From the NCBI RefSeq assembly GCF_023169965.1, contig NZ_AP025592.1, positions 2,604,001 through 2,668,000 on the forward strand: a DNA stretch of 64,000 nucleotides. Reading direction: 5' to 3'. The notes below the pieces were generated by a model. That model saw only the letters and a program-made list of their open reading frames with translations, was not told the origin of the DNA and searched no databases. The stretch comes from Anaeromyxobacter paludicola. GTDB taxonomy: Bacteria; Myxococcota; Myxococcia; Myxococcales; Anaeromyxobacteraceae. Made by a program: the position numbers and the translations under genes. Positions 1 through 64,000 of this stretch are shown here, piece after piece. The number at the start of each line of letters is the position of its first letter. Positions within the stretch are counted from its first letter, which is position 1.

Positions 1-1
1 C

Positions 2-403
2 GGCAAGCCGGTCGCCGCCATCGCCACGATGGTCGGCCGGCTCGACAAGCTGCGCGGCCGGATGCCGCCCTTCCCCGGCGCCGCCGACGAGGCCCACGAC
101 CTCGCCCTCTACCTCGGCGGCCTGGACGGCGAGCTCGAGCCGCAGGAGCCGGCCCCCGGCGGCGCCAAGGTGGCCGACGCCAAGGCGCTGCTCCAGGACA
201 AGTGCCTCGCCTGCCACGACCTCGACGGCAAGGGCTCGAACCCGCTCCGGCCCAAGGTGAAGGGTTGGAGCGCCGCGGTGGCCTACGAGAAGCTCGGCAA
301 GCTCTCTCAGCTCAACGCCGGGATGATGGGCATGGACGTCACCGACGAGGCCGAGCGCAAGACGCTCGCCGGCTACCTCGCCACCCTGGCCACGGAGAAC
401 TAG
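2..403 (+). CDS. c-type cytochrome, C-terminal part (5' end outside window)
   Basis: The last 133 residues of a secreted c-type cytochrome are visible; the start lies left of the window. One haem motif, CLACH, is followed by a short fold with Met-rich MMGMD, a plausible sixth haem ligand. The preceding part, ending MPPFPG...LALYLGGL, looks like the C-terminal half of another class I cytochrome c domain, so the whole protein probably had tandem monohaem domains. The stop codon is separated by only 2 nt from the next start codon, so it is co-transcribed with the polytopic membrane protein at 406-1518. By inference this is the electron-carrier subunit of a membrane quinol:cytochrome-type module. 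Which complex it belongs to cannot be decided from this fragment. Confidence 0.8.
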   Translation, partial: GKPVAAIATMVGRLDKLRGRMPPFPGAADEAHDLALYLGGLDGELEPQEPAPGGAKVADAKALLQDKCLACHDLDGKGSNPLRPKVKGWSAAVAYEKLGKLSQLNAGMMGMDVTDEAERKTLAGYLATLATEN

Positions 404-405
404 AG

Positions 406-1518
406 ATGAACGAGCCGCTCGTCTTCCCGGCCGTGGACGCGATCCCGCTGCCCGCGCCGGTCTGGCTGCTCCAGGTCTTCCTCACCCTCTGCTTCACGCT
501 CCACGTCGTGCCGATGACCGTGACGCTGGGCGGCGGCTTCTGGGCGCTCGCCGCTCGCGCCAAGGGGGCCGACCCCGCGTTCGCCGCGCTCGCCCACCGG
601 ATGGGCAAGTGGCTGCCGTACTGGACCGCCGCCGCGGTCACCACCGGCGTGGCCGCGCTGCTCTTCCTGCAGGTGCTCTATGGCCCGGCGTTCTACGCGG
701 CGAGCGTGCTCATGGCGTGGCCGTGGCTCTCGGTCGTCGCGCTCGTGCTCGTCGGCTACTACGGCTACTACTTCCGCGCGTACCGCGACGAGCAGAGCCC
801 GCGGGCGGCGTTCGCGGTGGGCGCGGTGGCGTTCGCCGCCTTCCTCGCCGTCTCGTTCCTCTACTCGAACGTGATGACGCTCATGATCGCGCCGGCCCGC
901 CACTACCGCATGTACCTCGCGGACGCGGGCGGGACCTGGCTCAACCTCGCCGACCCGACGCTCGGCGCGCGCTGGCTCCACATGGTGCTCGGCGCCGTCG
1001 CCATCGGCGGGCTCTGGGTGGCCGCGCTCGGCGCGCTCGCGGTGAAGCGCGGCGAGGAGGACGCGGGTCGCAAGGTGCTCGCCTTCGGCGCGCGCGGGTT
1101 CGCGCTCGCGACGCTGGCCGAGGTGGTGAGCGGGTTCTGGTTCCTGGCGGCCTTGCCGCGGGACCAGAAGGTCCTCTTCATGGGCGGCAGCGGGCGCGCG
1201 ACGGGCTACCTCGTCGCCAGCCTGCTCCTCACCTTCTCGGTGGTGCTCATCGCCTTCCGGGCGCCCGGCAAGGCGCAGCCGCTCCGCGCCGTGATCTCCG
1301 CCGCCGGCCACGTGCTCGCCGTGATCGTGCTCATGATCGCCATGCGCGGCGCCATCCGCGCCGAGGCGCTGCGCGGCGTGCTCGAGCTCTCTTCCATGAG
1401 GGCGGAGCCGCAGTGGGGGGTGATCGGGATCTTCCTCGTGCTGCTGGTGGCCGGGCTCGGCACGGTGGCCTGGATGCTGCTTCAGGTGCGGCGGGCGGCG
1501 CCGGAGGGGGCGCGGTAG
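406..1518 (+). CDS. polytopic membrane protein, cytochrome-ubiquinol-oxidase-like subunit
   Basis: 370 residues with about nine hydrophobic segments and very few charged stretches. The first segment carries LHVVPM followed by TLGGGFW. Other membrane-embedded His residues sit in AHRMG, ARHYRM, RWLHM and AAGH and could bind b-type haem. The overall look resembles the membrane proteins annotated as cytochrome bd/ubiquinol-oxidase subunit I-like that accompany c-type cytochromes in Geobacter and Anaeromyxobacter (CbcB-like). The ATG follows the cytochrome stop by 2 nt, so the two genes form one translationally linked unit. A role as inner-membrane quinol dehydrogenase passing electrons to the neighbouring cytochrome is inference from context; the family assignment is from memory of its sequence style. 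Confidence 0.7.
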   Translation: MNEPLVFPAVDAIPLPAPVWLLQVFLTLCFTLHVVPMTVTLGGGFWALAARAKGADPAFAALAHRMGKWLPYWTAAAVTTGVAALLFLQVLYGPAFYAASVLMAWPWLSVVALVLVGYYGYYFRAYRDEQSPRAAFAVGAVAFAAFLAVSFLYSNVMTLMIAPARHYRMYLADAGGTWLNLADPTLGARWLHMVLGAVAIGGLWVAALGALAVKRGEEDAGRKVLAFGARGFALATLAEVVSGFWFLAALPRDQKVLFMGGSGRATGYLVASLLLTFSVVLIAFRAPGKAQPLRAVISAAGHVLAVIVLMIAMRGAIRAEALRGVLELSSMRAEPQWGVIGIFLVLLVAGLGTVAWMLLQVRRAAPEGAR

Positions 1519-1865
1519 CGGGCCGCTGAGGCGCGCGCTCAGCAGGTTGCTGTTCAGAGACCGGCTGCGCTCCCGCGCCGGGGTGTGCTCCGGGCGCTGA
1601 GCTCCGCGCCGGCTCGGTGCGACACGGCCGGCCCGCGCGGTCGGGGTTGATCACGTGCGCGCCTGCGGAACTCCGCCGCCCGGCTGCGCCGGTCGTCGTC
1701 GGGCAGTCCTCGGCGCGCTCACGAGGCACGACGGGCGCGGCCCGGCACACGAGGTACTCATGGCGGCGCTCCGCAAGGCGCCCTCCGCCCACCCCGGCGC
1801 TTCGCTCCGCAGGGTCGCGCGAATCGGTCCGAGCTTCCGAGCCGCGTTGTGGGATCCTAGCAACC
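1519..1865. other. intergenic region, no gene seen
   Basis: About 350 bp separate the membrane-protein stop from the Shedu start. Short open frames here have no ribosome-binding site and run in several overlapping frames, as expected for GC-rich non-coding DNA. The promoter of the following gene should lie here, but I see no convincing -35/-10 pair. Base composition falls toward the right end, where the lower-GC defence gene begins, so one edge of an insertion may lie near 1850. Confidence 0.5.
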
Positions 1866-3071
1866 ATGCCCTGCGCAAAATGCGAAGCGATCGTCGAGAC
1901 GCCTAACGTCCCTCACGTCGTACGCACTTGTGAAGGATGCGGCCGCGAACTTCGCGTCCCGTCGCCGGGTCCGCACGGAATCGGGATCATGGTGCCCGAG
2001 GGTGCGCAACTTGTCATTCCACAGGGTTGGATTCGGTTCGCGTTCCACCCGCTCAAGAGCACGGGGCATTTTTTTCGACACGGTCTCGGCTGGTTTGCAG
2101 AACAGCTCTTCGTCACCGATTTGATCGGCGGGAAGGAAAAGATGTCCGCTTCTCTCGACGACATCGAGGCTGCCAGTAACCAGGCGCTAAACGCTTCCGC
2201 ACTTCTGAAGGGCATCGACCTCTCGAAGGACGAGAATGCGAAAGAGGCCATCGATGTTCTGTCCGCTCACCGCGACTCAGCAGAGTGGTGGCACTTTCTT
2301 TCTGGAACCTTCGCGTCGATAGTCCGTGACGCCATCGGAGCGGGAGACGCGGAGCAGGCAGCCTGGGCGACGGCGTGTGTAGAGAGGTGCCGGTCGATGG
2401 TGATTTTCAAAGAGCACCTCGAGGAAGTGGTCTGGATGGGGCATTCCGCCGCCCGCATCATCCAGCTGCTGAGCACGTGGGATGTGAATCGTCAGAACGC
2501 AGACGAGTTGTTCTGGCAAGCAACGTTCAAGGAGCAGACCTACGCACTATCGCAGGTGTTCGCGGTCCCGCTGGTGTTCATCCAAGACAACGCATACGTG
2601 GGCGGGATGAGCATTGATCGCAAGAACGCGAAGTTGCTCGATTACCTGTTCTCGGCAGAGTTCTCCCGGGAGGCGGTGCTTGTCGAACTCAAGACGCCGA
2701 TGACGAGGCTTCTCGCAGCCGAGTACCGCACCGGCGTCCATCCGCCTTCCGCCGATCTCGCAGGAGCGGTAGTCCAGGCGCTGACGTATCGAAACCACCT
2801 CATGCGCGAGCTGACGTTTGTTCTCGGAGATCGCGGCCCCAAGGTAACCGCCTTCGCACCGAAGTGCGTCGTGGTGGCCGGCACCGGAACAGCAGAGTTG
2901 GACACGGACGCGAAGCGCCGATCTTTCGAGTTGTTCCGATCGAATTGCAGCAAGGACGTGGAAATCGTCACGTACGACGAGTTGTTCAGGAAACTTGAGG
3001 TGCTGGCGAACCTGTTCGGCCTGAAAAGAAGGCAGAGTCCGCCAGACCCGACTCGGCAAACGACACCGTAG
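1866..3071 (+). CDS. sduA: Shedu-type anti-phage nuclease (DUF4263) with zinc-ribbon N-terminus
   Basis: 401 residues. Residues 3-6 (CAKC) and 22-25 (CEGC) form a four-Cys zinc ribbon. The middle is helical. Residues about 245-320 match the DUF4263/Shedu nuclease core of the PD-(D/E)xK type: Asp259 in KLLDYLF, then VELKTP with Glu274 and Lys276, then a helix with Gln304 (VVQALTYR). Shedu proteins are single-gene anti-phage systems in which the nuclease core is fused to varied N-terminal sensor domains. I chose the ATG at 1866 because upstream in-frame codons show no coding bias and the Cys motif begins right after it. Codon use is clearly less GC-rich than in all neighbours, and no partner gene is adjacent, which suggests horizontal acquisition. 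Family call is firm; activity is inferred. Confidence 0.8.
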   Translation: MPCAKCEAIVETPNVPHVVRTCEGCGRELRVPSPGPHGIGIMVPEGAQLVIPQGWIRFAFHPLKSTGHFFRHGLGWFAEQLFVTDLIGGKEKMSASLDDIEAASNQALNASALLKGIDLSKDENAKEAIDVLSAHRDSAEWWHFLSGTFASIVRDAIGAGDAEQAAWATACVERCRSMVIFKEHLEEVVWMGHSAARIIQLLSTWDVNRQNADELFWQATFKEQTYALSQVFAVPLVFIQDNAYVGGMSIDRKNAKLLDYLFSAEFSREAVLVELKTPMTRLLAAEYRTGVHPPSADLAGAVVQALTYRNHLMRELTFVLGDRGPKVTAFAPKCVVVAGTGTAELDTDAKRRSFELFRSNCSKDVEIVTYDELFRKLEVLANLFGLKRRQSPPDPTRQTTP

Positions 3072-3590
3072 TTCTTGAGGCAGAGCGTTTTCAGCGCGAC
3101 CTGCGGAGTTACCGCCGGCTTCGGAAGCGACCGGCCCTGCCGGCGCGAAGCGGGTCAGGCCGTATGCCCGCTCACGGCCCACCTTTCCCGGCGCCGCATC
3201 CACTTTTGCTTGCCTCGGCTCCTTCGCGTCTACACCGCAGGCGCTCAGTTGACGCTCTCCGCCCGCCCTCTCGGCTCCGTCGCCCCCAGCCGGCGGGGGA
3301 TGTCCCGAGCACCGCAGCGCAGGCGGGCCGCGCACCGGGATCGGACCGCGTGACACGATGAGGACGCCGGTCCCCCGTCCCTCGCCGTCGCCGGAGCCGA
3401 GCGCCGTCGCACGATCGGCACCGCAGCGGGCCCGAGCGCGTCAGCGCCCGCGGAACCGCACCGGCATCGCAGGCCCGCGGAGCCGCCGGAGCGAGGCGCG
3501 CAGCGGGCGTCCCCCGCCGGCCCTCTGCGACGATCGATCTCAGGACAGGAACCAGCGGCCTACCCGAAGCGACGCCCAGCGGCCAGCGGC
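3072..3590. other. intergenic region between convergent genes, no gene seen
   Basis: About 520 bp between the ends of the Shedu gene and urtE. Composition returns gradually to the high GC of the surrounding genome. Open frames on both strands overlap each other and lack start signals. I see no tRNA, no clear direct repeats and no uridine-tailed hairpin. It may hold the right edge of the inserted segment that carries the Shedu gene. Confidence 0.4.
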
Positions 3591-4283
3591 TCACAGCGCC
3601 AGCAGCCCCCTGACCCCGTCCGCCTCCATCCCCTCCCCGCTCCCCCGCTTCACGATCTCCCCCCGCTGCATCACGAGGTACCGGTCCGCGAGGCCCCGGG
3701 CGAACTCGTAGTACTGCTCCACCAGCAGGATGGCCATGCTGCCCTCGGCCGCGAGGGCGCGGATGACGCGCTCGATGTCCTTGATGATGGAGGGCTGGAT
3801 CCCCTCCGTCGGCTCGTCGAGCACGAGGAGCCGGGGGCGCATCGCCAGCGCTCGGCCGATGGCGAGCTGCTGCTGCTGCCCACCCGAGAGGTCGCCGCCG
3901 CGGCGCCCCAGCATCGTCCGGAGCACCGGGAAGAGCTCGAACACCCGCTCCGGCACCCGCGCGCCCCGCGGCAGCGAGGCCAGCCCCATCTCGAGGTTCT
4001 CCTGCACCGTGAGCCGCGGGAAGATCTCCCGGCCCTGCGGCACGTAGCCGATCCCCGCGCGCACCCGGCCGTGCGAGGGGGCGCGGGTGAGGTCCTTGCC
4101 CTCGAAGGCGACGCGGCCCGAGGCGACCGGGACGAGCCCCATGAGCGAGCGCAGGAGCGTGGTCTTGCCCACGCCGTTGCGGCCGAGCAGCACCGTCACC
4201 TGCCCCGGCGCCGCCTCGAAGGAGACGCCGCGCAGGATGTGGCTGCCGCCGTAGTACTGGTTCAGGTTCTCGACCGCGAGCAT
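3591..4283 (-). CDS. urtE: urea ABC transporter ATP-binding protein UrtE
   Basis: 230 residues, the normal size for UrtE. Walker A is GRNGVGKTT, the signature is LSGGQQQQLAIGRAL and Walker B is LLVLDEPTEGIQPS, the Thr-Glu-Gly-Ile-Gln stretch being typical of UrtE. The N-terminus (MLAVENLNQYYGGSHILRGV) also fits this family rather than the related branched-chain amino acid LivF. It is the last gene of a five-gene operon, starting 1 bp after the urtD stop. With UrtD it powers the UrtB/UrtC permease for high-affinity urea uptake across the cytoplasmic membrane. Confidence 0.95.
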   Translation of the reverse strand: MLAVENLNQYYGGSHILRGVSFEAAPGQVTVLLGRNGVGKTTLLRSLMGLVPVASGRVAFEGKDLTRAPSHGRVRAGIGYVPQGREIFPRLTVQENLEMGLASLPRGARVPERVFELFPVLRTMLGRRGGDLSGGQQQQLAIGRALAMRPRLLVLDEPTEGIQPSIIKDIERVIRALAAEGSMAILLVEQYYEFARGLADRYLVMQRGEIVKRGSGEGMEADGVRGLLAL

Positions 4284-4284
4284 C

Positions 4285-5121
4285 TCACCGTCCCAGGTAG
4301 ACCTCGATCACGCGCGGATCCTGCTGCACCTGCTCGAGCGGCCCCTCCGCCAGGACCGCGCCCTCGTGCAGCACCGTCACCTTGCCGCCCAGGCGGGCGA
4401 CGAAGTCCATGTCGTGCTCCACCACCATGAGCGACCGCTCCGAGGAGAGCGCCACGATGAGCTCCGCCGTCCGCTCGCGCTCCTCGTCGGTCATGCCGGC
4501 CACCGGCTCGTCGAGGAGCAGGAGCTTCGGCTGCTGCATGAGGAGCATCCCGATCTCGAGCCACTGCTTCTGGCCGTGCGAGAGCGTCCCCGCCGGCCGG
4601 TGCGCCACCTGCCCGAGCCGCACCACCGCGAGCGTCTCCGCGATCCGGTCGCGCGCCTCGCCGTCGAGCCGGGCGCGCAGCGTCCCGCGCACCCGCTTGT
4701 CGGCCTTCATGGCCAGCTCGAGGTTCTCGAGCACCGTGTGGCGCTCGAACACCGTCGGCTTCTGGAACTTGCGGCCGATGCCGGCGTCGGCGATCTCCGG
4801 CTCCGACATCCGGGTGAGGTCCAGGCTCTGGCCGAAGAACGCGGTGCCGGTGTCCGGGCGCGTCTTCCCGGTGATCACGTCCATGAGCGTGGTCTTTCCG
4901 GCGCCGTTCGGGCCGATGACGCAGCGGAGCTCGCCGGCGTCGATGTAGAGCGTGAGCGCGTTCAGCGCCCGGAAGCCGTCGAACGTGACGGTGATGCCCT
5001 CGAGGTAGAGGATCACCCGGTGCGAGGCGTCGAGCACGCCCGGGAGCACCGGGTGCACCGAGGCGGAGGGCGCGAAGCCGGGGGGGAGCGGCGGGCGCTG
5101 CGGGTCCGTTCGCAGGTCCAT
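4285..5121 (-). CDS. urtD: urea ABC transporter ATP-binding protein UrtD
   Basis: 278 residues. Walker A is GPNGAGKTTLMDVITGKTRP, the signature LSHGQKQWLEIGMLL and Walker B LLLLDEPVAGMTDEE, all diagnostic of UrtD. An N-terminal extension of about 35 residues precedes the nucleotide-binding fold. The ATG overlaps the urtC stop by one base (TGATG), indicating translational coupling. It forms the heterodimeric ATPase of the urea importer together with UrtE. Confidence 0.95.
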   Translation of the reverse strand: MDLRTDPQRPPLPPGFAPSASVHPVLPGVLDASHRVILYLEGITVTFDGFRALNALTLYIDAGELRCVIGPNGAGKTTLMDVITGKTRPDTGTAFFGQSLDLTRMSEPEIADAGIGRKFQKPTVFERHTVLENLELAMKADKRVRGTLRARLDGEARDRIAETLAVVRLGQVAHRPAGTLSHGQKQWLEIGMLLMQQPKLLLLDEPVAGMTDEERERTAELIVALSSERSLMVVEHDMDFVARLGGKVTVLHEGAVLAEGPLEQVQQDPRVIEVYLGR

Positions 5122-6239
5122 CAGGCCCTCGCCTTCCGCGCCGCGAGGCGCCGGAACAGCCCCACCAGCCCGTCGGGCAGGAAGAGCGTCACGCCGATGA
5201 AGAGGAGCCCCAGGAACACGTTCCAGAACTCGGGGAAGGCCACCGTGAACCAGCTCTTCGCCAGGTTCACCAGGGCCGCGCCGACCACCGCGCCCACCAG
5301 CGTGCCGCGCCCGCCCACCGCCACCCAGATGGCGATCTCGATCGAGTTGGCGGGCGACATCTCCGAGGGGTTGATGATCCCGACCTGCGGGACGTAGAGC
5401 GCGCCCGCCACGCCGCAGAGCACCGCCGAGAGCGTCCAGGCGAAGAGCTTGTAGTGGTGCGGCTGGTAGCCGAGGAACCGCGCCCGCGACTCGCCGTCGC
5501 GGATGGCGGTGAGCACCCGGCCGTACCTCGAGGCCACCAGCCAGCGGCAGAGGAGGAGCGTGCCCGCGAGCGCCGCCGCCGTGAGCATGAAGAGGGCCAC
5601 GCGGGTGGCGGGCGCGGCGATGGGGTGGCCGAGCACGCGCTTGAAGTCGGTGAAGCCGTTGTTCCCGCCGAAGCCGGTCTCGTTGCGGAAGAAGAGCAGC
5701 ATCGCCGCGAGCGTCAGCGCCTGCGTGATGATCGAGAAGTAGACGCCCTTGATGCGCGAGCGGAAGGCGAAGAAGCCGAAGACCAGGGCTACCAGCCCCG
5801 GCACGAGCACCGCGAGCGCCAGCGCCCAGGCGGCGTGCTCGGTGCCGCGCCAGTACCAGGGCAGCGCCTTCCAGTCGAGGAAGACCATGAAGTCGGGCAG
5901 GTCGGACTGGTAGACGCCCTCGCGGCCGATGGCGCGCATGAGGTACATGCCGAAGCCGTACCCGCCGAGCGCGAAGAAGAGCCCGTGGCCGAGCGAGAGG
6001 ATGCCGCCGTAGCCCCAGACCAGATCGAGGGCCACGGCCACGATGGCGTAGCACATCACCTTCCCGCCGAGCGTCACGGCGTAGTCGGAGACGTGGAGCG
6101 CGCTCCCGGCGGGCGTGAGGAGGTGGAGCGCCGGGACGAGCAGCAGCGCTCCCGCGAGGAAGGCGCCGAGCGCCGCCCAGCCGGCGGGCGGCATGGGGAC
6201 GGTCCAGCGCGAGAGCGGCGGGCGGGCGACGGCGTCCAC
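5121..6239 (-). CDS. urtC: urea ABC transporter permease UrtC
   Basis: 372 residues, polytopic, with the branched-chain-amino-acid/urea permease core: AVALDLVWGYGGILSLGHG near the N-terminus and VGIINPSEMSPANSIEIAIWV near the C-terminus, the latter typical of UrtC. About ten membrane segments. It starts 1 bp after the urtB stop, between urtB and urtD in the standard urtABCDE order. The product pairs with UrtB to form the membrane channel for urea. Confidence 0.95.
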   Translation of the reverse strand: MDAVARPPLSRWTVPMPPAGWAALGAFLAGALLLVPALHLLTPAGSALHVSDYAVTLGGKVMCYAIVAVALDLVWGYGGILSLGHGLFFALGGYGFGMYLMRAIGREGVYQSDLPDFMVFLDWKALPWYWRGTEHAAWALALAVLVPGLVALVFGFFAFRSRIKGVYFSIITQALTLAAMLLFFRNETGFGGNNGFTDFKRVLGHPIAAPATRVALFMLTAAALAGTLLLCRWLVASRYGRVLTAIRDGESRARFLGYQPHHYKLFAWTLSAVLCGVAGALYVPQVGIINPSEMSPANSIEIAIWVAVGGRGTLVGAVVGAALVNLAKSWFTVAFPEFWNVFLGLLFIGVTLFLPDGLVGLFRRLAARKARA

Positions 6240-6240
6240 G

Positions 6241-7827
6241 TCAGTCCTCCGCGAACCGGCCCTTGAGGGCGAAGAGGCCCTGCGGGCGCTTCTGGATGAA
6301 GACGATGATGAAGGCGAGCACCGCGATCTTGGCGATCACCGCGCCGGACCAGCCCTCGAGGAACTTGGAGAGGACGCCGAGCCCGAGCGCCGCCCAGACC
6401 GCGCCGGCGAGCTGCCCGACCCCGCCCAGCACCACCACCATGAAGGAGTCCACGATGTAGGCCTGCCCCATGTCCGGCCCGACGTTGGCGATCTGCGAGA
6501 GCGCCACGCCGCCCAGGCCGGCGATGCCCGCGCCGGCGGCGAAGGCGAGCGTGTCGAGGCGGCCGGTGGGCACGCCCACGCAGCCCGCCATCGCCCGGTT
6601 CTGCGTCACCGCGCGCAGGAACAGGCCGAAGCGGGTCCGGTTCATGGCGAGCCAGACCAGGCCGAGCACCGCGAGCGAGAAGGCGACGATGACGATCCGG
6701 TTCCAGGGGAGCACGGCGTTCGCGACGAGCGGCACGCCGCCCGACATCCAGGAGGGGTTGGCGACGCTCACGTTCTGCGCGCCGAAGGTGGAGCGCGCCG
6801 CCTGGCTCAGCACCAGGCTCGCGCCCCAGGTGGCGAGGAGGGTCTCGAGCGGGCGGCCGTAGAGGAACCGGATCACGGTCCGCTCCAGCACCGCGCCCAC
6901 CAGCCCCGCCGCCAGGAAGGCGACGGGGACCGCGGCCACCACGTACCAGTCGTGGTGGCGCGGGAAGTGGCGGGCGAAGACGCCCTGCATGGCGTAGGTG
7001 GCGTAGGCGCCGATCATGAGCAGCTCGCCGTGGGCCATGTTGATGACGCCCATGAGGCCGTAGGTGATGGCGAGCCCGAGCGCGGCGAGGAGGAGGATGC
7101 TGCCGAGCGAGAGGCCGGAGAAGACGCGCCCCACGAGCTCGCCCATCGCCAGCCGGTGGCGCACCGCCTCGAGCGAGGCGAGCGCCTCGCGGCGGACGTC
7201 GGGGTCGGTCTCGGCGCCGTCGGCGAGCAGTCCGCCCAGGAGCCGCTCCACGCGCGGGTTGCCGCTGTCGCGCAGCGCCTTCACCGCGGAGAGCCGCGCC
7301 GCGGGCTCGGGGCTCTGCAGCGTGGCCTGGGCGTAGGCGAGGGCGAGGAGCGGCTTCACCTCGCGGTCCTGCTCGCGGTCGAGCGCCGCCTTCAGGGCCG
7401 GGGCGAGCTCGAGCGAGGCGCCGTCGGCCAGCTCCTGCGCGGCGGCCAGGCGCGCCCGGCGGTCGGGGTCGGAGAGCCGCAGGGCCGCGAGGGCGGTGCC
7501 GACGTGGCGCCGGATGCGGTTGTTGATGGTGATGGGCTCGGCCCCCTCCGGCGCCGGGTCCACCTCGGCGAGCGTGGTCGCGTCGAGGGTGCGCTCGCCG
7601 TCGAGCAGGAGCACGCGGCCGTTCGCGACCTGCAGGTTGTCCTCGGCGAGGGCCTGGAGGACGCGCGCGGCCGCCGGGTCGGCCGACCGGGCGAGCTCGT
7701 CCACGCCGGCGAGCTTCTCCTCCGAGTCCTCCGCGCCGAGCTTCGCGACGGCCTGCGGATCGAGCGCGGCGCGCGCGGCGGCGGGGGCGAGGAGCAAGAG
7801 GAAGAGGGCTGCGGTGAGGGGGCGCAT
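6241..7827 (-). CDS. urtB: urea ABC transporter permease UrtB with N-terminal HEAT-like domain
   Basis: 528 residues. Residues 1-20 form a signal peptide (LLLLAPAAARA). Residues about 22-230 are an alpha-helical, HEAT-like extracytoplasmic domain, and residues 232-528 are the permease with AITYGLMGVINMAHGELLMIG. This two-part layout and the length are normal for UrtB. I placed the start at ATG 7827 because the open frame continues far upstream without coding character. A GC-rich hairpin repeat lies in the 116-bp gap to urtA and may lower expression of the permease genes relative to the binding protein. Confidence 0.93.
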   Translation of the reverse strand: MRPLTAALFLLLLAPAAARAALDPQAVAKLGAEDSEEKLAGVDELARSADPAAARVLQALAEDNLQVANGRVLLLDGERTLDATTLAEVDPAPEGAEPITINNRIRRHVGTALAALRLSDPDRRARLAAAQELADGASLELAPALKAALDREQDREVKPLLALAYAQATLQSPEPAARLSAVKALRDSGNPRVERLLGGLLADGAETDPDVRREALASLEAVRHRLAMGELVGRVFSGLSLGSILLLAALGLAITYGLMGVINMAHGELLMIGAYATYAMQGVFARHFPRHHDWYVVAAVPVAFLAAGLVGAVLERTVIRFLYGRPLETLLATWGASLVLSQAARSTFGAQNVSVANPSWMSGGVPLVANAVLPWNRIVIVAFSLAVLGLVWLAMNRTRFGLFLRAVTQNRAMAGCVGVPTGRLDTLAFAAGAGIAGLGGVALSQIANVGPDMGQAYIVDSFMVVVLGGVGQLAGAVWAALGLGVLSKFLEGWSGAVIAKIAVLAFIIVFIQKRPQGLFALKGRFAED

Positions 7828-7854
7828 GGCGGGTGGCTTCGGGTGCGGCGCGGG

Positions 7855-7912
7855 GGGTTCCCCCCTCCCCCTCCCCCGCGTCGCGGGAGAGGGGAGAGGA
7901 GGGGGACGGGGT
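7855..7912. repeat. GC-rich intergenic hairpin repeat (C-tract/G-tract)
   Basis: Pyrimidine-rich runs (CCCCCTCCCC, CTCCCCCGCG) are followed after a 3-nt loop by CGCGGGAGAGGGGAGAGG. The region can fold into a long C/G hairpin between urtA and urtB. Very similar hairpins recur at 11224-11387, so this is a dispersed intergenic repeat family of this genome. It could act as a processing or attenuation signal inside the urt operon, but there is no uridine run. Confidence 0.5.
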
Positions 7913-7943
7913 GGGCGGGTAGGGGACGCCCGCCCCGCTCGCT

Positions 7944-9197
7944 TCACATGTTCTGCTTCGACTCGTTCCCCGCGATGTACGGGCTCCACGGCTGCGCGCG
8001 GATGGGCGCCTTGGTCTTCCAGACCACGTTGAACTGCCCGTCCGGCCGGACCTCGCCGATGAGGACCGGCTTGTGCAGGTGGTGGTTGGTCGGGTCCATG
8101 GTGAGCGTGAAGCCGGAGGGCGCCTTGAAGGTCTGCCCGCTCATGGCCGCGATCACCTTGTTCACGTCGGTGCTGTGGGCCTTCTCCACCGCCTGCTTCC
8201 ACATGTGGATGCCGACGTAGGTGGCCTCCATCGGGTCGTTGGTCACCACCTTGTCGGCGTTCGGGAGCCCCTTCTTCTTCGCGTAGGCGCGGTACTTCTT
8301 CACGAACGCGGCGTTGGTCGGGTTCTTGAGCGACATGAAGTAGTTCCAGGAGGCGAGGTGGCCGACGAGCGGCTTGGTGTCGATGCCGCGCAGCTCCTCC
8401 TCGCCCACCGAGAACGCCACCACCGGCACGTCGGTCGCCTTGAGGCCGGCGTTCCCGAGCTCCTTGTAGAAGGGCACGTTGGAGTCGCCGTTGATGGTCG
8501 AGATCACCGCGGTCTTGCCGCCCAGGGCGAACTTCTTGATGTCGGCGACGATGGTCTGGTAGTCGCCGTGGCCGAACGGCGTGTAGACCTCGGCGATGTC
8601 CTTGTCGGCCACGCCCTTCGCGTGCAGGAAGGCGCGCAGGATCTTGTTGGTGGTGCGCGGGTAGACGTAGTCGGTGCCGAGCAGGAAGAAGCGCTTGGCG
8701 CCGCCGCCCTCCTTGCTCATGAGGTACTCGACCGCCGGGATGGCCTGCTGGTTCGGCGCCGCGCCGGTGTAAAAGACGTTCTTCTCGAGTTCCTCGCCCT
8801 CGTACTGCACCGGGTAGAAGAGCAGCCCGTTCAGCTCCTTGAACACCGGGAGCACCGACTTGCGCGACACCGAGGTCCAGCAGCCGAACACCGCCGCGAC
8901 TTTGTCGTTGCCCACCAGCTGGCGCGCCTTCTCGGCGAAGAGCGGCCAGTTGGACGCGGGGTCCACCACCACCGGCTCGAGCTTCTTGCCCAGGACGCCG
9001 CCCGAGGCGTTGATCTCCTCGATGGTCATGAGCGCCACGTCCTTCAGCGCCGTCTCGGAGATCGCCATCGTGCCCGAGAGGGAATGGAGCACGCCGACCT
9101 TGATGGTCTCCTCCGCGCGGGCGCCGCCCGGAAGGGCCGCGGCGGCGAGGACGAGCAGGGAACCGGCCAGCGTCGTGACGAGACTTCTTCGGGACAT
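7944..9197 (-). CDS. urtA: urea ABC transporter substrate-binding protein UrtA
   Basis: 417 residues beginning MSRRSLV, with a twin-Arg-like signal peptide ending GGARA. The mature part has the UrtA hallmarks IKVGVLHSLSGTMAISE, GGVLGKKLEPVVVDPASNWP, AVFGCWTSVSRKSVLPV and FYPVQYEG, which line the urea-binding pocket in this family. An in-frame ATG five codons upstream exists, but GGAGGAG (9204-9210) lies 6 nt before the chosen ATG, so I take the shorter start. It is the first gene of urtABCDE. A sigma-54-like promoter lies about 65 bp upstream, which fits nitrogen control of urea uptake. Confidence 0.95.
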   Translation of the reverse strand: MSRRSLVTTLAGSLLVLAAAALPGGARAEETIKVGVLHSLSGTMAISETALKDVALMTIEEINASGGVLGKKLEPVVVDPASNWPLFAEKARQLVGNDKVAAVFGCWTSVSRKSVLPVFKELNGLLFYPVQYEGEELEKNVFYTGAAPNQQAIPAVEYLMSKEGGGAKRFFLLGTDYVYPRTTNKILRAFLHAKGVADKDIAEVYTPFGHGDYQTIVADIKKFALGGKTAVISTINGDSNVPFYKELGNAGLKATDVPVVAFSVGEEELRGIDTKPLVGHLASWNYFMSLKNPTNAAFVKKYRAYAKKKGLPNADKVVTNDPMEATYVGIHMWKQAVEKAHSTDVNKVIAAMSGQTFKAPSGFTLTMDPTNHHLHKPVLIGEVRPDGQFNVVWKTKAPIRAQPWSPYIAGNESKQNM

Positions 9198-9260
9198 CTC
9201 GATCTCCTCCATGTGTTCGGTGAGTGAACTCGCGTGCGCGAAGGCGCAGGCGGGACGGAG

Positions 9261-9276
9261 AGCGAGAAGCGTGCCA
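9261..9276 (-). promoter_or_regulatory. sigma-54-like promoter of urtA
   Basis: Read on the minus strand the sequence is TGGCACGCTTCTCGCT. The -24 element TGGCACG is perfect and GC occupies the -12 position with correct GG-N10-GC spacing; the -12 box is TCGCT instead of TTGCT/A. The expected start site is near 9250, giving a 5' UTR of about 53 nt. Sigma-54 control through NtrC is usual for urea and other nitrogen-source transporters. Confidence 0.6.
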
Positions 9277-9446
9277 GGGCGCGCGCGACGCGGCCCGCGC
9301 GGGCTGCACCGCCTCCGGGCCCGCCCTGCGCGCGTTTTTCGAGCAGCCCCCGCGCCGCGGTCCGCTCCGCGCGGGGCTCCGGCGCTGCCTCGCGGCGCAG
9401 CAACGCGCTGCGCGGGAAGCGGGCACTTCGCGGAGACGGCGCTGGC

Positions 9447-10940
9447 TCAGTCGCGCCGGAAGGCCTTCACGCCGCCGTCCACGCCGACGTAGATGCGCCC
9501 CTTCGCCAGGATGGGGCTCTGGAACCGGCGCACCTTCCCGAGCGCGTCGCCCGGCCCGCCGCCCGCGTACACCACCGCGCCGGTGTCGCCGTCGAAGCCG
9601 TGCAGCCGCTCGTCCCCCTCGGCGCCCACGCTCCAGACGATCGCCTCGCCGCCGCCGCCGGTGGTGGTGACCATGGGCGAGCCCTTGCCGCCCTGGCGCG
9701 CGCACCAGGCCACCCGCGCCGTGGGCGGCGCGCCCGGCACGAGCCGGATGGCGGTGAGGTCGGCCTCCTCGGGGCAGCCCTTCCCCTGGCCCCGGAACGC
9801 GACGTAGGTCCCCTTCGCGGTGGCGTAGGCGGCGGCCGCGTTGATGATGAGGTCGTCGGCCACCGGCACCGCCGCGAGCTGGCCGCCGACGCCGCCGAGC
9901 CGCGCGCGGTCGAGCAGGTACGCCTTGCCGTCCTTGCCGAGCGCCACCACCAGCTTCGACGGCGTGGCGCCGGGGAGATCCACCGGCAGGGGCGCGGTGC
10001 CGCCCAGGTCCACGTCGCCCTCGTCGAGCTCCTTCCAGTTGGCCGGGGCGAAGTGGTCGGGCGCGGCCCCGGCGAGCGGCGCGCCGGCCTGGAAGCGCAG
10101 CACCGCGTCGCCGCCCCCCCAGGTCGTCGCGCCGAAGCTGTTGCCGGTCGCGGCGAAGAGCTGGCCGTCGGCCGCCGAGAGGCCGCCCGGCGCCCAGATC
10201 CCGGCCCCGCGCGCCGGCGTCCGGTACGCCGTCGCGGCGGCGGGGTCCCGCAGCGGGATGGCGAAGACGAAGCCGTGGTAGTCCCCGCAGTCGCCGAAGT
10301 GTCCGCCGAAGGGGACGTAGAGCGTCCCCGCCGCGAGCGCGAGCGCGCCGCGCTGGTTCTGGACCGCGGCGTCGAAGGAGAGCCCGCGGCGGCGCGCCAA
10401 CCCGGCCACGTCGAGCGGCCAGCCCGGGCGGACGGCGCCGTCGTCGAGGCCGAGCGCGAACACCTGGTGCACCTTGGTCGCGCCGCCGTCCGGCATCGTC
10501 AGCGCGTCGAGGTAGAGGGTGCGGCTCGCGGGGTCGATGACGGGCGTGCCGGTGACGCCGAGCGGGTCGATGTTGCCGCACGGGAGCCTGGCGCGCGCCA
10601 CCGGGGCCCCGAGCGTGCGCCGCCAGATCGCCGCCCCGCTGCGCGCGTCGAAGGCGGCCACCTCGTTCCGCTCGCTCGCGGCGACGACGAGGTCCGGACC
10701 GCCGCGCACGCCCGGCGCGTAGAGCGGCTGGGCGTAGACGGCCCCGGGGAGCCGGGCGTCGAACGCGGGATCGAGGTGGTAGCCCTTCGCGGCGGCGCGG
10801 GTCAGCGCGGGATCCACGTAGACGCCGGCGCGCGAGGGATCCCCATGATGCTCGAGGGCGGCGGTGGTGGGCGCCTCCGCGGCCGCCACCTGGAGCGCGG
10901 CGGCGCAGGCGAGGAGCGCGCGGCCGGCGCGGCGGCGCAC
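9447..10940 (-). CDS. secreted PQQ-like beta-propeller protein
   Basis: 497 residues with a signal peptide (ALLACAAALQVAAAEA). Repeated blades such as DLVVAASERNEVAAFDARSGAAIWRRTLG, TGTPVIDPASRTLYLDAL, GQLFAATGNSFG and IYVGVDGGVKAF are typical of pyrroloquinoline-quinone-type beta-propellers. The region GTPVIDPASRTLY and the many Trp/Gly turns fit an eight-blade fold. I do not see clear PQQ-binding catalytic residues, so an enzymatic role is open; it may be a scaffold or an outer-membrane assembly factor. It is followed on the same strand by the ABC operon but separated by more than 200 bp. The substrate is unknown. Confidence 0.75.
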   Translation of the reverse strand: MRRRAGRALLACAAALQVAAAEAPTTAALEHHGDPSRAGVYVDPALTRAAAKGYHLDPAFDARLPGAVYAQPLYAPGVRGGPDLVVAASERNEVAAFDARSGAAIWRRTLGAPVARARLPCGNIDPLGVTGTPVIDPASRTLYLDALTMPDGGATKVHQVFALGLDDGAVRPGWPLDVAGLARRRGLSFDAAVQNQRGALALAAGTLYVPFGGHFGDCGDYHGFVFAIPLRDPAAATAYRTPARGAGIWAPGGLSAADGQLFAATGNSFGATTWGGGDAVLRFQAGAPLAGAAPDHFAPANWKELDEGDVDLGGTAPLPVDLPGATPSKLVVALGKDGKAYLLDRARLGGVGGQLAAVPVADDLIINAAAAYATAKGTYVAFRGQGKGCPEEADLTAIRLVPGAPPTARVAWCARQGGKGSPMVTTTGGGGEAIVWSVGAEGDERLHGFDGDTGAVVYAGGGPGDALGKVRRFQSPILAKGRIYVGVDGGVKAFRRD

Positions 10941-10949
10941 GGCCGCTCC

Positions 10950-11150
10950 CTACCCCGGGTCCCAGGCGCGCAGGAGGAACTCGGTCTCGGCCGGGGTGAG
11001 GTCGAACCGGAGCGAGGCCTCGCCGATCAGCTTGAGGCGCGGCGCCGCGGGGTCCTCCCGGCGCCGCTCGCTCAGCCAGAGGAGCATGCTCCGCATCGCC
11101 TGGCCGCGCGGCAGGAGCTCGCTGCGGACCTCTCCGGTTCCGTCCGTCAT
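10950..11150 (-). CDS. small hypothetical protein
   Basis: 66 residues from ATG 11150: basic amphipathic helix (RSMLLWLSERRREDPAAPRLKLIGEAS) followed by an acidic C-terminal segment RFDLTPAETEFLLRAW. No signal peptide or membrane segment. It ends just before the start of the beta-propeller gene on the same strand and may be its small upstream partner. Codon bias is consistent with coding. I do not recognise a family; small proteins of this style occur in Anaeromyxobacter, but that is recollection. Confidence 0.5.
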   Translation of the reverse strand: MTDGTGEVRSELLPRGQAMRSMLLWLSERRREDPAAPRLKLIGEASLRFDLTPAETEFLLRAWDPG

Positions 11151-11223
11151 GGTCCGCTCATAATCGGTGAAGCGCGGGGCCGCAGGGCGCGGCCGCATGG
11201 GGCGCCTGGCCGCCCCTCCCCTG

Positions 11224-11387
11224 CCCTCCCCACCGCGGTGGGGAGGGAGTGCCATGAGGCGCTCGCGGGGACTGCCCCCCCGCGCCCCTCTTCCCTCTCC
11301 CGCGAGGCGGGGGAGGGTGCCGCGAGGCGCTCGCGGAGGCTGCTCCCCCTGCGCCCCTCTTCCCCTCTCCCGCGAAGCGGGGGAGGG
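11224..11387. repeat. three tandem GC-rich hairpin repeats
   Basis: Three palindromes follow each other: 11224-11247 (perfect 12-bp arms around CCGCGG), 11293-11317 (arms CCCTCTCCCGC/CGGGGGAGGG) and 11362-11387 (arms CCCCTCTCCCGC/GCGGGGGAGGG). The spacers between them are also related (GCGAGGCGCTCGCGG), giving a tandem unit of about 70 bp. The array sits in the 256-bp gap between ispG and the small protein gene and resembles the single hairpin at 7855-7912. It looks like a mobile intergenic repeat family with transcription-terminating or mRNA-stabilising potential. Confidence 0.6.
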
Positions 11388-11406
11388 ACAGGGAGGGGGG
11401 CCCGGC

Positions 11407-12516
11407 CTACTTGTTCTCCCGCGCCGCCGCGATCGCCTCGGCCTCGGTCACGAGCGCGTCCTCGAGCTCCTCGGCCTTCATGCGCTTCACCACCGCGCCG
11501 CCCTTGAACAGCAGGCCGACGCCGCCGTGGCCGAAGGCGATGCCCACGTCGGCGGCGCGCGCCTCGCCGGGGCCGTTCACCTCGCACCCCATCACGGCCA
11601 CGTTCACCTCGCCCTTGAGGTGGCTGAGCCGGGTCTCGACGCGCTCGGCGATCGGGATCATCCCGACCGAGCAGCGGCCGCAGGTGGGGCAGGCGGTGAG
11701 CGTGGCGCCGCCGAACTTGAGCCCCATGGCCTTGAGCAGGATGCGGGCGACCTTCACCTCCTCCACCGGGTCGGCCGCGAGCGACACGCGGATGGTGTCG
11801 CCGATGCCGTCGGCGAGGAGGATGCCGATGCCGGCGGCGCTCTTCACGGTGCCGGCGATGAGCGTGCCCGCCTCGGTGATGCCGAGGTGCAAGGGGTAGT
11901 CGAAGCGCGAGGCGAAGAGCCGGTTCGCCTGCACCGTCATGGCGATGTCGTGCGCCTTCAGGGAGACCTTGATCTCGCGGTAGCCCAGGTCCTCGAGGAT
12001 GCGGATGTGGCGCTCGGCGCTCTCCACCATGCCCTCGGCGGTGGGCCAGCCGTGCTTCTCGACGATGTCCTCCTCGAGCGAGCCCGCGTTCACGCCGATG
12101 CGGATGGGGACCTGCCGCTCCGCCGCCACCTTCACCACCTCGCGCACGCGCTCGGCCGAGCCGATGTTGCCCGGGTTGAGGCGGATGCAGTGCATGCCGG
12201 CGTCGAGCGCCTTGAGCGCGAGCCGGTAGTCGAAGTGGATGTCGGCCACGAGCGGGATGGGCGAGCCCTTCACGATCGTCGCGAGCGCCGCCGCCGCCTC
12301 CTGGTTGGGCACCGCGAGCCGCACCACGTCCGCGCCCGCCTCGGCGAGGGCGCGGACCTGCGCCAGCGTCGCGACCGGGTCGGCCGTCTCGGTGGTGGTC
12401 ATCGACTGCACCGCCACCGGCGCGCCGCCGCCGATCGGGACCGAGCCGACCCGCACCTGGCGGGTCTGGCGGCGCTGCGAGATGGCGGGAAGCTGCTGGT
12501 GATCGTAGGCGCCCAC
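11407..12516 (-). CDS. ispG: 4-hydroxy-3-methylbut-2-en-1-yl diphosphate synthase (IspG/GcpE)
   Basis: 369 residues, full length. The N-terminus VGSVPIGGGAPVAVQSMTTTETADP and the TIM-barrel motifs LVADIHFDYRLAL and LNPGNIG are characteristic. The C-terminal [4Fe-4S] ligands are present: two Cys in CPTCGRC and one in MGCEVNGPGEA. IspG converts methylerythritol cyclodiphosphate to HMBPP in the non-mevalonate isoprenoid pathway in the cytoplasm. Single gene, with hairpin repeats downstream. Confidence 0.97.
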   Translation of the reverse strand: MGAYDHQQLPAISQRRQTRQVRVGSVPIGGGAPVAVQSMTTTETADPVATLAQVRALAEAGADVVRLAVPNQEAAAALATIVKGSPIPLVADIHFDYRLALKALDAGMHCIRLNPGNIGSAERVREVVKVAAERQVPIRIGVNAGSLEEDIVEKHGWPTAEGMVESAERHIRILEDLGYREIKVSLKAHDIAMTVQANRLFASRFDYPLHLGITEAGTLIAGTVKSAAGIGILLADGIGDTIRVSLAADPVEEVKVARILLKAMGLKFGGATLTACPTCGRCSVGMIPIAERVETRLSHLKGEVNVAVMGCEVNGPGEARAADVGIAFGHGGVGLLFKGGAVVKRMKAEELEDALVTEAEAIAAARENK

Positions 12517-12590
12517 GAGGATTCCTCGATTGTTGTGGGAGGGGACCGCCCGTAGCTAACGCGCGGTCCCCCTCCTCGCCAGCCGGACGG

Positions 12591-13658
12591 CTACTTCGCC
12601 TTCAGCTCCGAGTCGATGATCGTCTTGAAGCTCTCGTAGGGGAGCGCCCCCGAGAGGAGCATGCCGTTCACGAAGAACGCCGGGGTGCCGCTCACGCCGG
12701 CCTGCTCGCCCGCCTTCTTGCTCTCGGCGACCTCCTTGGCCTTCTCGCCGGAGTCGAGGCACTTGTCGAACTTGCCCTGGTCGAGCTTGAGCTCGCCCGC
12801 GGCCTTCTTGAGCGCGGCGACGTCGAGCGACTCCTGCTGCCCGAAGAGCTTGTCGTGCATCTCCCAGTACTTGCCCTGGTCGGCGGCGCAGTTGGCGGCC
12901 TCGGCGGCCTTCTGGGCCTTGTCGTGGAAGGGCAGCGGGTAGTCGCGGTACACGAGCCGCACCTTGTCGCCGTACTCGGCGAGCACCTGCTTCACCGTGC
13001 CCTCGGCCTTGCTGCAGTAGGGGCACTGGTAGTCGCTGAACTCGACGATGGTGATCGGCGCGCCCTGCGGGCCCTTGCTCGGGCCGACCGCCGCCACCTC
13101 CACCCGCGCCGGCTTGTACGGCGGGAGCAGCACCTCCACCTTGGCGTCGGCGCGGAGCTTGTCGTAGTAGCGCTTCAGGACCTCCTGCTGCTTCTGCTGC
13201 ATGAGGTACTGCTCGATCTGCGGCTTGACCTGCGCGAACTCGGGCAGCGCCTGCCCGGCCGCCTTGGCCTGGTCGTAGACCTTCTTGAGCTCGGCCTCGG
13301 TGGGCGGCGTGAGCTGCGAGGAGAGCTCCTTGCGCAGGAACTCCTCGGGCGCCATCCCGGCCGCCTTGGCCTTCTCCTCGACCAGCTTCTTGTTCACGAT
13401 CGAGTCGAGGCCGGCCTTGCGCAGCTTGTAGAGCTGCTCCTGGTGCTCGGCCTCCATCCGGCGCTCCTCCGGCTTCACCAGCTCCTGGAGGTCTCCGGCG
13501 GTGACGGTGGTGCCGTTCCACTTGGCCACGGGCGCCTTCGGATCGAGCTCCGGCTGGCCGGTGCTCTGGACGGTCTTGGCGGGGGCGGTCGCCGCCGGCG
13601 TCTTGGCAGGTGACTGGCAAGCCGCCGAGAGGGCGAGGACTGCGAAGAGGGCGCGCAT
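12591..13658 (-). CDS. lipoprotein with SurA-like helical region and DsbA-type thioredoxin domain
   Basis: 355 residues. The lipobox LALSAAC (Cys14) predicts a lipoprotein. Residues about 60-185 resemble the N-terminal chaperone region of SurA/PpiC proteins: LVKPEERRMEAEHQEQ..., DSIVNKKLVEEKAKA, ELSSQLTPPTEAELKKVYDQ. Residues about 190-355 are a DsbA/DSBA-like thioredoxin fold with the active site CPYC (212-215) and cis-Pro loop GVSGTPAFFVNG. I took ATG 13658 rather than an earlier in-frame ATG because it directly precedes the signal peptide. Likely role: disulphide formation or isomerisation in the periplasm, possibly on the abundant cytochromes and disulphide-bearing lipoproteins of this organism. 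The latter is inference. Confidence 0.85.
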   Translation of the reverse strand: MRALFAVLALSAACQSPAKTPAATAPAKTVQSTGQPELDPKAPVAKWNGTTVTAGDLQELVKPEERRMEAEHQEQLYKLRKAGLDSIVNKKLVEEKAKAAGMAPEEFLRKELSSQLTPPTEAELKKVYDQAKAAGQALPEFAQVKPQIEQYLMQQKQQEVLKRYYDKLRADAKVEVLLPPYKPARVEVAAVGPSKGPQGAPITIVEFSDYQCPYCSKAEGTVKQVLAEYGDKVRLVYRDYPLPFHDKAQKAAEAANCAADQGKYWEMHDKLFGQQESLDVAALKKAAGELKLDQGKFDKCLDSGEKAKEVAESKKAGEQAGVSGTPAFFVNGMLLSGALPYESFKTIIDSELKAK

Positions 13659-13907
13659 GTGTCTCGTTTCTCCCGAGGTTCGGGACGTGTAGGCAGGGCG
13701 GGGGATTCTTCCAGAAACAGCCGTTGACATAAAGGACTTCCCCGGAAGCAGGGGTTTCTCGCCACCCTGGTGCGCGACCCGGGGGCCGGGCGGCCCCGCC
13801 CCCCGGGTCGCCTAGCCACCTGGAAACAGGGCGGCGCCCGCGGCGCCCTCGTGGCACGGACGACGCAACCGGGCGGCTCGAACCTTTCCAGAGGGGCCAG
13901 AGGAGCG

Positions 13908-14858
13908 ATGAACGACACGGCGCGGGAGCCCGGCTTCGACCCGGTGCAGCTCACGGTGCGGCTCATGCGGCTGCTCACCTCGCCCGTCTACCGCCCACCC
14001 ATGCTGCCGGGCGTGGCGATCGAGATCATGCAGCTGTCGCAGACCCCTGGCGTGAACTTCGACCAGGTGGTCGCGATCCTGGAGCGCGATCCGCTCCTCG
14101 CCGCCCGCGTCCTCTCCATCTCGCAGTCGGCGCTCTACACCTCCCGCAGCCCGATCACCTCGCTCAAGCAGGCGGTCGTCCGGCTCGGGATGGGCACCCT
14201 GCGCGATCTCGTCCTCGAGGCCGCGCTCAACATGCGCGTCTTCCGGGTGCCGGGGTTCGAGGCGCCGATGCAGCGGCTCGCCCACCACAGCACCGCCACC
14301 GCCTACCTGGCGCGCGCCATCTGCAGCCGCACCGCCATCCCCGCCGAGTACGCCTTCCTCTGCGGCCTGCTGCACGACGTCGGCATCGCCGCCGCGCTGC
14401 TCGCCCTCGCCGAGGACCGCGACAACCCCCGCGTCCCCTTCGACGTCGCCGCCCCGGTGCTGCACGGCGTGCACGAGGAGGCCTCCGGGCTCGTGACCCG
14501 GCTCTGGAACCTCCCGGCCGAGATCCAGAAGGTGGTGTCCAACCACCACCGGCCGCGCGTGGACGGGAAGCCACACCCGGTCGTCGCCGCGGTGCTGGTG
14601 GCCGGGAACCTCGCCTACGAGCTCGGCCTCGGCGTGGTGCCCTGCCCGCCGCGCGTGCTCGGCCCGCCGCCGTCCGCGCCGCTCCCGGTGCAGCTCGACG
14701 TGAGCGATCCCGACGTGGTGGCCGAGGCGCAGGAGCTGCTCCGGCTCGACGACGCCGCCCTCAACGCCGTCTGCGGCGAGGCGGTGGGGCTGTTCGAGCA
14801 GCTCGGCGTCCCGCTGCCCGCGCCGCGCGGCGCGCCGGGGCTCGCGGTCGCGCGCTAG
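13908..14858 (+). CDS. HDOD-domain signalling protein
   Basis: 316 residues. The HDOD domain spans roughly residues 20-215: LPGVAIEIMQLSQTPGVNFDQVVAILERDPLLAARVL, ITSLKQAVVRLGMGTLRDLVL, LAHHSTATAYLARAI and LCGLLHDVGIAAALLA. HDOD proteins are HD-like domains that often regulate motility or c-di-GMP output rather than hydrolyse nucleotides. The ATG at 13908 has AGAGGAG 4 nt upstream. It is divergent from the DsbA-like gene and upstream of trxB, but a 90-bp gap separates it from trxB. Confidence 0.85.
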   Translation: MNDTAREPGFDPVQLTVRLMRLLTSPVYRPPMLPGVAIEIMQLSQTPGVNFDQVVAILERDPLLAARVLSISQSALYTSRSPITSLKQAVVRLGMGTLRDLVLEAALNMRVFRVPGFEAPMQRLAHHSTATAYLARAICSRTAIPAEYAFLCGLLHDVGIAAALLALAEDRDNPRVPFDVAAPVLHGVHEEASGLVTRLWNLPAEIQKVVSNHHRPRVDGKPHPVVAAVLVAGNLAYELGLGVVPCPPRVLGPPPSAPLPVQLDVSDPDVVAEAQELLRLDDAALNAVCGEAVGLFEQLGVPLPAPRGAPGLAVAR

Positions 14859-14948
14859 GTCGCGGGCCGGAATCCCGCTGACACCGGCGCGCTCCCGCGC
14901 TAAAGGATCGGGCTTCGGACCGACCCCTTTTCCGCACCGGAGCACCCC

Positions 14949-15893
14949 ATGGCACAGCACGAGAGGCTCGTCATCATCGGCAGCGGCCCCGCCGGCTACA
15001 CCGCCGCGCTCTACGCCGCCCGCGCCAACCTCAAGCCGCTCCTGTTCGAGGGGCTCCAGCCCGGCGGCCAGCTCACCATCACGAGCGACGTCGAGAACTA
15101 CCCCGGCTTCCCCGAGGGCATCCTCGGGCCCGAGCTGATGGAGAAGATGAAGGGCCAGGCGGAGCGCTTCGGCACCCGCTTCGTGCTCGGCGAGGTGACG
15201 CGGGTGGACCTCAGCGCCCGCCCGTTCAAGGTGTGGCAGGACGACCAGCTCTACGAGGCCGAGGCGGTGATCGTCGCCACCGGCGCGTCGGCCAAGTGGC
15301 TCGGCATCCCGTCGGAGAAGCAGTACCAGGGCAAGGGCGTCTCGGCCTGCGCCACCTGCGACGGCTTCTTCTTCAAGGGCGTGGAGATCGCCGTGGTCGG
15401 CGGCGGCGACACCGCCGTGGAGGAGGCCACCTTCCTCACCAAGTACGCGAGCAAGGTGACCATCATCCACCGGCGCGACGCGCTGCGCGCCTCGAAGATC
15501 ATGGCCGACCGCGCCCGCGCCAACCCCAAGATCGCGTTCGAGTGGAACACGGTGGTCGACGAGGTGCTCGGCGACGGCCGGGGGGTCACCGGCCTGCGGC
15601 TCAAGAGCACGGTGGACGGCTCCACCCGCGAGCTCGCGGTGGGCGGGCTCTTCATGGGCATCGGGCACGAGCCGAACACCGCCATCTTCCGGGGGCAGCT
15701 CGAGATGAACGAGGTCGGCTACCTCGAGGTGCAGGCGCCCTCGAGCCACACCAGCGTGGCCGGCGTGTTCGCCGCAGGCGACGTCGCCGACCCGAGCTAC
15801 CGGCAGGCCATCTCCGCGGCCGGCTCCGGGTGCGTCGCGGCCATCGACGCCGAGCGCTGGCTCGGCGAGCACGCCACCGAGATCTGGGACTGA
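14949..15893 (+). CDS. trxB: thioredoxin-disulphide reductase
   Basis: 314 residues, full length. The FAD-binding motif is IIGSGPAGYTAALYAARA, the redox-active disulphide CATC is followed by DGFF, the NADPH-binding motif is VVGGGDTAVEEA, and the C-terminal FAD motif is GVFAAGDVADP. The enzyme reduces thioredoxin with NADPH in the cytoplasm. moaC follows after 59 bp on the same strand. Confidence 0.97.
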   Translation: MAQHERLVIIGSGPAGYTAALYAARANLKPLLFEGLQPGGQLTITSDVENYPGFPEGILGPELMEKMKGQAERFGTRFVLGEVTRVDLSARPFKVWQDDQLYEAEAVIVATGASAKWLGIPSEKQYQGKGVSACATCDGFFFKGVEIAVVGGGDTAVEEATFLTKYASKVTIIHRRDALRASKIMADRARANPKIAFEWNTVVDEVLGDGRGVTGLRLKSTVDGSTRELAVGGLFMGIGHEPNTAIFRGQLEMNEVGYLEVQAPSSHTSVAGVFAAGDVADPSYRQAISAAGSGCVAAIDAERWLGEHATEIWD

Positions 15894-15952
15894 TGGGGAT
15901 TGAGGGCGACCCCGAGCGCCCGCCCGCCATCCTTCCGCACCGGAGCCCACGC

Positions 15953-16405
15953 ATGAAGATGATCGACGTCGGCGAGAAGAAGAAGACGGAGCGCGTGGCC
16001 GTGGCCCGCGGCAAGGTGTCGATGAGCGACGCCACCGCGGGGATCGTGCGCCGCGGCGAGTCCGAGAAGGGGGACGTGCTCGCGGCCGCGCGGCTCGCCG
16101 GCATCATGGCCGCGAAGCGCACGCCCGACCTCGTCCCGCTCTGCCACCCCATCGCCCTCACCGGCGTGGACGTGCTCGCCGAGGTGAGGGACGGCGGGGT
16201 GGAGATCGAGGCCACCGTCCGGACCCGCGACCGGACCGGCGTGGAGATGGAGGCGCTCGCCGCCGTCTCCGCCGGTTGTCTCACCGTGTACGACATGCTC
16301 AAGCGGTACGAGCGCGGGATGCGCATCGAGGCGGTCGAGCTGCTCGAGAAGAAGGGCGGGCGCACGGGCCACTGGACGCGCGGGAAGCCCGCCCGGAAGC
16401 GCTAG
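15953..16405 (+). CDS. moaC: cyclic pyranopterin monophosphate synthase MoaC
   Basis: 150 residues, normal length. Typical MoaC motifs are present: ARGKVSMSDAT, KGDVLAAARLAGIMAAKRT, LCHPIALTGVDV, DRTGVEMEALAAVS and LTVYDMLK. The product carries out the second half of the first step in molybdenum-cofactor synthesis after MoaA. The ATG at 15953 was chosen because the conserved N-terminus begins there. No other moa gene is visible nearby. Confidence 0.96.
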   Translation: MKMIDVGEKKKTERVAVARGKVSMSDATAGIVRRGESEKGDVLAAARLAGIMAAKRTPDLVPLCHPIALTGVDVLAEVRDGGVEIEATVRTRDRTGVEMEALAAVSAGCLTVYDMLKRYERGMRIEAVELLEKKGGRTGHWTRGKPARKR

Positions 16406-16886
16406 CGCCCCGGCAGGAACCTTACCCGAGCGAGCCGGCGGTCCCGCCCGGCGCGGGTGGGGTGCGCCAAGTAACGGGTGTCCTGGGGCAATTGGCTAAT
16501 GCGACCTTGTCCGCGAAGGTAGGCAAACCGAACGCCCTGCCTCGCGTGACGTCGCGCGATTGCACAATCAGCACGCGGCATTCCGTGCCGCGGGATGCGC
16601 GCCGGTCCGACCGGCGCGACCGATCCCCCGCGCTGGCACTGCATTAGCAAATGCCCGTTTCGCCCGGGCGGAGAGGGGGACCGCGCTCTTCGGGGAGCGC
16701 GGTGGCCCGGGGCGGTCCCGGAGCGGGGGGCTCCGGTCCGACACCGTGGGACGACGTCGTCGGATCTGCGTCCGCCACCTACAGGCTCAATTGGCGATGA
16801 TCGAGTCCGTCCCGAAAGTAGAAATCGATTTGCAGGTCCGGCATATTGCTCCGGCCGATTTTGGCGGACCAGCGGGGTGGGGCGCG
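16406..16886. other. intergenic region with a sigma-54-like site and a hairpin
   Basis: About 480 bp without coding bias. TGGCACTGCATTAGCA at 16634-16649 has the -24 element TGGCAC, correct GG-N10-GC spacing and a -12 box TAGCA, so it may be a weak sigma-54 promoter for the HNH gene. A hairpin with 8-9 bp arms (ACCGCGCTC/GAGCGCGGT) lies at 16680-16703. The segment 16797-16886 stays open in frame with the HNH gene but has A/T-rich third positions, unlike the gene itself. Confidence 0.4.
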
Positions 16887-17531
16887 GTGACGGAGAAGGT
16901 GGACATCCGGACGGCGGCGGGGGTGGAGCTGCGGGCCATCCCCATGAGCCCCAGCCCCGACTACATGGCCGGCGCCGACGGTCGCATCTACTCGCGCCTG
17001 CGCCACAAGGGGTTCGGCCGCTGGAAGTACGTGGACTGGCACCCCGTCGGCCCGGGCCGCCGCGAGCGCAACCGCACCGTGGTGATCGACCACGGCGGGC
17101 GGAAGATCTCCCTGTCGCTCGCCCGCATCATCTGCACCGCCTTCCACGGCCCGCCGCCCAGCGAGGCGAGCCGGGTGCGCCACCTCGACGGCGACCTCGA
17201 CAACAACCGGGCCGAGAACCTCCAGTGGGGCACGCAGCAGGAGGCCTGGGCCGACGAGCACGGGCTGCGCCTCGCGCCCGGCGAGCGGCGGCGCGCGCAC
17301 CGGCTCTCGAAGGACGACCGGGCGCACCTGCGCTGGGCCGTGACCATGGGGCTCTGCAGCCAGCGCCAGGCCGCGCGCACCCTCGGCATCGCCCTCTCGA
17401 CCGTGCAGGCCATCCTGCACGAGTCCGCGCCGCAGGCGCGGGAAGCCGCCGTCGAGGAGGCCGCCGTCGAGGAGGCCGTCGACGGCGAGCAGCCCGGGAC
17501 CGACCTGCCCGACGACGAGTCGCAGCACTGA
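16887..17531 (+). CDS. HNH endonuclease-like protein with C-terminal helix-turn-helix
   Basis: 214 residues from GTG 16887. Central part matches the HNH_3 homing-type family: SPDYMAGADGRIYSR, RKISLSLARIICTAFHG, then VRHLDGDLDNNRAENLQWGT, with the H-N-N pattern of the beta-beta-alpha-metal fold. Residues about 135-180 (LSKDDRAHLRWAVTMGLCSQRQAARTLGIALSTVQAIL) form a helix-turn-helix like those used by homing endonucleases for DNA recognition. The tail is acidic with repeated AAVEEA. An ATG start at 16797 is possible, but codon bias begins only near 16887. It stands alone, with no intron or intein seen around it. Confidence 0.65.
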   Translation: MTEKVDIRTAAGVELRAIPMSPSPDYMAGADGRIYSRLRHKGFGRWKYVDWHPVGPGRRERNRTVVIDHGGRKISLSLARIICTAFHGPPPSEASRVRHLDGDLDNNRAENLQWGTQQEAWADEHGLRLAPGERRRAHRLSKDDRAHLRWAVTMGLCSQRQAARTLGIALSTVQAILHESAPQAREAAVEEAAVEEAVDGEQPGTDLPDDESQH

Positions 17532-17539
17532 GCGATCGG

Positions 17540-18355
17540 CTAGCCCGCCGGGCGGCGCCCCCTCGCGCCGGCGCTCGCGACCGCCCCGGAGCCCACGCCG
17601 AGCCAGTCGAGCGCGTTCTCGCGGCAGACCCGCTTCACCACCGCGAGCGAGAGCCCCGCCTTCCGCAGCCGGTCGGCCGCGCGCGGCAGCGCGAGCAGGT
17701 CGCCGCCCCCCTCCCCCGCGTCGGAGGCGAGCGCGATCCCCTCGGGCCCGAGCGCGCGCACGAGCCGCACCGCCTCGTCCACCGCGCCGTCGCGCGCCGA
17801 GAGCGAGAGCGCCGCGCAGTGGCCGCAGGCGCGGATCATCCGCACCGCCCCCGGATCGGCGCGCGCGATGAGCACCCGCTCCGGCGGCAGCTCCGCCTCG
17901 CGCACCATGGCGATGAGCCGGCGCGTGATCTTGAGCCGGGCGCGCCAGGAGGCGGTGAGGAGCACCGGGAGCCGCAGCGACGCCGCGAGCTCGAGCTGGC
18001 GCGACAGCAGCAGCTCCTCCCGCGGCGTGACCTCGTCGAGCCCCACCTCGCCGATGGCGGCGACGTTGCGCCGGCCGAGCCAGTCGGGGAGGTCGTGCAG
18101 GAGCGCCTCGAGCCCGCGCGCCGGGATGCGGCGCGGGTGGAGCCCCACCGCCGCGAAGCCGCGCAGCCCGGCGCGGCGCAGCGCCGCCAGCCGAGGGCCC
18201 ACCTGCGCGTCGAGGTCGCGGCGCAGGGCGGCGGCGGTGGCCGGGACCACGCCGTCGTCGCACGGGCCGAGCGCGCCGGTCACGCCGAAGAAGGCGAGGT
18301 CGTCGAGGTCGCGGGCCGAGAGGCCGCGGAGGTGGAGGTAGGGATCGAAGAGCAC
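17540..18355 (-). CDS. TatD-like TIM-barrel metal-dependent hydrolase
   Basis: 271 residues starting at GTG 18355. The fold motifs of the TatD/COG1099 amidohydrolase-like group are present: VLFDPYLHL at the N-terminus, GLHPRRIPARGLE, VAAIGEVGLDEVTPREE, LLTASW and ALASDAGEGGGD. The usual first metal motif is DPHIH; here it is DPYLH, so one metal-binding His is replaced by Tyr. The gene starts 14 bp downstream of the hexahaem cytochrome stop and so is probably co-transcribed with it. Substrate unknown. Confidence 0.7.
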   Translation of the reverse strand: MLFDPYLHLRGLSARDLDDLAFFGVTGALGPCDDGVVPATAAALRRDLDAQVGPRLAALRRAGLRGFAAVGLHPRRIPARGLEALLHDLPDWLGRRNVAAIGEVGLDEVTPREELLLSRQLELAASLRLPVLLTASWRARLKITRRLIAMVREAELPPERVLIARADPGAVRMIRACGHCAALSLSARDGAVDEAVRLVRALGPEGIALASDAGEGGGDLLALPRAADRLRKAGLSLAVVKRVCRENALDWLGVGSGAVASAGARGRRPAG

Positions 18356-18369
18356 GGACCCTGGGGAAT

Positions 18370-19185
18370 CTAGCCGTCCCGCGGCTCCGTGTGGCAGAGA
18401 CCGCACTCGCCGAGGTCGAAGGCCACCTTCCCGTGACAGGCGCCGCACTGGTCGCCGGCCATGATGCGCCGCATCCGGAAGCCGAGGGTGGCCTTGGCGC
18501 GGGTCGTGAAGATCTGCGGGTGGCAGAGCTCGCACCCGCTCCAGCGCGCGTGGCGCGCGTGCGAGAAGACGATGCCCCCGGCGCGGTCGAGCTCGAAGGC
18601 GACGTCGCGCTCCATCTTCAGCCGGGCGCCCACCGGCGCGGCGCCCTCGGCGAAGTCGAGCAGCGAGAGCCGGCGCTCCGCCTCCGCGCGCGCCCAGTCG
18701 GGCTGGCCGCTCGGCGTGCGCGGGAGGCCGCGCGCGAAGGCGTCGTAGTCGCGCGCGTGCCGCTCGAGCCCGTCGCCGCTCCCGAGCCCCTCGCCGGCGT
18801 GGCAGCGCAGGCAGTCCCCCTCGACCGGCCCCTCGTCGCAGGCGGCGAAGGCCACCCGGTCCCGGGCGCGCGGCCGGCCGTTGTGGCAGGCGCCGCAGTG
18901 GTGGCCGCTCGCGATGGTCTCGGCGCTCACGCCGGTGGCGCCGCGCGCGAGGGCGAAGCCGATGTCCACGTGGCAGAGCCGGCACGTGTAGCGCGAGCGG
19001 TGGCGCCAGTGCTCGAAGAGCACCGCCGGCGCGGAGCCGTCGCCGGTCCGGGCGAGGAGGAAGGTGCCCGGCTCGAGCCGGCGGAGCGCCGGGCGGGCGG
19101 GCGGCGGCGGCGCGGCGAGCTCGGCGGAGGCGCAGGCGGAGAAGATGAGGAGCGCGGGCAGGAGCCCGATTCGGCGACGTCGCAT
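18370..19185 (-). CDS. hexahaem c-type cytochrome (cytochrome c7-type repeats)
   Basis: 271 residues with a signal sequence ending LLIFSAC, a possible lipobox. Six CXXCH motifs occur in order: CRLCH, CGACH, CLRCH, CELCH, CGACH, CGLCH. The protein consists of two related trihaem halves, the first beginning VLFEHWRHRSRYTCRLCHVDIGFA and the second IVFSHARHARWSGCELCHPQIF. This pattern fits the c7-type trihaem domain family of deltaproteobacterial cytochromes. A paralogue starts at 63413. GAGGGGGG lies upstream of the chosen ATG. Probably a periplasmic or membrane-attached electron carrier. Confidence 0.85.
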   Translation of the reverse strand: MRRRRIGLLPALLIFSACASAELAAPPPPARPALRRLEPGTFLLARTGDGSAPAVLFEHWRHRSRYTCRLCHVDIGFALARGATGVSAETIASGHHCGACHNGRPRARDRVAFAACDEGPVEGDCLRCHAGEGLGSGDGLERHARDYDAFARGLPRTPSGQPDWARAEAERRLSLLDFAEGAAPVGARLKMERDVAFELDRAGGIVFSHARHARWSGCELCHPQIFTTRAKATLGFRMRRIMAGDQCGACHGKVAFDLGECGLCHTEPRDG

Positions 19186-19637
19186 GGCGGGAGCCCCCCT
19201 CGGCCCTGGCCCATGACACTCCTCGGCGCGCGAGCGGGCGCGCGTCATTCGGGGTCGTGCCCTTTGCGCGGCGAGCGCCGGGTGGACGCGCGGCCGAGCG
19301 ACTTTCGGTGAATGGAAAGTGGCGGCCGCCGAGATGGGGAGACCTCGACGGCCGCCTGGCTCACGAGTCATCGGGAGGGGGGATTCCCGACGCCCAGGGC
19401 GCCAAAGCGATTGACCGGCTTGGGGGGGCCGGTTCCGGCGAGCGGGCTTGGGGATCCGCCGCCGCAATCACCTGAACCACTCAATGCAAGGAGAGGGGCG
19501 TCCATTCCCGGGACGAAGGTTCCTGGAATGACGGACGTTTTCTCGTTTCGGGCCCCGCCAAGAGACGGGGTCGGGGCCGACCCCCGGGTCGGCCCCGCGC
19601 ACCTCGAGGCCAGGCCGGCGCGCCTCGGCCCGGGCGC
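19186..19637. other. intergenic region with two strong hairpins
   Basis: About 450 bp without a convincing gene. Hairpin one at 19321-19356 has arms GGCGGCCGCCGAG/CTCGACGGCCGCC with a 10-nt loop and lies upstream of the hexahaem gene, so it may belong to that gene's leader. Hairpin two at 19572-19597 has 12-bp perfect arms (CGGGGCCGACCC/GGGTCGGCCCCG) and lies just past the stop of the minus-strand tetrahaem gene, where a terminator is expected, although no uridine run follows it. Confidence 0.45.
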
Positions 19638-20036
19638 TCAGCCCGCCCGACCGAGCCGCGCCCGGCGGATCCCCGCGCCGGCGTTCATCTGGTGGCACTC
19701 CGGGCAGGCGCCCGGCTCGGCCCGCAGCAGGTGGAGCTGCTTCGAGTCGTGCGCGTTGTGGCACCGGGTGCAGTGGCGGAAGGCGTGGCCCCGATGATCG
19801 GCGGCGCGAAGGTCGCTGTGGCAGACCGCCAGGCAGAGCTGCTCGACCGAGCCCGCGGGCGCGCCGGGGTGCGGGCCCTTCTTCTCGTGGCAGGCCGCGC
19901 AGTCGCCCGCGGCGTACGGCGCGTGCTTGGAGGCGGCGTTCGCGCCCCAATCGAGCGGCGCCGGCGGCGCGCTCTTGGCGAACGCCAGCCAGGGCGCCGA
20001 GAGCGCGAAGCAGATCACGACCGCGCGTGCGCTCAC
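19638..20036 (-). CDS. small tetrahaem c-type cytochrome
   Basis: 132 residues from GTG 20036, with a signal peptide (VVICFALSAPWLAFA). The haem motifs are CAACH, CLAVCH (a CX3CH spacing), CTRCH and CPECH. The layout, CxxCH pairs separated by about 20 residues with NAHDSKQLHLL between, resembles doubled-CXXCH cytochromes. A run of G 8 nt before the GTG serves as a ribosome-binding site; an in-frame ATG 11 codons upstream is an alternative. It is monocistronic. Likely a periplasmic electron shuttle. Confidence 0.8.
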   Translation of the reverse strand: MSARAVVICFALSAPWLAFAKSAPPAPLDWGANAASKHAPYAAGDCAACHEKKGPHPGAPAGSVEQLCLAVCHSDLRAADHRGHAFRHCTRCHNAHDSKQLHLLRAEPGACPECHQMNAGAGIRRARLGRAG

Positions 20037-20283
20037 GAGCCGTTCCCCCCCGTCCGGTGATTGTCGCATCAGGGGCTGACCGAGGGTAATTTTCCGGTGG
20101 GGCGTCCCCCCCCCCGACCTGCGTCAACAGCCCCACTTCATGTGTGGTTTTACGCACCCCTCCGGGCCGTGCGTCCCGATTTTCCTGCCCTTTGCGATGC
20201 CTGGGCGTGGCCCGGACGATGCAACTTCGCCCTTCGTTGCCCGCGGCAAAGCGTCATCGCCTGGGGGGGCTGCCGCGAGCCCG

Positions 20284-20324
20284 GCCGTGAGGCGCCTTCG
20301 AGGCTGCCTCGCGGCCTTTTTTTT
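20284..20324 (+). terminator. intrinsic terminator upstream of glmU
   Basis: Stem GCCGTGAGGC pairs with GCCTCGCGGC (one T-G wobble), with a loop that can itself pair, followed by eight T. It is an excellent Rho-independent terminator on the plus strand, yet no plus-strand gene lies upstream for more than 2.5 kb. It therefore ends either a small RNA from about 20060-20280 or an attenuated glmU leader, since glmU starts 72 bp further on. Confidence 0.75.
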
Positions 20325-20395
20325 GCCCGAGGGGGCCCGTCCGGCCCGCGCCGCGGCGCTTGATCCCCTCCCCTGGTCACCCTAGCCTCTCGCCC

Positions 20396-21829
20396 ATGAC
20401 CCCCTCCGCTCGGAAGCGCACCACCCCGCTCGCCGCCATCGTCCTCGCCGCCGGCAAGGGCACACGGATGAAGTCGTCGCGCGCCAAGGTGCTGCACCCG
20501 ATCTGCGGCCGGCCGCTGGCGTACTACCCCGTGAAGCGCGCCCTCGACCTCGGGGCCTCGCCGGTGGTGGTGGTCGTCGGGCACCAGGCCGCGCAGGTGG
20601 AGGCGGCGCTCCGGGCGGTCCTCCCCGACGCGCCCCTGCGCTTCGCCCTGCAGGAGCAGCAGCTCGGCACCGCCCACGCCGTCCTCTCGGCGAAGAAGGC
20701 GCTGCGCGGCTTCGAGGGCTCGGTGCTCATCTGCTCCGGTGACACGCCGCTCCTCACCGAGGAGACGCTCGCCTCGGTGGTGGACGCGCGCGACAAGGCC
20801 AAGGCGGGGCTCGCCTTCGCCACCATGACGCTCGAGAACCCGACCGGCTACGGCCGCGTCGTCCACAGCGAGGACGGCAAGCTCGCCCTCATCGTGGAGG
20901 AGAAGGACGCCACGCCCGAGGAGCGGAAGATCCAGGAGGTGAACGCCGGGCTCTACTGCGCCGACGCCGCCTTCCTCTGGAAGACCCTCTCCAAGGTGGG
21001 CAAGGAGAACGCCCAGGGCGAGTTCTACCTGACCGACGTGGTGGCGCTGGCGGCGAAGGGGCCGGGCGCGGTCTCGGCGCGCGTGTCGCCGGTGGAGGCG
21101 GCCGGCGTGAACGACCAGGAGGAGCTCTCGCTCGCCGGGCGCGCGCTCACGCGCCGCATCGCCCAGCGGCTGATGCGGGGCGGCGTCACGCTGGAGGACC
21201 CGGAGCGCTTCCTCTGCGACGAGGGGGTGGAGGTCGGGCCGGACACCGTGATCGAGACCGGCGTGCGGCTGCGCGGCGCCACCCGCGTGGGCCGGGGCTG
21301 CGCGCTCGGGCAGGGCTCGATCCTCACCGACACCGTGCTCGCCGACGGCGTCACGGTGAGGCCCTACTGCGTGATGGAGCAGGCCGAGGTGCGGCCCGCC
21401 GCGATCGTCGGCCCCTTCGCGCGGCTCCGGCCCGGCGCCGACGTGGGCGAGGGGGCGCACGTGGGCAACTTCGTCGAGCTCAAGAAGACGCGGCTCGGCA
21501 AGGGCTCCAAGGCCAACCACCTCACCTACCTCGGCGACGCCACCATCGGCGACGGCGTCAACGTCGGCTGCGGCACGGTCACCTGCAACTACGACGGCGA
21601 GCAGAAGCACCCGACGGTGATCGGCGACGGGGTCTTCGTCGGGAGCGACTCGATCCTGGTGGCGCCCATCGAGATCGGCGAGGGGGCCTACGTGGCCGCC
21701 GGGTCCACGCTCACCGAGAGCGTCCCCGCCGGCGCGCTCGCGCTGGGGCGGGCGCGGCAGGTGAACAAGGAGGGCTGGGTGGAGCGGCTCCAGGCCGCCC
21801 GGAAGGCGCGGACCAGGAAGCGGGCCTGA
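20396..21829 (+). CDS. glmU: bifunctional UDP-GlcNAc pyrophosphorylase / GlcN-1-P acetyltransferase
   Basis: 477 residues. The N-terminal uridyltransferase half has VLAAGKGTRMKSSRAKVLHP, QLGTAHAV and CSGDTPLLTEE. The C-terminal half is a left-handed beta-helix with FARLRPGADVGEGAHVGNFVELK, KANHLTYLGDATIGDGVNVGCGTVTCNYDG and the terminal catalytic loop region. GlmU makes UDP-GlcNAc for peptidoglycan and LPS. ATG 20396 was chosen over an earlier in-frame ATG because conservation starts soon after it. A strong terminator precedes the gene. Confidence 0.97.
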   Translation: MTPSARKRTTPLAAIVLAAGKGTRMKSSRAKVLHPICGRPLAYYPVKRALDLGASPVVVVVGHQAAQVEAALRAVLPDAPLRFALQEQQLGTAHAVLSAKKALRGFEGSVLICSGDTPLLTEETLASVVDARDKAKAGLAFATMTLENPTGYGRVVHSEDGKLALIVEEKDATPEERKIQEVNAGLYCADAAFLWKTLSKVGKENAQGEFYLTDVVALAAKGPGAVSARVSPVEAAGVNDQEELSLAGRALTRRIAQRLMRGGVTLEDPERFLCDEGVEVGPDTVIETGVRLRGATRVGRGCALGQGSILTDTVLADGVTVRPYCVMEQAEVRPAAIVGPFARLRPGADVGEGAHVGNFVELKKTRLGKGSKANHLTYLGDATIGDGVNVGCGTVTCNYDGEQKHPTVIGDGVFVGSDSILVAPIEIGEGAYVAAGSTLTESVPAGALALGRARQVNKEGWVERLQAARKARTRKRA

Positions 21830-21854
21830 CCCTTCGCTCCGCCGGCGGCGAGGC

Positions 21855-22994
21855 TCACCCGCCGACGCACGCGCCGGCGACGCAGGCGCCCGAGGTGCCG
21901 CAGGGCGTCCCGTCGGCGGCGTTCCCGGTCGGGTTGCAGGTGCCGATCCCGCCGTTGCAGGTGGTCGTGCCGGTGCGGCAGGGATCCGAGGGCTGGCAGG
22001 AGAGCCCGTCCCAGCAGGCGCGGAAGTCCCAGGTGGCCGAGACCACGCCGCCCGTGCCGCAGGTCTTGGTGTACTGGCCCTGGATGAAGCTGTCGCCGTT
22101 CACCTGCGTCCCCACGTAGCTCCCGCCGCAGCTCGTGAGGTTGATCTGCAGGGTGTCGAAGAGCGTGGCGAGGTCCTGCGACAGGCTCGGGTCGGTGCAG
22201 GTGAGCGCCCAGCGGGCGTTCATCCCCCAGCGGAAGTCGGCGCCGTGCACCTCGGCCACCGAGAGCTCGAGGTCGTGCGCGCGCGCGTCGGGCGTGCAGG
22301 TGGCGCTGCCCGCGGTGAGCGTGTCCGCGTCGAGCGTGACGGTGCCGGTCATCCAGTAGGTCGGCTCGGTCGCGCTGGTCCAGGCGTAGAGCGCGCCGGT
22401 CCCGCTGGCCGTGAACGGGACGCCGACGGTCTGCGTGAGCGTGAAGGTCCCCTGCAGGTCCGGCGTCTGCCCGAGCACGAGCGCCCAGTCGCTCAGGTGC
22501 GGCGTGGTCGCGGTCACGGTGTCGGCGGCGGCGTCGTAGGAGAGGCCGTCGGGCGCCACCCAGAAGCCGCGCGCGTCCTGGTAGCGGATGGCGAGCGACT
22601 TCAGCGCCACGCCCGAAGGGTAGCTGCTGCCGAGCCCCTTGAAGGTGACCTTCACCGGGCCGGCCAGCGGCTGGTCGGCCTCGAGCCGGACGGTCTGCGT
22701 GAGCGCGCCGGGGGCGTGGCTGGTGAGCGGCGTCGCCGAGAAGGTAGTCGCGGCGGCCACCGCGCCCGCCGGCACGGTGAGCGTCCAGGCCCCGTCGTCC
22801 GCGGCGAGCGCGCCCCCCTCCGGCCCGATCTGGATCGCCGTGGCGAGCCCGAGCGGCGTGCCGACGGCGGTGGCGGTCGGCACGGGGGTCCCGCGCGGCT
22901 GGGAGCTCGTGCCGGTGGAGGAGCCGAGGGTGCAGCCCGCGACGGCCAGGAGCAGCAGGGGCGCGCAGGCGCGGAGCGAGGGGCGGACGGGCAT
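21855..22994 (-). CDS. secreted lipoprotein, last gene of the OmcS locus
   Basis: 379 residues with lipobox LAVAGC and a Ser/Thr/Pro-rich linker. The middle has a ZU5/adhesin-like beta region: IGPEGGALAADDGAWTLTVPAGAVAAATTFSATPLTS. The C-terminal third is Cys-rich (DPCRTGTTTCNGGIGTCNPTGNAADGTPCG), a pattern common in myxobacterial surface proteins. It starts 5 bp after the upstream NHL gene and is the final gene of the long minus-strand operon. It is probably displayed on the outer membrane. Function unknown; an adhesion or filament-anchoring role would be speculation. Confidence 0.75.
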   Translation of the reverse strand: MPVRPSLRACAPLLLLAVAGCTLGSSTGTSSQPRGTPVPTATAVGTPLGLATAIQIGPEGGALAADDGAWTLTVPAGAVAAATTFSATPLTSHAPGALTQTVRLEADQPLAGPVKVTFKGLGSSYPSGVALKSLAIRYQDARGFWVAPDGLSYDAAADTVTATTPHLSDWALVLGQTPDLQGTFTLTQTVGVPFTASGTGALYAWTSATEPTYWMTGTVTLDADTLTAGSATCTPDARAHDLELSVAEVHGADFRWGMNARWALTCTDPSLSQDLATLFDTLQINLTSCGGSYVGTQVNGDSFIQGQYTKTCGTGGVVSATWDFRACWDGLSCQPSDPCRTGTTTCNGGIGTCNPTGNAADGTPCGTSGACVAGACVGG

Positions 22995-22999
22995 GGCGC

Positions 23000-23977
23000 T
23001 CACATCGTCACCGCCGAGACCGGGGGCGGCGGGGCCGGGGGCAAGGGGTACTGGAACACCTTCACGCCGCGCTCGCGGGCCTGCGAGACGAAGAGCTTGC
23101 CGTTGCCCACCGCCAGCCCGTACGGCGCGATGAGGTTCTCCGGCCCGTCGCCGCGGTACCCGAACTCGAGCAGGAAGGTGAGGTTCCGGTCGAAGACCAG
23201 CACCACGGAGCGGAGCCGGTCGAGCACGAAGACGGTGCCGCGCTCGTCGGTGGCGATCGCGCCCACGATGTTGAACTTGCCGGGCGAGCTCCCGCGGGCG
23301 CCGAACTGCCGCAGCTCCCCGCCGGGCGACAGCTCGAAGGCGGTGAAGGAGAGCGGCAGCGTGAAGAAGAAGCGCCCCTGCGCGTCGGCCCAGAAGCCGC
23401 CCATCCCGAGCTTGAGGGCCGAGTCGTACTTCGTCACCAGCGGCGCGAGCTCGAGGGTCCGCAGCACCTCGCCCTGCTCGTCGGCGACCACCACCCGCAT
23501 GGCGGTGGTCTCGACCAGGAACACCTTCCCGGCCAGCGCCTGGACGAGGTCCGGCGCGAAGCCGGAGAAGGCCGGGGGCAGCTTCTTCAGCTCGAAGGGC
23601 CCGAGCTTCTCGCCGCGGAAGTCGCAGCGAAGCAGCACCCGCTGGTCCATCATCCGGCTGAGGAGCAGGACGTCCCCGCTCTCCAGCGGCGCCACCCGCT
23701 CGACCGACCCGACGTCCCCGTCGCCGCCGAAGGCGTAGTACTCCATCCCGGCGCGGTTGAAGAGGTGTACCTGGCCGCCGTAGGTCGCGAAGAGCTCGTC
23801 GTGGCCGCGGTCGTAGGCGATGGTGGCCCAGGTGGACTCGCTGAGCCCGCCCGCGGTGGCGAGGTCGAAGACGTAGCTGGGCGGCGTCGCCGCCGGCGGA
23901 GCGCGCGGCGCCGCGCGCGCGGACGAAGCCGCGGCGAGCGCGAGCGCGCCGAGCAGGCCTGCCAGCCGTCGAGCCAT
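23000..23977 (-). CDS. secreted NHL-repeat beta-propeller protein 2
   Basis: 325 residues with signal peptide (LLGALALAAASSARA). NHL-type blades are visible, for example STWATIAYDRGHDELFATYGGQVHLFNRAG, ALKLGMGGFWADAQGRFFFT, IVGAIATDERGTVFVLDRLRSVVLVFDRNLTFLLEFGYRG and PYGLAVGNGKLFVSQARERGVKVFQ. Six blades fit the length. It lies 14 bp after the first NHL gene. NHL proteins regularly accompany multihaem cytochrome clusters in Geobacter and relatives and may help assemble or tether extracellular cytochromes; the exact role is not known. Confidence 0.8.
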   Translation of the reverse strand: MARRLAGLLGALALAAASSARAAPRAPPAATPPSYVFDLATAGGLSESTWATIAYDRGHDELFATYGGQVHLFNRAGMEYYAFGGDGDVGSVERVAPLESGDVLLLSRMMDQRVLLRCDFRGEKLGPFELKKLPPAFSGFAPDLVQALAGKVFLVETTAMRVVVADEQGEVLRTLELAPLVTKYDSALKLGMGGFWADAQGRFFFTLPLSFTAFELSPGGELRQFGARGSSPGKFNIVGAIATDERGTVFVLDRLRSVVLVFDRNLTFLLEFGYRGDGPENLIAPYGLAVGNGKLFVSQARERGVKVFQYPLPPAPPPPVSAVTM

Positions 23978-23991
23978 CCTCGCGAAGCCCC

Positions 23992-24894
23992 CTACTTCGC
24001 CAGCGAGAACACCTGCACGCGGTTGTTGTTCCGGTCCGCCACCACCGCGAGCCCCTCCCCATTCACGCAGAGCTGGACCGGATAGTACAGCGCCGCTTCC
24101 TTCCAGCCCATCGCCAGCTCGCGGGACTGGTAGCTGCCGTCCGTCCCGAGCACGACGATCGAGTTCCCGTGCTGATCCACCACGTAGAGCCGGCCGTGCC
24201 CGTCCGGGGTGAGATAGGACGGGAAGCTGATCTTGTCCTTGAGGCTCTCGCCCACCGCCTGGAACGCCGCCGCCGAGGGCTCGGCCACCCAGAGCCGCGC
24301 CGCCGTGGTGTCGAGCGCGAAGAGCTTCCCGGAGGCATCGACCGCGACGTCGGTGAACTCCTCCGTGCCGCGCGGCAGGGCCACCTCGCGCGCGACCTTC
24401 CCGTCGGGCTCGAGCACCAGCACCCGCCGCGAGGCCACGTCGAGCACGTAGAGCCGTCCGGCCGGGTCCACCTTGAAGGAGAGCGGGACCACCGGCGCGC
24501 CGCCCGAGGCCCCCTTCACCTCGACGGCGCCGCCGAACCCGCCCGAGCCGTCCACGCGCACGATCTTCTTCGTCTTCCGGTCGAGGGCGAGGACGTTGCC
24601 CTTGCCGTCGATCTGCACGCGCACGGGATAGGTGAGCTGCGCGAGCTGCACCGGCGCGCCGCCGGTCAGCTTGCCGTCGCGGTACGCGTAGGTGAGCAGG
24701 CGGGCGTTGCCGGTGTCGGCCACCACCAGCGCCCCCTTGTCGTCGCAGGCCACCCCCTCCGGCCACTTGAGCGGGCCTTCCTTGTCGTCGGCGTAGATCG
24801 ACCCGACGTGCTTGAGGGAGGCGGCCCGCGAGGCGGCGGGGGCGAGGAGCGCGGCCGAGAGGAGCAGCAGGAGCGGGAGTCGGGTCGTCGTCAC
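23992..24894 (-). CDS. secreted NHL-repeat beta-propeller protein 1
   Basis: 300 residues starting at GTG 24894 with a signal peptide ending AASRA. NHL blades: WPEGVACDDKGALVVADTGNARLLTYAY, YPVRVQIDGKGNVLALDRKTKKIVRVD, FKVDPAGRLYVLDVASRRVLVL, FPSYLTPDGHGRLYVVDQHGNSIVV, CVNGEGLAVVADRNNNRVQVFSL. The start lies 4 bp after the stop of the 16-haem gene with GAGGTAG as ribosome-binding site. It is probably periplasmic or cell-surface, in the same pathway as the cytochromes upstream. Confidence 0.85.
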   Translation of the reverse strand: MTTTRLPLLLLLSAALLAPAASRAASLKHVGSIYADDKEGPLKWPEGVACDDKGALVVADTGNARLLTYAYRDGKLTGGAPVQLAQLTYPVRVQIDGKGNVLALDRKTKKIVRVDGSGGFGGAVEVKGASGGAPVVPLSFKVDPAGRLYVLDVASRRVLVLEPDGKVAREVALPRGTEEFTDVAVDASGKLFALDTTAARLWVAEPSAAAFQAVGESLKDKISFPSYLTPDGHGRLYVVDQHGNSIVVLGTDGSYQSRELAMGWKEAALYYPVQLCVNGEGLAVVADRNNNRVQVFSLAK

Positions 24895-24898
24895 GGTG

Positions 24899-26227
24899 CT
24901 ACCTCTTGAAGTTCTCGTGACAGTTGGTGCAGAGGGCCGTCGCGTTCGCGAAGGGCACCATGTTCTTGTACTCGGAGCCGTGGGCCCGGTGGCAGCTCTG
25001 GCACGCCAGCGTCAGGTTGGCGTTGCGCGGGTCCTTCACCTTCGGGCCGATCGGGTGCGACGAGTGCTTCTGCCAGTCGTGGCAGCTCCCGCACAGCTCG
25101 ATGCCGTTCGCGTTCTTGAACAGCAGCGGCAGCTCGCCCGCGTGCGGATCGTGGCACTTGTAGCAGTCGCCCGCGGCGATGGGCCGGTGCTTGGTCTTGG
25201 AGCCCTCCTGGCGCCGGATGGTGTCGGCGTGGCAGGCGCCGCAGACCGCGACCGCGTTGGCCTTGAGCAGCCCCTTGTCCTTGGAGGCGTGCGGCCCGTG
25301 GCAGGAGAGGCAGGCGCCCTCGGCCACCGGCTGGTGGACCCGGCTGTGCTCGAGCATGGCCGTCATCTTCTGCGCGTGGCAGCCGCGGCAGAGCTCGGCC
25401 CCCGCCTGCCGCGTCTTGAAGGGGGTCCTGGAGGTGGCCGGCTCGTGGCACATGGCGCACTGCCCGCGGGCGACCGGCGGGTGCGCGTTGGCGAGGAACA
25501 TGCCCTCGGCGTTCGAGCCGTGCGGATCGTGGCAGCTCGTGCAGCGGGTGGTCTTCACCGGGTAGTTGAGGTGCTTCTTCGCGAGCGCGGGCGACTCGAT
25601 CTTGTGGCAGTTGAGGCAGAGCCCCGGCACGTCGGTGCGCAGCAGCGCGGGCGCCGCCTGCGAGCCGTGCGGGTCGTGGCAGACCGAGCAGCCCTTCTCG
25701 ACCGGGTGGTGCTTGTGCTTCGCGGTCGCGGCCGCCTCGGCGATCGCCTTGTGGCAGGAGGCGCAGAGCTCGTTGCCGTCCTTCACCAGGTTGCCCTTGA
25801 AGGCGGAGGCGTGCGGGTCGTGGCAGCCGGTGCACTTCCCCTCGGCCACCGGCTTGTGGGTGCTCCTCGGCGCGGCGCGCAGGACCCCCGCGTGGCAGTT
25901 GAGGCAGATGCCCTGCGGCGTGCCGTCGAGGAGCTTGGCGTGCTCGGAGGCGTGCGGGTTGTGGCAGCCGGTGCAGTCGCCGTTCTTCACCGGCGTGTGG
26001 ACCGAGGCCTTCTTGAGCCGGGGCTCGAAGTCGGCGTGGCACTCGAGGCAGACCTTGCCGCTGCCGCCCGGCTTGAGCTTGAAGCCGGCGCCGCCCGGCG
26101 AAGCCGGGACGCCCGAGGAGCGGGCCTTCTTGGCCTTCCCGGCCGCCGCCACCGCGCGCTTCGCTGCCGGCGCGGGCGCGGCCCCGAGGGTGATGGTCGC
26201 GACGAGGACGATGGTTTGGACGAGCAT
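24899..26227 (-). CDS. 16-haem periplasmic c-type cytochrome (doubled CXXCH repeats)
   Basis: 442 residues with a signal sequence (TIVLVATITLGAAPAPA) and a basic linker. I count 16 CXXCH motifs, from CLECH to CTNCH, arranged as pairs with the recurring pattern CxxCHDPHxS...LCxxCH typical of the doubled-CXXCH (Paired_CXXCH) family. There is no lipobox. The gene follows the 26-haem gene after 9 bp and precedes two NHL genes. A long, repetitive periplasmic wire carrying electrons toward or through the outer membrane is the likely job, by analogy with high-haem cytochromes near omcS in Geobacter. Confidence 0.92.
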   Translation of the reverse strand: MLVQTIVLVATITLGAAPAPAAKRAVAAAGKAKKARSSGVPASPGGAGFKLKPGGSGKVCLECHADFEPRLKKASVHTPVKNGDCTGCHNPHASEHAKLLDGTPQGICLNCHAGVLRAAPRSTHKPVAEGKCTGCHDPHASAFKGNLVKDGNELCASCHKAIAEAAATAKHKHHPVEKGCSVCHDPHGSQAAPALLRTDVPGLCLNCHKIESPALAKKHLNYPVKTTRCTSCHDPHGSNAEGMFLANAHPPVARGQCAMCHEPATSRTPFKTRQAGAELCRGCHAQKMTAMLEHSRVHQPVAEGACLSCHGPHASKDKGLLKANAVAVCGACHADTIRRQEGSKTKHRPIAAGDCYKCHDPHAGELPLLFKNANGIELCGSCHDWQKHSSHPIGPKVKDPRNANLTLACQSCHRAHGSEYKNMVPFANATALCTNCHENFKR

Positions 26228-26236
26228 CGTGCGCCC

Positions 26237-28192
26237 CTACTTCCTCTTCTCGGTGACGTGGCAGCCGTCGCACTGACGCGCGGCGAACGGCGGGTGCACG
26301 TTCGACTTGAACATCTTGGTGTCCTTGGAGGCGTGCGCGGTGTGGCAGCTCGTGCACGCCATCCGGGCCGGCTCGATCGACAGGTGCGCCGACCTGAAGT
26401 GGTCGTCCTTCGTGTCGTGGCAGCCGTCGCAGAGCTGGTGGACCGGCTGGTTGAGCAGCTTCGGCTGGCCCGCCGCGTGCGGCTGGTGGCAGTTGCCGCA
26501 GCCGTAGAACGGCGCGTGCTTGGTCTTCTCCTTCAGCCCGGCCGCCATGTCCTTGTGGCAGCCGAAGCAGAGGTCGGGCGTCTGCGCCAGGAGGAGCTTC
26601 TTCAGCCCGGCCTTGTGCGGGTTGTGGCACTTGGTGCAGTCGCCCTTGCCGAAGGCGGCGTGGACCGTCTTCGACTCCTTGTCCTCGCGCGCCTGCCTGG
26701 CGTGGCACCTGAAGCAAAGCGCCTTCTGGTCCTGCTTGAGCAGCCCGCGGTGGCTGGAGGCGTGCGCCTCGTGGCAGTCGAGGCAGCGCCCCTCGATGTA
26801 CGGCTTGTGGTTGTTCGCGCCCACGTCCTTCATCAGCGCGGCGTGGCACTGCAGGCAGAGCCGCGCCCCCTCCTCCTTGAGGAGCTTGCGGTTGTCGGAG
26901 GCGTGCCCGTCGTGGCAGGCGCTGCACTTCCCCTCGGCCACCGGCCGGTGGGTGAAGGTCCGGGCGAACTTCTGCTCCAGGTCGGCGTGGCAGCCCAGGC
27001 AGACCTTGTCCTGCCGGGCGTTCATCATGCCGGTGACGCTCGAGCCGTGCGGATCGTGGCATCGGGTGCAGTCGCCCCGGTCGAGCGCGGCGTGGACCAC
27101 CTTGAGCCCGCGCATCCGCTTCTCGAACTTGGAGTGGCAGCTCGCGCACTGCGCGGCCGGCGCGGCGGTGAGGAGCTTCTTCTCCTTGCTCGCGTGCGGC
27201 GCGTGGCAGTTGAGGCAGCCGCGGCCGTCCTGCACCACCTTGTGGGCCACCGCGAACCTCTGGCCCTGCTGCGGGTGGCAGTTGAGACAGACCTGGTTGC
27301 CCGCCGCGCTCACCAGCCTGGGGTTCTCCGAGGCGTGCGGGTCGTGGCAGGAGAGGCACTCGCCCCGCTTCACCGGCGCGTGCTGCACCGGCCCGCCCTT
27401 GTCGAGCTTCGCGGGCTCGTGGCACCTGGCGCAGAGCTTGCTCAGCTCGCCCTGCACCAGGAACGGCTTGGGGGTGGTCGGCGCCAGGTGGCAGGAGGCG
27501 CAGGAGCCGCTCGCCACCACCGAGTGGACCGAGGCCTTGAGCAGCTTCCTGTCCTCCGCCGAGTGCGGATCGTGGCAGCGGCTGCAGGCGCGCGCCGGGT
27601 AGCCGCCGTGGGCCTTCTTGAAGGGCGCGGCGTCGGGCTTGTGGCACCCGGCGCAGAGCGCCCCCTCCTCGGCCTTCAGCAGCCGGCGCTGCGCCGACGC
27701 GTGCGAGAGATGGCAGGCGCCGCAGCCCTCCCTGGCCACCACCGCGTGGACGACCTTCCGCTGGAAGGGCTTCTTGTCGTGGCAGCCGAAGCAGGCCGCG
27801 CTCCCCGCCGCCTTGAGCATGTGCGGGGAGTCGGAGCCGTGCGCGTCGTGGCACGAGAGGCAGGAGCCGTTCTTGAGCACCGGGTGGACGTTCGGCCTGT
27901 CCATCCCGATGGCGTCGCGCTTGTGGCAGCGGTAGCAGAAGTCGTTGCCGCTCTCCTTGAGCAGGAGCTTCGGCACGAGGCCGTGCCGCAGGTGGCACTC
28001 CTCGCACTTCTTCTCCTTCACCGCCGCGTGCGCGTACTTGTACTTCGCGTACCTGTCCGCGACCTTGGTGTGGCAGTCGAGGCACTGCTTCTGCTTGAAC
28101 TGCTCCGCCGCGGCGCGGCCGGGCGCGCCCGAGAGCGCCGCGGCCGCGAGGGCCACGGCCAGCCCGGCGCCCCAGGACATGGGCTTACGCAT
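26237..28192 (-). CDS. 26-haem c-type cytochrome (doubled CXXCH repeats)
   Basis: 651 residues; signal peptide MRKPMSWGAGLAVALAAAAL ending GRAAA. I count 26 CXXCH motifs spaced every 20-30 residues, with the repeating unit GxCxxCHDPHxS...LLK...LCxxCH. The first motifs are CLDCH and CEECH, the last CTSCH and CDGCH. The frame opens with two further ATGs up to 28207; I prefer 28192 for the cleanest signal peptide. It lies 30 bp downstream of the prolyl isomerase gene. Being so large and repetitive, it probably forms an extended periplasmic wire, a close relative of the 16-haem neighbour. Confidence 0.92.
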   Translation of the reverse strand: MRKPMSWGAGLAVALAAAALSGAPGRAAAEQFKQKQCLDCHTKVADRYAKYKYAHAAVKEKKCEECHLRHGLVPKLLLKESGNDFCYRCHKRDAIGMDRPNVHPVLKNGSCLSCHDAHGSDSPHMLKAAGSAACFGCHDKKPFQRKVVHAVVAREGCGACHLSHASAQRRLLKAEEGALCAGCHKPDAAPFKKAHGGYPARACSRCHDPHSAEDRKLLKASVHSVVASGSCASCHLAPTTPKPFLVQGELSKLCARCHEPAKLDKGGPVQHAPVKRGECLSCHDPHASENPRLVSAAGNQVCLNCHPQQGQRFAVAHKVVQDGRGCLNCHAPHASKEKKLLTAAPAAQCASCHSKFEKRMRGLKVVHAALDRGDCTRCHDPHGSSVTGMMNARQDKVCLGCHADLEQKFARTFTHRPVAEGKCSACHDGHASDNRKLLKEEGARLCLQCHAALMKDVGANNHKPYIEGRCLDCHEAHASSHRGLLKQDQKALCFRCHARQAREDKESKTVHAAFGKGDCTKCHNPHKAGLKKLLLAQTPDLCFGCHKDMAAGLKEKTKHAPFYGCGNCHQPHAAGQPKLLNQPVHQLCDGCHDTKDDHFRSAHLSIEPARMACTSCHTAHASKDTKMFKSNVHPPFAARQCDGCHVTEKRK

Positions 28193-28222
28193 GACGTGCA
28201 TCTCCACTCCCGTTGCAGCGGC

Positions 28223-29998
28223 TCACCCCGCGATGCGGGTGATGAGCACGTCCACCTTCTGCACCTTGCGCAGCCTGGCCGCGTAGTCCCGCAGCCCCGC
28301 CGCGATCTTCTCGCTCTCCAGCTCGCGGGCCAGCTTCTCGCGCGCGTCGGCGTACGGCTGGACGCTCGGCGGCACCTGCTCCACCACGCGCACCGCGTAG
28401 TGCTCGGCGCCGTCGGCGCTCGAGAAGAGCCGGTACTCGCCGTTCTTGGCGCCCGAGAGGACCTTGGCGAGGCCGGCCGGCAGCCCGTTGGCGCTCACCA
28501 CCTTGCCGTCGAAGCGGAGCTGCTGCTTCTCGGCGTCGAGCTGGCCGTCGGCGCTGGCGCGCATCCAGTTGAGGTCGGTGCCGCCCTTGAGCTTCTGGAC
28601 GGCCCCCTCGGCGGTCCGCCGGTCCTTGAACCCGAGCCCGTCGAGCCGGTACATGGCCGGCACGGTGAGCTCGCCCTTCTGCTTCTCGTAGCGCGCCTTG
28701 GCCTCGTTCTCGGTCACCTTCACGCCGGGCACGATGACCTTCTCGACGAAGACGTTGAGCGCGAGCACCCGCTCGTACTGCCGCACCTTGGCGCGGAACA
28801 CCGCGGTCTGGTCCAGCTTCCGCTCCGCCGCCTCGCGGGCGAAGAGCCGCGCGCCGAGCAGGGTCTCGAAGGTGTCCACCTTGAGCGGGTTGACCCGGTG
28901 CTCCTTGATGGGCCCGTCGAGGCCGTGGAAGAACTTCTTGGAGAGGTCGTCGGTCAGGTCGGCGATGGTCAGCGGCCGCTCGCCGCGGATGAGGGCCAGC
29001 GGGCGCGGATCCTTCGCGAGCGCCTGGAACCCGGCCTCGCCCCTGGCCTCGAAGTCGAGCTGCTTGAGGAGCGGCTCGTCCACCGTGGCGTACTTCTTCA
29101 CGAGCTCCTGGTAGAAGCGCCGGATCGCCTTGAACTGCTGGGACGAGAGCGACGCCGCGCGGGCCTCGGCGAGCGCCTTCGCGTCCTTGGGGTAGCGCTC
29201 GCCCTCGATCCGGAGGACCACCCAGCCGCCGGTGGTCTTCACGGGCTCGCTCACCTCGCCCTGCTTCAGCCTGGCGGTCGCGTGGGCCAGCTCGGGCAGG
29301 AGCTTCTTGCCCGACACGTAGCCCGGCTCGCCGCCCTCGGCCTTCTTCGCCGCCACCGCGGCCCTGGCGAGCTCGGGGAAGCCCTTGCCCTTGGCGAGGT
29401 CCTCGCGGAAGCGCTTCGCCTCGGCCTCCTGCTTGAACATCACCGAGCGGATCTTCCACTGCTTCACGGCCGCCTTGAAGCTCTTGTCCACCTCGGCCGG
29501 ATCCGGCTTCACCTTGGCCGTCACCTGCCCCTGCAGCATGCCGCGCAGCGTGGTGGCCTTGAACGCCTCCAGCGCCGACCGGGCGTCGGGCTGGTCGATG
29601 AGCCCCATCGTCTTCGCCTCGAGCGCGAGGAGCCGCACGTCCACGAGCCGGTCGAGGGTCGGCTTGTAGTCCATGTCCTTCGGCCTGGCGCCGTGGCGCG
29701 CGCCGGACTTGCCCGCCATGTGGGCCTGGCCGAGCGCGTCGGCGAGCTCCCCCAGCAGCACCGGGTCGTCCTCGCCGGCGACGCGCGCGATGGGACAGCC
29801 GGCCGTCTTCGGCGAGAAGAGCGGGGCGCGCAGCTCGCCCCCTTCACCCGGCGTGACCTGGCAATCCGCCGCGCCGGACGGGGCGGTCTGGAGGATGGCG
29901 GCGGCGCCGGGCGCCTTACCGGTGCCGGGCGACGCGGCGGCGAACAGCGGGAGGGCCCCGAGCAGCAGGCCGTTGAAGATCGAGGTGAGACGCATCAT
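28223..29998 (-). CDS. secreted parvulin-type peptidyl-prolyl isomerase (SurA/PpiC-like)
   Basis: 591 residues with signal peptide (GLLLGALPLFAAA). A SurA-N-like helical region (DYKPTLDRLVDVRLLALEAKTMG...) precedes a parvulin domain near residues 230-290 with GEPGYVSGKKLLPELAHATARLKQGEVSEPVKTTGGWVVLRIE. A second partial repeat (TVPAMYRLDGLGFKDRRTAEGAVQKLKGG) follows. It heads the run of cytochrome genes. Prolyl isomerases of this type are a regular part of Geobacter cytochrome-nanowire clusters and probably fold or deliver the secreted cytochromes. The start is the first of two adjacent ATGs. Confidence 0.85.
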   Translation of the reverse strand: MMRLTSIFNGLLLGALPLFAAASPGTGKAPGAAAILQTAPSGAADCQVTPGEGGELRAPLFSPKTAGCPIARVAGEDDPVLLGELADALGQAHMAGKSGARHGARPKDMDYKPTLDRLVDVRLLALEAKTMGLIDQPDARSALEAFKATTLRGMLQGQVTAKVKPDPAEVDKSFKAAVKQWKIRSVMFKQEAEAKRFREDLAKGKGFPELARAAVAAKKAEGGEPGYVSGKKLLPELAHATARLKQGEVSEPVKTTGGWVVLRIEGERYPKDAKALAEARAASLSSQQFKAIRRFYQELVKKYATVDEPLLKQLDFEARGEAGFQALAKDPRPLALIRGERPLTIADLTDDLSKKFFHGLDGPIKEHRVNPLKVDTFETLLGARLFAREAAERKLDQTAVFRAKVRQYERVLALNVFVEKVIVPGVKVTENEAKARYEKQKGELTVPAMYRLDGLGFKDRRTAEGAVQKLKGGTDLNWMRASADGQLDAEKQQLRFDGKVVSANGLPAGLAKVLSGAKNGEYRLFSSADGAEHYAVRVVEQVPPSVQPYADAREKLARELESEKIAAGLRDYAARLRKVQKVDVLITRIAG

Positions 29999-30092
29999 GC
30001 CCCCAGGTGACCAGCCGTGAAATACCGGTGGAACTACACCCCGCGTGCTGCTCAACCTACCTTGAATCCTGCTCTTTCTTCCCTGGCGGCGA

Positions 30093-31283
30093 TCAAGGAA
30101 TCTCGTTGGCCGCGCGGGCCATCGTCCCCCGTGCAGGCTTTGCGGGAAGAGGCCCTGAATCGGGGAGCTTGGGCCGGTCACCGAGCATCGCGTCCACCAC
30201 TCCGCGCGCCATCCGGCAGGTGAGCGCGCTGGCGGTGCTGACCCGGCCGACGCCGAAGAAGTAGACGCCGTCCTCGCCGGTGGCGTTCGAGGTGGAGGAC
30301 CAGGCGAGCTCCGCCGTCTGCCGGTCGAGGACGTACACGCCGAGCGCGACGCTCGGCGCGCCGGTCGTGCCGGACGCGTCGGCGAAGGTGCGGACCGTGC
30401 CCGAGAGGACCAGGTCGGCGCTCAGGAGCTCCAGGAGCGCCCGGGCGTCGTCGAGCCCGATGCCGCCGGTGGCGCCGAAGCGGTAGGTGAGCAGCTCCTG
30501 CCGGACCACGCCGGGCTCGAGGACGCGGACGGTCCCCGAGGCGATGAGCGGCCCGAGGAAGCGGAGCGCGGCGATCTCGCCGGCGTCGCGCCGCTGCGTG
30601 TCGTTCACGAAGGGCAGCACCGCGACCGTGCGGCGCGCCGCGTCGGAGAGGAACGGCGCGCTGTAGGAGCGGCTCGGCCGGATGGCGCCGCCGTCCCCGC
30701 ACGGCGCGCGGGGCACGGGGGCCCGGAGCGAGGCCGCGAGCGAGGCCGCGAGCTGCTCGAAGGCGCGGTCGCGCACCCGCTCCATGCTGCCCAGGATCCC
30801 GGCGCCGAGGAGCCCGGGGTGGTCCTTCCCGGTCCCGGCGTAGGCGTCGAGCCAGCGGATCTCCGGCTCGGGGTCGGTGGTGACGAGCCGCATCGTCAGC
30901 GCGAACCGGTACGGCGGCAGCGCCGAGTAGAGCTCGAGCGTCGGCACGATGATCCCGGTCGCGCCGGTCTGCTCGCGCAGCACCGTCGCCGCCTCGCGAT
31001 CGACCGCGCCGGTGTAACGCAGCCTCCGGCTCGCCAGCGCCTTCATCACCGCGATGTCGGGGACGAGCGGGAGCCCCTGCTTCTCCAGGGTCGCGCGCAG
31101 CGCCGCCGTGAGCTCCTTCGACGGCGCCGGGCCACCGTTGAGGTTCAGCACCGGGTAGAGCACGAGGAGCGGCGCGGGCGCGGTGACGGCGGCCGGCCTG
31201 GCCCCCCGACACCCTCCCAGCACCGCCGCCGCGAAGAGCCCGAGCGCGAGGGCCTTACTGGAAGAGCTTCCGGAGGAGGTCAT
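30093..31283 (-). CDS. LpoB/CsgG-like lipoprotein
   Basis: 396 residues; lipobox AAVLGGC. Two alpha/beta modules of the LpoB/CsgG type are seen: LLVLYPVLNLNGGPAPSKELTAALRATLEKQGLPLVPD with GATGIIVPTLELYS, and RTVAVLPFVNDTQRRDAGEIAALRFLGPLIASGTVRVLEPG with LLSADLVLSGTVRTFAD. Its ATG lies 29 bp inside the 3' end of the preceding gene, so translation is coupled. CsgG and LpoB relatives act in outer-membrane secretion pores or in periplasmic assembly, which fits a cluster exporting filament cytochromes, but no export function has been shown here. Confidence 0.75.
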   Translation of the reverse strand: MTSSGSSSSKALALGLFAAAVLGGCRGARPAAVTAPAPLLVLYPVLNLNGGPAPSKELTAALRATLEKQGLPLVPDIAVMKALASRRLRYTGAVDREAATVLREQTGATGIIVPTLELYSALPPYRFALTMRLVTTDPEPEIRWLDAYAGTGKDHPGLLGAGILGSMERVRDRAFEQLAASLAASLRAPVPRAPCGDGGAIRPSRSYSAPFLSDAARRTVAVLPFVNDTQRRDAGEIAALRFLGPLIASGTVRVLEPGVVRQELLTYRFGATGGIGLDDARALLELLSADLVLSGTVRTFADASGTTGAPSVALGVYVLDRQTAELAWSSTSNATGEDGVYFFGVGRVSTASALTCRMARGVVDAMLGDRPKLPDSGPLPAKPARGTMARAANEIP

Positions 31284-31851
31284 CGACCGCGTCCTCGGTC
31301 ACGTCGTTGAGCGGCTCGCCGCCGCCGGTTCCGAGGAGCCGCGCGGCCCAGGTCACGCCGCCCTTGGTGGAGGTGGCCGCCCAGACCACCTTGCCGGTCG
31401 CGCACTCCTGCATCTGGACGCCGACCGAGACCACGTTGGAGACGGCCGAGGTGGCGCGGACCTCGCCGTACTCCTTCACCACCCCGGTGATCACCGCGTC
31501 GGCCTTGAGCATCGGGCAGAGCTTCGCCATCTCCTCCGCGGTCGGGGACGAGGACGAGGTGAGCCCGACGCGCGAGATGGCGCGCGCGACCTCGCCGTTC
31601 GGCATCACGTACACGGCGCGCGTGGAGAGGAGCGCGTTGGAGAAGACCTCGCGGACGCGGTCCGCCGACTGCTGGTTCTGGGTCAGGTTCCAGAACGGCA
31701 TCACGGCGACGGTCTTCACGCCGGAGAAGTCCATGTTCGGATCGTGATACGGGCGGTGCTTCGCGCAGCCGGCGAGGAGCGCGAGCAGGAGCCATGGCAC
31801 CGCGAGCCTGGATCTCACGACCGACATGACGATGCGTGGAGAATACACCAT
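31255..31851 (-). CDS. GNA1162/DUF799-like lipoprotein
   Basis: 198 residues with lipobox LLALLAGC. The mature part, VKTVAVMPFWNLTQNQQSADRVREVFSNALLSTRAVYVMPNGEVARAI..., SPTAEEMAKLCPMLKADAVITGVVKEYGEV and VWAATSTKGGV, matches the GNA1162-type lipoproteins of the CsgG/LpoB superfamily. Start: ATG 31851 with GGTGA close upstream, or ATG 31827 without a clear ribosome-binding site. The frame overlaps the next gene by 29 bp and begins 5 bp after the beta-barrel stop. Likely forms an outer-membrane assembly with the following LpoB-like lipoprotein. Confidence 0.75.
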   Translation of the reverse strand: MVYSPRIVMSVVRSRLAVPWLLLALLAGCAKHRPYHDPNMDFSGVKTVAVMPFWNLTQNQQSADRVREVFSNALLSTRAVYVMPNGEVARAISRVGLTSSSSPTAEEMAKLCPMLKADAVITGVVKEYGEVRATSAVSNVVSVGVQMQECATGKVVWAATSTKGGVTWAARLLGTGGGEPLNDVTEDAVDDLLRKLFQ

Positions 31852-31855
31852 TTGA

Positions 31856-34027
31856 TCACCATAGGATGCTGAGTCCCACGGACAGGGTGCGCGATCGCGT
31901 CTCCTGCACGGGTGAGGTGGTGTGCAGGATGGTGTAGCTGGCCGTGGAGGTGACATTGCGTCGAATGATCCAGCGCAATGCGGGAGTGAAGATCTCGGTC
32001 GTGGTGTCCGACGCGGTGTCGAGCGTCCTCGCGTAACCGGCCGAGAGCTGGAGATCGCCGCGGAACGGCGAGTAGTTGAGCTGCACCGTCGCGAGCGTGC
32101 TCGGGCTGCCGCTCGGCACGACCAGCGTCCTGGACACCGTCGCGCTCCCGGAAAGGGCGTCGGTCGGGTGGAAGGCGACGCTGGCGTCCACCCGGGCCGA
32201 CTCGGAGTCGATCGGCTCCTCCGACTCCGACGAGTAGACCCGGCTCACCGAGGAGAGCCAGCCGAGCGTGAAGGAGACGAACCGGTTCGGCACGGCCGAG
32301 GCGGTCAGGTTGAAGGTGCCGGTCCAGGTGTCCTTGGTGGCGTCGTTGACCACGCTGCCGGCCGCGTTGGCCTGGGCGCTCAGCCCCTCCCACAGGTCGG
32401 CCCGCGCGAAGGCGCTGATCGTGTCGGTGAGCGCGCCGGCCGACTCGACGTACTGGCCGCTGTAGATGAGTGAGCTCGTGAGCGTGGGGAGCGGGGTCCA
32501 GATGAGCCCCGCGTTCCACTGGGTCTGGCCGGTGTGTCCGGTGCCGGCGTCGGAGTCCAGCCGGACGACGCGCTCGGTGGCCTGGAGCGTGGCCGAGAGC
32601 CGCTGCGACGCCCCGAGGCCGTTCGACACGCCGTAGGTGGTGACGTCCGGCGAGACCTGGCGGGCGAGGAAGACGGTCACGTCGTGGGTGAGGTTCGCGC
32701 GCCGCCAGAGCAGGGTGGTGGCGCTGGCGTTGAGCGCGGCGCTCGAGGTGGTCCGCTCGCGCGGGACGGCGCTCGCCGGCAGCACGAGGAAGGTCTGCAC
32801 CTCGGTGACGAGGACGCTCGCGAGGGTGGTGTCGAGGGTGCTCCCGGCGACGAGCGGGGCGGTGACCGCCTTGAGGTACCGCGCCTGCGTGCTCTGGATC
32901 GGGAGCTCGAAGCGGTTCTCGAAGGAGTCGAAGGTGACCGGCCCGGTGATCGGCACCGCGGTCCACTTCAGGTTGTCGTCGCTCCGGTAGACCGACCAGG
33001 TGTAGCTCCCGACCACCTCCGCGCGGACCTTGCGATCCACCCAGACCCGGACGGTGTTGACCGGGGTCACCGCGTCCGCGAACTGGACGCCCATCTCGCG
33101 CAGGTTGCGGTCGCCGGCGAGCGACGGGCCGTAGCCGATGTCGAGGGAGGCGCCGGTGGTGAGGCTCCCGTCCACCAGCGCCGGGTTGGGCGAGAGGGTG
33201 TCCGTCCCGGGCTCCGCCGGGAAGACGTCGACGAGCGACAGCCCGGAGAGCGGACGCTGCTGCTGGGTGATCGTCCCGGTGCCCACGTAGCTCGTGGAGA
33301 CGTTCTGGTTGTGGAGGGTGAGCGAGGCGTAGACGGTGGTCCGGTCCTCGAGGAGCCGCTCGCTGTAGGTGGCCTGCGCCGTCTGGTCGATCGAGTTCGA
33401 GACCGTGCCGCCGATGGCGTCGTCGGGGCGGTTCCAGCTCAGCACGTACTTGAAGTCCCACGGCGCCGGCGTGTAGAGCGCGGACAGGAGCGCCGCCGTG
33501 GTGGTGGTGTCGATCCGCGCGCGTTCCACGTCGTAGACGTGCCCGCGGGTCACCTGGAGCGTCACCTGCGGCAGCTCCAGCGGGCGCCACCCGACCACGC
33601 CGGACCAGGTCTCGTTCACCACCCGGGGAGAGCCGTAGGTCGCCTCGTCGCGCAGGTCGTAGCTGAGGCCGCTCGTGAGGTACGGGAGCGTGAGCGTCAG
33701 GCGGCCGTAGACGCCTCGCGCCCGGTCGTCGTCGAGGCTCGAGCCGGTGGGCCCGTCGCTCCAGGTCCGCTGGTCCCGGAAGAGCCCGCCCGCGGTGAGC
33801 GAGAGCGCCGGGCTCAGCCGCTCGTCGAGGGTGAGCCGGTAGTTCTGCAGGAGGGAGCGCGAGTCGAGGTGCGTGGTCCGGCCGGCCTGGTCGGTCGTGT
33901 CGGTGCTGGTCACGCTGTAGGTCGGCTCGAGGTACAGGCTGAGGATGTCGGCGCGCGCCGCGAAGGCGCCCGCCGCCAAGGCGAGCGCCAGCAACCACCG
34001 GCAAGCGGCTCGAGCCCCCCAGCTCAT
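31856..34027 (-). CDS. large outer-membrane beta-barrel protein with inserted F5/8-C-like domain
   Basis: 723 residues with a signal peptide (LLALALAAGAFAARA). Most of the chain consists of alternating polar/hydrophobic beta strands such as GVYGRLTLTLPYLTSGLSYDL, TTVYASLTLHNQNV and ATVQLNYSPFRGDLQLSAGYART. The last residues SVGLSILW end in an aromatic residue as outer-membrane barrels do. Residues about 290-390 (LDIGYGPSLAGDRNLREMGVQF... VRVWVDRKV... SVYRSDDNLKWTAV... ARYLKAV) resemble a discoidin (F5/8 type C) domain inserted between strands. It lies next to cytochromes and is a candidate outer-membrane conduit or export channel for the OmcS filament. Confidence 0.8.
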   Translation of the reverse strand: MSWGARAACRWLLALALAAGAFAARADILSLYLEPTYSVTSTDTTDQAGRTTHLDSRSLLQNYRLTLDERLSPALSLTAGGLFRDQRTWSDGPTGSSLDDDRARGVYGRLTLTLPYLTSGLSYDLRDEATYGSPRVVNETWSGVVGWRPLELPQVTLQVTRGHVYDVERARIDTTTTAALLSALYTPAPWDFKYVLSWNRPDDAIGGTVSNSIDQTAQATYSERLLEDRTTVYASLTLHNQNVSTSYVGTGTITQQQRPLSGLSLVDVFPAEPGTDTLSPNPALVDGSLTTGASLDIGYGPSLAGDRNLREMGVQFADAVTPVNTVRVWVDRKVRAEVVGSYTWSVYRSDDNLKWTAVPITGPVTFDSFENRFELPIQSTQARYLKAVTAPLVAGSTLDTTLASVLVTEVQTFLVLPASAVPRERTTSSAALNASATTLLWRRANLTHDVTVFLARQVSPDVTTYGVSNGLGASQRLSATLQATERVVRLDSDAGTGHTGQTQWNAGLIWTPLPTLTSSLIYSGQYVESAGALTDTISAFARADLWEGLSAQANAAGSVVNDATKDTWTGTFNLTASAVPNRFVSFTLGWLSSVSRVYSSESEEPIDSESARVDASVAFHPTDALSGSATVSRTLVVPSGSPSTLATVQLNYSPFRGDLQLSAGYARTLDTASDTTTEIFTPALRWIIRRNVTSTASYTILHTTSPVQETRSRTLSVGLSILW

Positions 34028-34032
34028 GGCGC

Positions 34033-35439
34033 CTAGTATCGCTCCGTCGCGAGCTTCACCTCGTAAGGATCGTCCGCGACGTCGATGGTGGAGAGCAGCC
34101 GGCGGCTGGTGAGGTCGAGGACCGCCACCGCGCGCTTCCCCGGCATCAGCGCGAAGAGCTGATCCTGGACGGCGTCGATGGCCATGCGCGACACCCAGCC
34201 CGGCAACTCGAAGGTGTCCACCGGGAGCATCGAGAAGGGGTCGAACACCTGGATCCGCGGGTCCCCGCCCCGCGCCACGTAGACGAGGTCGGTCCGGGAG
34301 TCCACCTCGACGCCCGTCGCGCCCAGCCCCACCAGGATCCGGCGCGTGAGGGCGAAGGTGGGGAGCGCGTACTCGATCATGTACGGCGAGCCGGCGTGAA
34401 TGACGTACAGGCGCGTGCCGTCGCGGCTGGTCTGGGCGAAGAGCGGCTCCGGGTCGGTCGGGATGGTGGCCACCACCGTCCGGCTAGCGAGGTCGATGAC
34501 GCTGAGCGAGTTGGAGCGGCGGTTCACCACCACCGCGCGGTTGCCCGAGCGCAGCAGGAGCACCGACCAGGGCGCCTCGCCCACGTCGGCCCGGCCCAGC
34601 TCCATGGTCGAGAAGCCGTCCACGAAGCTCGCCGTCCGCGAGCGGAAGTTGACGACGAGCAGCGTCCGCCGGTCCGGGAGGAGCACCAGCTCCCGCGGCT
34701 CGTCCCCGGCGCGGAGCGCGATCTGCGCGACCCGGTCGGCCCGGGTGAGGTCGAGGACCTCGAGCCGGTCCTCCCCGCCGAGCGCCACGTAGGCCCGGCT
34801 CGACGCGGCGTCGAGCGCGAGCCCGTAGGGCGATTGACCGAGCGCGACGTAGCCGCCGATGCGCTTGGTGCGGAGGTCGAACAGGGTGAGGTCGTTGCTG
34901 CGCGTGTTGACGCAGGCGCCGACGAGCGCCACCGGGGTGAGCGCGGGGACGGCGGCGTGGAAGCGCGGATCGAAGCGGAAGCCCGCCTCCAGCGAGGTCG
35001 CCACGTCGAGCGAGACCTCGAGCGCGAGGGCCTGGCCGGAGCGAAGCTCGAAGCCCACGTCGGCGCGGGACGGGTTGGCCTCGAGGAGCAGGTCGGTGCG
35101 GCCCTCCGGAGACTGGAGCCGCGGCCGGGAGAGCGTGAGCGCGAGCCCCACGTACTTGCCTCGGGGCAGCCGTCCCTGCGCGAGGAGCCGCTCGGGCGCG
35201 GGCTGCTCGGCGCCGCCGACCTCGGGGCCGAGGACCGTCAGCGGGATCGCCTCGCCGCTCTCGAGCAGCGCCGCGGCGCCGTCGATCTGGAAGGAGAGCC
35301 GGCCCGCCTCGTGGGCCAGCGGCAGGAGGTAGACGTAGAGCTGACCCTCGCCGTCCAGCGGCGGCGCGCTCACGGGCGGCCTTCCCGCCAGGGCGCAGCC
35401 GGCGAGCGCGAGCGTGCAGGCGAGGAGGCTCCAGCGCAT
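34033..35439 (-). CDS. YVTN-type beta-propeller lipoprotein
   Basis: 468 residues; lipobox LALAGC. Residues about 30-165 form a beta-sandwich-like region (LPLAHEAGRLSFQIDGAAALL, KYVGLALTLSRPRL). The rest is a seven-blade propeller with YVTN-style repeats: VNTRSNDLTLFDLRTKRIGGYVALGQSPYGLALD, SSRAYVALGGEDRLEVLDL, VVNRRSNSLSVIDLASRTVVATI, LVYVARGGDPRIQVFDPF. The gene begins 19 nt after the uridine run of the omcS terminator and 5 bp before the barrel gene. It is probably exposed on the outer membrane with the barrel protein. Confidence 0.82.
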   Translation of the reverse strand: MRWSLLACTLALAGCALAGRPPVSAPPLDGEGQLYVYLLPLAHEAGRLSFQIDGAAALLESGEAIPLTVLGPEVGGAEQPAPERLLAQGRLPRGKYVGLALTLSRPRLQSPEGRTDLLLEANPSRADVGFELRSGQALALEVSLDVATSLEAGFRFDPRFHAAVPALTPVALVGACVNTRSNDLTLFDLRTKRIGGYVALGQSPYGLALDAASSRAYVALGGEDRLEVLDLTRADRVAQIALRAGDEPRELVLLPDRRTLLVVNFRSRTASFVDGFSTMELGRADVGEAPWSVLLLRSGNRAVVVNRRSNSLSVIDLASRTVVATIPTDPEPLFAQTSRDGTRLYVIHAGSPYMIEYALPTFALTRRILVGLGATGVEVDSRTDLVYVARGGDPRIQVFDPFSMLPVDTFELPGWVSRMAIDAVQDQLFALMPGKRAVAVLDLTSRRLLSTIDVADDPYEVKLATERY

Positions 35440-35458
35440 GGTCCCGTCCTCTCAGCGT

Positions 35459-35489
35459 AAAAAGGGGGAGCCGCTCGCGCGGCTCCCCC
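35459..35489 (-). terminator. intrinsic terminator/attenuator between omcS and downstream operon
   Basis: On the minus strand GGGGGAGCCGC pairs with GCGGCTCCCCC around the loop GCGA and is followed by TTTTT. It lies 24 nt after the omcS stop and ends only 19 nt before the next ATG (35439). No promoter fits into that gap, so the terminator most likely lets a fraction of transcripts read through. omcS would then be made in large excess over the assembly proteins. Confidence 0.9.
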
Positions 35490-35513
35490 CATCATACGAC
35501 CCTCAGCAGGAGG

Positions 35514-36932
35514 TTAGTCCTTGCCGTGGCACTTGTTGCACAGCGAGCGCTGGAAGGCGCCGAAGTCGGTCGCCGTGCGGCCGTAGTACGCGGCCTGGAG
35601 CGCCGTCGCGCCGCGGGCCTGCGTGTCGACGAGCGCGTTCGCGTTCGTGATGAACGTGTCGTCGTTGTTCCAGCGGACCATGCTGCTGAAGCCAGACGCG
35701 TGGGCGCGGTGGCAGGAGAGGCAGGTCACGTTCGACTTGTCGGTGGCGGTGAAGATGTTGTTCGCCGCCGGGTTCGCCAGCTTGCCCAGATCGGACACGG
35801 CGCCGCTGTTGCCGGTGACCGAGATGATCTTCGCGCTCTCGAAGGGCACCAGCGAGGTGTACTGGTCACCCGTCCCGGTGAAGACGCCGCTCGAGACGTA
35901 GGTGTTGTACACGTTGAACTGGCCGGGCTTGAGGGAGGCGTTGTTGCCGGCCGGGTGCTTCAGGCCGGTGCCGCCGAGCGCGCCGGACAGGTAGTTGTCC
36001 ATGTGGATGTTGGTGTGGCAGTTGCGGCACCACTCCGCCATGCCGTTGCCGTAGGCGACGCGCACTTCCTTCGACCGATCGAGACCAGCGCCCGTTTCGG
36101 CCTTGTTGTAGTCCGTCGGCGCGACGGCCACCGGCGGGTTGTAGGTGAAGGGCGAGGCCGGGTTGGAGGCCGGAGCGTAGCCCTTGCCGCCGAGGAGGCG
36201 GTAGGCGCCGATAGCCTGGCCAGCGGCCGGCAGGTTGCCGTACGAGCCCGAGGAGTAGATCGGGGCCGTGATGGCGGTGTTGTCGCTGCCCGGAGCGGTC
36301 GGGCCGGCCCAGTTCCAGGTGGTGCCGGTCGCATCGGTCTGCATGCGCGTGCGGCCGTGCGGATCGTGGCAGCTCGAGCAGGAGAAGACCTTCTGCCCGG
36401 TGGCGTCGAACGACAGCGTGCCGCCCGGGGCGGTCAGCAGCGTGTCGGCCGGGATCACGAAGTCCGCGGCGACGATGTTGTGCCCGTGACGGTTCTGGAC
36501 GTCCGAGGCGTTGCCGCCGCGCAGGAGCCAGCCGAAGTCGCCGCCCGGCGAGTAGTTCATGTTGGCGAAATCGGTGGCCGGACCGGTGTTGACGATCACA
36601 TAGGGCCTGGTGCTGCCGCCCGCCGTCGTATCGCCGTGGCAGATGAGGCAGGTGGAGGACTGATCCGCCCCCTGCAGCAGGAACGCCGGGACCGCGTCGT
36701 TCCAGGGGTTCACCTTGGTCGAGCGCGCCACGCCGTTGGAGGCGTTGTGCATCACGTGGCAGCCGTCGCAGGCGGCGACGCCGCCGGCGTGGAAAGTGCC
36801 CGTCTTCGAGGTGGCGACTCCGTTGAACCAGCCCGTTGCCGTGACGTCCTTGCCCGTGACCGCGGTCTGAGCATTCGCTCCGAACGCGAAGGCGGCGATG
36901 ATGGCCGCCGCCCACTGCATCCTGATTCTCAT
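35514..36932 (-). CDS. omcS: OmcS-like hexahaem nanowire cytochrome
   Basis: 472 residues, signal peptide cleaved after ANA (residue 21). Six CXXCH motifs in OmcS order: CDGCH (55-59), CLICH, CSSCH, CRNCH, CLSCH, CNKCH (465-469). Sequence blocks that I know from Geobacter OmcS are retained: FHAGGVAACDGCHVMHN, LLQGADQSSTC, YSPGGDFGWL, HGHNIVAADF, SCSSCHDPHG, IGAYRLLGGKGY, VAYGNGMAEWC, LKHPAGN, CLSCHRAHASGF, AAYYGRTATDFGAFQRSLC. The His residues that bridge haems in the OmcS filament are in these blocks. ATG 36932 has GGGGAG 6 nt upstream; longer in-frame starts lie in the leader. Likely polymerises outside the cell into a conductive filament. Confidence 0.93.
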   Translation of the reverse strand: MRIRMQWAAAIIAAFAFGANAQTAVTGKDVTATGWFNGVATSKTGTFHAGGVAACDGCHVMHNASNGVARSTKVNPWNDAVPAFLLQGADQSSTCLICHGDTTAGGSTRPYVIVNTGPATDFANMNYSPGGDFGWLLRGGNASDVQNRHGHNIVAADFVIPADTLLTAPGGTLSFDATGQKVFSCSSCHDPHGRTRMQTDATGTTWNWAGPTAPGSDNTAITAPIYSSGSYGNLPAAGQAIGAYRLLGGKGYAPASNPASPFTYNPPVAVAPTDYNKAETGAGLDRSKEVRVAYGNGMAEWCRNCHTNIHMDNYLSGALGGTGLKHPAGNNASLKPGQFNVYNTYVSSGVFTGTGDQYTSLVPFESAKIISVTGNSGAVSDLGKLANPAANNIFTATDKSNVTCLSCHRAHASGFSSMVRWNNDDTFITNANALVDTQARGATALQAAYYGRTATDFGAFQRSLCNKCHGKD

Positions 36933-37055
36933 TTGATACTCCCCAAGCAACGCCACCGATCGCCCCAGCGATCGGTGTCGGGTGATTGCAGGAACTTCGC
37001 TGAGCTTCTTCCCCAAACGAACTGCGGATTCGGCTCAACAGCAGGGCACGGTTGC
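36933..37055 (-). promoter_or_regulatory. omcS 5' leader with stem-loop before the ribosome-binding site
   Basis: Expected transcript start near 37055 from the sigma-54 promoter gives a 5' UTR of about 123 nt. At 36954-36977 a perfect 10-bp stem CACCGATCGC/GCGATCGGTG with a 4-nt loop ends 21 nt before the ATG, just ahead of GGGGAG. The same plan (sigma-54 promoter, 120-nt leader, final hairpin, GGGGAG) recurs at 37671-37791 and 40996-41118, although the primary sequence here is different. Confidence 0.6.
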
Positions 37056-37065
37056 CAGGCAGCTC

Positions 37066-37080
37066 AGCAACGACCGTGCC
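37066..37080 (-). promoter_or_regulatory. sigma-54 promoter of omcS
   Basis: On the minus strand the sequence is GGCACGGTCGTTGCT, matching GGCACG-N4-TTGC(A/T) perfectly. An inverted repeat GGCACGGT/ACCGTGCC (37045-37052 with 37073-37080) overlaps the promoter and could bind a regulator. Confidence 0.8.
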
Positions 37081-37506
37081 GGGCGGTAAGGTGCGAAATT
37101 CCGGGCGAAACACCAAAAGTGACGCGTCAGAAATGGGTCAGTTCACGCAGGATTGGGGAATTGACACAGGGGAAACCGCGCCATTGACCGTCCGAGAACT
37201 CCCACCTGCGCGCTCACGCGCCCACACGCCTCGATCCCGCCTGAATGTCGGCGCGCCGGGACCATTCCGTTCCCGCCGCCGGTCGGCTCGCCCGTGAGTC
37301 GCGCCGCAATTATCCGGACGCCATCCCAGCGCAATTTCCAATCCGCCGGTGGGCGGGTGCCGACCTGCGCGCGGTGGACGGCTCTCCAGATCGCCACGCT
37401 TCGCACGCTCCCCGAGGCGTTCCGCTCCGTGAACCCCGCGCGTTCCGGCCACCCCTCCGCCAGCTCCGGATGCACGCCGACGGCCCTGGCCAGGCACGCT
37501 TCCAGG

Positions 37507-37525
37507 CAATGACGGTGGGTCATTG
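37507..37525. promoter_or_regulatory. candidate enhancer site, inverted repeat
   Basis: CAATGACGGTGGGTCATTG is a perfect inverted repeat with 7-bp arms and a 5-bp spacer. It lies about 120-140 bp upstream of the plus-strand sigma-54 promoter, the usual position of an enhancer-binding-protein site, and within the 859-bp region shared with the divergent omcS promoter. The remaining part of 36933-37791 shows no gene. Confidence 0.45.
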
Positions 37526-37645
37526 CGCCAATTGCGCGAAAACCCCCACCCCCCTGGGACAGGCTGCGTCTCCCGCCCCAGCCCTACCCCACCCGGCTTA
37601 GTGCTCAACTTTTGATTCCCGCGAAAATAGGACTAGTTCCAACGG

Positions 37646-37660
37646 GGCACGAAAGCTGCT
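37646..37660 (+). promoter_or_regulatory. sigma-54 promoter of the 12-haem cytochrome gene at 37792
   Basis: GGCACGAAAGCTGCT: the -24 element is perfect, GC is at -12 with correct spacing, and the -12 box is CTGCT. The predicted start is near 37671. Confidence 0.7.
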
Positions 37661-37670
37661 TGGCGACCCC

Positions 37671-37791
37671 GTGACTCACCAGCACGGCCACGGGATACCG
37701 CGAGCGCTGGGGTTGGGCCCCCGGCGCTCCAAAGCACGAGCAGTGAACGCACGGCACGCGCACGTCGCGCGTGACCATGGGGAGAAGGCAA
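37671..37791 (+). promoter_or_regulatory. structured 5' leader, copy 1
   Basis: About 121 nt. A 26-nt block at 37673-37698, starting GACTCACCAGCACGG, is identical to 40998-41023. Hairpin I (37702-37729) has outer arms GAGCGC/GCGCTC. Hairpin II (37755-37773) has arms CACGCGC/GCGCGTG and ends 18 nt before the ATG, followed by TGGGGAGA. In copy 2 hairpin I has a different sequence but still pairs, which argues for selection on structure. Confidence 0.65.
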
Positions 37792-40590
37792 ATGCGTCGT
37801 ATCTCGCTGGCACTGGCGCTCATGAGCGCCATCGCCGTGACTGGCTGCGGAGGGAGCAAGTCCTCCTCGAGCGCCGGGACGGCAAAGGGAGTTGGAGGGG
37901 CGTACTTCTACGTCAACATCTTCACCGCGCCGACGGCCGGCACCATCACCTCGGCCGACGGCAAGATCAACTGCGGCGGCGGGCAGACCGCCTGCGGCAC
38001 CAACGGGCAGACCCGCTACAGCTGGTACACCGACTCCACCAACACCACCGCGACCACGGTGGTGCTGACCGCCACGCCGCTCGCCGGCAAGGCGTTCGTG
38101 GGCTGGGGCGGCGACTGCACCGGCAACGGCACCTGCACGCTCACGGCGGGCAGCGACAAGTCGGTCGTCGCGATCTTCGCCGTCGCCGGGCAGCAGGGTC
38201 ACACGAACTTCCTCGACCCTGCCACCCACTCGGCGGCCTACGCCGCGTTCGCCGCCGGCGACAAGACGGCTCCGCAGTGCGTCAACTGCCACGGCGCCGC
38301 GCTCACCGGCATGGGCATCGCGCCCTCGTGCTTCACCTGCCACGACGTGAAGAGCGCCACGGCGAATCCGTTCGGCAACCACGGCGACACGACCGCGGCG
38401 GCGTGGGGCATTCACGCTCCCTCCGGCTGGAGCCAGGCCTGCCAGCGCTGCCACACCAGCCAGGGCTTCCAGGACTACATGGGCGCGCTCGCGGCGCCCA
38501 CCGAGTCGAGCCCGTCGGCCGACTACCTCGGCACCACGTTCCTCTCCACCAACACCCTCGTGGCCGGCACCGGCGTCGCGAACTCCTACGCCACCGGCTC
38601 GCTGCAGTGCCAGACCTGCCACAACAGCGTCACCGACCCGCTCTCGGCCGGCGTGACGAAGCTCACCTTCCCCTCCGGCGTGCAGGTCACGACCGACAAG
38701 GTCACCGCCCTCTGCGGCCAGTGCCACGAGGCGCGTGAGTCCACGGTCAGCATGAACACCCTCGTCGGGACGACGGCGGCGGACGCGCAGATCAACGCGG
38801 CTGGCACCAGCTTCAAGAACCCGCACTACCGCGGCGCCGCCGCCACCATCTACGGGTCGGTGGCCCAGGGCTGGGCGCAGTACGCCGGCAAGATCTACAC
38901 CGGCCAGAACCTCCACGGCGGGGTGGCCAGCTGCAACACCTGCCACGACGTGCACACCGGCGAGGTCGCCGGCGTCGTGAGCGCGAACACCTGCGGCAAG
39001 TGCCACTTCAAGGCCGACGGGACGCCGGTCGCGAACTTCGCCGAGCTCGAGGCCAACCGGCAGTACGGCTTCGAGGGCGACATCGACGGCAACGGCAAGG
39101 TCGAGGGTCTCGACGTCGAGATCAACGGCCTCAAGGCGACCCTCCTCGCCGCCATCCAGGCCTACGCGGTGAACGTGGCCGCCCAGCCGGGCATCTGCTT
39201 CGACGACGCCACCTACCCGTACTTCCTCAAGCACACCGGCGCTTCCGGCGCCTGCTCCTCCGCCGAGCTCACCGCGGCCGCGGCGTACAAGGCCTTCACG
39301 CCGCGCCTGATGCGCGCCGCCTACAACCTGAAGTTCGCCTCGACCGAGTTCGGCGCCTGGGCGCACAACCCCCGCTATGCGATCGAGATCCTCTACGACG
39401 CCATCACCGATCTCAACGCCGCCCTCGGCGTGAACGCCGTGCCGTTCAACGGCGTCCGCAGCTTCCAGGGCCACTTCGGCGGCTCCGAGGTCAAGGCGGC
39501 GGGCTCCGACGCGTTCACCGACTGGAACTCGACCGGCACCATCCCGGCGGCCTGCTCCCAGTGCCACGGCGCCCAGGCCGGCCTCACCAACTTCATCGCC
39601 AACCAGAACACCGCGCTGACCACCCCGTCGATCACCGGCTTCCAGTGCACCACCTGCCACGTGGCGGTGAACGCGAGCGCGGCGAACTTCAAGGGCATGC
39701 GCACCGACGTGACGACCCTCTACTTCCCGCCGGCCAAGACCGACCCGACCCAGCAGACGACGCTGGCCGCGACGGTCTTCCCGAACGCGAAGGACCGGGT
39801 CTGCGCCTCCTGCCACACCGGCCGCGAGAACAAGACCACCATCGACCTCGCCATCGGCACCAAGACGCCTGGGACGTTCTCGGTCTCCTTCAAGAACCCC
39901 CACTACCTCGGCGCCGCCGGCGTGATGTTCGGCTCGACGACCCACATGCTGTACGAGTACCCGGGCCAGACCTACGCCACCACGCCGGTGTTCTACGGCA
40001 CGACGGGCGCCGCTCCCGGCCCGTACGGCTCGCCGCACGGCGGCGGCTGCACCGGCTGCCACAACCCCCAGGGCACGCAGCACGGCTTCGGCATCGATCT
40101 CGCCACGACGGTTCCCGGCGGGACGTACTACGGCGTGCCCAACACGCTGGCGTGCGACGGCTGCCACACCAACGGCTCGCACGGTGACCACCGCCTCGAG
40201 CCGGTGAAGGCGAACGTGGCCGCCCTGGCCGCCGAGCTGCTCGTGAAGATCAACGCCTACCAGGTGGCCGGCGGCCAGAACGCGGTCTGCTACGCCGGCG
40301 GCGCCTATCCGTACTGGTACGTGGGCACGGTGCACCCCGGCGGCCAGTGCGACGCGACGGAGACCACCGGCTACGGGTCGAAGTGGGACGCCAAGACCGC
40401 CAAGGCCGTCTTCAACTACCAGTGGTCGCAGAAGGAGCCGGGCGCCTACGCGCACAACTACGACTACGTCGCGCAGGCGCTGATCGACTCCATCATGGAC
40501 CTCGATGCGGCCGCGGTGCTGCCGTGCGACGCGCACGACTCGCTCTGCATCAGCGGGGTCGGCGGGAGCACGCTCATCACCCGCCCGTGA
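37792..40590 (+). CDS. 12-haem outer-membrane lipoprotein cytochrome with InlB-repeat-like N-terminal module
   Basis: 932 residues. Lipobox IAVTGC (Cys19) followed by GGSKSSSSAG. Residues about 33-115 are the beta module FYVNIFTAPTAGTITSADGKINCG ... LTATPLAGKAFVGWGGDCTGNGTCTLTAGSDKSVVAIF, then the first haem pair CVNCH...LTGMGIAPSCFTCH. Twelve CXXCH in total (last CDGCH). The paired segments GAWAHNPRYAIEILYDAI and GAYAHNYDYVAQALIDSI, and repeated SFKNPHY motifs, show an internal duplication seen in Geobacter outer-membrane cytochromes. It is transcribed alone from a sigma-54 promoter and ends at a strong terminator. Likely an outer-surface metal reductase or filament docking protein. Confidence 0.9.
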   Translation: MRRISLALALMSAIAVTGCGGSKSSSSAGTAKGVGGAYFYVNIFTAPTAGTITSADGKINCGGGQTACGTNGQTRYSWYTDSTNTTATTVVLTATPLAGKAFVGWGGDCTGNGTCTLTAGSDKSVVAIFAVAGQQGHTNFLDPATHSAAYAAFAAGDKTAPQCVNCHGAALTGMGIAPSCFTCHDVKSATANPFGNHGDTTAAAWGIHAPSGWSQACQRCHTSQGFQDYMGALAAPTESSPSADYLGTTFLSTNTLVAGTGVANSYATGSLQCQTCHNSVTDPLSAGVTKLTFPSGVQVTTDKVTALCGQCHEARESTVSMNTLVGTTAADAQINAAGTSFKNPHYRGAAATIYGSVAQGWAQYAGKIYTGQNLHGGVASCNTCHDVHTGEVAGVVSANTCGKCHFKADGTPVANFAELEANRQYGFEGDIDGNGKVEGLDVEINGLKATLLAAIQAYAVNVAAQPGICFDDATYPYFLKHTGASGACSSAELTAAAAYKAFTPRLMRAAYNLKFASTEFGAWAHNPRYAIEILYDAITDLNAALGVNAVPFNGVRSFQGHFGGSEVKAAGSDAFTDWNSTGTIPAACSQCHGAQAGLTNFIANQNTALTTPSITGFQCTTCHVAVNASAANFKGMRTDVTTLYFPPAKTDPTQQTTLAATVFPNAKDRVCASCHTGRENKTTIDLAIGTKTPGTFSVSFKNPHYLGAAGVMFGSTTHMLYEYPGQTYATTPVFYGTTGAAPGPYGSPHGGGCTGCHNPQGTQHGFGIDLATTVPGGTYYGVPNTLACDGCHTNGSHGDHRLEPVKANVAALAAELLVKINAYQVAGGQNAVCYAGGAYPYWYVGTVHPGGQCDATETTGYGSKWDAKTAKAVFNYQWSQKEPGAYAHNYDYVAQALIDSIMDLDAAAVLPCDAHDSLCISGVGGSTLITRP

Positions 40591-40614
40591 GCTCGTAGCT
40601 CATACCTGTAGTCC

Positions 40615-40646
40615 GGCCCCCGCGGATCCGTCCGCGGGGGCCTTTT
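40615..40646 (+). terminator. intrinsic terminator after the 12-haem gene
   Basis: Perfect 11-bp stem GGCCCCCGCGG/CCGCGGGGGCC, 6-nt loop ATCCGT, then TTTT. It starts 25 bp after the stop codon at 40590 and isolates this gene from the next sigma-54 unit. Confidence 0.95.
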
Positions 40647-40970
40647 CATTCTGAGTGAATGACCCCTTCGCGCGAGGGTCGGTCCCTCCGATGGACTAGT
40701 CCTCGTCCGCGACGCCTCCCGCGGGCCCGCGAGCCGAGCTCGGTTCGTTCCGAAGTGAACGGGACAGGCAGGAACGCCCTGTGCCGAGCCCGAATCGTGG
40801 CGTTTGCGCCCCAGCCACTCCCGACCGTTCTTGCGAAGTTCACCCGGAGTCACTGTCGAGCCACCGCCCTCCGCGCGCCCCAGCCCATGCGGCAAATCCC
40901 CCAAGACACGACGCCACCCCCTTCCGGAGTTTCCGGTGGCAACCCGCGCGTTTGCGCCGTCACCGCGCGG

Positions 40971-40985
40971 GGCACGTTCGTTGCT
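40971..40985 (+). promoter_or_regulatory. sigma-54 promoter of the OmcA/MtrC-like gene
   Basis: GGCACGTTCGTTGCT matches the consensus fully (GGCACG-N4-TTGCT). Predicted start near 40996, giving a leader of about 123 nt. The remainder of 40647-40970 is non-coding. Confidence 0.8.
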
Positions 40986-40995
40986 AAGCCGCTCC

Positions 40996-41118
40996 CCGAC
41001 TCACCAGCACGGCCACGGGATACAGGCGAACACCGGGTGGGCACCCGGGGTTCGGCAGCAAACCGCAGCGAACGTAAGGGCACGCGCCTCGTCGCGCGTG
41101 CCACTGGGGAGACAGCAC
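40996..41118 (+). promoter_or_regulatory. structured 5' leader, copy 2
   Basis: About 123 nt. It shares the 26-nt 5' block (40998-41023) with copy 1. Hairpin I (41027-41054) has arms CGAAC/GTTCG plus inner CCGGGT/ACCCGG, different in sequence from copy 1 yet fully paired. Hairpin II (41079-41102) has perfect 9-bp arms GGCACGCGC/GCGCGTGCC and is followed by TGGGGAGA and the ATG. The coding start (MRRISLALAL) is also shared. Confidence 0.65.
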
Positions 41119-44100
41119 ATGCGTCGTATCTCGTTGGCACTGGCGCTCATCGGTGCCGTGGCCGTTTCCGGATGCGGGAGGAGCGGTTCCTCCGCCTCGT
41201 CCGGCCAGAAGGGCGCGAACACCGATACGTTCAACATCAACATCTACCAGGCGCCGGTCGGCGGCTGGATCACCTCGGCAGACAGCCGGATCAACTGCGG
41301 CGCCTCCGATCTGGGCACCCCGGTTGCGGACGCTGACGGCGTCCTCCACTCGACCCCGACATACATCACCGGCCACGCCGTCTGCCCGAAGCAGACGACC
41401 TACCCCTACGGCACCAGCGTGACGTTCACCGCGACCGCCGACACGGGCTTCACCTTCATCACCTGGGCGGGTGACTGCGCCGGCTCGGCCGCCACCTGCA
41501 CGCTCACCGGCAAGGCCGACGCGGCCCCGATCGCGATCTTCGCGAAGGCAGGCTCGGCGGGCCACGCGGCCGTCTTCTCGTCCGCGGAGCACGGTGTCGC
41601 GTTCGGGAAGTTCCTCCAGGGCGACGCGACCGCCCCGAAGTGCACCAACTGCCACGGCCCGACGCTGCTCGGCGCCGGCATCGCGCCGGCCTGCAGCCCG
41701 TGCCACCAGGCTGCCAACGCCGCGAACGTGACTGCCGGTCTCGAGTCCTGCGCCAAGTGCCACGCGGCTGCCGGTACCACCGGCATCAACAACGGCGCGG
41801 ACCACCAGGCGCTCTACAACAAGTTCGCGCACCCGACGAACGCCACCCTGAACGCGTCCATCGTCAGCGTCAGCACCAACACGACGTCGCAGGTCGCGAC
41901 CGTGACCTTCACCCTGACCAAGAACGGTCAGCCTTACACGGGCGATGTGACCAAGCTCGGCCAGAAGACCGTGTACGCGGCCCGGTTTGACCGCGCCACC
42001 GGCAAGGTCGTCGAGTACTTCTCGCTGTCGAAGCTCGCGCCCACCGCGACGCCCGGCACGTTCACGGCCAAGAACAATGCGACGCCGGCGCCGGCGACCC
42101 CGCCCGTCACGCCGGTCCTGGCGACTTTCGCGCCCGAGGCTTCGGACGCGTTCGTCTACGCGTACTTCGCCGAGAACCCGACCCTCTGGCCGAACCTCAA
42201 GAACTACAAGATCTACGGGAACGTCACGAGCGCCGCGATGACCTTCAAGGCCACCGGCCAGACGGATCCGTGGACCTACACCTCCACCGCCAACGTCGCG
42301 GGCTGCCAGAAGTGCCACCCGACGCCGTACATGAAGCACGGTTACCGCGCCGCCGTCGTGGCCGGCCTGCCCGACTTCATGGCCTGCAAGGCCTGCCACG
42401 CCGACACCCGCGTGGGCGAGGACTTCATCTTCCAGCTCACCTACGACAACTTCCCTTGGATCGCCGCCAACGGGGAGAACTACACCCCTGCGATCGAGGC
42501 GCAGTACGCCTACAACGCGAGCGTGATGAACGACACGCACATGGCGCACTCCGGCGAGATCAAGTACCCGCAGGAGATGTCGAACTGCGTGGTCTGCCAC
42601 GAGGGTAACCTCGCCACCATTACCGCGGACCAGAACTTCAACGGGAAGGTGTGCAAGAGCTGCCACCCGACGACCTCGCCGGTCGATGCCGCGGCGCCGA
42701 GCTTCGCGAACGTGACCGACGGCGCCAAGCTGGGTCAGAAGCTCGCGTACCACAACTTCAACTGGCAGAACGGCACGGTCCTCGAGGGTACCGCCCCGAA
42801 TCAGACCGAACTGGCCTGCACCGCCTGCCACAGCGATTCCGCTAAGGACGTCAACTGTGACGCCAACTACAACTGCACCGTGGATCAAACCAGCGGCGCG
42901 ATCGACGGTAAGGGCCCGTTCATGTACGGATCGTACGTCCCGCTGTTCAAGGACATCCACTCCGGTCTGAACAAGGCCATCTACGCTGCCGACGGGAGCC
43001 GCTACTCGGCCAGCATGCAGACGACCGTTGGCACGACCTCGTTCGCGTCCAACAAGCTCACGCTCGCGTTCAGCGTCAGCAACGTCCCGTCCAACGTGAC
43101 GATCAAGCCGACTGTCACGGCCAGCCTCTACGGCTACGACACGAAGGACTTCGTCGTCAGCGGCCACAGCAGCCAGTTCTCGGACAAGACGCCGAACCTC
43201 GAGTTCAGCGAGGGCGCCTGCCTCCGCGGCACCGGCGGGACCACCGGCGTGCCCTGCAAGCCGTCGAACACGGCGCGCCTCAACGTCACCCCGCTCGCCG
43301 CGGCCGGCAACTCCAACTGGACGGTCACCATCGACCTGTCGACGTGGGCTACCAAGCTCTCGGACGGCTCGGTCAAGCGTATCGAGGTCGGCTTCCTGCC
43401 GGACGCCACGCTAGTGACTGGCGTTGCTCCGAACACCGTCTCGACCTCGATCGCGATCTCCGGCCTGGCCGTGACCTACGACCTCGGCGCCGGCGCGGTC
43501 GTCCAGGACACCGTCGGCAAGGGCGCCAACGCCATCGTCGACGCGGCCAAGTGCAACAACTGCCACGACGCGCTCGGCACCACCTTCCACAGCCCGAGCT
43601 ACGGCTCTGCGGGCGTGGTCGGCTGCCGCCTCTGCCACTTCGTTGGCACCGGTGGGTCGCACCTCGAGATGCAGTCGCGCTCGATCGACTCGTACGTCCA
43701 CTCGATCCACTCGTTCCAGGCGTTCGACATCGCGAACGTCAACTTCGCGGATCCCGTCGCGGCGCTCGAGTATGAGGATCACATCACGGCCACGTACCCG
43801 ATGTTCACGACGCTGAACTGCGAGTCGTGCCACACCGCGGGTTCCTACGGCGTGCCCGACCAGAAGAAGTCGATGCCCGGCATCCAGTCGGCCTCCGCCT
43901 CGATCACCGGCAAGACCCGGGCGATCAACGGCGTGCCGAGCGTCGTCACCGGCCCTGCCTCCAGGGCCTGCGGCGGCTGCCACCGCGCCGAGCTCATCAA
44001 GGAGGACGCGGCCGGCGCGCTCAACGCGTTCGACGATCACGCTGGCGCGTCGTTCGGTTACCGCCAGGTCTCCGATGCGGCGCCGAAGACCATCACCGAC

Positions 44101-44136
44101 AAGTGGAACGACATCGTCATGAAGGTGCTCCCGTAG
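41119..44136 (+). CDS. OmcA/MtrC-family 12-haem outer-membrane lipoprotein cytochrome
   Basis: 1005 residues; lipobox VAVSGC (Cys19). After a Ser-rich linker comes the beta module FNINIYQAPVGGWITSADSRINCG ... FTATADTGFTFITWAGDCAGSAATCTLTGKADAAPIAIF and the haem pair CTNCH...LLGAGIAPACSPCH. Then follow a beta-rich domain (LNASIVSVSTNTTSQVATVTFTLTKNGQPYTGDV) and the OmcA/MtrC-like haem core with two more beta segments. The C-terminal stretch GCRLCHFVGTGGSHLEMQSRSIDSYVHSIHSFQ is characteristic of that family. I count 12 CXXCH. OmcA/MtrC proteins are terminal outer-surface reductases for metals and humics. Transcribed alone from sigma-54, with leader copy 2. Confidence 0.9.
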   Translation: MRRISLALALIGAVAVSGCGRSGSSASSGQKGANTDTFNINIYQAPVGGWITSADSRINCGASDLGTPVADADGVLHSTPTYITGHAVCPKQTTYPYGTSVTFTATADTGFTFITWAGDCAGSAATCTLTGKADAAPIAIFAKAGSAGHAAVFSSAEHGVAFGKFLQGDATAPKCTNCHGPTLLGAGIAPACSPCHQAANAANVTAGLESCAKCHAAAGTTGINNGADHQALYNKFAHPTNATLNASIVSVSTNTTSQVATVTFTLTKNGQPYTGDVTKLGQKTVYAARFDRATGKVVEYFSLSKLAPTATPGTFTAKNNATPAPATPPVTPVLATFAPEASDAFVYAYFAENPTLWPNLKNYKIYGNVTSAAMTFKATGQTDPWTYTSTANVAGCQKCHPTPYMKHGYRAAVVAGLPDFMACKACHADTRVGEDFIFQLTYDNFPWIAANGENYTPAIEAQYAYNASVMNDTHMAHSGEIKYPQEMSNCVVCHEGNLATITADQNFNGKVCKSCHPTTSPVDAAAPSFANVTDGAKLGQKLAYHNFNWQNGTVLEGTAPNQTELACTACHSDSAKDVNCDANYNCTVDQTSGAIDGKGPFMYGSYVPLFKDIHSGLNKAIYAADGSRYSASMQTTVGTTSFASNKLTLAFSVSNVPSNVTIKPTVTASLYGYDTKDFVVSGHSSQFSDKTPNLEFSEGACLRGTGGTTGVPCKPSNTARLNVTPLAAAGNSNWTVTIDLSTWATKLSDGSVKRIEVGFLPDATLVTGVAPNTVSTSIAISGLAVTYDLGAGAVVQDTVGKGANAIVDAAKCNNCHDALGTTFHSPSYGSAGVVGCRLCHFVGTGGSHLEMQSRSIDSYVHSIHSFQAFDIANVNFADPVAALEYEDHITATYPMFTTLNCESCHTAGSYGVPDQKKSMPGIQSASASITGKTRAINGVPSVVTGPASRACGGCHRAELIKEDAAGALNAFDDHAGASFGYRQVSDAAPKTITDKWNDIVMKVLP

Positions 44137-44189
44137 TGGTTTGAGCCGAGCGACGGCGGGCTCCGTCCTGCCTCGCTCGGAGCAGTGAC

Positions 44190-44232
44190 CGGGGGCCCCG
44201 CGAGCGATGCTGCTCGCGGGGCCCCCGCGTTT
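44190..44232 (+). terminator. intrinsic terminator after the OmcA/MtrC-like gene
   Basis: Perfect 16-bp stem (44190-44205 with 44212-44227, CGGGGGCCCC.../...GGGGCCCCCG), loop GATGCT, followed by CGTTT. The T-run is short, but the stem is very stable and lies 53 bp past the stop. Confidence 0.85.
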
Positions 44233-44252
44233 CGGCGGGTCTGGGCGGGCGT

Positions 44253-44870
44253 CCCGACCGAGAGAACCGATCCGCGGACCTCTCGGGCGTCCCGACCGAG
44301 AGAACCGATCCGCGGACCTCTCGGACGCCCCGACCGAGGGAACCGGCGCCCCGACCGAGAGAACCGATCCGCGGACCTCTCGACCGGACTTCGGACTCCT
44401 CCCCTCGCGCCTGGCGCGAGCTGACCGCCGCAGGAGGCAAGGCCGGCGCCTCGAGTCTCGGCGTTGGGGCGCCCCGACCGAGAGAACCGATCCGCGGACC
44501 TCTCGACCGGACTTGGCGGCCCCGACCGAGAGAACCGATCCGCGGCGCCCCGACCGAGAGAACCGATCCGCGGACCTCTCGACCGGACTTCGGACTCCTC
44601 CCCTCGCGGCTGGCGCGGGGCGCCCCGACCGAGAGAACCGATCCGCGGACCTCTCGACCGGACTTCGGACTCCTCCCCTCGCGCCTGGCGCGAGCTGACC
44701 GCCGCGGGAGGCAAGGCCGGCGCCTCGAGTCTGGCGCGCCCCGACCGAGAGAACCGATCCGCGGACCTCTCGACCGGACTTCGGACTCCTCCCCTTGCGC
44801 CTGGCGCGAGCTGACCGCCGCAGGAGGCAAGGCCGGCGCCTCGAGTCTCGGCGTTCGCCTCCCCAGGATG
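44253..44870. repeat. mosaic cluster of REP-like repeats
   Basis: Eight near-identical copies of CCGACCGAGAGAACCGATCC followed by GCGG begin at about 44255, 44293, 44352, 44475, 44523, 44551, 44626 and 44742, plus a shortened copy near 44331. Most continue with ACCTCTCGACCGGACTTCGG, and several carry a second module, 44400-44470-like, with GACCGCCGCAGGAGGCAAGG and GGCGCCTCGAGTCT. CGAGAG...CTCTCG forms an imperfect hairpin in each unit. Spacing is irregular (28 to 130 bp), unlike CRISPR. A diverged copy lies at 47026 beside a RAYT transposase gene. No gene is seen in 44233-45072. Confidence 0.85.
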
Positions 44871-45072
44871 GGGCACCATCCGCACCCGTGCGCGCTATCG
44901 CCCAGGGGTTGCGTGGACCTCGCCAGAATTGCTGGTGAATCCAGGTAACGGGAGTGGTCCGCCGCGTGCAAGGCCTCGCCATTCACCGGCGACCTCCCGA
45001 GGGCTCCTCGCTGCTCTCTCCGGACGTCCCGACGAAGGCACTCGCGATCCGTGTCTGGCTGGAGGCGTCTCG

Positions 45073-47013
45073 GTGAAGCTCGAGTCCGATGGCAGTGCTC
45101 TCGTCGAGAGCGAGAGGCGGCTCCGCACCGTCGTGAGCGCGGTCACCGCGGGCATCGTCTTCAAGGACCGGACCGGCGCGATCCTGGAGTGCAACCCCGC
45201 CGCGGAGAGCATCCTGGGGATCACCCGCGACCCGGGGACGGGCCAGCTGGCGGCCGACCCCAGGATCGGCGCCATCCGTGAGGATGGGACCCCGTACCGC
45301 GTCGAAGACTGGCCGGTGTTCGAGGCCATCCGGACCGGGCGTCCCGCTCGCGACGCCGTCATGGGCTTCACGCAGCCTGGGGCAGCCGTCCGGTGGGTTC
45401 GCGTCAACGCCGTTCCCCTGGCCGAGCCCGGGGCGGCGCCGTACGCGGCCGTCGTCTTGCTCGACGACATCAGCGCGGAGCGAGAGGCCGGCCTGGAGCT
45501 GCGCCGGCGCGAGAGGCGGCTCAACGTGGCCCTGGAATGCGCCGGTCACTACTACTGGGAGGAAGACATCGCCTCGGGGCGCTTCGTCGCGGGGCAGCCG
45601 TGGACGCTCCTCGGCTATGCGCCAGGCGAGATCGAGCCGACCAGCCGCGCGTGGCTGGCCCTCGGCTACCCCGGCGACGAGGAGCGACGCAAGGCCCTCA
45701 AGCTGGCCCACCTGGAGGGCCGGAGTCCCTCGTACCGCGCGGAGTATCGTGCTCGGGCCAGGGACGGCTCCTGGCGCTGGTTGCTGACGTGTGGGCGCGC
45801 CCTCAGGGACGAGCCGGGTGGCGCGGTGATGCTCGCAGGCACCATCACCGACATCACGGAGTCGAAGCAGCTCGAGAGCCAGCTGCGGCACGCCGATCGA
45901 CTCGCGAGCGTGGGAACGCTCGCGGCGGGCGTCGCCCACGAGGTCAACAACCCCCTCACCTACGTGATGGCCAACCTCGACTTCGTCGATGACGCCCTCG
46001 CGCGAGCGGAGGCCGGCGAGGGCCCGGCGGTCCCGGCGAGCGAGCTGCGCGTGGTCATCGGGGAAGCCGCGGCGGGCGCCGAGCGGGTCAAGCAGATCGT
46101 CAAGGGCCTTCGGCACTTCGTGAGAGCCCCCCGCTCTCCCGAGCGGCACCTCGTCGATCCGCGGCTCGAGGTCGACGCCGCGATCGCGCTGGCGCGCCAC
46201 GAGGTGACCGCGCGCGCCGAGCTCCGGGTGGACGTCCCCGAGGAGCTCCCGAGGATCGTGGCCGGGGAGCACGAGATCTCGCAGGTGCTCGTCAACTTGC
46301 TGATGAACGCGGGGCAAGCCATCCCCGAGGGTCACGCCGGCTCGAGCACGGTGTCGTTGAGCGCCACGGTCGCCGGCGAGCGGGTCTGCTTCACGGTGAG
46401 GGATACCGGGACCGGCATCCCGGACGCCGACCTCTCCCGGATCTTCGACCCGTTCTTCACGACCAAGCCGGTCGGTTCGGGGACCGGCCTCGGGCTCTCG
46501 GTCTGCCACGGGATCGTGACCTCCCTGGGCGGCACGATCGAGGTCACCACGGAGCTCGGTCACGGCAGCACGTTTCGCGTGTGCCTGCCGGTCGCGCCCG
46601 CCCAGGGTCAGGAGCTGGCCGCCCCCGTCGAGGCGCCGACCTCCGCCCGGGGACGGGTCCTGATCATCGACGACGAGCCCCTGGTGGCGCGCGGCATGGC
46701 CCGCCTCCTCGCCAAGGACCACGAGGTCGCCGTCGCGGGCTCCGCGGCCGACGCGCTGAAGCGGATCCACTCCGGCGAATCGTGGGACGTGATCCTGTGT
46801 GACCTGATGATGCCGCAGATGGATGGGGTGGACTTCGAGGCGGCGCTCGCCACCTCGTGCCCGGCCCTCGTCCCCAGGATCGTCTTCATCACGGGCGGCG
46901 CGTTCACGGAGCGGGCCCAGGCGTTCCTGGCGGGCGACCGGAGGCGGATGTACAAGCCGGTGGTGCCGTCGGAGCTGCGGGCGCTCATCGCCTCCATGCT
47001 CATGGGCCGCTAG
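45073..47013 (+). CDS. PAS-PAS hybrid sensor histidine kinase with C-terminal receiver domain
   Basis: 646 residues from GTG 45073, which has GGAGG 7 nt upstream. Two PAS domains (about 15-125 and 140-260) precede the HisKA domain with phospho-acceptor His289 in GVAHEVNNPLTYV. The ATPase domain shows VLVNLLMNAGQAI, DTGTGIP and GTGLGLSVCHGIV, and the C-terminal receiver has Asp577 in LCDLMMPQMDG. There is no membrane segment, so it senses a cytoplasmic signal. No response regulator gene is adjacent. It lies between the repeat cluster and the RAYT gene. A link to the nearby sigma-54 cytochrome promoters is possible but unproven. Confidence 0.92.
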   Translation: MKLESDGSALVESERRLRTVVSAVTAGIVFKDRTGAILECNPAAESILGITRDPGTGQLAADPRIGAIREDGTPYRVEDWPVFEAIRTGRPARDAVMGFTQPGAAVRWVRVNAVPLAEPGAAPYAAVVLLDDISAEREAGLELRRRERRLNVALECAGHYYWEEDIASGRFVAGQPWTLLGYAPGEIEPTSRAWLALGYPGDEERRKALKLAHLEGRSPSYRAEYRARARDGSWRWLLTCGRALRDEPGGAVMLAGTITDITESKQLESQLRHADRLASVGTLAAGVAHEVNNPLTYVMANLDFVDDALARAEAGEGPAVPASELRVVIGEAAAGAERVKQIVKGLRHFVRAPRSPERHLVDPRLEVDAAIALARHEVTARAELRVDVPEELPRIVAGEHEISQVLVNLLMNAGQAIPEGHAGSSTVSLSATVAGERVCFTVRDTGTGIPDADLSRIFDPFFTTKPVGSGTGLGLSVCHGIVTSLGGTIEVTTELGHGSTFRVCLPVAPAQGQELAAPVEAPTSARGRVLIIDDEPLVARGMARLLAKDHEVAVAGSAADALKRIHSGESWDVILCDLMMPQMDGVDFEAALATSCPALVPRIVFITGGAFTERAQAFLAGDRRRMYKPVVPSELRALIASMLMGR

Positions 47014-47025
47014 AACGCCGGCGGC

Positions 47026-47092
47026 CCCGACCGAGAGAACCGATTGGCGGACCTCCCGACCGGATTGCGGACCCCTTCCGCCGCGCTACCAC
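47026..47092. repeat. diverged single copy of the REP-like repeat next to the RAYT gene
   Basis: CGACCGAGAGAACCGATTGG and then CGGACCTCCCGACCGGATTG follow the same order as the units at 44253-44870, with a few substitutions. It is 50 bp upstream of the RAYT start. RAYT transposases act on the REP sequences beside their own genes, so this copy is a candidate substrate. Confidence 0.75.
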
Positions 47093-47141
47093 GCTCTGCA
47101 CTGCGGTCCGCCGCGGCACGACTCCTGCCCTGCCGGCGCGC

Positions 47142-48035
47142 ATGACCGCGCCACGCCAGGTGCTCCCCGGCACCACCTACCTCGTCACCCGCCGCTGTTC
47201 CGAGCGCCGCTTCTTCCTGCGCCCTTCCCCGCTCACCAACGCCATCTTCCTCTACGTCCTCGCCGTCGCGGCCAGGCTGTACGGCGTCCGGCTCCACGCC
47301 TTCTGCGTCCTCTCGAACCACTACCACCTCGTCCTCACCGACCCCCACGCCCGCCTCCCCGCCTTCATGCAGTACCTGGACGGCCTGGTGGCCCGCGCGG
47401 TCAACGCCGCGCTCGGCCGCTGGGAGGGCTTCTGGTCAGCGGAAGCGTCCTACAACGCGGTCTCCCAGGCCGACTCCGACGACGTCGTCCGGAAGATCGC
47501 CTACGTCCTCGCCAACCCCGTCTCCGCCGGCCTGGTGCGCAGCGGCCGCGACTGGCCCGGCCTCTGGTCGTCCCCCGAGCAGCTCGGCACCGCTACCCTG
47601 ACGGCCGCCCGGCCAAAGGTGTTCTTTCACCCCTGCGGCGCCCTGCCGGAGTCGGTCTCCCTGCAGCTCACGCTTCCGCCCGGCTTCTCCTGCCCCGAGG
47701 AGCTGCGGGCCCGGGTGGAGTCAGCGATGACCGAGCTCCCGGAGCGACGGCGCACCGAAGGAAAGGTGCGCGGGTTCCTGGGCCGGGCCGCAGTGCTCGC
47801 CCAGAGCCCCTTCGGCCGGCCCGGTACCGGCGAGCCGCGGCGGAAGCTCAGCCCCCGCTTCGCCGCCGCCGACCCGGTGAAACGGGTCGAGGCCATCAGC
47901 CGCTGGCGCACGTTCCTCGATGGCTATCGTCGGGCTCTGGCGTCCTGGCGGTCCGGCGTGCGCAATGTGCTCTTCCCTCCCGGCACCTACCAGCTCCGCC
48001 TCGAGCACCGCGCACCCTGCGCGGCGCCGGGGTGA
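47142..48035 (+). CDS. REP-associated tyrosine transposase (RAYT, Y1 HUH family)
   Basis: 297 residues. The N-terminus PGTTYLVTRRCSERRFFLRPS and the HUH motif in CVLSNHYHLVLT (His60, His62) mark the TnpA_REP/Y1 transposase group. The helix with the catalytic Tyr is probably DVVRKIAYVLANPV. The C-terminal 150 residues are a basic extension seen in this proteobacterial subgroup. RAYTs are single-copy domesticated relatives of IS200/IS605 transposases that mobilise REP palindromes by single-strand cleavage. A repeat copy directly upstream and a cluster 2.3 kb away fit this. Confidence 0.88.
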   Translation: MTAPRQVLPGTTYLVTRRCSERRFFLRPSPLTNAIFLYVLAVAARLYGVRLHAFCVLSNHYHLVLTDPHARLPAFMQYLDGLVARAVNAALGRWEGFWSAEASYNAVSQADSDDVVRKIAYVLANPVSAGLVRSGRDWPGLWSSPEQLGTATLTAARPKVFFHPCGALPESVSLQLTLPPGFSCPEELRARVESAMTELPERRRTEGKVRGFLGRAAVLAQSPFGRPGTGEPRRKLSPRFAAADPVKRVEAISRWRTFLDGYRRALASWRSGVRNVLFPPGTYQLRLEHRAPCAAPG

Positions 48036-48096
48036 CGGACGCGGGGGCATTTGGTTGCGGACCGGCAGCCAACAGTAATACAATAATGGAGGTCAG

Positions 48097-48369
48097 GTGA
48101 ACTTCGCTTGGGACGCTCGCAAGGCCGTCTCGAACCGGAGGAAGCACGGCGTTTCCTTCGAGGAGGCAGCGACCGTGTTCGCTGACGTGCTTGCGCTCCA
48201 TATCGAAGACCTCGTCGATCCCCAACGGACGCTCCTGCTTGGGTTGTCCACCCGAGGTCGGCTACTCCTCGTCGTTCACGCGGCATTGGACGAGTCGACA
48301 GTGCGGATCATCAGTGCCCGGCGCGCCACCTCGCACGAGCGGAGGCGATATGAAGAAGAAGGTCCGTAA
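48097..48369 (+). CDS. brnT: BrnT-family ribonuclease toxin
   Basis: 90 residues from GTG 48097 with GGAGG upstream. The pattern FAWDARKAVSNRRKHGVSFEEAATVFAD, then DPQRTLLLGLSTRGRLLLVVHAAL, then VRIISARRATSHERRRYEE is typical of BrnT (DUF497), a RelE-like RNase toxin. An A/T-rich stretch at 48071-48086 immediately upstream is a likely promoter/operator. It overlaps the antitoxin gene by 20 bp. Confidence 0.92.
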   Translation: MNFAWDARKAVSNRRKHGVSFEEAATVFADVLALHIEDLVDPQRTLLLGLSTRGRLLLVVHAALDESTVRIISARRATSHERRRYEEEGP

Positions 48370-48658
48370 GCCCAAGGAGCCCTCGGCGGCCTCGCTCCGG
48401 GACATTCCACCCGTCGACTTCGATCACGCACGGGTTCGTCGAAACCCGTACGCCGCCCGCGTTGCCTCAGAAGGCGTTGTCCACCTCGGACGAGGGAGGC
48501 CGAAGAAGGGCACGGAGACCGGCCCCACCGTCCCGCGCTCCGTACGATTCCCCGCGAAGCTCTGGACGTTGCTCGAAGAGAAGGCGAAGGCCGAGGGGCT
48601 CACCCTGCACTCGGCGCTGCGCAACGCCATCCTCCAATGGGCCAAGCGCACACCGTGA
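48350..48658 (+). CDS. brnA: BrnA-family antitoxin
   Basis: 102 residues. After a basic N-terminus and a linker (DIPPVDFDHARVRRNPYAARVASEG) comes a ribbon-helix-helix-type C-terminus: PTVPRSVRFPAKLWTLLEEKAKAEGLTLHSALRNAILQW. The ATG lies inside the toxin gene with GGAGG just before it. BrnA neutralises BrnT and represses the shared promoter. The pair is a stability element typical of accessory regions. Confidence 0.85.
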   Translation: MKKKVRKPKEPSAASLRDIPPVDFDHARVRRNPYAARVASEGVVHLGRGRPKKGTETGPTVPRSVRFPAKLWTLLEEKAKAEGLTLHSALRNAILQWAKRTP

Positions 48659-48728
48659 AGCGCTCGGGTTCGGGCAGCTCGGATAGCCGAGCCGCCAACA
48701 GCGGCGGCCGCTTGGTGGCGGAGCTCCG

Positions 48729-50111
48729 CTAGAACGCCAGCCCCGCCGTGGCCCCCACCGAGAGGGAGTACTTCCCCACCTCCTGCCCGAGCGCGTCCTT
48801 CGCGCCGGCGAGGTCGGTGAAGCCCGTTCCGAGCAGGCCGAGCCGGAGCCGCCAGACGAACCACTCGATCCCGGCTCGCAGGCCCAGCGCCGGCGAGAAG
48901 CGGGCCGGCTTGCTCAGCACGTCGAAGCCGCCCACGGCGAGCCAGTAGAGCTGGGTGCGCGGCGCCACCGACATCGAGGTGCCGAACCCGCCGAGCGCGA
49001 CGGTACGGCCGTCGGTGAACTCGATGCTCTCCGAGATGAGCATCCAGTCCTTGCGCAGGCTGAAGGTGAACATCGGCCCGAAGGCGGTCTCCCTCCCCTG
49101 GGAGAAGAGCATCGACGAACCGAGAGAAGCCGCCCGAGTGAAGCCCCCGTTCACCTCCTGGGGCGGCGGCTCGGGGCTCGCGGCCGGCTCGGGCTCGGGA
49201 GGCGGCGGCGGCTGCGGCAGGCCGGTAGCGCTGGACGGCGCCTCCTCCGGGGGCCGGGGCAGGCGCTTCGCGTACTCGTAAGTCGCGGGTCCCTTCTCGG
49301 GCTGAGCCACCGATGCGGCAGGACCTGACGGCGCCGGGATCGGCGGCACCGCGGGGCTGGGGCTCGAGGTAACGGGCGCCGGGTGCGGTACGGGCGGTGC
49401 GGCAGCCACCGCGGGCTCCGGCCGGGCGGGCTCCGGGGTAACTGGAGCTGGCGCGGGCACAGGGACGATCGGCACGACCACGGCCGGCGCGCTCGGAACG
49501 ATGACGGGGGCGGCGGGAGCTGCGGGCTTGGGTGTCAGGGCGACCTGGGGCTTCGGGGCGGGCTTCTTCTCGGCCTTCCGAGAGTACTTTGCGGCAGCAG
49601 GTGCCGGCTTTGCCGCCAGGGCGACCCGGGACTTCTGGCTGGCCTTCCCGGCCTTCTTCTTGTCGGTCTTCTTTTCGGCTTTCCGAGAGTACTTGGAGGA
49701 CGCGACAGCCGGTGCCGCCTTGGCCCCCGCGGCCACCCGGGGCTTCTGGCCGGCCTTCGCGGCCTTCTTCTCCACCTTGTGCCTGGCGCCGGAAGCCTGC
49801 TTCGTGAACGCCTTCTTGCTCCCCTTCGCGACCGCGACCGGCTTCTTCGGCAACACCTTCGCCGCCGCCTTCGCCTTCGGCAGTTCCTTCACAGGAGCCG
49901 CGGGCTGCGCGGAAGCCGGCGCCGCGGGCACCACGGGAGCCGGCGCCGCCGACGCCGCACCCTGCCCCGCCGCCGGCGCCTGCTCGACCTTCTCGACCTT
50001 CTGCCGGTGCCACCACGAGATCTCGAGGTGCGTCGCCCACCAGGTCAGCGGCAGGGCCACCAGGATGGCCCAGACCAGCACCCGTTTTGCGACCTGGCGT
50101 TTGTCGGCCAA
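48729..50111 (-). CDS. inner-membrane-anchored, periplasm-spanning protein with barrel-like C-terminus
   Basis: 460 residues. One transmembrane segment near the N-terminus (VLVWAILVALPLTWWATHL) is followed by about 280 residues of Ala/Pro/Lys-rich low-complexity sequence with repeated SSKYSRKAEKK and KKAGKASQKSRVALAAKP. It is basic at first, then Pro-rich (PPPPPEPEPAASPEPPP). The last 130 residues are beta-rich with Gly/aromatic alternation (FGPMFTFSLRKDWMLISESIEF, RLRLGLLGTGF) and end SVGATAGLAF, an outer-membrane-barrel-like terminal Phe. It could bridge the two membranes as a TonB-like or envelope-tethering protein. No family recognised. Confidence 0.7.
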   Translation of the reverse strand: MADKRQVAKRVLVWAILVALPLTWWATHLEISWWHRQKVEKVEQAPAAGQGAASAAPAPVVPAAPASAQPAAPVKELPKAKAAAKVLPKKPVAVAKGSKKAFTKQASGARHKVEKKAAKAGQKPRVAAGAKAAPAVASSKYSRKAEKKTDKKKAGKASQKSRVALAAKPAPAAAKYSRKAEKKPAPKPQVALTPKPAAPAAPVIVPSAPAVVVPIVPVPAPAPVTPEPARPEPAVAAAPPVPHPAPVTSSPSPAVPPIPAPSGPAASVAQPEKGPATYEYAKRLPRPPEEAPSSATGLPQPPPPPEPEPAASPEPPPQEVNGGFTRAASLGSSMLFSQGRETAFGPMFTFSLRKDWMLISESIEFTDGRTVALGGFGTSMSVAPRTQLYWLAVGGFDVLSKPARFSPALGLRAGIEWFVWRLRLGLLGTGFTDLAGAKDALGQEVGKYSLSVGATAGLAF

Positions 50112-50220
50112 GGAGAGGCCCCCCGTTCAGAGCGCAATAGCTCCGAATTGGGCCCTCCACAAGTTCCCCGCCCGCCGGACCGGACCGCCCTGGCCCGTCA
50201 AACTGCGCAAAGCCAGGCGA

Positions 50221-51204
50221 TCAGGACCGCCGCCGCCGCAGCCGCGCCAGGAGCGCCGCCGCGATCGCCAGGAGCCCTCCCCCGCCGCCCGTCGCGCAGC
50301 CGCCGCTCGACTTTCCCGCGACCGGCGCGCAGGTGAGCGTGGCGGCGCCCCTGGGATAGATGGTGCACACGCCCTCCACGTCGTCCGCGTCGAGCGCCCG
50401 CCGCGTCTGCCCGGTCGGGATGGTGGGCTGCATCACCGACCCGGCGGTGCAGGAGTCGTACGGCGCGGCGTACTCGCAGGTGTGATCGAGCCCGAGCACG
50501 TGGCCGGCCTCGTGCAGCGCGATGCTCGCCACGTCCACGTAGGCGCACGCGGTCGGCAGCGGCGAGGAGGCGTAGGGGGCGCTGCCGCACGACGGCGACT
50601 CCGCGCAGGTGAAGTACGAGCCGTTGGGCGGGTTGTGGCCGTTCCAGCCGTGCAGCTCGATGTCGGCGTCGCTGATCTGGCCGGTCTTGCCGTTGAAGCT
50701 GACGGTGGTGAGCCCGATGGTCCCCGTGACGTCGTGCTCCCAGCAATTGTACTTGGCCGCGCAGGCGCCCACGGTGTTGCGGCACGCGTCGTTCTGCGGC
50801 ACCACCGAGGTGTCCTGGCACTGCCCGCTGCGGAAGACGATGAGGTTCACCCCGTCGTTGCCGACGGCGACCTTGTCCGTGGTGCCGGCGCTCTGGAACG
50901 CGAAGTCGGTGCAGGCCTGCGACTCGCCGGCCCGCGTGGCGCCGCTCCAGGTCGGCAGCGTGGCCGCGACCAGCGACGCCGCGGCGCTGGCGTCCTGGCA
51001 GGGCGCGCAGTCGGGGCAGGCCGCCCGGTTCGGCGGGTTGGCGGCGCTGGTCGCGTTCACGGCGAAGGAGACGGTCCGCTGTCCCCACCAGAGGCAGGTG
51101 CCCGCGCCCGGGTTGCCCACGTCGGTGGTGGACCGCACGTAGGCGTGGGCCTGGGTCGAGGCGGCGAGCAGCGCGGCGACGGCGGCGAGGCGCAACGGGT
51201 TCAT
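50221..51204 (-). CDS. secreted matrixin-like zinc metalloprotease with MYXO-CTERM-like tail
   Basis: 327 residues with signal peptide (LLAASTQAHA). The zinc site is IALHEAGHVLGLDHTCE (HExxHxxGxxH) with a later Met-turn SVMQPT, as in matrixins. About 14 Cys occur in the mature part. The C-terminus has Cys followed by GGGGG, a hydrophobic stretch LLAIAAALLA and RLRRRRS, resembling the MYXO-CTERM surface-sorting tail of myxobacteria. It overlaps the upstream gene by 4 bp (ATGA). The protease is probably exposed at the surface. Confidence 0.88.
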   Translation of the reverse strand: MNPLRLAAVAALLAASTQAHAYVRSTTDVGNPGAGTCLWWGQRTVSFAVNATSAANPPNRAACPDCAPCQDASAAASLVAATLPTWSGATRAGESQACTDFAFQSAGTTDKVAVGNDGVNLIVFRSGQCQDTSVVPQNDACRNTVGACAAKYNCWEHDVTGTIGLTTVSFNGKTGQISDADIELHGWNGHNPPNGSYFTCAESPSCGSAPYASSPLPTACAYVDVASIALHEAGHVLGLDHTCEYAAPYDSCTAGSVMQPTIPTGQTRRALDADDVEGVCTIYPRGAATLTCAPVAGKSSGGCATGGGGGLLAIAAALLARLRRRRS

Positions 51205-51710
51205 GGCACGCTCCTGACGCGGCGCTCGAGCTCCGCGGTGGACATCGCCTCGGCGCGCCGCTCTCCGGCGGCGATCCGCTGCGTGATGAAGTTCGTGTGG
51301 GAGAGGTCGGGGGACGCGGTCTGGCCCTTCACCGCGAACTTGCCCTGGGCGAGGCCGTTGACGCGGTACGCCCCGGCCTCGGCGCGGTCGAGGAACAGGA
51401 CCACGTCCTCGCCCTTCGCGAGCTCGGGCGCGCCGTCCACGCGCTGCGTGAGGTCGCCGACCGTGCCGCCGGGGACGATGACCTGCAGGCTGCCGGCAGG
51501 CTTGCCCCGCCAGCGGGCGGTCACCGCCAGATCGACGATGGTGTAGACGCGGCGGCGGTCCGGCGAGAGCGTCGCGCCGAGCCGGGTCACCCGGCCGCGG
51601 ACCACGGCGTCCGAGGCGCGGGCGAGCCCCTCCACCGAGACCGCGACCGCCTCGGTGGCCAGGGCGGGCGCGGCCATCAGCAGGACGGCGGCGAGCGCGA
51701 GCGGCCTCAT
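51201..51710 (-). CDS. small secreted protein upstream of the metalloprotease
   Basis: 169 residues; signal peptide LALAAVLLMAAPALA. The mature region VEGLARASDAVVRGRVTRLGATLSPDRRRVYTIVDLAVTARWRGKPAGSLQVIVPGGTVGDLTQRVDG... EDVVLFLD resembles a small beta-barrel domain often encoded next to myxobacterial matrixin-like proteases. The ATGA overlap indicates co-translation with the protease. A role as inhibitor, chaperone or accessory domain is possible but not shown. Confidence 0.75.
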   Translation of the reverse strand: MRPLALAAVLLMAAPALATEAVAVSVEGLARASDAVVRGRVTRLGATLSPDRRRVYTIVDLAVTARWRGKPAGSLQVIVPGGTVGDLTQRVDGAPELAKGEDVVLFLDRAEAGAYRVNGLAQGKFAVKGQTASPDLSHTNFITQRIAAGERRAEAMSTAELERRVRSVP

Positions 51711-51798
51711 CGGCCGATGATACCCCTTTGGCGGGCGAGCGCCCAGGCGGTCGCCTTCTCGCGCGAGGCCCGGCGTCGCATGCCTCGAGGCGATTGGC

Positions 51799-54087
51799 TC
51801 AATAGATCAGCTCGACGTGGCAGTTGTAGCAGGCCTGGTCGTACGCGGAGACATAGGGCGTCCCCCAGACCGGGTTCTCGGCCAGGTGGCAGGCGACGCT
51901 CGTGCAGGTCTTGGTGGCGGGATCATACCGGGACCTCGAGAGACTGAACGAGATCGTCTGGCCCCCGGGACTGCGCGTCACGTACGCCGGCCAATCCGGC
52001 GATCCGACGATCGGCATCAGCCAGTACGGCTGGGTGGGCGTGTTGGGCGCCGCGGGGAGCCAGCTGATCGACGGGAGCGTGGTCCGGGGGTCGAAGGCCA
52101 CGTCCCTCGTCCCGTTCACGTGCCGCAGCGGCAGCACCTTGCCGGTCTTGAGCGGGGCCTTGGCGTTGGTCCCGCCGTGGCACGAGGTGCACTGGAGCCG
52201 CTGGTACCAGAGGCCGCTCAGCCTGTAGGGATCGCCGCCCGGCAGCTGATAGTTGCCGGTGGTGTCGAGGTAGTAGAAGCCGCTCGGGCCGGTGTTGGCC
52301 GGGTCGGTCGTCTCGAAGTGGCAGGTCTGGCAGGTGATGGGAGCGGAGTCGGCGCCGGATCCCGAATTGCCTCCGTGGTAGCTCGCCAGCCACGGCCCGA
52401 TGAGCCCGGCGAAGTGGCCGAACTCGAAGCCGTCGTCCGCGAGGTTGACGTGGCTGTTGGCCGTCGCGCTGCCCGCGCCGCCCGAGGTGTAGCGCGGCGG
52501 GTTGTCGTGGCAGCCGTTGCAGGCGAGGTGCGCGCCCGACGTCCACGCCGGCGCGGTCACGAACTGCGCGCCCTGCCGCCCGCTCGAGTGGCAGTAGACG
52601 CCGCTGCAGGTGCCGCTCGCCTTGTCGTAGGTGGCCGTGGTCGCGTTGCGCGCCTTGAGCGACCCCGCGGGCGCGGCCGCCTCGTAGAGGACCACCTCCA
52701 CCTTCCCGTCCATGTGCTTCGCGGGGTCCACCGGGTGGCACTGCCCGCAGCCGAAGCCGTAGACGGCGGGCGCGGTGGTGGCGGTCGCGTCGGGGAAGCG
52801 GTCCTGCAGGACCTTGGTGTCGCCGTAGCCGCTCGTCGCCTGCGCCGTGGTCAGCCCGTAGTGCGCGGCGTGCGCGCCGGTGGTGGGCGGATAGCCGTGG
52901 CAGGCGGCGCAGCCGCTCCCGCCGGTGCCGCCGCCGCTGAAGTCGAGGACGCCGTTCACGTGCTTCCCCCCGGCGATGTCGATGGTGCCGTCGGCGAGGA
53001 CGGTCTTGGAGTGGCACCCGGCGCAGCCGGCCGGGGCGCTCCCGACGGCGGGGTGAGGATCGGGCGGCGGCATGGCGTGGCAGGAGCCGCACTGGATGCC
53101 GCTGCTCGACCACGCAGGCTGGGCCGGCCCGTGGCAATAGGTGCTGCAGGTGCCGCTCGCCGCGTCGTAGCTGCCGAGGGAGGCCGGGAGCGAGGCCTGG
53201 CCGGCGCCGGCGAGGGTCACCTGGGCGCGGGCCGACTTGCCGCGCACGTGCCCGAGGTCGGCCGGCACGGCGTGGCAGGTGGCGCACGAGAAGGGGCCGG
53301 CGAGGGACAGGCCCGCGCCGTTCGTCCCGAGCAGGTGCGCCTGGTGCGCGCCGGTGCGGGCGGGCGCGGCCGTGCCCGTGAGCCGCTGCGAGAGCGCGTC
53401 GGGGGGCGCCGACCAGGCGCCGTGCGCGGCCGCGTCGTAGCCGGCCTTGCTCTGGACCGTGCGGGCGCCGTGGCAGAAGGAGCAGTTGGTCTGCCAGCCC
53501 GTCCAGCCGGCCTGCGCGTGGCACTGGTGGCAGGAGGGCGCGATGCCCGCGCCGGAGAGCGAGGCGCCGTGGCAGCTCGGGCAGTTGAGCGCGCCCGCGA
53601 CCTTGCCGAGGTAGTCGAGGTAGGCGGGCCCGTGGTCGGCCGGGCTGAGGTAGTTGGGATGGCCGCTGCCTCGCGGGCCGAAGATGGCCATCACCGTCTT
53701 GTCCGCGCCCGCCCGGAGCGTGCAGGTGCCGTTGCCGCCGCAATCACCCGACCAGCTCGTGAAGGCGTTGTCGCCCTGCGGCGTGGCGGTGAGGACGACC
53801 GCCTGGCTCCAGGGGATCGCCACCGGCCCGCAGCGATCGGCGCCCGGGTAGTAGACGGGCACCTGGCGCAGGACGCCATTGGCGTCGCGCACGGTCGTCA
53901 TCGCCGACGCGCCGCAGCTGATCCCGCCCACGTCGGAGGCGACGATGCCGCCCACCGGGGTCCGGACCGTCACGTTGTACGAGACGCCGACTACCCCTTC
54001 GGAGCTACTACTGGCGGGACGCTCATTGCGACCGCACGCCACCGCCGTCGACAACAGGACAATCCACGCAAACGCGTTGCGGCGCAT
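51799..54087 (-). CDS. CxxxxCH/CxxCH-family outer-membrane lipoprotein cytochrome (15 haem sites)
   Basis: 762 residues; lipobox LLSTAVAC (Cys18) then GRNERPASSSS. The N-terminal beta module YNVTVRTPVGGIVASDVGGISCG ... LTATPQGDNAFTSWSGDCGGNGTCTLRAGADKTVMAIF is followed by haem pair CPSCH...LSGAGIAPSCHQCH. I count 12 CXXCH, one CX3CH (CSTYCH) and two CX4CH (CSGVYCH, CTSVACH). The pattern CSGVYCHSSG...CNGCHDNPPRY is that of the Geobacter CxxxxCH/CxxCH domain family. GGGGGAGG precedes the ATG. Driven by a sigma-54 promoter divergent from the next cytochrome gene. Confidence 0.9.
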   Translation of the reverse strand: MRRNAFAWIVLLSTAVACGRNERPASSSSEGVVGVSYNVTVRTPVGGIVASDVGGISCGASAMTTVRDANGVLRQVPVYYPGADRCGPVAIPWSQAVVLTATPQGDNAFTSWSGDCGGNGTCTLRAGADKTVMAIFGPRGSGHPNYLSPADHGPAYLDYLGKVAGALNCPSCHGASLSGAGIAPSCHQCHAQAGWTGWQTNCSFCHGARTVQSKAGYDAAAHGAWSAPPDALSQRLTGTAAPARTGAHQAHLLGTNGAGLSLAGPFSCATCHAVPADLGHVRGKSARAQVTLAGAGQASLPASLGSYDAASGTCSTYCHGPAQPAWSSSGIQCGSCHAMPPPDPHPAVGSAPAGCAGCHSKTVLADGTIDIAGGKHVNGVLDFSGGGTGGSGCAACHGYPPTTGAHAAHYGLTTAQATSGYGDTKVLQDRFPDATATTAPAVYGFGCGQCHPVDPAKHMDGKVEVVLYEAAAPAGSLKARNATTATYDKASGTCSGVYCHSSGRQGAQFVTAPAWTSGAHLACNGCHDNPPRYTSGGAGSATANSHVNLADDGFEFGHFAGLIGPWLASYHGGNSGSGADSAPITCQTCHFETTDPANTGPSGFYYLDTTGNYQLPGGDPYRLSGLWYQRLQCTSCHGGTNAKAPLKTGKVLPLRHVNGTRDVAFDPRTTLPSISWLPAAPNTPTQPYWLMPIVGSPDWPAYVTRSPGGQTISFSLSRSRYDPATKTCTSVACHLAENPVWGTPYVSAYDQACYNCHVELIY

Positions 54088-54172
54088 TCGAAGCCTCCCC
54101 CGAACAGGCGAGCGCCGCGCACTTCACGCTGGGAGAGCGCACGGCGAGCCCAGACCCGAGCGGCTTTGCGGC

Positions 54173-54187
54173 GCAACCTTCGTGCCA
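54173..54187 (-). promoter_or_regulatory. sigma-54 promoter of the cytochrome gene at 51799-54087
   Basis: On the minus strand TGGCACGAAGGTTGC: full match to TGGCACG-N4-TTGC. Expected start near 54161 gives a 74-nt leader. It shares the 344-bp intergenic region 54088-54431 with a divergent promoter; no gene is seen between them. Confidence 0.8.
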
Positions 54188-54359
54188 CCGGACGAGCCGC
54201 CGATCTGGCCGACAATCGAGGCCATTCACCCACCGAGAACGACGGTCACTGGGTGTTATGCCGCAAGTTGTGTTTTTTTGACGCATTGCGCGGGCTCGCA
54301 GCCCTGCGCCGCGCCGGTAGATCCGGCAGCTTACCCTCACCATCGGGGGAGCTCGCCGG

Positions 54360-54374
54360 GGAGCAATTCTTGCA
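54360..54374 (+). promoter_or_regulatory. possible sigma-54 promoter of the cytochrome operon at 54432
   Basis: GGAGCAATTCTTGCA: GG-N10-GC spacing is right and the -12 element TTGCA is perfect, but the -24 box is poor beyond GG. It lies 58 bp before the ATG. Confidence 0.45.
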
Positions 54375-54431
54375 GTGCGCCCCCGTTCGACCGCTGCGCG
54401 CCGTTGGATGGCGCGGCGCCGGGGGGACTCG

Positions 54432-56189
54432 ATGGCTCACTCACGCCGTTGCACCGGAAGTCTGCGCCGGCTCGCGCTCGCCGCCGGTCTGCTGGCCGTC
54501 GCCGCGTGCGGCGGAAGCTCCTCGCGCAGCGCCGGCACCGGCACCGCCAAGGGCCAGGCCGGGCTCTACTTCCTCGTGAACGTCTCGAGGCCGGTGAACG
54601 GCACCATCACCTCGGACGACGGCCAGCTCCGCTGCGGCCCAGCCGGCGGCGCCGACGACGCCTGCGGCCCGGCGCGCTACGACTGGAGCGCGACCGCGAC
54701 CCTCACCGCGACGCCCGCGCCCGGCATGACGTTCGGAGCGTGGGCCGGCGACTGCTCGTACCGGGGCCCCTGCGTGCTCGACACCCGCGTCTCCGGCTCG
54801 GACAAATGGGTCGCCGCCGCGTTCGGCCCGCCCGGCCAGGTCGGGCACGGCAACTTCACGAGCCCGACGGTGCACGGGCCCGCCTACGTCGCGTTCGTCT
54901 CCGGCGCGCCCGACGCCTTCGCCTGCAATGCGGCCGGGTGCCACGGCGCCAACCTCACCGGCGCCGGCATCGCGCCCTCCTGCGACGATTGTCACGCCAA
55001 GGCCGGCTTCCCGTCCTGGCGCACCAACTGCTCCTTCTGCCACGGCTTCCCGCCCGCCACCGGCGCGCACGCGGCGCACTACGGCCTCGCCGGCCGCGAG
55101 ACCACGTCCACGTACGGCGACGTCCGCGTGCTGCAGGACCTCTACCCGGCGGCGACGCCCACCACGGCGCCCGGGGTGTACGCCTTCGGCTGCGGCAACT
55201 GTCACCCCATCGACCCGGCGAAGCACCTCGACGGCAAGGTCGAGGTGACGCTCTACGAGCCGGCCGCGCCGCTGCTGTCCCTGAAGGCGCGGAACGCCTC
55301 GACCGCCGCGTACGACGCCGCGAGCGGCACCTGCAGCGGCGTCTACTGCCACTCGAGCGGCCAGGAGCTCCCGGCCTTCGCGACCGCGCCGGGCTGGACC
55401 TCCGGCGCGCACCTCGGCTGCTCCGGGTGCCACGGCAACCCTCCGCGCTATGCCTCGGGGCCCGCCGGCGCCACCGACGCGAACAGCCACCTCGGCTTCC
55501 CCGTCGGAAAGGGAAAGGAGGCGGGACACTTCCTGGGAATGCCCGGCCCCTACCACGGCTCCGAGCACGGCGCGGGCAACTACGCGGCCTATTACGGCGC
55601 CTGGGGCGCCACCATGAAGGCCTCGCCCATCACCTGCCAGCAGTGCCACTTCGACACCACCGATCCGAGCAGCACCGGCAGCTCCGGCTTCTACTGGCTC
55701 GACACCACGGGCGACTACCACCTGCCGGGCGGGACCGCCTCCCGCCTCACCACGCCGGAGTACGCGCAGCTCCAGTGCACCTCCTGTCACTACACCGGCG
55801 GCAAGTCGCCGCCCGGCGTCGGGCGGGTGCTGCCGCTGCGCCACGTGAACGGCTCGCGGGACGTGGTGTTCGACGAGCGGCCGCTGCCGGCGAGCCTGGT
55901 GAACGGCCTGCCGCCCGATCCCTACCGCCCCGTCTTCGCGGTCTGGGCCTACTCCTACCCGGACTTCAGCCTGAGCTACGGAAGGGCGCTGCCCAACGTG
56001 ACCTACAGCCGCCCCGGCACCACGGGCAGCGGCACCATGTCGCTCAGCCTGAGCGGCGCCAGCTACGACCCGTCGCCCGGCAAGAAGACCTGCTCCAACG
56101 TGAACTGCCACTTCTTCGCGCCGCAAGGGAAGGTGAGCTGGGGCGGGCGGACGACCTGCGGGCCGTGCCACGGCATCCCGCCGACGTGA
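54432..56189 (+). CDS. CxxxxCH/CxxCH-family outer-membrane lipoprotein cytochrome (10 haem sites)
   Basis: 585 residues; lipobox LLAVAAC (Cys26). Beta module FLVNVSRPVNGTITSDDGQLRCG ... LTATPAPGMTFGAWAGDCSYRGPCVLD...DKWVAAAF; first haem pair CNAAGCH (CX4CH) and CDDCH. Haem sites: seven CXXCH plus three CX4CH (CNAAGCH, CSGVYCH, CSNVNCH). Compared with its paralogues it lacks the middle block of about 180 residues between CSFCH and the GFPPATGAHAAHYG segment. GGGGGGA precedes the ATG. The next cytochrome gene starts 19 bp downstream, so the two form an operon. Confidence 0.88.
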   Translation: MAHSRRCTGSLRRLALAAGLLAVAACGGSSSRSAGTGTAKGQAGLYFLVNVSRPVNGTITSDDGQLRCGPAGGADDACGPARYDWSATATLTATPAPGMTFGAWAGDCSYRGPCVLDTRVSGSDKWVAAAFGPPGQVGHGNFTSPTVHGPAYVAFVSGAPDAFACNAAGCHGANLTGAGIAPSCDDCHAKAGFPSWRTNCSFCHGFPPATGAHAAHYGLAGRETTSTYGDVRVLQDLYPAATPTTAPGVYAFGCGNCHPIDPAKHLDGKVEVTLYEPAAPLLSLKARNASTAAYDAASGTCSGVYCHSSGQELPAFATAPGWTSGAHLGCSGCHGNPPRYASGPAGATDANSHLGFPVGKGKEAGHFLGMPGPYHGSEHGAGNYAAYYGAWGATMKASPITCQQCHFDTTDPSSTGSSGFYWLDTTGDYHLPGGTASRLTTPEYAQLQCTSCHYTGGKSPPGVGRVLPLRHVNGSRDVVFDERPLPASLVNGLPPDPYRPVFAVWAYSYPDFSLSYGRALPNVTYSRPGTTGSGTMSLSLSGASYDPSPGKKTCSNVNCHFFAPQGKVSWGGRTTCGPCHGIPPT

Positions 56190-56208
56190 CCAAAGGCCCC
56201 ACTCGATC

Positions 56209-59181
56209 ATGACTCCAGACAAGCTCGTCGGGCCTCGTCGAATCGCGCTCACCCTGCTGCTGGCGACGCTCTCTGCGTGCGGGAGGTCTCACGACGCCGG
56301 CTCGTCCTCCGCCAAGGGCTCCGCGGGGGTCTTCTTCCTGGTCCGCGTATCACGACCGGTGAATGGCACCATCGACTCCACCGACGGTCAGCTCCACTGC
56401 GGGCCGGCTGGCGGGACCGCCAATGCGTGCGGACCGGCGCGTTACGCCTGGAGCGCCACCGCCACCCTGACCGCGACGCCGAGCGCCGGCATGATGTTCG
56501 GCGCCTGGGGCGGCGACTGCGCGTACCGGGGCCCCTGCGTCCTCGACGCGCACACGTCCGGCGCCGACAAGTGGGTGGCCGCGATCTTCGGCCTCCCGGG
56601 CGAGGTCGGGCACGGCAACTTCACGAGCCCGGCGATTCACGGCCCCGCGTACCTCGACACCCTGGGCGGCGCCCCCGACTCGTTCAGCTGCGCCACGGCC
56701 GGCTGCCACGGCGCCCAGCTCACCGGCGCGGGGATCGCGCCCTCCTGCGACGCCTGTCACGAGAAGGCGGGCTGGGCCGGCTGGCGCACCAACTGCTCCT
56801 TCTGCCACGGCGCCCGCGACGCCGCGAGCATGGCCGGGTACGACCCCGCCGCGCACCTGGACTGGGCCGCGCCTCCGGACGCCGTCTCGCAGCGGCTCGA
56901 CGGCGCGCCCGCTCCGGCCCGCGCCGGCGCGCACCAGGCGCACCTCCAGGGGATCACCGCCGCCGGCCAGCGGCTCGCGGGGCCGTTCCCCTGCGCCACC
57001 TGCCACAGCGTACCCGCCGACCTGGGCCACGTCCGCGGCGCCTCGGCCCGGGCGGTCGTCACCCTCACCACCTCCACCGCCTCGGGGCAGGTGCAGCTCC
57101 TCGGCAGCTACGACGCCCTCACCGGCACCTGCACCACCTACTGTCACGGGGTGAGCCCGTCGCCGGCCTGGGGCACCCCCGGGATCGTCTGCGGCTCGTG
57201 CCACGGGATGCCTCCGGCCGCTCCACACCCGGCCGTCTCGAGCGCGCCGGCCGGCTGCGCGATGTGCCACCCCGGCACCGTCCGCTCCGACGGCACCATC
57301 GACGTCGCGGGCGGCAAGCACGTGAATGGGGTGGTGGACGTCGCCTTCGGCGCAGGAGGCGGCGCGGGGTGCAACGCCTGCCACGGCGCGCCGCCCGCCA
57401 CCGGTGCCCACGTGGCCCACTCCGGCTCGCAGCCCGACACGACCTACGGCGACACCCGGATCACGGTGAACGGCCCCGGCCTCCAGATCGGCTGCGGCAA
57501 CTGCCACCCCACCGATCCCTCGAGCCACCTCGACGGACGGCAGGAGCTCGTGCTCAACCCGGCGCTCGTGCTCCCCGGCGGCACGAGCACCGCCGGCGCG
57601 CAGGTGAGCGGCACGTCCACCAGCACCACCTGCAGCGTGGCCTGTCACTACCCGCTCGGCGCGCCGGCGCGGACGGTCTCCTGGAGCGCCACGGGACCGC
57701 TCCCCTGCACCTCCTGCCACGCGAGCATCAACCCGGGCGGCGCCGCGCCGACCGAGCGGGCCGGCCCGTCCCTCCACGATCCCATGTTCGGCGACCCTCG
57801 GCTCACCTCGAGCGGGACCACCTGCTGGTCCTGCCACCAGGCGAGCGCGCACGGCGCGAGTCACCTCTCGGGCAACGCCGCCCTCCTCGGCAGCGACGGG
57901 GTGAGCGCGACCTGCATCGCCTGCCACAGCCCTCCGGCGTCGCCGGGCGCGGGGGCGGGCCAGGTGCTCTCCAGCGGCGGCGCTCCGGACGCGGCGAGGA
58001 CGCCGCCCGTGCTGCTCGGCTGGACGGATGCGGTCAACGGCGACTGGCACGGGAGCCGGGCCGGCACCGGCTCCGGAGGGACCCTGGCCGCCCCGTACGC
58101 ACGACGTCAGGGGCCGCTCCCGTGCACCGCCTGCCACGCCGGTCACGCCAGCAGGAACGCCTTCCTCTTCGCGGCCACCGTGAACGGGAGGGTCATCCCG
58201 CCGAACGCCATCGATCGCGCCGGCGTCGGCGCCGAGGTGCTCTGCTCGGCCTGCCACCAGGGCCAGCGCCACGCCTACTGCATGAGCTGCCACACCGACC
58301 AGCGGCTCGCGAACGGCGGGTTCGGCCCGGGCAACCCGGTCGATCCGCAGCCCGCCGGGAGTCCCTGCTTCTACTGCCACGGTCACGAGGGCCTCCGGAA
58401 CTTCCCCTCGCCGGAAGCTCCGCACGGCATGAATCCGCCCTGGGACGAGACCTGCCAGCACTGTCACTCGGTCCAGGACTGGACGCCCGTCGTGAGCTAC
58501 CAGCCTCCGGCGTGGGTCGCCCAGCCCGCGGCGACGGTCACCAAGGGCAGCGCGGTCATCGCCTGGCAGACCTCCGGCGGAGGATCGACGTCGTGGGTCG
58601 AGTACGGAGTGGGGGCCCCGACCTACGTGGCCGGCAGCGGCGCCCTGACCAACCAGCACTCGGTCACCCTGTCCGGCCTCGCCCCGAGCACCACCTACGT
58701 CTGGCGCGTCCGCAGCAGCGACAGCTCCCGCAACGTCCTCACGACCGCGCTCCAGAGCTTCACGACACCGGATCCGAGCGTCCCCTCGGCCCCGGACCTC
58801 CTCCCCACGGCGGACCAGTACGTCGACTGGGGCGGGAGCGATCTCTGGACGCAGCTGGCGTGGAGCCCGGTGACGGCGCCGTCGGGCACGGCGGTGCAGT
58901 ACCAGGTGCAGGTCGGGCCGAACGCCACCTTCGCGGGCGCGGTCACGGCCGGCTTCCCGAGCGGCGGCCTCGTTCCGGCGACCTCGCCCTGGCTGTCGTC
59001 CACCGCGGCGAGCGTCTACGTCTACGGTCTCGTGGATCCTGGCTGTGCGGTCGAGGGCATGAACACCGGCCCCGGACTGACCGTCTTCTGGCGCGTGCGC
59101 GCCCAGGACGCCCAGGGCCACACCTCTCCCTGGTCGGCCGCCGGCGCGTTCACCTCGTACTCGCAAGAGAACTGCATCTGA
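56209..59181 (+). CDS. CxxxxCH/CxxCH-family cytochrome fused to C-terminal fibronectin-III-like domains (18 haem sites)
   Basis: 990 residues; lipobox LLATLSAC (Cys24). The N-terminal beta module is nearly the same as in the upstream paralogue. Haem sites: 15 CXXCH, one CX4CH (CATAGCH) and two CX3CH (CTTYCH, CSVACH), the last being CQHCH near residue 750. Residues about 765-850 form a fibronectin-III-like domain (VTKGSAVIAWQTSGGGSTSWVEYG ... TTYVWRVRSSDSS) and 855-990 a second, larger one (LWTQLAWSPVTAPSGTAVQYQVQVGP ... TVFWRVRAQDAQGHTSPWS). This adds a carbohydrate- or protein-binding surface to an electron-transfer chain. Second gene of the operon. Confidence 0.88.
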   Translation: MTPDKLVGPRRIALTLLLATLSACGRSHDAGSSSAKGSAGVFFLVRVSRPVNGTIDSTDGQLHCGPAGGTANACGPARYAWSATATLTATPSAGMMFGAWGGDCAYRGPCVLDAHTSGADKWVAAIFGLPGEVGHGNFTSPAIHGPAYLDTLGGAPDSFSCATAGCHGAQLTGAGIAPSCDACHEKAGWAGWRTNCSFCHGARDAASMAGYDPAAHLDWAAPPDAVSQRLDGAPAPARAGAHQAHLQGITAAGQRLAGPFPCATCHSVPADLGHVRGASARAVVTLTTSTASGQVQLLGSYDALTGTCTTYCHGVSPSPAWGTPGIVCGSCHGMPPAAPHPAVSSAPAGCAMCHPGTVRSDGTIDVAGGKHVNGVVDVAFGAGGGAGCNACHGAPPATGAHVAHSGSQPDTTYGDTRITVNGPGLQIGCGNCHPTDPSSHLDGRQELVLNPALVLPGGTSTAGAQVSGTSTSTTCSVACHYPLGAPARTVSWSATGPLPCTSCHASINPGGAAPTERAGPSLHDPMFGDPRLTSSGTTCWSCHQASAHGASHLSGNAALLGSDGVSATCIACHSPPASPGAGAGQVLSSGGAPDAARTPPVLLGWTDAVNGDWHGSRAGTGSGGTLAAPYARRQGPLPCTACHAGHASRNAFLFAATVNGRVIPPNAIDRAGVGAEVLCSACHQGQRHAYCMSCHTDQRLANGGFGPGNPVDPQPAGSPCFYCHGHEGLRNFPSPEAPHGMNPPWDETCQHCHSVQDWTPVVSYQPPAWVAQPAATVTKGSAVIAWQTSGGGSTSWVEYGVGAPTYVAGSGALTNQHSVTLSGLAPSTTYVWRVRSSDSSRNVLTTALQSFTTPDPSVPSAPDLLPTADQYVDWGGSDLWTQLAWSPVTAPSGTAVQYQVQVGPNATFAGAVTAGFPSGGLVPATSPWLSSTAASVYVYGLVDPGCAVEGMNTGPGLTVFWRVRAQDAQGHTSPWSAAGAFTSYSQENCI

Positions 59182-59211
59182 GCGGCTGGCGGTCCGGCCG
59201 CCGGAAGCGCG

Positions 59212-59724
59212 TCAGTCGAAGGCGTGGCAGACCTTGCAGAGCGGCGTCGGCGTGGCGTCCTTGGTGCGCCGGGCCTCCGCCTCGAGCGCCTGCGCGGCCG
59301 CGCCCATGCGGCCGGGGGTCCCGCCCCACGTGGTCGGATCGCGGAGGTGGACGGCCGGCCGGGGATGGGAGTTGGGCGGGAGCGCGAGGTGGTGGTTCCA
59401 GTCCGACGACGAGGCGTGGCAGGTGCTGCAGCGCAGGCGGCCGTCGGGGAGCGACACGCCCTGGCGGCGCACCTCGTCGGCCGGGCGGAGCGGCGCGGAG
59501 AAGCCGCCCCGGAGCCGCGCCGCCTCGTAGTCGAGGTCCACCGGGTGCGTGGAGTGGAGCGTCGTCGAGGCGCCGCCGCCGGCGTGGCACGACATGCACT
59601 GCTCGGCGGGCGCGTCTGGCTGGCGGGTGAAGAGCAGGCACCCGGCGCTCAGGGCCCGCTGGTCGCTCGCGGCGGAGGTGGCGGCGGCGAGGAGCGCGAG
59701 CAGGGTCGGGGAGAGCGGGAGCAC
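59212..59724 (-). CDS. small trihaem c-type cytochrome
   Basis: 170 residues from GTG 59724 with a signal peptide (LLALLAAATSAAS). Three CXXCH: CMSCH, CSTCH, CKVCH. Between them are HSTHPVDLDYEAARLRGGF, HHLALPPNSHPRPAVHLRDP and TPTPLCKVCHAFD. The same order of motifs is found in the neighbour at 59853-60500, so they are paralogues. Probably a periplasmic or secreted carrier serving the surrounding outer-membrane cytochromes. The ribosome-binding site is weak. Confidence 0.82.
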   Translation of the reverse strand: MLPLSPTLLALLAAATSAASDQRALSAGCLLFTRQPDAPAEQCMSCHAGGGASTTLHSTHPVDLDYEAARLRGGFSAPLRPADEVRRQGVSLPDGRLRCSTCHASSSDWNHHLALPPNSHPRPAVHLRDPTTWGGTPGRMGAAAQALEAEARRTKDATPTPLCKVCHAFD

Positions 59725-59852
59725 GGTGCTGCGAGAAAGCTCCGCTCGCGAGAGCGGCCGGGCCAGTCGCGCTCAGGGTAGAGCGGCGGCCGGACGGGCC
59801 CTCGCCGACCGGGGACCTGCCCTCGCGCCTGCGACTCCTGCCACCTCGCCGC

Positions 59853-60500
59853 TCAGTCGCCGTACGAGTGGCAGGTCTGGCAGAGCGGCGTGGGGCTCAC
59901 GTCGCGCAGGACGCCCGGCTGCGACGGCGCGCCGGCGAGCGCCCGGTGGTTCACCGGATCGCGCGGGTTGACGGCCGGGCGCAGCTTCGCGCCCGCCGGG
60001 ATGGCGAGGTGGTAGCGGTACTCCGACCGCCCGTCGTGGCAGGTCCCGCAGCGCACGCGCCCCTCCGGCAGGAAGGCGCCGCGCCGGACCGCCTCGGCCG
60101 CGGTGCGGAGCGCGCCCCCGCGCTGGACGACCGCGGGGTAGGCGAAGTCCACCCGGTGCGAGGAGTGGAGCTCGTGGCAGCCGAGGCAGTCGTCCGCGGC
60201 GGCAGCCTCCTTGCCGGGGACGAAGAGGGAGCACCGCGGCTCCGGCGGCGCCGCGGCCTGCCCGGCCGGCGCGATCGCGGCCGGGAGCGCGTCCCCGTAG
60301 ACCGCCTGCGCGAGCGTTCGTCGCGGCGCGGCGCCCGACGCCGGGAGCGCGCCGCCGCCGGGCCGGGTGAGCTGATCGAGCTGCCGCATGTAGTCGGCGA
60401 AGGCGAGCCGGTCCTCGTCGATGGGCGAGGCGGCGCTCTCCGCCCGGGCGGAGCCGACGAGACCGACGAGGACGACGACGAGGACCTGGGCGGGCTTCAT
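59853..60500 (-). CDS. trihaem c-type cytochrome, paralogue of the 59212 gene
   Basis: 215 residues with signal peptide (LVVVLVGLVGSARA) and GAGGGGGC before the ATG. Haem motifs CLGCH, CGTCH, CQTCH. Shared with the neighbour: HxxDFAYPAVVQRGGALR, RRGAFLPEGRVRCGTCH, YHLAIPAGAKLRPAVNPRDP, TPLCQTCH. A Pro/Ala-rich N-terminal spacer of about 80 residues (RLAFADYMRQLDQLTRPGGG...) is extra. Spacing of 128 bp to the neighbour leaves open whether they are one transcript. Confidence 0.83.
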   Translation of the reverse strand: MKPAQVLVVVLVGLVGSARAESAASPIDEDRLAFADYMRQLDQLTRPGGGALPASGAAPRRTLAQAVYGDALPAAIAPAGQAAAPPEPRCSLFVPGKEAAAADDCLGCHELHSSHRVDFAYPAVVQRGGALRTAAEAVRRGAFLPEGRVRCGTCHDGRSEYRYHLAIPAGAKLRPAVNPRDPVNHRALAGAPSQPGVLRDVSPTPLCQTCHSYGD

Positions 60501-60731
60501 GCCCCCTCGCCAGAGCGACCGGCGCGCCAGGTCTCGAGATCGGGAATTGCCCCGCGCTTCCGCCCGGTTGCGCGGATTTCACGGCCGGCGCAGCGGGTCG
60601 TGATCACCCCCTCCCTTCGCGCCAGCCTGGGCAGGAAGTGCCCAGCCCACCGGCGCTTGGGGCGTCGGGTTCGCGTCGCCCCGGGAGGCGGGAGCGCCCC
60701 GGGCGATCGCGACCCGGGGTCCGGCGGCGAA

Positions 60732-60762
60732 GGCCGGCGAGCGCGCGCGACGCTCGCCGGCC
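60732..60762 (-). terminator. strong hairpin downstream of the cytochrome gene at 60786
   Basis: Perfect 12-bp stem GGCCGGCGAGCG/CGCTCGCCGGCC with a 7-nt loop, 23 bp past the stop of the minus-strand cytochrome gene. No uridine run follows, so it may stabilise the mRNA 3' end instead of terminating by itself. The rest of 60501-60785 shows no gene. Confidence 0.5.
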
Positions 60763-60785
60763 TCGCGGCCCGGCCGGCTCGTCCG

Positions 60786-63044
60786 CTAGATCCTCGGGTG
60801 ACACCTCAGGCACATCCCGAAGTCGGACTTGAAGCCGTACGGCCGCCCCCAGACCGGCGCCTCCGCCATGTGGCAGGCCACGTTGCCGCAGCGCTTCGTC
60901 GCCGGGTCGTAGGTCGCGCCGGCCAGGCCGAAGGACACGGTGGTGCCGTTCACCTGGACGATCGCGGCCGGCCAGTCGAGCCAGCCGGGGTTGCCGTCGG
61001 TGAGCCAGTACGGCGCGCTCGGCGCGTCGAGCCCGCCCGGCAGCCACGGCCACGGCTGCGGCAGCGCGGTCCGCGGATCGAAGACCACGTCGCGCGCGCC
61101 GTTCACGTGGCGCAGCGGCAGCACCTTTCCCGAGCCGGCCGCGGGGCCGCCGCCGGCGTGGCAGGCGGTGCACTGGAGCTGCTGGTACACGCGCAGCGCG
61201 GTGCGGCCGGCGTAGCCGCCCGCGAGCTGGTAGTCGCCGCTGGTGTCGAGGTAGTAGAAGCCGCTCGGGCCGACGTTGGCGGGATCGGCGGTGTCGTAGT
61301 GGCAGGTCTGGCAGGTGATCGGCGCCGCGTCCTGCCCCGCCTTCCAGCCGCCGTGCTTGCTCTGGTGCCACGGCCCGGGCTCGCCGAGGAAGTGGCCGAA
61401 CTCGAAGCCGTCGTCGGCGAGGCCGAGGTGGCTGTTGGCGGTCGCGCTGCCCGGGTCGCCCGAGGCGTAGCGCGGCGGGTTGCCGTGACAGCCGGCGCAG
61501 CCGAGGTGCGCCGTGGCGCTCCAGTCCGGGCTCGCCACCGGGACCGGCGACGGCTGGCCGCTCGAGTGGCAGTAGGTGCCGCTGCAGGTGCGGGTGGCGG
61601 GGTCGTACGCCGCGTCGGTGGCGCTGCGGGCCTTGAGCGAGCCCGCGGGCGCCCCCGCCTCGTGCAGCACCACCTCGGCCGTGCCGTCCATGTGCTTCGC
61701 CGGGTCCACCGGGTGGCAGTTGCCGCAGCCGAAGGCGTACGCGGCCGGCGCGGTGGTGGGCGTGGCCGCCGGGTAGCGATCCTGGAGCACGCTCGTGTCG
61801 CCGTACGTCCCCGACGCCTCGGCGCCGGTGATCCCGAAGTGTGCGAGGTGCGCGCCGGTGTCCGGCGGGAAGCCGTGGCACGCGCCGCAGCCCACGCCGC
61901 CCCCGCCGCCCGAGAGGTCGGCGACGCCGTTCACGTGCTTGCCGCCGGCGACGTTGAGCGTGCCGTCCGCGTTCATCGTCTTCGCGTGGCAGTAGACGCA
62001 GACCGTGAGCCTGCTCGGGATGGCGGGATGCGGCGAGGGCGGCGGCAGCCCGTGGCACGCGTCGCAGGCGAGGGTCGTGGTGCCCCAGACCGGCGAGCCG
62101 CCCGGGCCGTGACAGTAGGCGGCGCAGGTACCCGTGCTCGCGTCGTACGTGCCGAGCGCGGCCGGGAGCTGGCCCGAGCCGGTGAGCGCGACGGTGGCCC
62201 GCGCGTTCTGGCCGCCGACGTGATCGTAGGTGCTCGGCACGGCGTGGCAGGTGCCGCACGGGAACGGCGCCGCCAGCGCGGTCCCGTCGGCGGCGACGCC
62301 GGTGAGGTGCGCCTGGTGCGCGCCGGTGCGGGCCGGGTTCATCGCGCTCCCGAGCCGCTGCCGGACGTCGTCGGGCGGCGCGGCCCAGGTCGGGTGGACG
62401 GCGACGTCGTAGCCCGCCTTGGACTGCGCGGTCCGCGCGCCGTGGCAGAACGAGCAGTCGGTCCGCCAGCTCACGTACCCGGCGGTCTGGTGGCAGCCGT
62501 CGCAGCCGGGCGCGATGCCGACGCCGGTGAGGTTGGGGCCGTGGCAGCTCGAGGCGGTGCAGCCCGGCGCGCCCGCCACCTTGCCCAGGAAGTCGAGGAA
62601 GGCGGGCCCGTGCTGCGCCGGGTCGGAGAAGTTCCCCGAGTGCCCGACCTGCGTGAAGACGGCGAAGAAGGCGTAGACCGTCCGGTCGGCGCCGCTCGCG
62701 AGGACGCAGCCGGCGCTGCCGCCGCAGTCCCCGGCCCAGGACTGGAAGGCGTAGCCGGCCTTCGGCGTCGCGGTGAGCGTCGCGCGCTCGGACCAGCCGT
62801 AGGTCGCGCTGCAGGCGGTGGCGGCCGTGGGGTAGCCGCAGTTGATCCGCCCGTCGCTCGAGCTGACGATCCCGTTGGCGGGCCGGCTGCCGACCCGGAC
62901 GTTGAAGCTGACGCCGAAGACCATCTCCTGGGCGGCCTGCTCGGCCGCTCCCTGGGTGGTGCCCTCGCGCCCGCACGCCAGCAGGGCGAGCAGGCTGACG
63001 ACGGGGGCGAGGAGACGCTGCACTCGACCGCGCGCACCGGACAT
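60786..63044 (-). CDS. CxxxxCH/CxxCH-family outer-membrane lipoprotein cytochrome (15 haem sites)
   Basis: 752 residues; lipobox LLALLAC (Cys24). ATG 63044 has GGGAGG 5 nt upstream; a longer frame exists but lacks such a site. Beta module FNVRVGSRPANGIVSSSDGRINCG ... LTATPKAGYAFQSWAGDCGGSAGCVLASGADRTVYAFF; first haem pair CTASSCH (CX4CH) and CDGCH. In total 11 CXXCH, one CX3CH (CAAYCH) and three CX4CH (CTASSCH, CSGTYCH, CGNVACH). It is very close in layout to the 51799-54087 protein, including SGFYYLDTSGDYQLAGG and LPLRHVNGARDVVFDPRT near the C-terminus. Likely an outer-surface electron-transfer protein. Confidence 0.9.
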   Translation of the reverse strand: MSGARGRVQRLLAPVVSLLALLACGREGTTQGAAEQAAQEMVFGVSFNVRVGSRPANGIVSSSDGRINCGYPTAATACSATYGWSERATLTATPKAGYAFQSWAGDCGGSAGCVLASGADRTVYAFFAVFTQVGHSGNFSDPAQHGPAFLDFLGKVAGAPGCTASSCHGPNLTGVGIAPGCDGCHQTAGYVSWRTDCSFCHGARTAQSKAGYDVAVHPTWAAPPDDVRQRLGSAMNPARTGAHQAHLTGVAADGTALAAPFPCGTCHAVPSTYDHVGGQNARATVALTGSGQLPAALGTYDASTGTCAAYCHGPGGSPVWGTTTLACDACHGLPPPSPHPAIPSRLTVCVYCHAKTMNADGTLNVAGGKHVNGVADLSGGGGGVGCGACHGFPPDTGAHLAHFGITGAEASGTYGDTSVLQDRYPAATPTTAPAAYAFGCGNCHPVDPAKHMDGTAEVVLHEAGAPAGSLKARSATDAAYDPATRTCSGTYCHSSGQPSPVPVASPDWSATAHLGCAGCHGNPPRYASGDPGSATANSHLGLADDGFEFGHFLGEPGPWHQSKHGGWKAGQDAAPITCQTCHYDTADPANVGPSGFYYLDTSGDYQLAGGYAGRTALRVYQQLQCTACHAGGGPAAGSGKVLPLRHVNGARDVVFDPRTALPQPWPWLPGGLDAPSAPYWLTDGNPGWLDWPAAIVQVNGTTVSFGLAGATYDPATKRCGNVACHMAEAPVWGRPYGFKSDFGMCLRCHPRI

Positions 63045-63111
63045 CGTGACCTCCCTGCTCGCCCTCCGGCAAGACGATCGCCGGACGAGGCCGGCGAGCG
63101 TCCGGCGACGA

Positions 63112-63126
63112 TGCAAAGGTAACGCC
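63112..63126 (-). promoter_or_regulatory. possible sigma-54 promoter of the cytochrome gene at 60786-63044
   Basis: On the minus strand GGCGTTACCTTTGCA: GG-N10-GC spacing and a perfect TTTGCA -12 element, with a weaker -24 box. The transcript would begin near 63101 with a hairpin (CGCCGGAC/GTCCGGCG, 63079-63107) at its very 5' end. The gap 63045-63412 holds no gene. Confidence 0.5.
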
Positions 63127-63355
63127 CTCACCCATACCGCGGGTGCGTCTCACTCCAAGTGCGCGCGCGGACGGGCGGGGCTGCGCCGTGTTGCCCCTTA
63201 CGACGCAAGCCCCGATCCACGCAGATTGTGCGGAAGCGGCGGGCGCGAGACAGATTTTGCGGCGCCGCGGCGGGCCTGCCGGGGGCGCCTCTGCCGCTCC
63301 CGCGCGCGCCCATGGCACTCAATTGGATTGCGACCGGCGCCTCGAGCCCGCGCCG

Positions 63356-63370
63356 GGCGCGCAATCTGCT
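63356..63370 (+). promoter_or_regulatory. possible sigma-54 promoter of the cytochrome gene at 63413
   Basis: GGCGCGCAATCTGCT: right GG-N10-GC spacing and a -12 box CTGCT identical to that of the promoter at 37646. The expected leader is about 32 nt, with GGGGGGA before the ATG. Confidence 0.45.
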
Positions 63371-63412
63371 AACGTCCCCAGCCGTTCCGCGGTCCGGAAC
63401 GGGGGGACCCAC

Positions 63413-64000
63413 ATGAAGCGATCGATCGCGTTCGCGGCGCTCGTCCTGTTCGCCGCCACGGCCGCCCAGGCCCAGTCGGGCCCGGCCAAGAAGCGCCGCC
63501 CGCTGCCGTACGAGTTCGGCCGGGTGGTCATCGCGAACCAGTCGGAGAAGGCCGGCTTCGCGCCGGTGGTCTTCGAGCACTGGTTCCACCGCACGAAGTA
63601 CACCTGCCGCGTCTGCCACGTGGACATCGGCTTCGCCATGAAGCCCGGCGGCACCAACATCCGCGCGGCCGACAACGCGAACGGCTTCTACTGCGGCGCC
63701 TGCCACAACAAGAAGCTGGTCTCCGACGGGCACCCGGTCTTCGAGGCCTGCACCAAGGCCGCGACCGGCGACCGCCGCACCTGCGTCCGCTGTCACTCGC
63801 TCGGCATGAACGTGAAGCCGGAGCACGACTTCGCCTCGGTGACGGCCAAGCTGCCCCGGGGCCGCTTCGGCAACGGCGTCGACTGGGAGAAGGCGGAGGA
63901 GGACCACCTCATCAACCCCTCCGACCACCTCGAGGGCGTCTCCATCGCCCGCACCTCGATCTCGGCGCAGAAGGACTTCGCCCTCTCGCCCAAGCTCGCC
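63413..64000 (+). CDS. c7-type multihaem cytochrome, N-terminal part (3' end outside window)
   Basis: 196 residues are visible; the frame runs off the right edge. Signal peptide MKRSIAFAALVLFAATAAQA. Three CXXCH so far: CRVCH, CGACH, CVRCH. VVFEHWFHRTKYTCRVCHVDIGFAMKPGGTNI is closely related to the first half of the hexahaem protein at 18370-19185, so the complete product probably also has six haems. GGGGGGA precedes the ATG. A periplasmic electron carrier role is likely. Confidence 0.88.
   Translation, partial: MKRSIAFAALVLFAATAAQAQSGPAKKRRPLPYEFGRVVIANQSEKAGFAPVVFEHWFHRTKYTCRVCHVDIGFAMKPGGTNIRAADNANGFYCGACHNKKLVSDGHPVFEACTKAATGDRRTCVRCHSLGMNVKPEHDFASVTAKLPRGRFGNGVDWEKAEEDHLINPSDHLEGVSIARTSISAQKDFALSPKLA

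Follow-up and report, generated by a model that had tools for sequence, protein, structure and literature searches.

A 2025 review describes the secretion and anchoring of cytochrome filaments as speculative, and a gene cluster of Anaeromyxobacter paludicola raises the question of whether one set of genes could fold, export, anchor and charge such a filament. The window studied here is a stretch of 64,000 nt (GCF_023169965.1, contig NZ_AP025592.1, 2,604,001-2,668,000). As the first-pass annotation had described, ten close-packed minus-strand genes (21855-35439, gaps of -29 to +94 bp) lie downstream of a hexahaem OmcS-family gene (Table 1). The names OscD to OscH and OscK are given by position, and those of OscI and OscJ follow published usage. 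A sigma-70 scan found no promoter and is uninformative at 72% GC.

Table 1. OmcS-family gene and downstream genes in the window
Feature	Positions	Strand	Evidence
OmcS-family hexahaem cytochrome, candidate filament subunit	35514..36932	-	6 CxxCH; PDB 6ef8 match
OscD: lipoprotein, N-terminal domain and YncE/YVTN beta-propeller	34033..35439	-	Pfam YNCE; conserved after omcS
OscE: predicted outer-membrane beta-barrel, ~28 strands, F5/8C (CBM32-like) insert	31856..34027	-	AF2
OscF: lipoprotein, single PelC/GNA1162-type domain	31255..31827	-	Pfam GNA1162 and profile matches
OscG: lipoprotein, two tandem PelC/GNA1162/CsgG-type domains	30093..31283	-	AF2 and fold matches
OscH: periplasmic foldase, two parvulin-type (PPIC) prolyl isomerase domains	28223..29998	-	Pfam
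OscI: 26-haem periplasmic cytochrome, MtrA/DmsE-like	26237..28192	-	26 CxxCH; TIGR03508
OscJ: 16-haem periplasmic cytochrome, MtrA/DmsE-like	24899..26227	-	16 CxxCH; TIGR03508
OscK: periplasmic NHL-repeat propeller	23992..24894	-	Pfam NHL; conserved after OscJ
L: NHL-like propeller	23000..23977	-	ScyF-type NHL match
M: accessory lipoprotein, sporadic, last gene of operon, convergent with glmU	21855..22994	-	lipobox-like leader

An osc cluster and its conservation

The osc (omcS-companion) cluster was published for Geobacter by Shen et al. in 2025, a study known to us through two later papers (PMC13194489, PMC12977616). In G. sulfurreducens, according to these sources, it comprises GSU2504-GSU2493 and includes an eight-gene block (GSU2500-2493) in which oscI is GSU2495 and oscJ is GSU2494; OscH is linked to folding, OscE, OscF and OscG to secretion, and OscD to filament morphology. 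The statement in the first-pass annotation that the route of OmcS across the outer membrane is not known is thus outdated. In the window, the OmcS-family hexahaem gene stands directly upstream of a collinear propeller-barrel-lipoprotein-lipoprotein-PPIase-26-haem-16-haem-NHL block, which matches the Geobacter eight-gene block in order, in the 26 haems of OscI and in the roles of the PPIase, barrel, lipoproteins and propeller. We conclude that the locus is a further example of this published system. It has one OmcS-family gene where Geobacter has omcS-omcT-oscC, propeller L after OscK rather than before omcS, an extra lipoprotein (M), and a second whole copy elsewhere in the genome. The same four core genes (16-haem, 26-haem, PPIase and six-bladed propeller) were reported as an operon in 2017, Anaeromyxobacter included (PMC5539420), although that work drew no link to OmcS assembly and left the barrel and lipoproteins outside its core.

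Gene order beside omcS homologues in other genomes, the check proposed by the first-pass annotation, is conserved. The order omcS-D-E-F-G-H-I-J-K was found in 16/16 family loci, within the span that each stretch covers, and at least partly in 46 of 80 GTDB loci collected by a scan with an OmcS alignment. The latter represent several phyla (Desulfobacterota/Desulfuromonadota, Nitrospirota, Acidobacteriota, Rokubacteria, Krumholzibacteriia, and others), and because the order is kept across phyla, the gene set is unlikely to be a product of chance. The collection scan with the OscE barrel alone gave no confirmed loci. Among 24 genomes of the family, OmcS and OscF occur together in 13 and are both missing from 9, with one genome each for OmcS alone and OscF alone (Fisher p = 7e-5); both single-gene genomes are incomplete assemblies. 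Where omcS occurs in a stand-alone locus, 14 of the 20 genomes hold a strong OscF.

The second cluster copy is an old paralogue, and in single-gene trees the window-type cluster forms a clade for 9 of the 10 genes. The omcS of the other copy (L021) lies much nearer to that of another species than the remaining genes of its cluster do; hence the pairing of cargo with machine is not strict. Correlations of tree distance between genes (0.55-0.78) carry no weight, as species history was uncontrolled. An apparent OscE-OscF fusion in locus L115 (294-3050) was dropped because its barrel region had been read in the wrong frame.

Based on these comparisons, we estimate a probability of about 0.85 that the genes constitute an osc cluster whose overall role is to fold, export, anchor and charge the filament of the adjacent OmcS-family cytochrome.

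The candidate filament cytochrome and its accessory proteins

The cytochrome of the window matches OmcS (PDB 6ef8) with an E value of 1e-75 and 47% identity, and contains exactly six CxxCH motifs. In the alignment with OmcS, 12/12 haem-ligand histidines are kept, including His16, which we take to be the inter-subunit haem ligand. Paralogues have the same ligands, so the full set does not discriminate true OmcS. In the tree, the gene falls outside the clade of 6ef8 (support 0.95), which takes in three other loci from related genomes. The neighbor earlier called omcS is therefore a member of the OmcS family, but a paralogue rather than an orthologue of OmcS; given this placement, it remains a candidate filament former.

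CxxCH counts and family matches agree with the earlier description of a prolyl isomerase, a propeller lipoprotein, a pair of LpoB/GNA1162-like lipoproteins, and 26- and 16-haem cytochromes. OscH carries two PPIC domains (Pfam Rotamase_2, 6e-24; Rotamase, 1e-11). OscD has the lipobox LAGC, a Pfam YNCE match (3e-9) and NCBIfam propeller repeats; on inspection of the sequences, OscF, OscG and M have lipobox-like leaders as well. The two genes described as NHL proteins fared differently: OscK is clearly one (Pfam NHL, 1e-20), whereas L is weakly propeller-like, with a ScyF-type NHL match (4e-11). In most genomes the homologue of L lies just upstream of omcS; in the window it follows OscK. Lipoprotein M, counted earlier as part of the set, had no match in the family search and few homologues, and usable sequence was present in only 8 of 17 family loci; it is not a regular member.

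Barrel, lipoproteins and multihaem cytochromes

The large barrel of the first-pass annotation is borne out by the AF2 model of OscE (pLDDT 92), although a family search with OscE alone gave no match. The best fold match is MtrB (6r2q_B, Z 19.4), followed by TonB-dependent receptors (Z ~17). The resemblance to MtrB is modest (Foldseek TM 0.35-0.38, identity 7-8%), and none of 49 OscE family members had an MtrB-family Pfam match; OMP_b-brl and F5/8C matches were found among them, and the insert matches a CBM32 profile. By formula, the backbone diameter of a 28-strand barrel is only ~5 nm. OmcS-type filaments are ~4 nm wide, so passage through OscE would be tight.

OscF falls in the GNA1162/LpoB family (Pfam GNA1162, 9e-8), with profile matches to GNA1162 (1.4e-7) and PelC (1.6e-6), and is ~44-59% identical to most homologues. 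OscG was assigned to LpoB, and its AF2 model (pLDDT 87) contains two repeats, of which the C-terminal half matches PelC (Z 16) and the N-terminal half FlgT/TolB/GNA1162/CsgG (Z ~12-13). Both are thus PelC-fold lipoproteins encoded beside an outer-membrane barrel, an arrangement shared with PelBC and CsgG. PelC forms a 12-mer ring beneath the PelB barrel, and its membrane-anchoring Trp149 is required for the ring (PMC12141448). OscF lacks this residue, having I/V at the aligned position; its own invariant Trp149 shares only the number and aligns with a PelC tryptophan eleven residues earlier. The OscG model shows no CsgG-like transmembrane hairpins, and OscE has a predicted ~28 strands compared to 16 in the PelBC barrel.

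OscI and OscJ have exactly 26 and 16 CxxCH motifs and belong to doubled-CxxCH families. Both score above the TIGR03508 cut-off of 192 bits (290 and 207 bits, respectively), and OscJ has a profile match to MtrA (6r2q_A, 1e-22). By sequence, they are MtrA/DmsE-type cytochromes. The haem number is 26 in 35/35 intact OscI orthologues and 16 in 25/25 OscJ orthologues, whereas OscI relatives outside osc loci, which served as controls, vary from 23 to 32. The other multihaem cytochromes of the window were uninformative as controls, since clear one-to-one counterparts of them are lacking among the family genomes. Six genomes encode OscI and OscJ as a single 42-haem protein. One fusion lies within an ordinary H-IJ-K cluster (L208) and the others in a divergent cluster type; thus, fusion probably occurred more than once. 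Haem constancy, the 42-haem fusions and the relations to MtrB and PelC were not found in the osc literature available to us, in which the 2025 study is represented by later papers.

These likenesses suggest another reading, in which the cluster is mainly an enlarged MtrAB-like conduit, in which OscE would sheathe the tip of OscI/J, while the filament takes another export route and merely attaches to the outside of OscE. The MtrB match, the family scores of OscI/J and the tight barrel all favor it. The osc cluster differs from MtrCAB in having 26 and 16 haems rather than 10, a filament cytochrome in place of MtrC, an F5/8C insert in its barrel, and PelC-like lipoproteins. Against the conduit reading, the cluster has no MtrC-like outer cytochrome, the PelC-like lipoproteins and double-rotamase foldase are export features, and OscE, OscF and OscG are reported as necessary for OmcS secretion (PMC13194489, PMC12977616). 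We regard this reading as doubtful, though the strongest of the alternatives.

Proposed export and wiring of the filament

The published osc cluster bears out the proposal that the genes serve to assemble, export and wire an OmcS-type filament. We infer that the filament leaves through the barrel and that electrons reach it along the 26- and 16-haem cytochromes; for these details the odds fall somewhat short of even. OscH would escort the cytochrome through the periplasm to OscE, an outer-membrane pore beneath which the PelC/CsgG-fold lipoproteins OscF and OscG would form a collar. OscI and OscJ may act as one 42-haem unit, ~33 nm long at OmcS spacing, that docks on the MtrB-like OscE and passes electrons into the filament base, while OscD and the NHL propellers would coat the surface and periplasmic faces. 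The position of the window cytochrome outside the OmcS clade, the absence of the PelC Trp149 from OscF, the modest MtrB match and the PilA-N requirement count against this model. In Geobacter, OmcS can receive electrons straight from PpcA-E (PMC10954620), so a fixed OscI/J wire is not strictly needed. More speculatively, and at rather long odds, OscI and OscJ could be a fixed-length 42-haem wire, split or fused, across phyla and also where the filament cytochrome bears no more than a distant likeness to OmcS. Its length would be dictated by the distance between the inner membrane and OscE, with the OscE complex and its PelC-fold collar both exporting the filament and plugging it into the cell.

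The earlier claim that the set holds everything needed is too strong, as it has no inner-membrane electron donor and PilA-N is also required in Geobacter, where its deletion abolishes extracellular OmcS and OmcZ (PMC12307469). A type IV pseudopilus machine might accordingly export the filament, leaving the osc proteins only to fold, anchor or trim it. This is improbable, as a cluster-specific barrel and lipoproteins accompany omcS across phyla and are reported as required for secretion in Geobacter. Least probable is that the 26/16-haem core serves syntrophic electron uptake rather than filament building. A 2017 study put this forward for the partners of archaea that oxidise methane and reported the four core genes as expressed in seep sediment (PMC5539420). 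Its constant linkage to OmcS-family genes, barrel, lipoproteins and foldase and the reported Geobacter osc results speak against such a role of the core.

To the published osc system, the comparison adds testable structure in the form of a barrel resembling MtrB, candidate collar proteins resembling PelC, and haem numbers that stay fixed within osc loci but vary elsewhere. Natural contrasts are offered by a myxobacterial genome that carries two diverged cluster copies and by a sister system whose hexahaem cytochromes differ.

Composition of the cluster and its match to osc

The OmcS-family gene is followed by ten further minus-strand genes, spaced from a 29-base overlap to a 94-base gap, in a window of 72% GC, G000:C1:2604001-2668000, from a single-contig genome of 4.59 Mb; the last lies 26 bases from a convergent glmU. 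Pfam and NCBIfam support a propeller lipoprotein, GNA1162/LpoB-type lipoproteins, a double-rotamase foldase, doubled-CxxCH cytochromes and an NHL protein. CxxCH motifs number 6, 26 and 16, bearing out the haem numbers of the first-pass annotation.

The cluster matches osc of Geobacter sulfurreducens, an operon proposed to encode proteins for OmcS nanowire folding (OscH), secretion (OscE, F and G) and morphology (OscD) (PMC13194489, citing Shen et al. 2025); roles for D-H are as reported by others for Geobacter. GSU2495 is oscI and GSU2494 oscJ (PMC13194489); the eight-gene block GSU2500-2493 has been tied to OmcS maturation and secretion, with 26 haems in GSU2495 (PMC12977616). A 2017 paper gave a core of 16-haem and 26-haem proteins, PPIase and six-bladed propeller, with Anaeromyxobacter among the carriers (PMC5539420). 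The first-pass annotation had described a candidate assembly and wiring operon behind omcS; the observation was real and the functional guess good, but the system was already published.

Just past glmU lies a hexahaem cytochrome c7-type protein (Pfam Cytochrome_C7), a candidate periplasmic carrier close to the cluster. The window also holds six large multihaem cytochromes (7-15 haems each) whose N-terminal regions, roughly 190-250 residues long, are related to one another; this array is a paralogous expansion, and related genomes have few orthologues of its members.

Coordinates of the cluster genes and other features (window positions unless a locus is named)
Feature	Position	Strand
OmcS-family cytochrome	35514-36932	-
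D, propeller lipoprotein	34033-35439	-
E, predicted barrel	31856-34027	-
F, lipoprotein	31255-31827	-
G, lipoprotein	30093-31283	-
H, PPIase	28223-29998	-
I, cytochrome	26237-28192	-
J, cytochrome	24899-26227	-
K, NHL	23992-24894	-
L, NHL-like propeller	23000-23977	-
M, lipoprotein	21855-22994	-
Cytochrome c7-type protein	18370-19467	-
Array cytochrome	37771-40590	+
Array cytochrome	40804-44136	+
Array cytochrome	51802-54123	-
Array cytochrome	54321-56186	+
Array cytochrome	56200-59178	+
Array cytochrome	60789-63149	-
Second osc cluster	about C1:2672373-2685242 (G000; L021:4373-17242)	
OscI relative, 32 haems	L205:9347-11704	
OscI relative, 23 haems	L205:15805-17643	
OscI relative, 28 haems	L206:9715-11940	

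Conservation, second copy and sister type

Genes D-K follow the OmcS-family gene in the same order in 16/16 fetched loci of relatives, traceable in some only to the end of the fetched stretch or contig. GTDB relatives are Anaeromyxobacter and other myxobacterial records. At least two of D-H occur at 46 of 80 GTDB loci gathered by search with an OmcS alignment (Desulfuromonadota/Desulfobacterota, Nitrospirota, Acidobacteriota, Rokubacteria, Krumholzibacteriia and others); the rest are mostly stand-alone paralogues or short contigs. Where an OmcS-family locus stands alone, 14 of the 20 genomes concerned carry a strong OscF. Across the 24 family genomes, 13 have both OmcS and OscF, 9 neither, and one each OmcS or OscF alone, the last two being incomplete assemblies. 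The common layout is L-omcS-D-E-F-G-H-I-J-K; unlike this, L in the window lies downstream of K, and M is sporadic among loci.

Identity between the window cytochrome and the OmcS of known structure is 47%; the six CxxCH histidines and their partner histidines, including His16, are kept in all 13 aligned sequences. Because the window protein falls outside the clade containing OmcS itself in a 113-sequence tree, within a group of seven sequences all from related genomes, it is an OmcS-family paralogue; it is likely to polymerise. The OmcS-holding clade has members from three other related genomes.

A second complete osc cluster lies beyond the window, with identities of about 36-61% for the individual genes. 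Nine of ten gene trees place the window-type cluster with those of other species rather than with this copy. The split is therefore old, which makes the second cluster an ancient paralogue. Its omcS lies far nearer its counterpart in another species than its companion genes lie to theirs.

No OmcS was detectable in genome G011, which has a divergent cluster of fused 42-haem protein, PPIase, NHL protein, barrel and lipoproteins; part of such a cluster is seen in G023. Osc-like clusters with the fused cytochrome occur at L167 and L174 (G011:C37), L207 (G023) and L171-L173, and the adjoining hexahaem cytochromes of G011 (two) and G023 resemble OmcS only remotely. These clusters are possibly an undescribed sister filament system.

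Proposed haem wire and outer-membrane assembly

With duplicates removed, every intact OscI has 26 haem motifs (35/35) and every intact OscJ 16 (25/25); the two exceptions, L029 (7+19) and L197 (broken J), are both frame-shifted. In six genomes the two form a single open frame of exactly 42 motifs, OscI portion first. Since one (L208) lies within an ordinary H-IJ-K cluster and the others in the divergent sister type, fusion probably arose more than once. Close OscI relatives outside osc loci have 23, 24, 28 (five times) or 32 haems; neighbourhoods were examined for the 23-haem, 32-haem and one 28-haem case (L205, L206), and no osc genes were detected in the fetched 20 kb. Haem number is therefore free in the family and fixed in the osc setting, an invariance that, like the structural relations described below, we did not find stated in the literature accessible here. 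Taking the OmcS spacing of 4.67 nm per six haems, 42 haems would span a calculated ~33 nm. The periplasm is >40 nm in Geobacter and <30 nm in others (PMC10954620). Both proteins score above the DmsE/MtrA family model cut-off; within the Mtr complex, OscJ hits the MtrA chain at 1e-22 (6r2q chain A; its tabulated molecule name, cystathionine beta-synthase, is plainly wrong).

OscE is predicted at high confidence (pLDDT 92) to be a barrel of about 28 strands, in which strand 11 is followed by an inserted F5/8C-type domain. By structure it is matched best by the Mtr complex barrel MtrB (Z 19.4; runner-up 17.5), at low TM-score and 8% identity. OscF and both halves of OscG have the fold of GNA1162, LpoB, TolB-N, CsgG and PelC, the second half of OscG being nearest PelC (Z 16.0). 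Because PelC forms a twelve-membered ring beneath the PelB barrel, yet OscF lacks the tryptophan that anchors this ring in the membrane, a lipoprotein collar beneath OscE is a reasonable model by analogy, without PelBC membership.

Most likely, the foldase OscH would bring the hexahaem protein to a pore formed by OscE, with OscF/G as a collar; there the protein would assemble into a filament fed at its base by the 42-haem OscI/J unit. Gene content, gene order, folds and haem numbers come directly from this analysis, whereas we infer that export runs through OscE and that OscI/J act as a docked wire. The system itself being published, the value of this cluster lies in its structural relations and unvarying haem count.

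Follow-up and report, generated by a model that had tools for sequence, protein, structure and literature searches.

The gene at 35514-36932 on the minus strand of the window (the whole 64,000-nucleotide stretch of Anaeromyxobacter paludicola DNA that was analysed) is an intact open reading frame, running from an ATG at 36932 to a stop at 35514, and codes for an OmcS-family hexahaem cytochrome of 472 amino acids with six CxxCH motifs in the translation. A phmmer search against all PDB chains returns one match, OmcS (6ef8/6nef), with an E value of 1.2e-75 spanning all 407 residues, which excludes chance. The first-pass annotation had assigned the protein to the OmcS family with the OmcS motif order and spacing. 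The assignment is borne out by the single PDB match and by the OmcS fold of the AF2 model, and the motif order by the six CxxCH and the full-length homology, whereas the spacing agrees approximately and not exactly, with intervals between motif starts of 38/93/99/89/72 in OmcS and 40/90/117/102/61 in the window protein.

The protein begins with a predicted Sec signal peptide (codons 1-21, MRIRMQWAAAIIAAFAFGANA, 36870-36932, minus strand; from the translation, with a putative cleavage site) followed by a clade-specific N-terminal extension (codons 22-46, 36795-36869, minus strand). In nearly all homologues the signal peptide is cut directly before, or a few residues from, an F-H-x-G-G sequence, whereas in the window protein about 25 additional residues separate the signal peptide from FHxGG, a feature on which the first-pass annotation did not remark. 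Among the family members, about 20-35 extra N-terminal residues, variable in sequence, are seen only here and in the three proteins most closely related to the window protein. The AF2 model of the window protein, built from a 67-sequence family alignment (single-sequence AF2 reached a pLDDT of only 30), has a pLDDT of 69 and a pTM of 0.75. Comparison of the model with 6ef8_A gives an E value of 1e-27 and TM scores of 0.72/0.79 with Foldseek, and a Z score of 37.1 with an rmsd of 2.8 over 373 aligned residues with VIA-align, which supports an OmcS subunit fold. The extension is disordered in the model (pLDDT ~32); its end directly precedes the first axial histidine and lies 16 residues ahead of the inter-subunit histidine, and it probably sticks out of the filament near the subunit junction.

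In OmcS every one of the 12 haem ligands is a histidine; 11 belong to the subunit that holds the haem, and the remaining one, at haem 5, is contributed by the adjacent subunit (PMC6584659; PMC7096707). The equivalent positions were compared in an alignment of 141 rows (140 homologues and 6ef8). OmcS contains 17 histidines, and 11 of these (His 2, 13, 51, 110, 144, 147, 243, 257, 332, 335, and 404) are histidine in every row that covers them; a metagenome-assembled homologue outside the 141-row set (L016) has an asparagine at OmcS position 335. The corresponding intra-subunit ligands of the window protein are His48, 59, 99, 151, 189, 192, 306, 326, 408, 411, and 469. In the column of OmcS His16, 118 rows have histidine and 22 have a different residue, and the five other OmcS histidine columns hold it in only 5 to 80 rows. 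One candidate for the missing ligand, OmcS His63, is ruled out with histidine in only 75/141 rows. The inter-subunit donor we take to be His16, as is reported to be described by Wang et al. 2019 and as the pattern of loss in the family suggests. His62 of the window protein (codon at 36747-36749, minus strand) aligns with OmcS His16 in the 141-row alignment and is the putative inter-subunit ligand. Residues V6, A7, M15, N17, and L37 co-vary with His16, and at these the window protein matches the His16-bearing consensus; at S18 it has an alanine. When aligned to OmcS all 12 axial histidines are present, the inter-subunit position included, and the loss of several of them, which the first-pass annotation had named, along with a missing inter-subunit haem contact, as the finding that would speak against its proposal, is not seen.

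This check is not trivial because paralogues of the same family without His16 exist. The 22 rows concerned lack His16 and its co-varying residues and keep the 11 intra-subunit ligands intact (examples are L150:2217-3542, L151:491-1891, L151:2073-3446, L048:11341-12654, L091:11271-12632, L066, L080, L081, and L146). These paralogues fall into four clades in a quick tree and require at least two changes on a reduced, more careful tree. By geometry they could accept the inter-subunit bond and not donate it, and they may therefore be bases or anchors of filaments, or monomers. His16 is the sole axial ligand that the family discards, which makes it, together with its co-varying residues, a testable marker to separate wire-forming from non-wire paralogues, a distinction that homology searches fail to make (PMC12977616).

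The genes located 3' of the OmcS-family gene, all on the minus strand, keep the published order oscD-E-F-G-H-I-J. The oscD homologue (34033-35439) encodes a YVTN/YncE-type β-propeller lipoprotein (Pfam YNCE, E 3e-9, and synteny). The oscE-position gene (31856-34027) encodes a 723-amino acid secreted protein, probably an outer-membrane barrel, placed by its conserved position; a Pfam search of this protein gave zero matches. The oscF-position gene (31255-31956) encodes a GNA1162-like lipoprotein (PF05643, E 9e-8, and synteny) and the oscG-position gene (30093-31283) an LpoB-like lipoprotein, placed by synteny and by a PF13036 match below the cut-off (E 7e-4). The oscH homologue (28223-30181) encodes a PPIC-type prolyl isomerase (Pfam Rotamase_2, E 6e-24, and synteny); the true starts of the oscF-position and oscH genes probably lie inside the open reading frames. 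Counting of haem motifs gives 26 CxxCH for the oscI homologue (26237-28207) and 16 for the cytochrome at the oscJ position (24899-26227). In papers that cite the description of the osc cluster by Shen et al. 2025 (doi 10.1016/j.chembiol.2024.12.013), OscI is the 26-haem GSU2495, and OscH is placed in folding, OscE/F/G in secretion, and OscD in morphology (PMC13194489; PMC12977616). The first five downstream genes keep their order behind OmcS-family genes in Geobacterales, Nitrospirota, Acidobacteriota, Rokubacteria, Desulfobulbaceae, and others. Judged by sequence and gene order, the window gene heads a cluster homologous to the osc (omcS-companion) genes already published.

Further cytochromes are encoded near the cassette. 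Six large multihaem proteins with 7-15 CxxCH each are encoded beside it (37771-44136, 51799-59181, and 60786-63131), several of them MtrC-like or with GSu_C4xC motifs and lipobox-like N termini, resembling an extracellular cytochrome island. The genome also has PpcA homologues with 64% and 61% identity. At the other end of the window a gene with a Shedu SduA C-terminal domain (1617-3068, plus strand; Pfam E 5e-21) is a candidate anti-phage defence gene.

The region upstream of the subunit gene contains a σ54-like -24/-12 element, CGGCACGGTCGTTGCT (37066-37081, minus strand), identified by pattern search, in which CGGCACG-N4-TTGCT is placed 134-149 bp upstream of the ATG. The same element occurs at about -146 to -164 in all three clade-mates, counted for L032 and L033 from the true start codons; it was not found upstream of the second copy in this genome, nor at seven loci from other clades. 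A generic σ54 consensus with 2 mismatches shows no enrichment in the window, with 23 sites against 17.9 expected. The narrower GGCACGNNNNYTGCK pattern, which was picked after the sites had been seen, gives 4 sites against 0.58 expected, and because of that post hoc choice the conservation in three orthologues is the better evidence. The four GGCACGNNNNYTGCK sites (37066-37080, minus; 37646-37660, plus; 40971-40985, plus; 54172-54186, minus) each precede a multihaem cytochrome gene by ~85-135 bp, in the correct orientation, and are a possible cytochrome regulon. A σ54 factor gene is present in the genome, and no σ70 promoter was found for the subunit gene. These observations are consistent with a σ54-type promoter driving the subunit gene, and the regulated promoter claimed in the first-pass annotation finds support in the conservation of this predicted element. 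A c-di-GMP (GEMM) riboswitch has been reported for Geobacter omcS. Rfam gives no such match in the 64-kb window and nothing credible upstream of the subunit gene. The leader carries a perfect 10-bp inverted repeat, CACCGATCGC-TGGG-GCGATCGGTG (36954-36977, minus strand), immediately ahead of the subunit gene's ribosome-binding site.

The gap between the subunit gene and oscD is occupied by a predicted intrinsic terminator (35459-35490, minus strand), a hairpin of 12 pairs followed by a T tail, with a folding energy of -43.3 kcal/mol and a z score of -4.25. It was found by folding and a custom scan, and the pattern scan did not list it. Hairpins of differing sequence occupy the same position between subunit gene and oscD in 9/13 loci compared, so that strong expression of the subunit with weaker expression of the machinery looks like a conserved design. 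The attenuated downstream operon proposed in the first-pass annotation agrees with both results.

A careful maximum-likelihood tree places the four N-extended Anaeromyxobacteraceae proteins, from this genome, A. oryzae (L033), A. oryzisoli (L032), and an uncultured Anaeromyxobacter (L034), in one clade with support of 100/97. Joining this clade with the OmcS clade is rejected (AU p 0.0195), as is joining it with the Geobacter oscC-position clade (AU p 0.0335), both p-values being somewhat generous because the groups were named after the first tree had been inspected. The genomes compared exclude G. sulfurreducens itself (best 72%), and OscC is represented in the tree by the genes at the oscC position in other Geobacter-type genomes, standing in for GSU2501. 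In G. sulfurreducens the OmcS-family gene adjoining the secretion block is oscC (GSU2501), listed as periplasmic in published work (PMC13194489; PMC12977616). The window gene consequently occupies the oscC slot and groups with neither Geobacter clade. The protein is not an orthologue of OmcS and belongs to a separate clade. The N-extended clade is seen in four genomes only, and in most of the matching Anaeromyxobacteraceae genomes the family members belong to other clades.

The same genome contains a second complete osc-type cassette ~45 kb away (G000:C1:2673260-2685266, mostly in L111), placed 17-21 kb past the high-side end of the window. In the careful tree its subunit groups with those of Geobacter-type genomes (100/100), and its machinery proteins cluster with other Myxococcota cassettes. 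Compared with Geobacter sp. AOG1, the second cassette shows 76% identity in the subunit, against 32-39% in OscD/E/H and 60% in OscF. Between the second copies of this genome and A. oryzae the values are 80% for the subunit, 41-48% for the machinery, and 60% for OscF, and in any case evolution is slower in the subunits of the second-copy clade than in the machinery. A subunit identity of 76% across phyla, set against 80% inside the family, still suggests, from sequence comparison, that the subunit gene was transferred alone, without its machinery, and that exchange of wire subunits can proceed without exchange of the export machinery.

The family membership and wire-competent anatomy of the window protein are well supported. 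With moderate confidence, we favour the reading that it polymerises, as a lineage-specific version of the subunit, into an OmcS-type cytochrome filament. This reading draws on the OmcS match and fold, the 12 histidines with their co-varying residues, the osc cassette, the PpcA homologues, the attenuator, and the σ54-like element and factor; the placement outside the OmcS clade and the extra segment next to the interface count against it. Transcription would start from the σ54-type promoter, and the terminator 3' of the gene would hold expression of the machinery below that of the subunit. The subunit would be exported by Sec and then loaded with haem, its folding would be assisted by the OscH-type prolyl isomerase, and it would transit through the OscE/F/G proteins, roles that are assigned here by analogy with the published G. 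sulfurreducens work. Head-to-tail polymerisation would follow, with His62 as sixth ligand to haem 5 of the next subunit (proximal His408), forming a continuous haem chain to which OscI/OscJ and PpcA-like cytochromes would supply electrons from the periplasm. Polymerisation and conduction are what we infer for the protein, and it seems likely that the organism actually makes wires of it. The earlier statement that the gene implies filament building is too strong because OmcS alone among the G. sulfurreducens paralogues is known to polymerise (PMC12977616). Even for Geobacter, whether cells physiologically require OmcS is a matter of dispute (PMC11077965).

The slot directly ahead of oscD, together with the periplasmic listing of GSU2501, fits a non-polymerising OscC-like companion, carrying electrons in the periplasm or at the outer surface and helping to feed or assemble wires of the second-cassette paralogue. 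The position outside the OmcS clade, the extension near the subunit junction, and the presence of a more typical second paralogue in the genome point the same way. However, the inter-subunit histidine and its co-varying residues are kept in a family that readily loses non-essential positions, a grouping of the protein with OscC is also rejected (AU p 0.034), and it has its own complete cassette without any other OmcS-family gene, which leaves this reading improbable though of some weight. Less probable again, and doubtful, is that the extension is a propeptide, blocking assembly in the periplasm until a protease removes it on export, with a mature wire like that of OmcS. The extension is variable and of low order (pLDDT ~32), stands immediately ahead of the conserved F-H start, and ends in AQA or SQA in two clade members, but a cut motif is not common to all four, the others having KTGT and ALTG. 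The second cassette could make the window gene a decayed or unexpressed copy, which is very unlikely given the intact open reading frame and cassette, the retention of all ligands, the conserved promoter-like element and terminator, and the orthologues in three other genomes.

If the favoured polymerising subunit does assemble, the Anaeromyxobacteraceae, which serve in the bioremediation of metals and organohalides, would have a cytochrome wire, and that wire would test how much change its interface tolerates. A broader and tentative proposal, which we hold to be possible and no stronger, is that some Anaeromyxobacteraceae have two complete, separately evolving wire systems, one with a lineage-specific subunit whose flexible N-terminal extension at the subunit junction would give decorated or maturation-controlled wires and the other with a Geobacter-exchanged subunit and lineage-inherited machinery.

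The occurrence of the OmcS type outside the Geobacterales, the headline of the first-pass annotation, is correct and already known, since OmcS homologues in Anaeromyxobacter have been published (Portela et al. 2024; PMC10954620) and a filament model of an OmcS-like protein from Desulfurivibrio appeared in 2025 (PMC12545173). The present survey also finds the family in Nitrospirota, Acidobacteriota, Desulfobulbaceae, and others. In the openly licensed literature no description was found of the N-extended clade, of doubled cassettes with an exchanged subunit, or of His16 loss as a marker, and the novelty of the window protein is at the level of a variant. The homologues of Anaeromyxobacter dehalogenans belong to the same protein family and the same bacterial family as the window protein (PMC10954620). 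With OmcS (GSU2504; PDB 6EF8 and 6NEF) the window protein shares the hexahaem composition, motif order, the 12 axial histidine positions, the fold, and 42-48% identity; it differs in lying outside the OmcS clade, in the 25-residue N-terminal extension, and in other loop lengths, and its filament is a predicted one. OscC (GSU2501) shares the slot directly upstream of oscD, whereas its clade is separate and the C terminus of its Geobacter-type members is different (e.g. KCHSTVPQ). The published osc cluster, as described in the citing papers, has, in matching order, genes for the propeller, the envelope proteins, the prolyl isomerase, the 26-haem protein, and additional multihaem proteins; compared with that description, this genome has two complete copies, one OmcS-family gene per cassette, and a subunit clade confined to the Anaeromyxobacteraceae.

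Follow-up and report, generated by a model that had tools for sequence, protein, structure and literature searches.

A structured mRNA leader of narrow distribution before multihaem cytochrome genes of Anaeromyxobacter and its relatives

What is known of post-transcriptional control over extracellular-respiration cytochromes comes mainly from the cGAMP-sensing GEMM riboswitches of Geobacter. In a 64,000-nt stretch of the genome of the soil bacterium Anaeromyxobacter paludicola (contig NZ_AP025592.1; hereafter called the window), two multihaem cytochrome genes, designated here gene 1 and gene 2, are preceded by leaders of similar layout (Table 1), which raises the question whether these leaders represent an RNA element of their own, the remnant of a duplication or a feature with another role. 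Both genes are preceded by sigma-54-type -24/-12 promoters, from which, assuming the usual spacing of these elements, we take transcription to start at positions 37671 (gene 1) and 40996 (gene 2).

Table 1. Features of the two leaders, their genes and related sites (positions in the window)
Feature	Position	Strand	Remarks
Sigma-54-type -24/-12 promoter, gene 1	37646-37660	+	GGCACG-N4-CTGC; consensus match
5' conserved block, gene 1 (predicted mRNA 5' end)	37673-37698	+	Contains CAYCRGC...GGCCACGG
Hairpin I, gene 1	37702-37729	+	Loop TGGGC at 37714-37718; folding, covariation
Hairpin II, gene 1	37753-37776	+	Folding; directly upstream of ribosome-binding site
Ribosome-binding site, gene 1	37778-37785	+	TGGGGAGA; sequence
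Gene 1	37792-40590	+	932-aa lipoprotein-like cytochrome, 12 CXXCH motifs
Hairpin III, gene 1	37815-37830	+	In reading frame; spans codons 8-13, from third base to third base
Sigma-54-type promoter, gene 2	40971-40985	+	GGCACG-N4-TTGC; consensus match
5' conserved block, gene 2	40998-41023	+	Identical to gene 1 block
Hairpin I, gene 2	41028-41053	+	Loop TGGGC at 41038-41042; folding, covariation
Hairpin II, gene 2	41079-41102	+	Folding
Ribosome-binding site, gene 2	41105-41112	+	TGGGGAGA; sequence
Gene 2	41119-44136	+	1005-aa OmcA/MtrC-like cytochrome, 12 CXXCH motifs
Hairpin III, gene 2	41142-41157	+	Codons 8-13; predicted with low probability here (0.01)
omcS-like gene	ATG at 36932	-	Sigma-54-type site at 37066-37080
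Sigma-54-type site	54172-54186	-	Upstream of related cytochrome gene (start 54087) without leader

An initial annotation had described the leaders as a pair with a common 26-nt block, two hairpins and an identical ribosome-binding site adjoining hairpin II, and sequence search and folding bear this out. The block, GACTCACCAGCACGGCCACGGGATAC, is found at just two places in the genome when up to three mismatches are allowed, and has no match in 100 dinucleotide shuffles of the window. Folding predicts hairpins I and II in both leaders, each of which is more stable than most of its shuffled versions (z -2.5 and -2.4; 1 and 4 of 200 shuffles equally stable). The annotation had also claimed compensatory change in hairpin I between the two copies. 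One double compensatory pair is indeed present, but the claim was overstated, as seven of the ten aligned pairs are identical, one has a one-sided change and one is broken. True covariation of hairpin I is visible only once further members are added.

The reading that the annotation had named as fatal to its proposal, i.e., a plain recent duplication, does not fit the distribution of identity, which drops both after codon 13 and upstream. The leaders of genes 1 and 2 are 76-80% identical and codons 1-13 reach 90% (third bases 85%); from codon 14 onward, identity at the three codon positions falls to 56%, 66% and 58%, and over the 200 bases that precede the promoters it amounts to 39-41%. The gene 1 protein aligns over its full length with o4863 of A. 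oryzae (38% identity), and that of gene 2 with s34823 of A. oryzisoli (43%) and o4856 of A. oryzae (39%). Since the full-length counterparts differ and only the N-terminal ~200 residues are common to the two proteins, genes 1 and 2 are old relatives that have kept their 5' end, and their leaders are not a plain recent duplication. In o4856 and s34823, which align over their full length, the leaders are 82-85% identical vs. 51-60%, by codon position, from codon 14 onward. As the strongly conserved element is present in a single copy in A. oryzisoli, this difference argues for selection.

Homologous leaders in which pairing is preserved are present in other genomes. Seven additional leaders of the same layout, all located before related lipoprotein cytochromes, were found, so that nine are known: two in the window, five in A. 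oryzae, one in A. oryzisoli and one in genome G013, which represents a third genus. They are thus spread over four genomes and three genera of one family. When the regions upstream of protein homologues were inspected, three genes of A. oryzae and one of A. oryzisoli proved to have the leader, and G013 a diverged form of it. A model of the two window sequences (R1) made only these two copies stand out when run on the window. A model of six sequences (R2) added two members from A. oryzae, which scored 62.6 and 49.6 bits; the best non-member match among 147 genomes of the class reached 33.3 bits. Model R3, built from all nine members and therefore finding these by construction, yielded nothing else in 24 genomes of the family, where the next best match scored 20.9 bits. 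In a scan of the phylum, 4 of 195 genomes matched at E <= 0.001. The gap between 49.6 and 33.3 bits and the small number of matching genomes indicate an element that is real but narrow. A scan with a degenerate pattern of contigs from 84,980 species gave 32 stretches, among which only those of A. oryzae and A. oryzisoli stood out by model score (next best, 31.9 bits); this pattern fixes the base after the loop and would miss leaders like that of gene 1.

Several candidates were rejected. With three mismatches allowed, the pattern of the 5' block gave eight hits outside the own genome in the 24 family genomes vs. three for the reversed pattern used as control, and none of the eight coincides with any leader found later. 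A gene in G010 (L018/L148) contains GCACGGCCACGG and has a similar start, and was excluded at 20.9 bits with no recognizable hairpin I. A match in G008 (L106) was also excluded, as it looks like a chance match in coding sequence.

The nine sequences were aligned by sequence, without fitting to a structure (alignment A8). The leader has a conserved, covarying fold consisting of hairpins I and III. The loop of hairpin I reads [UC]GGGC, its first base being U in eight members and C only in that of G013, and double changes occur at five of the ten stem pairs; several pairs of the G013 stem differ from those in the window and still pair. Hairpin III, which is absent from the initial annotation and was suggested by the consensus fold, lies within codons 8-13 and covaries at synonymous positions. 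Its closing pair links the third base of codon 8 to that of codon 13 and reads G-C, G-C, C-G, C-G, G.A, U.G, U-A, C-G and C-G in the nine members. These bases are paired in eight of them, with four pair types (permutation p 0.012), and they constitute the best supported of 190 third-base pairs. A hairpin in a coding region with paired synonymous changes is unusual in itself.

Over hairpins I and III together, 92.4% of the cells pair and 6 of the 16 pairs show double changes, although such changes are few and not independent, given that the family numbers just nine and a single genome contributes five. The covariation score is 0.234 vs. 0.127 +/- 0.026 in shuffles that take no account of the relatedness among the members; none of 500 shuffles scored as high, and two of 500 matched the number of double-change pairs. 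Controls in which the pairing was slid reached at most 0.049. The claim of a structured, covarying leader is upheld by these results. When hairpin I is considered alone in eight members, 78 of 500 shuffles attain its covariation score, which shows that much of the covariation comes from the G013 member and hairpin III. The consensus fold has a modest z, of -2.08 for eight members (5 of 200 column shuffles as low), -1.5 for four diverse members (12 of 200) and -3.75 for all nine with the 5' part of one member cut off (0 of 200). Whole-leader folds vary among members, and the predicted probability of hairpin III is low in w2 (0.01) and in o4859 (0.34). Hairpin II is a GC-rich stem in all members, and its pairing is retained with a shifted register; as a GC-rich stem in GC-rich DNA, it is weak evidence.

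With hairpin III in codons 8-13, hairpins II and III frame the site where the ribosome lands. Perhaps, this is passive architecture only, with hairpins that keep the ribosome-binding site open in a GC-rich mRNA and protect its 5' end, and with neither switching nor a dedicated factor involved. The position of the two hairpins on either side of the ribosome-binding site and start codon would agree with this explanation, and so would codons 2-7, which are richer in AT (CGT CGT ATC TCG TTG GCA) in most members. However, it leaves the near-invariant GGCCA block and the loop sequence of hairpin I unexplained, and the predicted openness of the ribosome-binding site, which pairs weakly with codons 4-5 in the consensus fold, varies from only 0.09 to 0.54 among members. 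We consider it unlikely. Neither the consensus fold nor the predicted probabilities revealed a clearly conserved alternative pairing that hides the ribosome-binding site. Pairing of GCCA in the 5' block with UGGC in codons 6-7 was seen in the consensus fold and was set aside; across eight members its predicted probability spans 0.00 to 0.98, and GGCCA is missing from the G013 member. Inspection of the alignment showed no terminator-like stem with a T-run in the leaders, which makes control by early termination less likely.

By consensus match, a GG[CT]ACG-N4-[CT]TGC site precedes all nine leaders, with the -24 and -12 elements at the right distance. The window contains five strict sites of this type, and a cytochrome gene begins shortly after four of these. 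At L103, L104 and L105, TG[AC]GTGATTTCCCCCA or near versions of it lie farther upstream than the sigma-54 site, at a distance of ~86-109 bases from the leader block, and this sequence is a possible activator-binding site in several members. The enhancer box TGGGG-N6-CCCCA, assessed with a simple box score, reached significance in few of them.

For the omcS-like gene, a leader of equal length with a hairpin at the same place had been reported. This holds for the layout, as its leader is ~123 nt long and has a 10-bp hairpin at 36954-36977 near the ribosome-binding site, but not for membership of the family, as the leader models do not match it; the likeness is one of layout, from which kinship does not follow. 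Elsewhere in the window, at 44246-44853 just after gene 2, lies a repeat array built on GACCGAGAGAACCGATCCGCGGACCTCTCG, the 24-nt core of which is present in seven exact copies, all in the array and none elsewhere in the genome. Close to the array, a frame on the plus strand (46857-48035) resembles a REP-associated tyrosine transposase in its motif.

The leader appears to belong to a larger unit, in which the sigma-54-type site, the leader and the first ~190 residues of the protein behave as one module. All nine proteins begin with M[RS]R[IV]S[LT]A, and the module is found on differing cytochrome bodies. Many genomes of the family, the own genome with one example among them, encode OmcA/MtrC-type bodies that lack the N-terminal segment, and the six upstream regions examined of such genes contain neither a sigma-54-type site nor a leader. 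Genes in the window and elsewhere that encode the N-terminal segment with another signal peptide have no leader either; the leader is thus tied to signal peptides that begin with M[RS]R[IV]S. In A. oryzae (L103 and L104), the N-terminal ~190 residues of neighboring cytochromes are up to 73% identical, whilst the remaining parts cannot be aligned end to end, and this likeness suggests exchange of the 5' module within the genome.

Such observations, i.e., a module on different bodies, its absence upstream of bodies without the N-terminal segment and the A. oryzae proteins that resemble each other at one end, could also be explained by recombination spreading the module, or by the block being a protein-binding site in the DNA near the transcription start, with an RNA fold devoid of function. 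Several results are difficult to reconcile with this explanation: identity drops sharply after codon 13, hairpins I and III show paired changes, and the element is strongly conserved in A. oryzisoli, where it has no second copy. We rate it as improbable.

The best reading seems to be that the leader is a new, narrowly distributed cis-acting element operating at translation start or on mRNA stability. We infer that it acts as RNA, that translation or stability is affected and that a shared factor exists. In the proposed mechanism, the module would extend from the sigma-54-type promoter via the leader to the codons that specify the signal peptide of surface-type multihaem cytochromes. Their mRNA would start with a conserved, mostly single-stranded segment, followed by hairpin I with its near-invariant G-rich loop and by hairpin II, which adjoins the ribosome-binding site. 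A shared trans-acting factor, either a protein or a small RNA, may recognize the 5' segment together with the loop of hairpin I and would jointly set the translation or decay of these cytochrome mRNAs. That the leaders constitute a small family of structured cis-acting elements served by such a factor has, in our estimation, about an even chance of being correct. The window leaders are closer to each other than to those of their A. oryzae counterparts, and the counterparts elsewhere share a different version, which makes a shared trans-acting factor plausible; gene conversion would produce the same pattern of near-identical leaders in two old relatives. The defined loops, stems and synonymous codons offer exact targets for mutation.

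At the gathering score, Rfam release 15 has no match in the window, nor in six loci that together include the remaining seven members and the leaders of the own genome. No description of the leader was found in Rfam release 15 or in the accessible part of the openly licensed literature. Given the lack of a match to catalogued RNA families, the leader is probably a new control element and a new family of a known kind, i.e., structured bacterial mRNA leaders. The GEMM-I or c-di-GMP-I riboswitch (RF01051) includes the cGAMP-sensing variants located before Geobacter cytochrome genes. The initial annotation had seen no GEMM consensus in the leaders, and the RF01051 covariance model agrees, as it has no match in them. 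This model gave no match above the cut-off in any of the four leader-bearing genomes (the own genome, G003, G004 and G013), whilst 3 of the 24 family genomes do contain one (G001, G002 and G007), all without the leader.

A riboswitch that controls cytochrome translation in response to a ligand, such as haem, iron or a nucleotide signal, would be in keeping with a structured leader with a near-invariant loop and a covarying stem, and with its position before extracellular-respiration-type genes, where Geobacter has GEMM riboswitches. However, the conserved part is short, a single simple hairpin with no evident multi-helix pocket, pairing over the ribosome-binding site shows no clearly conserved alternative, no Rfam family matches and the distribution is very narrow. 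This explanation is very doubtful. A bolder proposal is that extracellular electron transfer has here a regulatory RNA of a new class, which would begin at the mRNA 5' end and reach as far as the signal-peptide codons. Such an RNA would respond to a ligand or factor, jointly set the translation of several surface cytochromes and take the place of the absent cGAMP GEMM riboswitches. We regard this as unlikely. A second structured leader in relatives of Anaeromyxobacter, unrelated to GEMM, would mean that a further lineage has evolved an RNA layer of its own for genes of this kind.

Compared with known systems, the leaders resemble those controlled by CsrA/RsmA in having a hairpin with a G-rich loop in the 5' leader and another hairpin near the ribosome-binding site. 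The hallmark of CsrA/RsmA targets is GGA in hairpin loops, however, and in the alignment the loops of hairpins I and II lack it. With sigma-54-dependent cytochrome promoters, all nine leaders have the type of site in common, whereas other cytochrome genes, among them the omcS-like one and the minus-strand gene with its start at 54087, combine such a site with the absence of the leader. Compared with GEMM-I, including its cGAMP-sensing variants in Geobacter, the leader differs in fold and sequence, but both are structured leaders of cytochrome genes in metal-reducing deltaproteobacteria.
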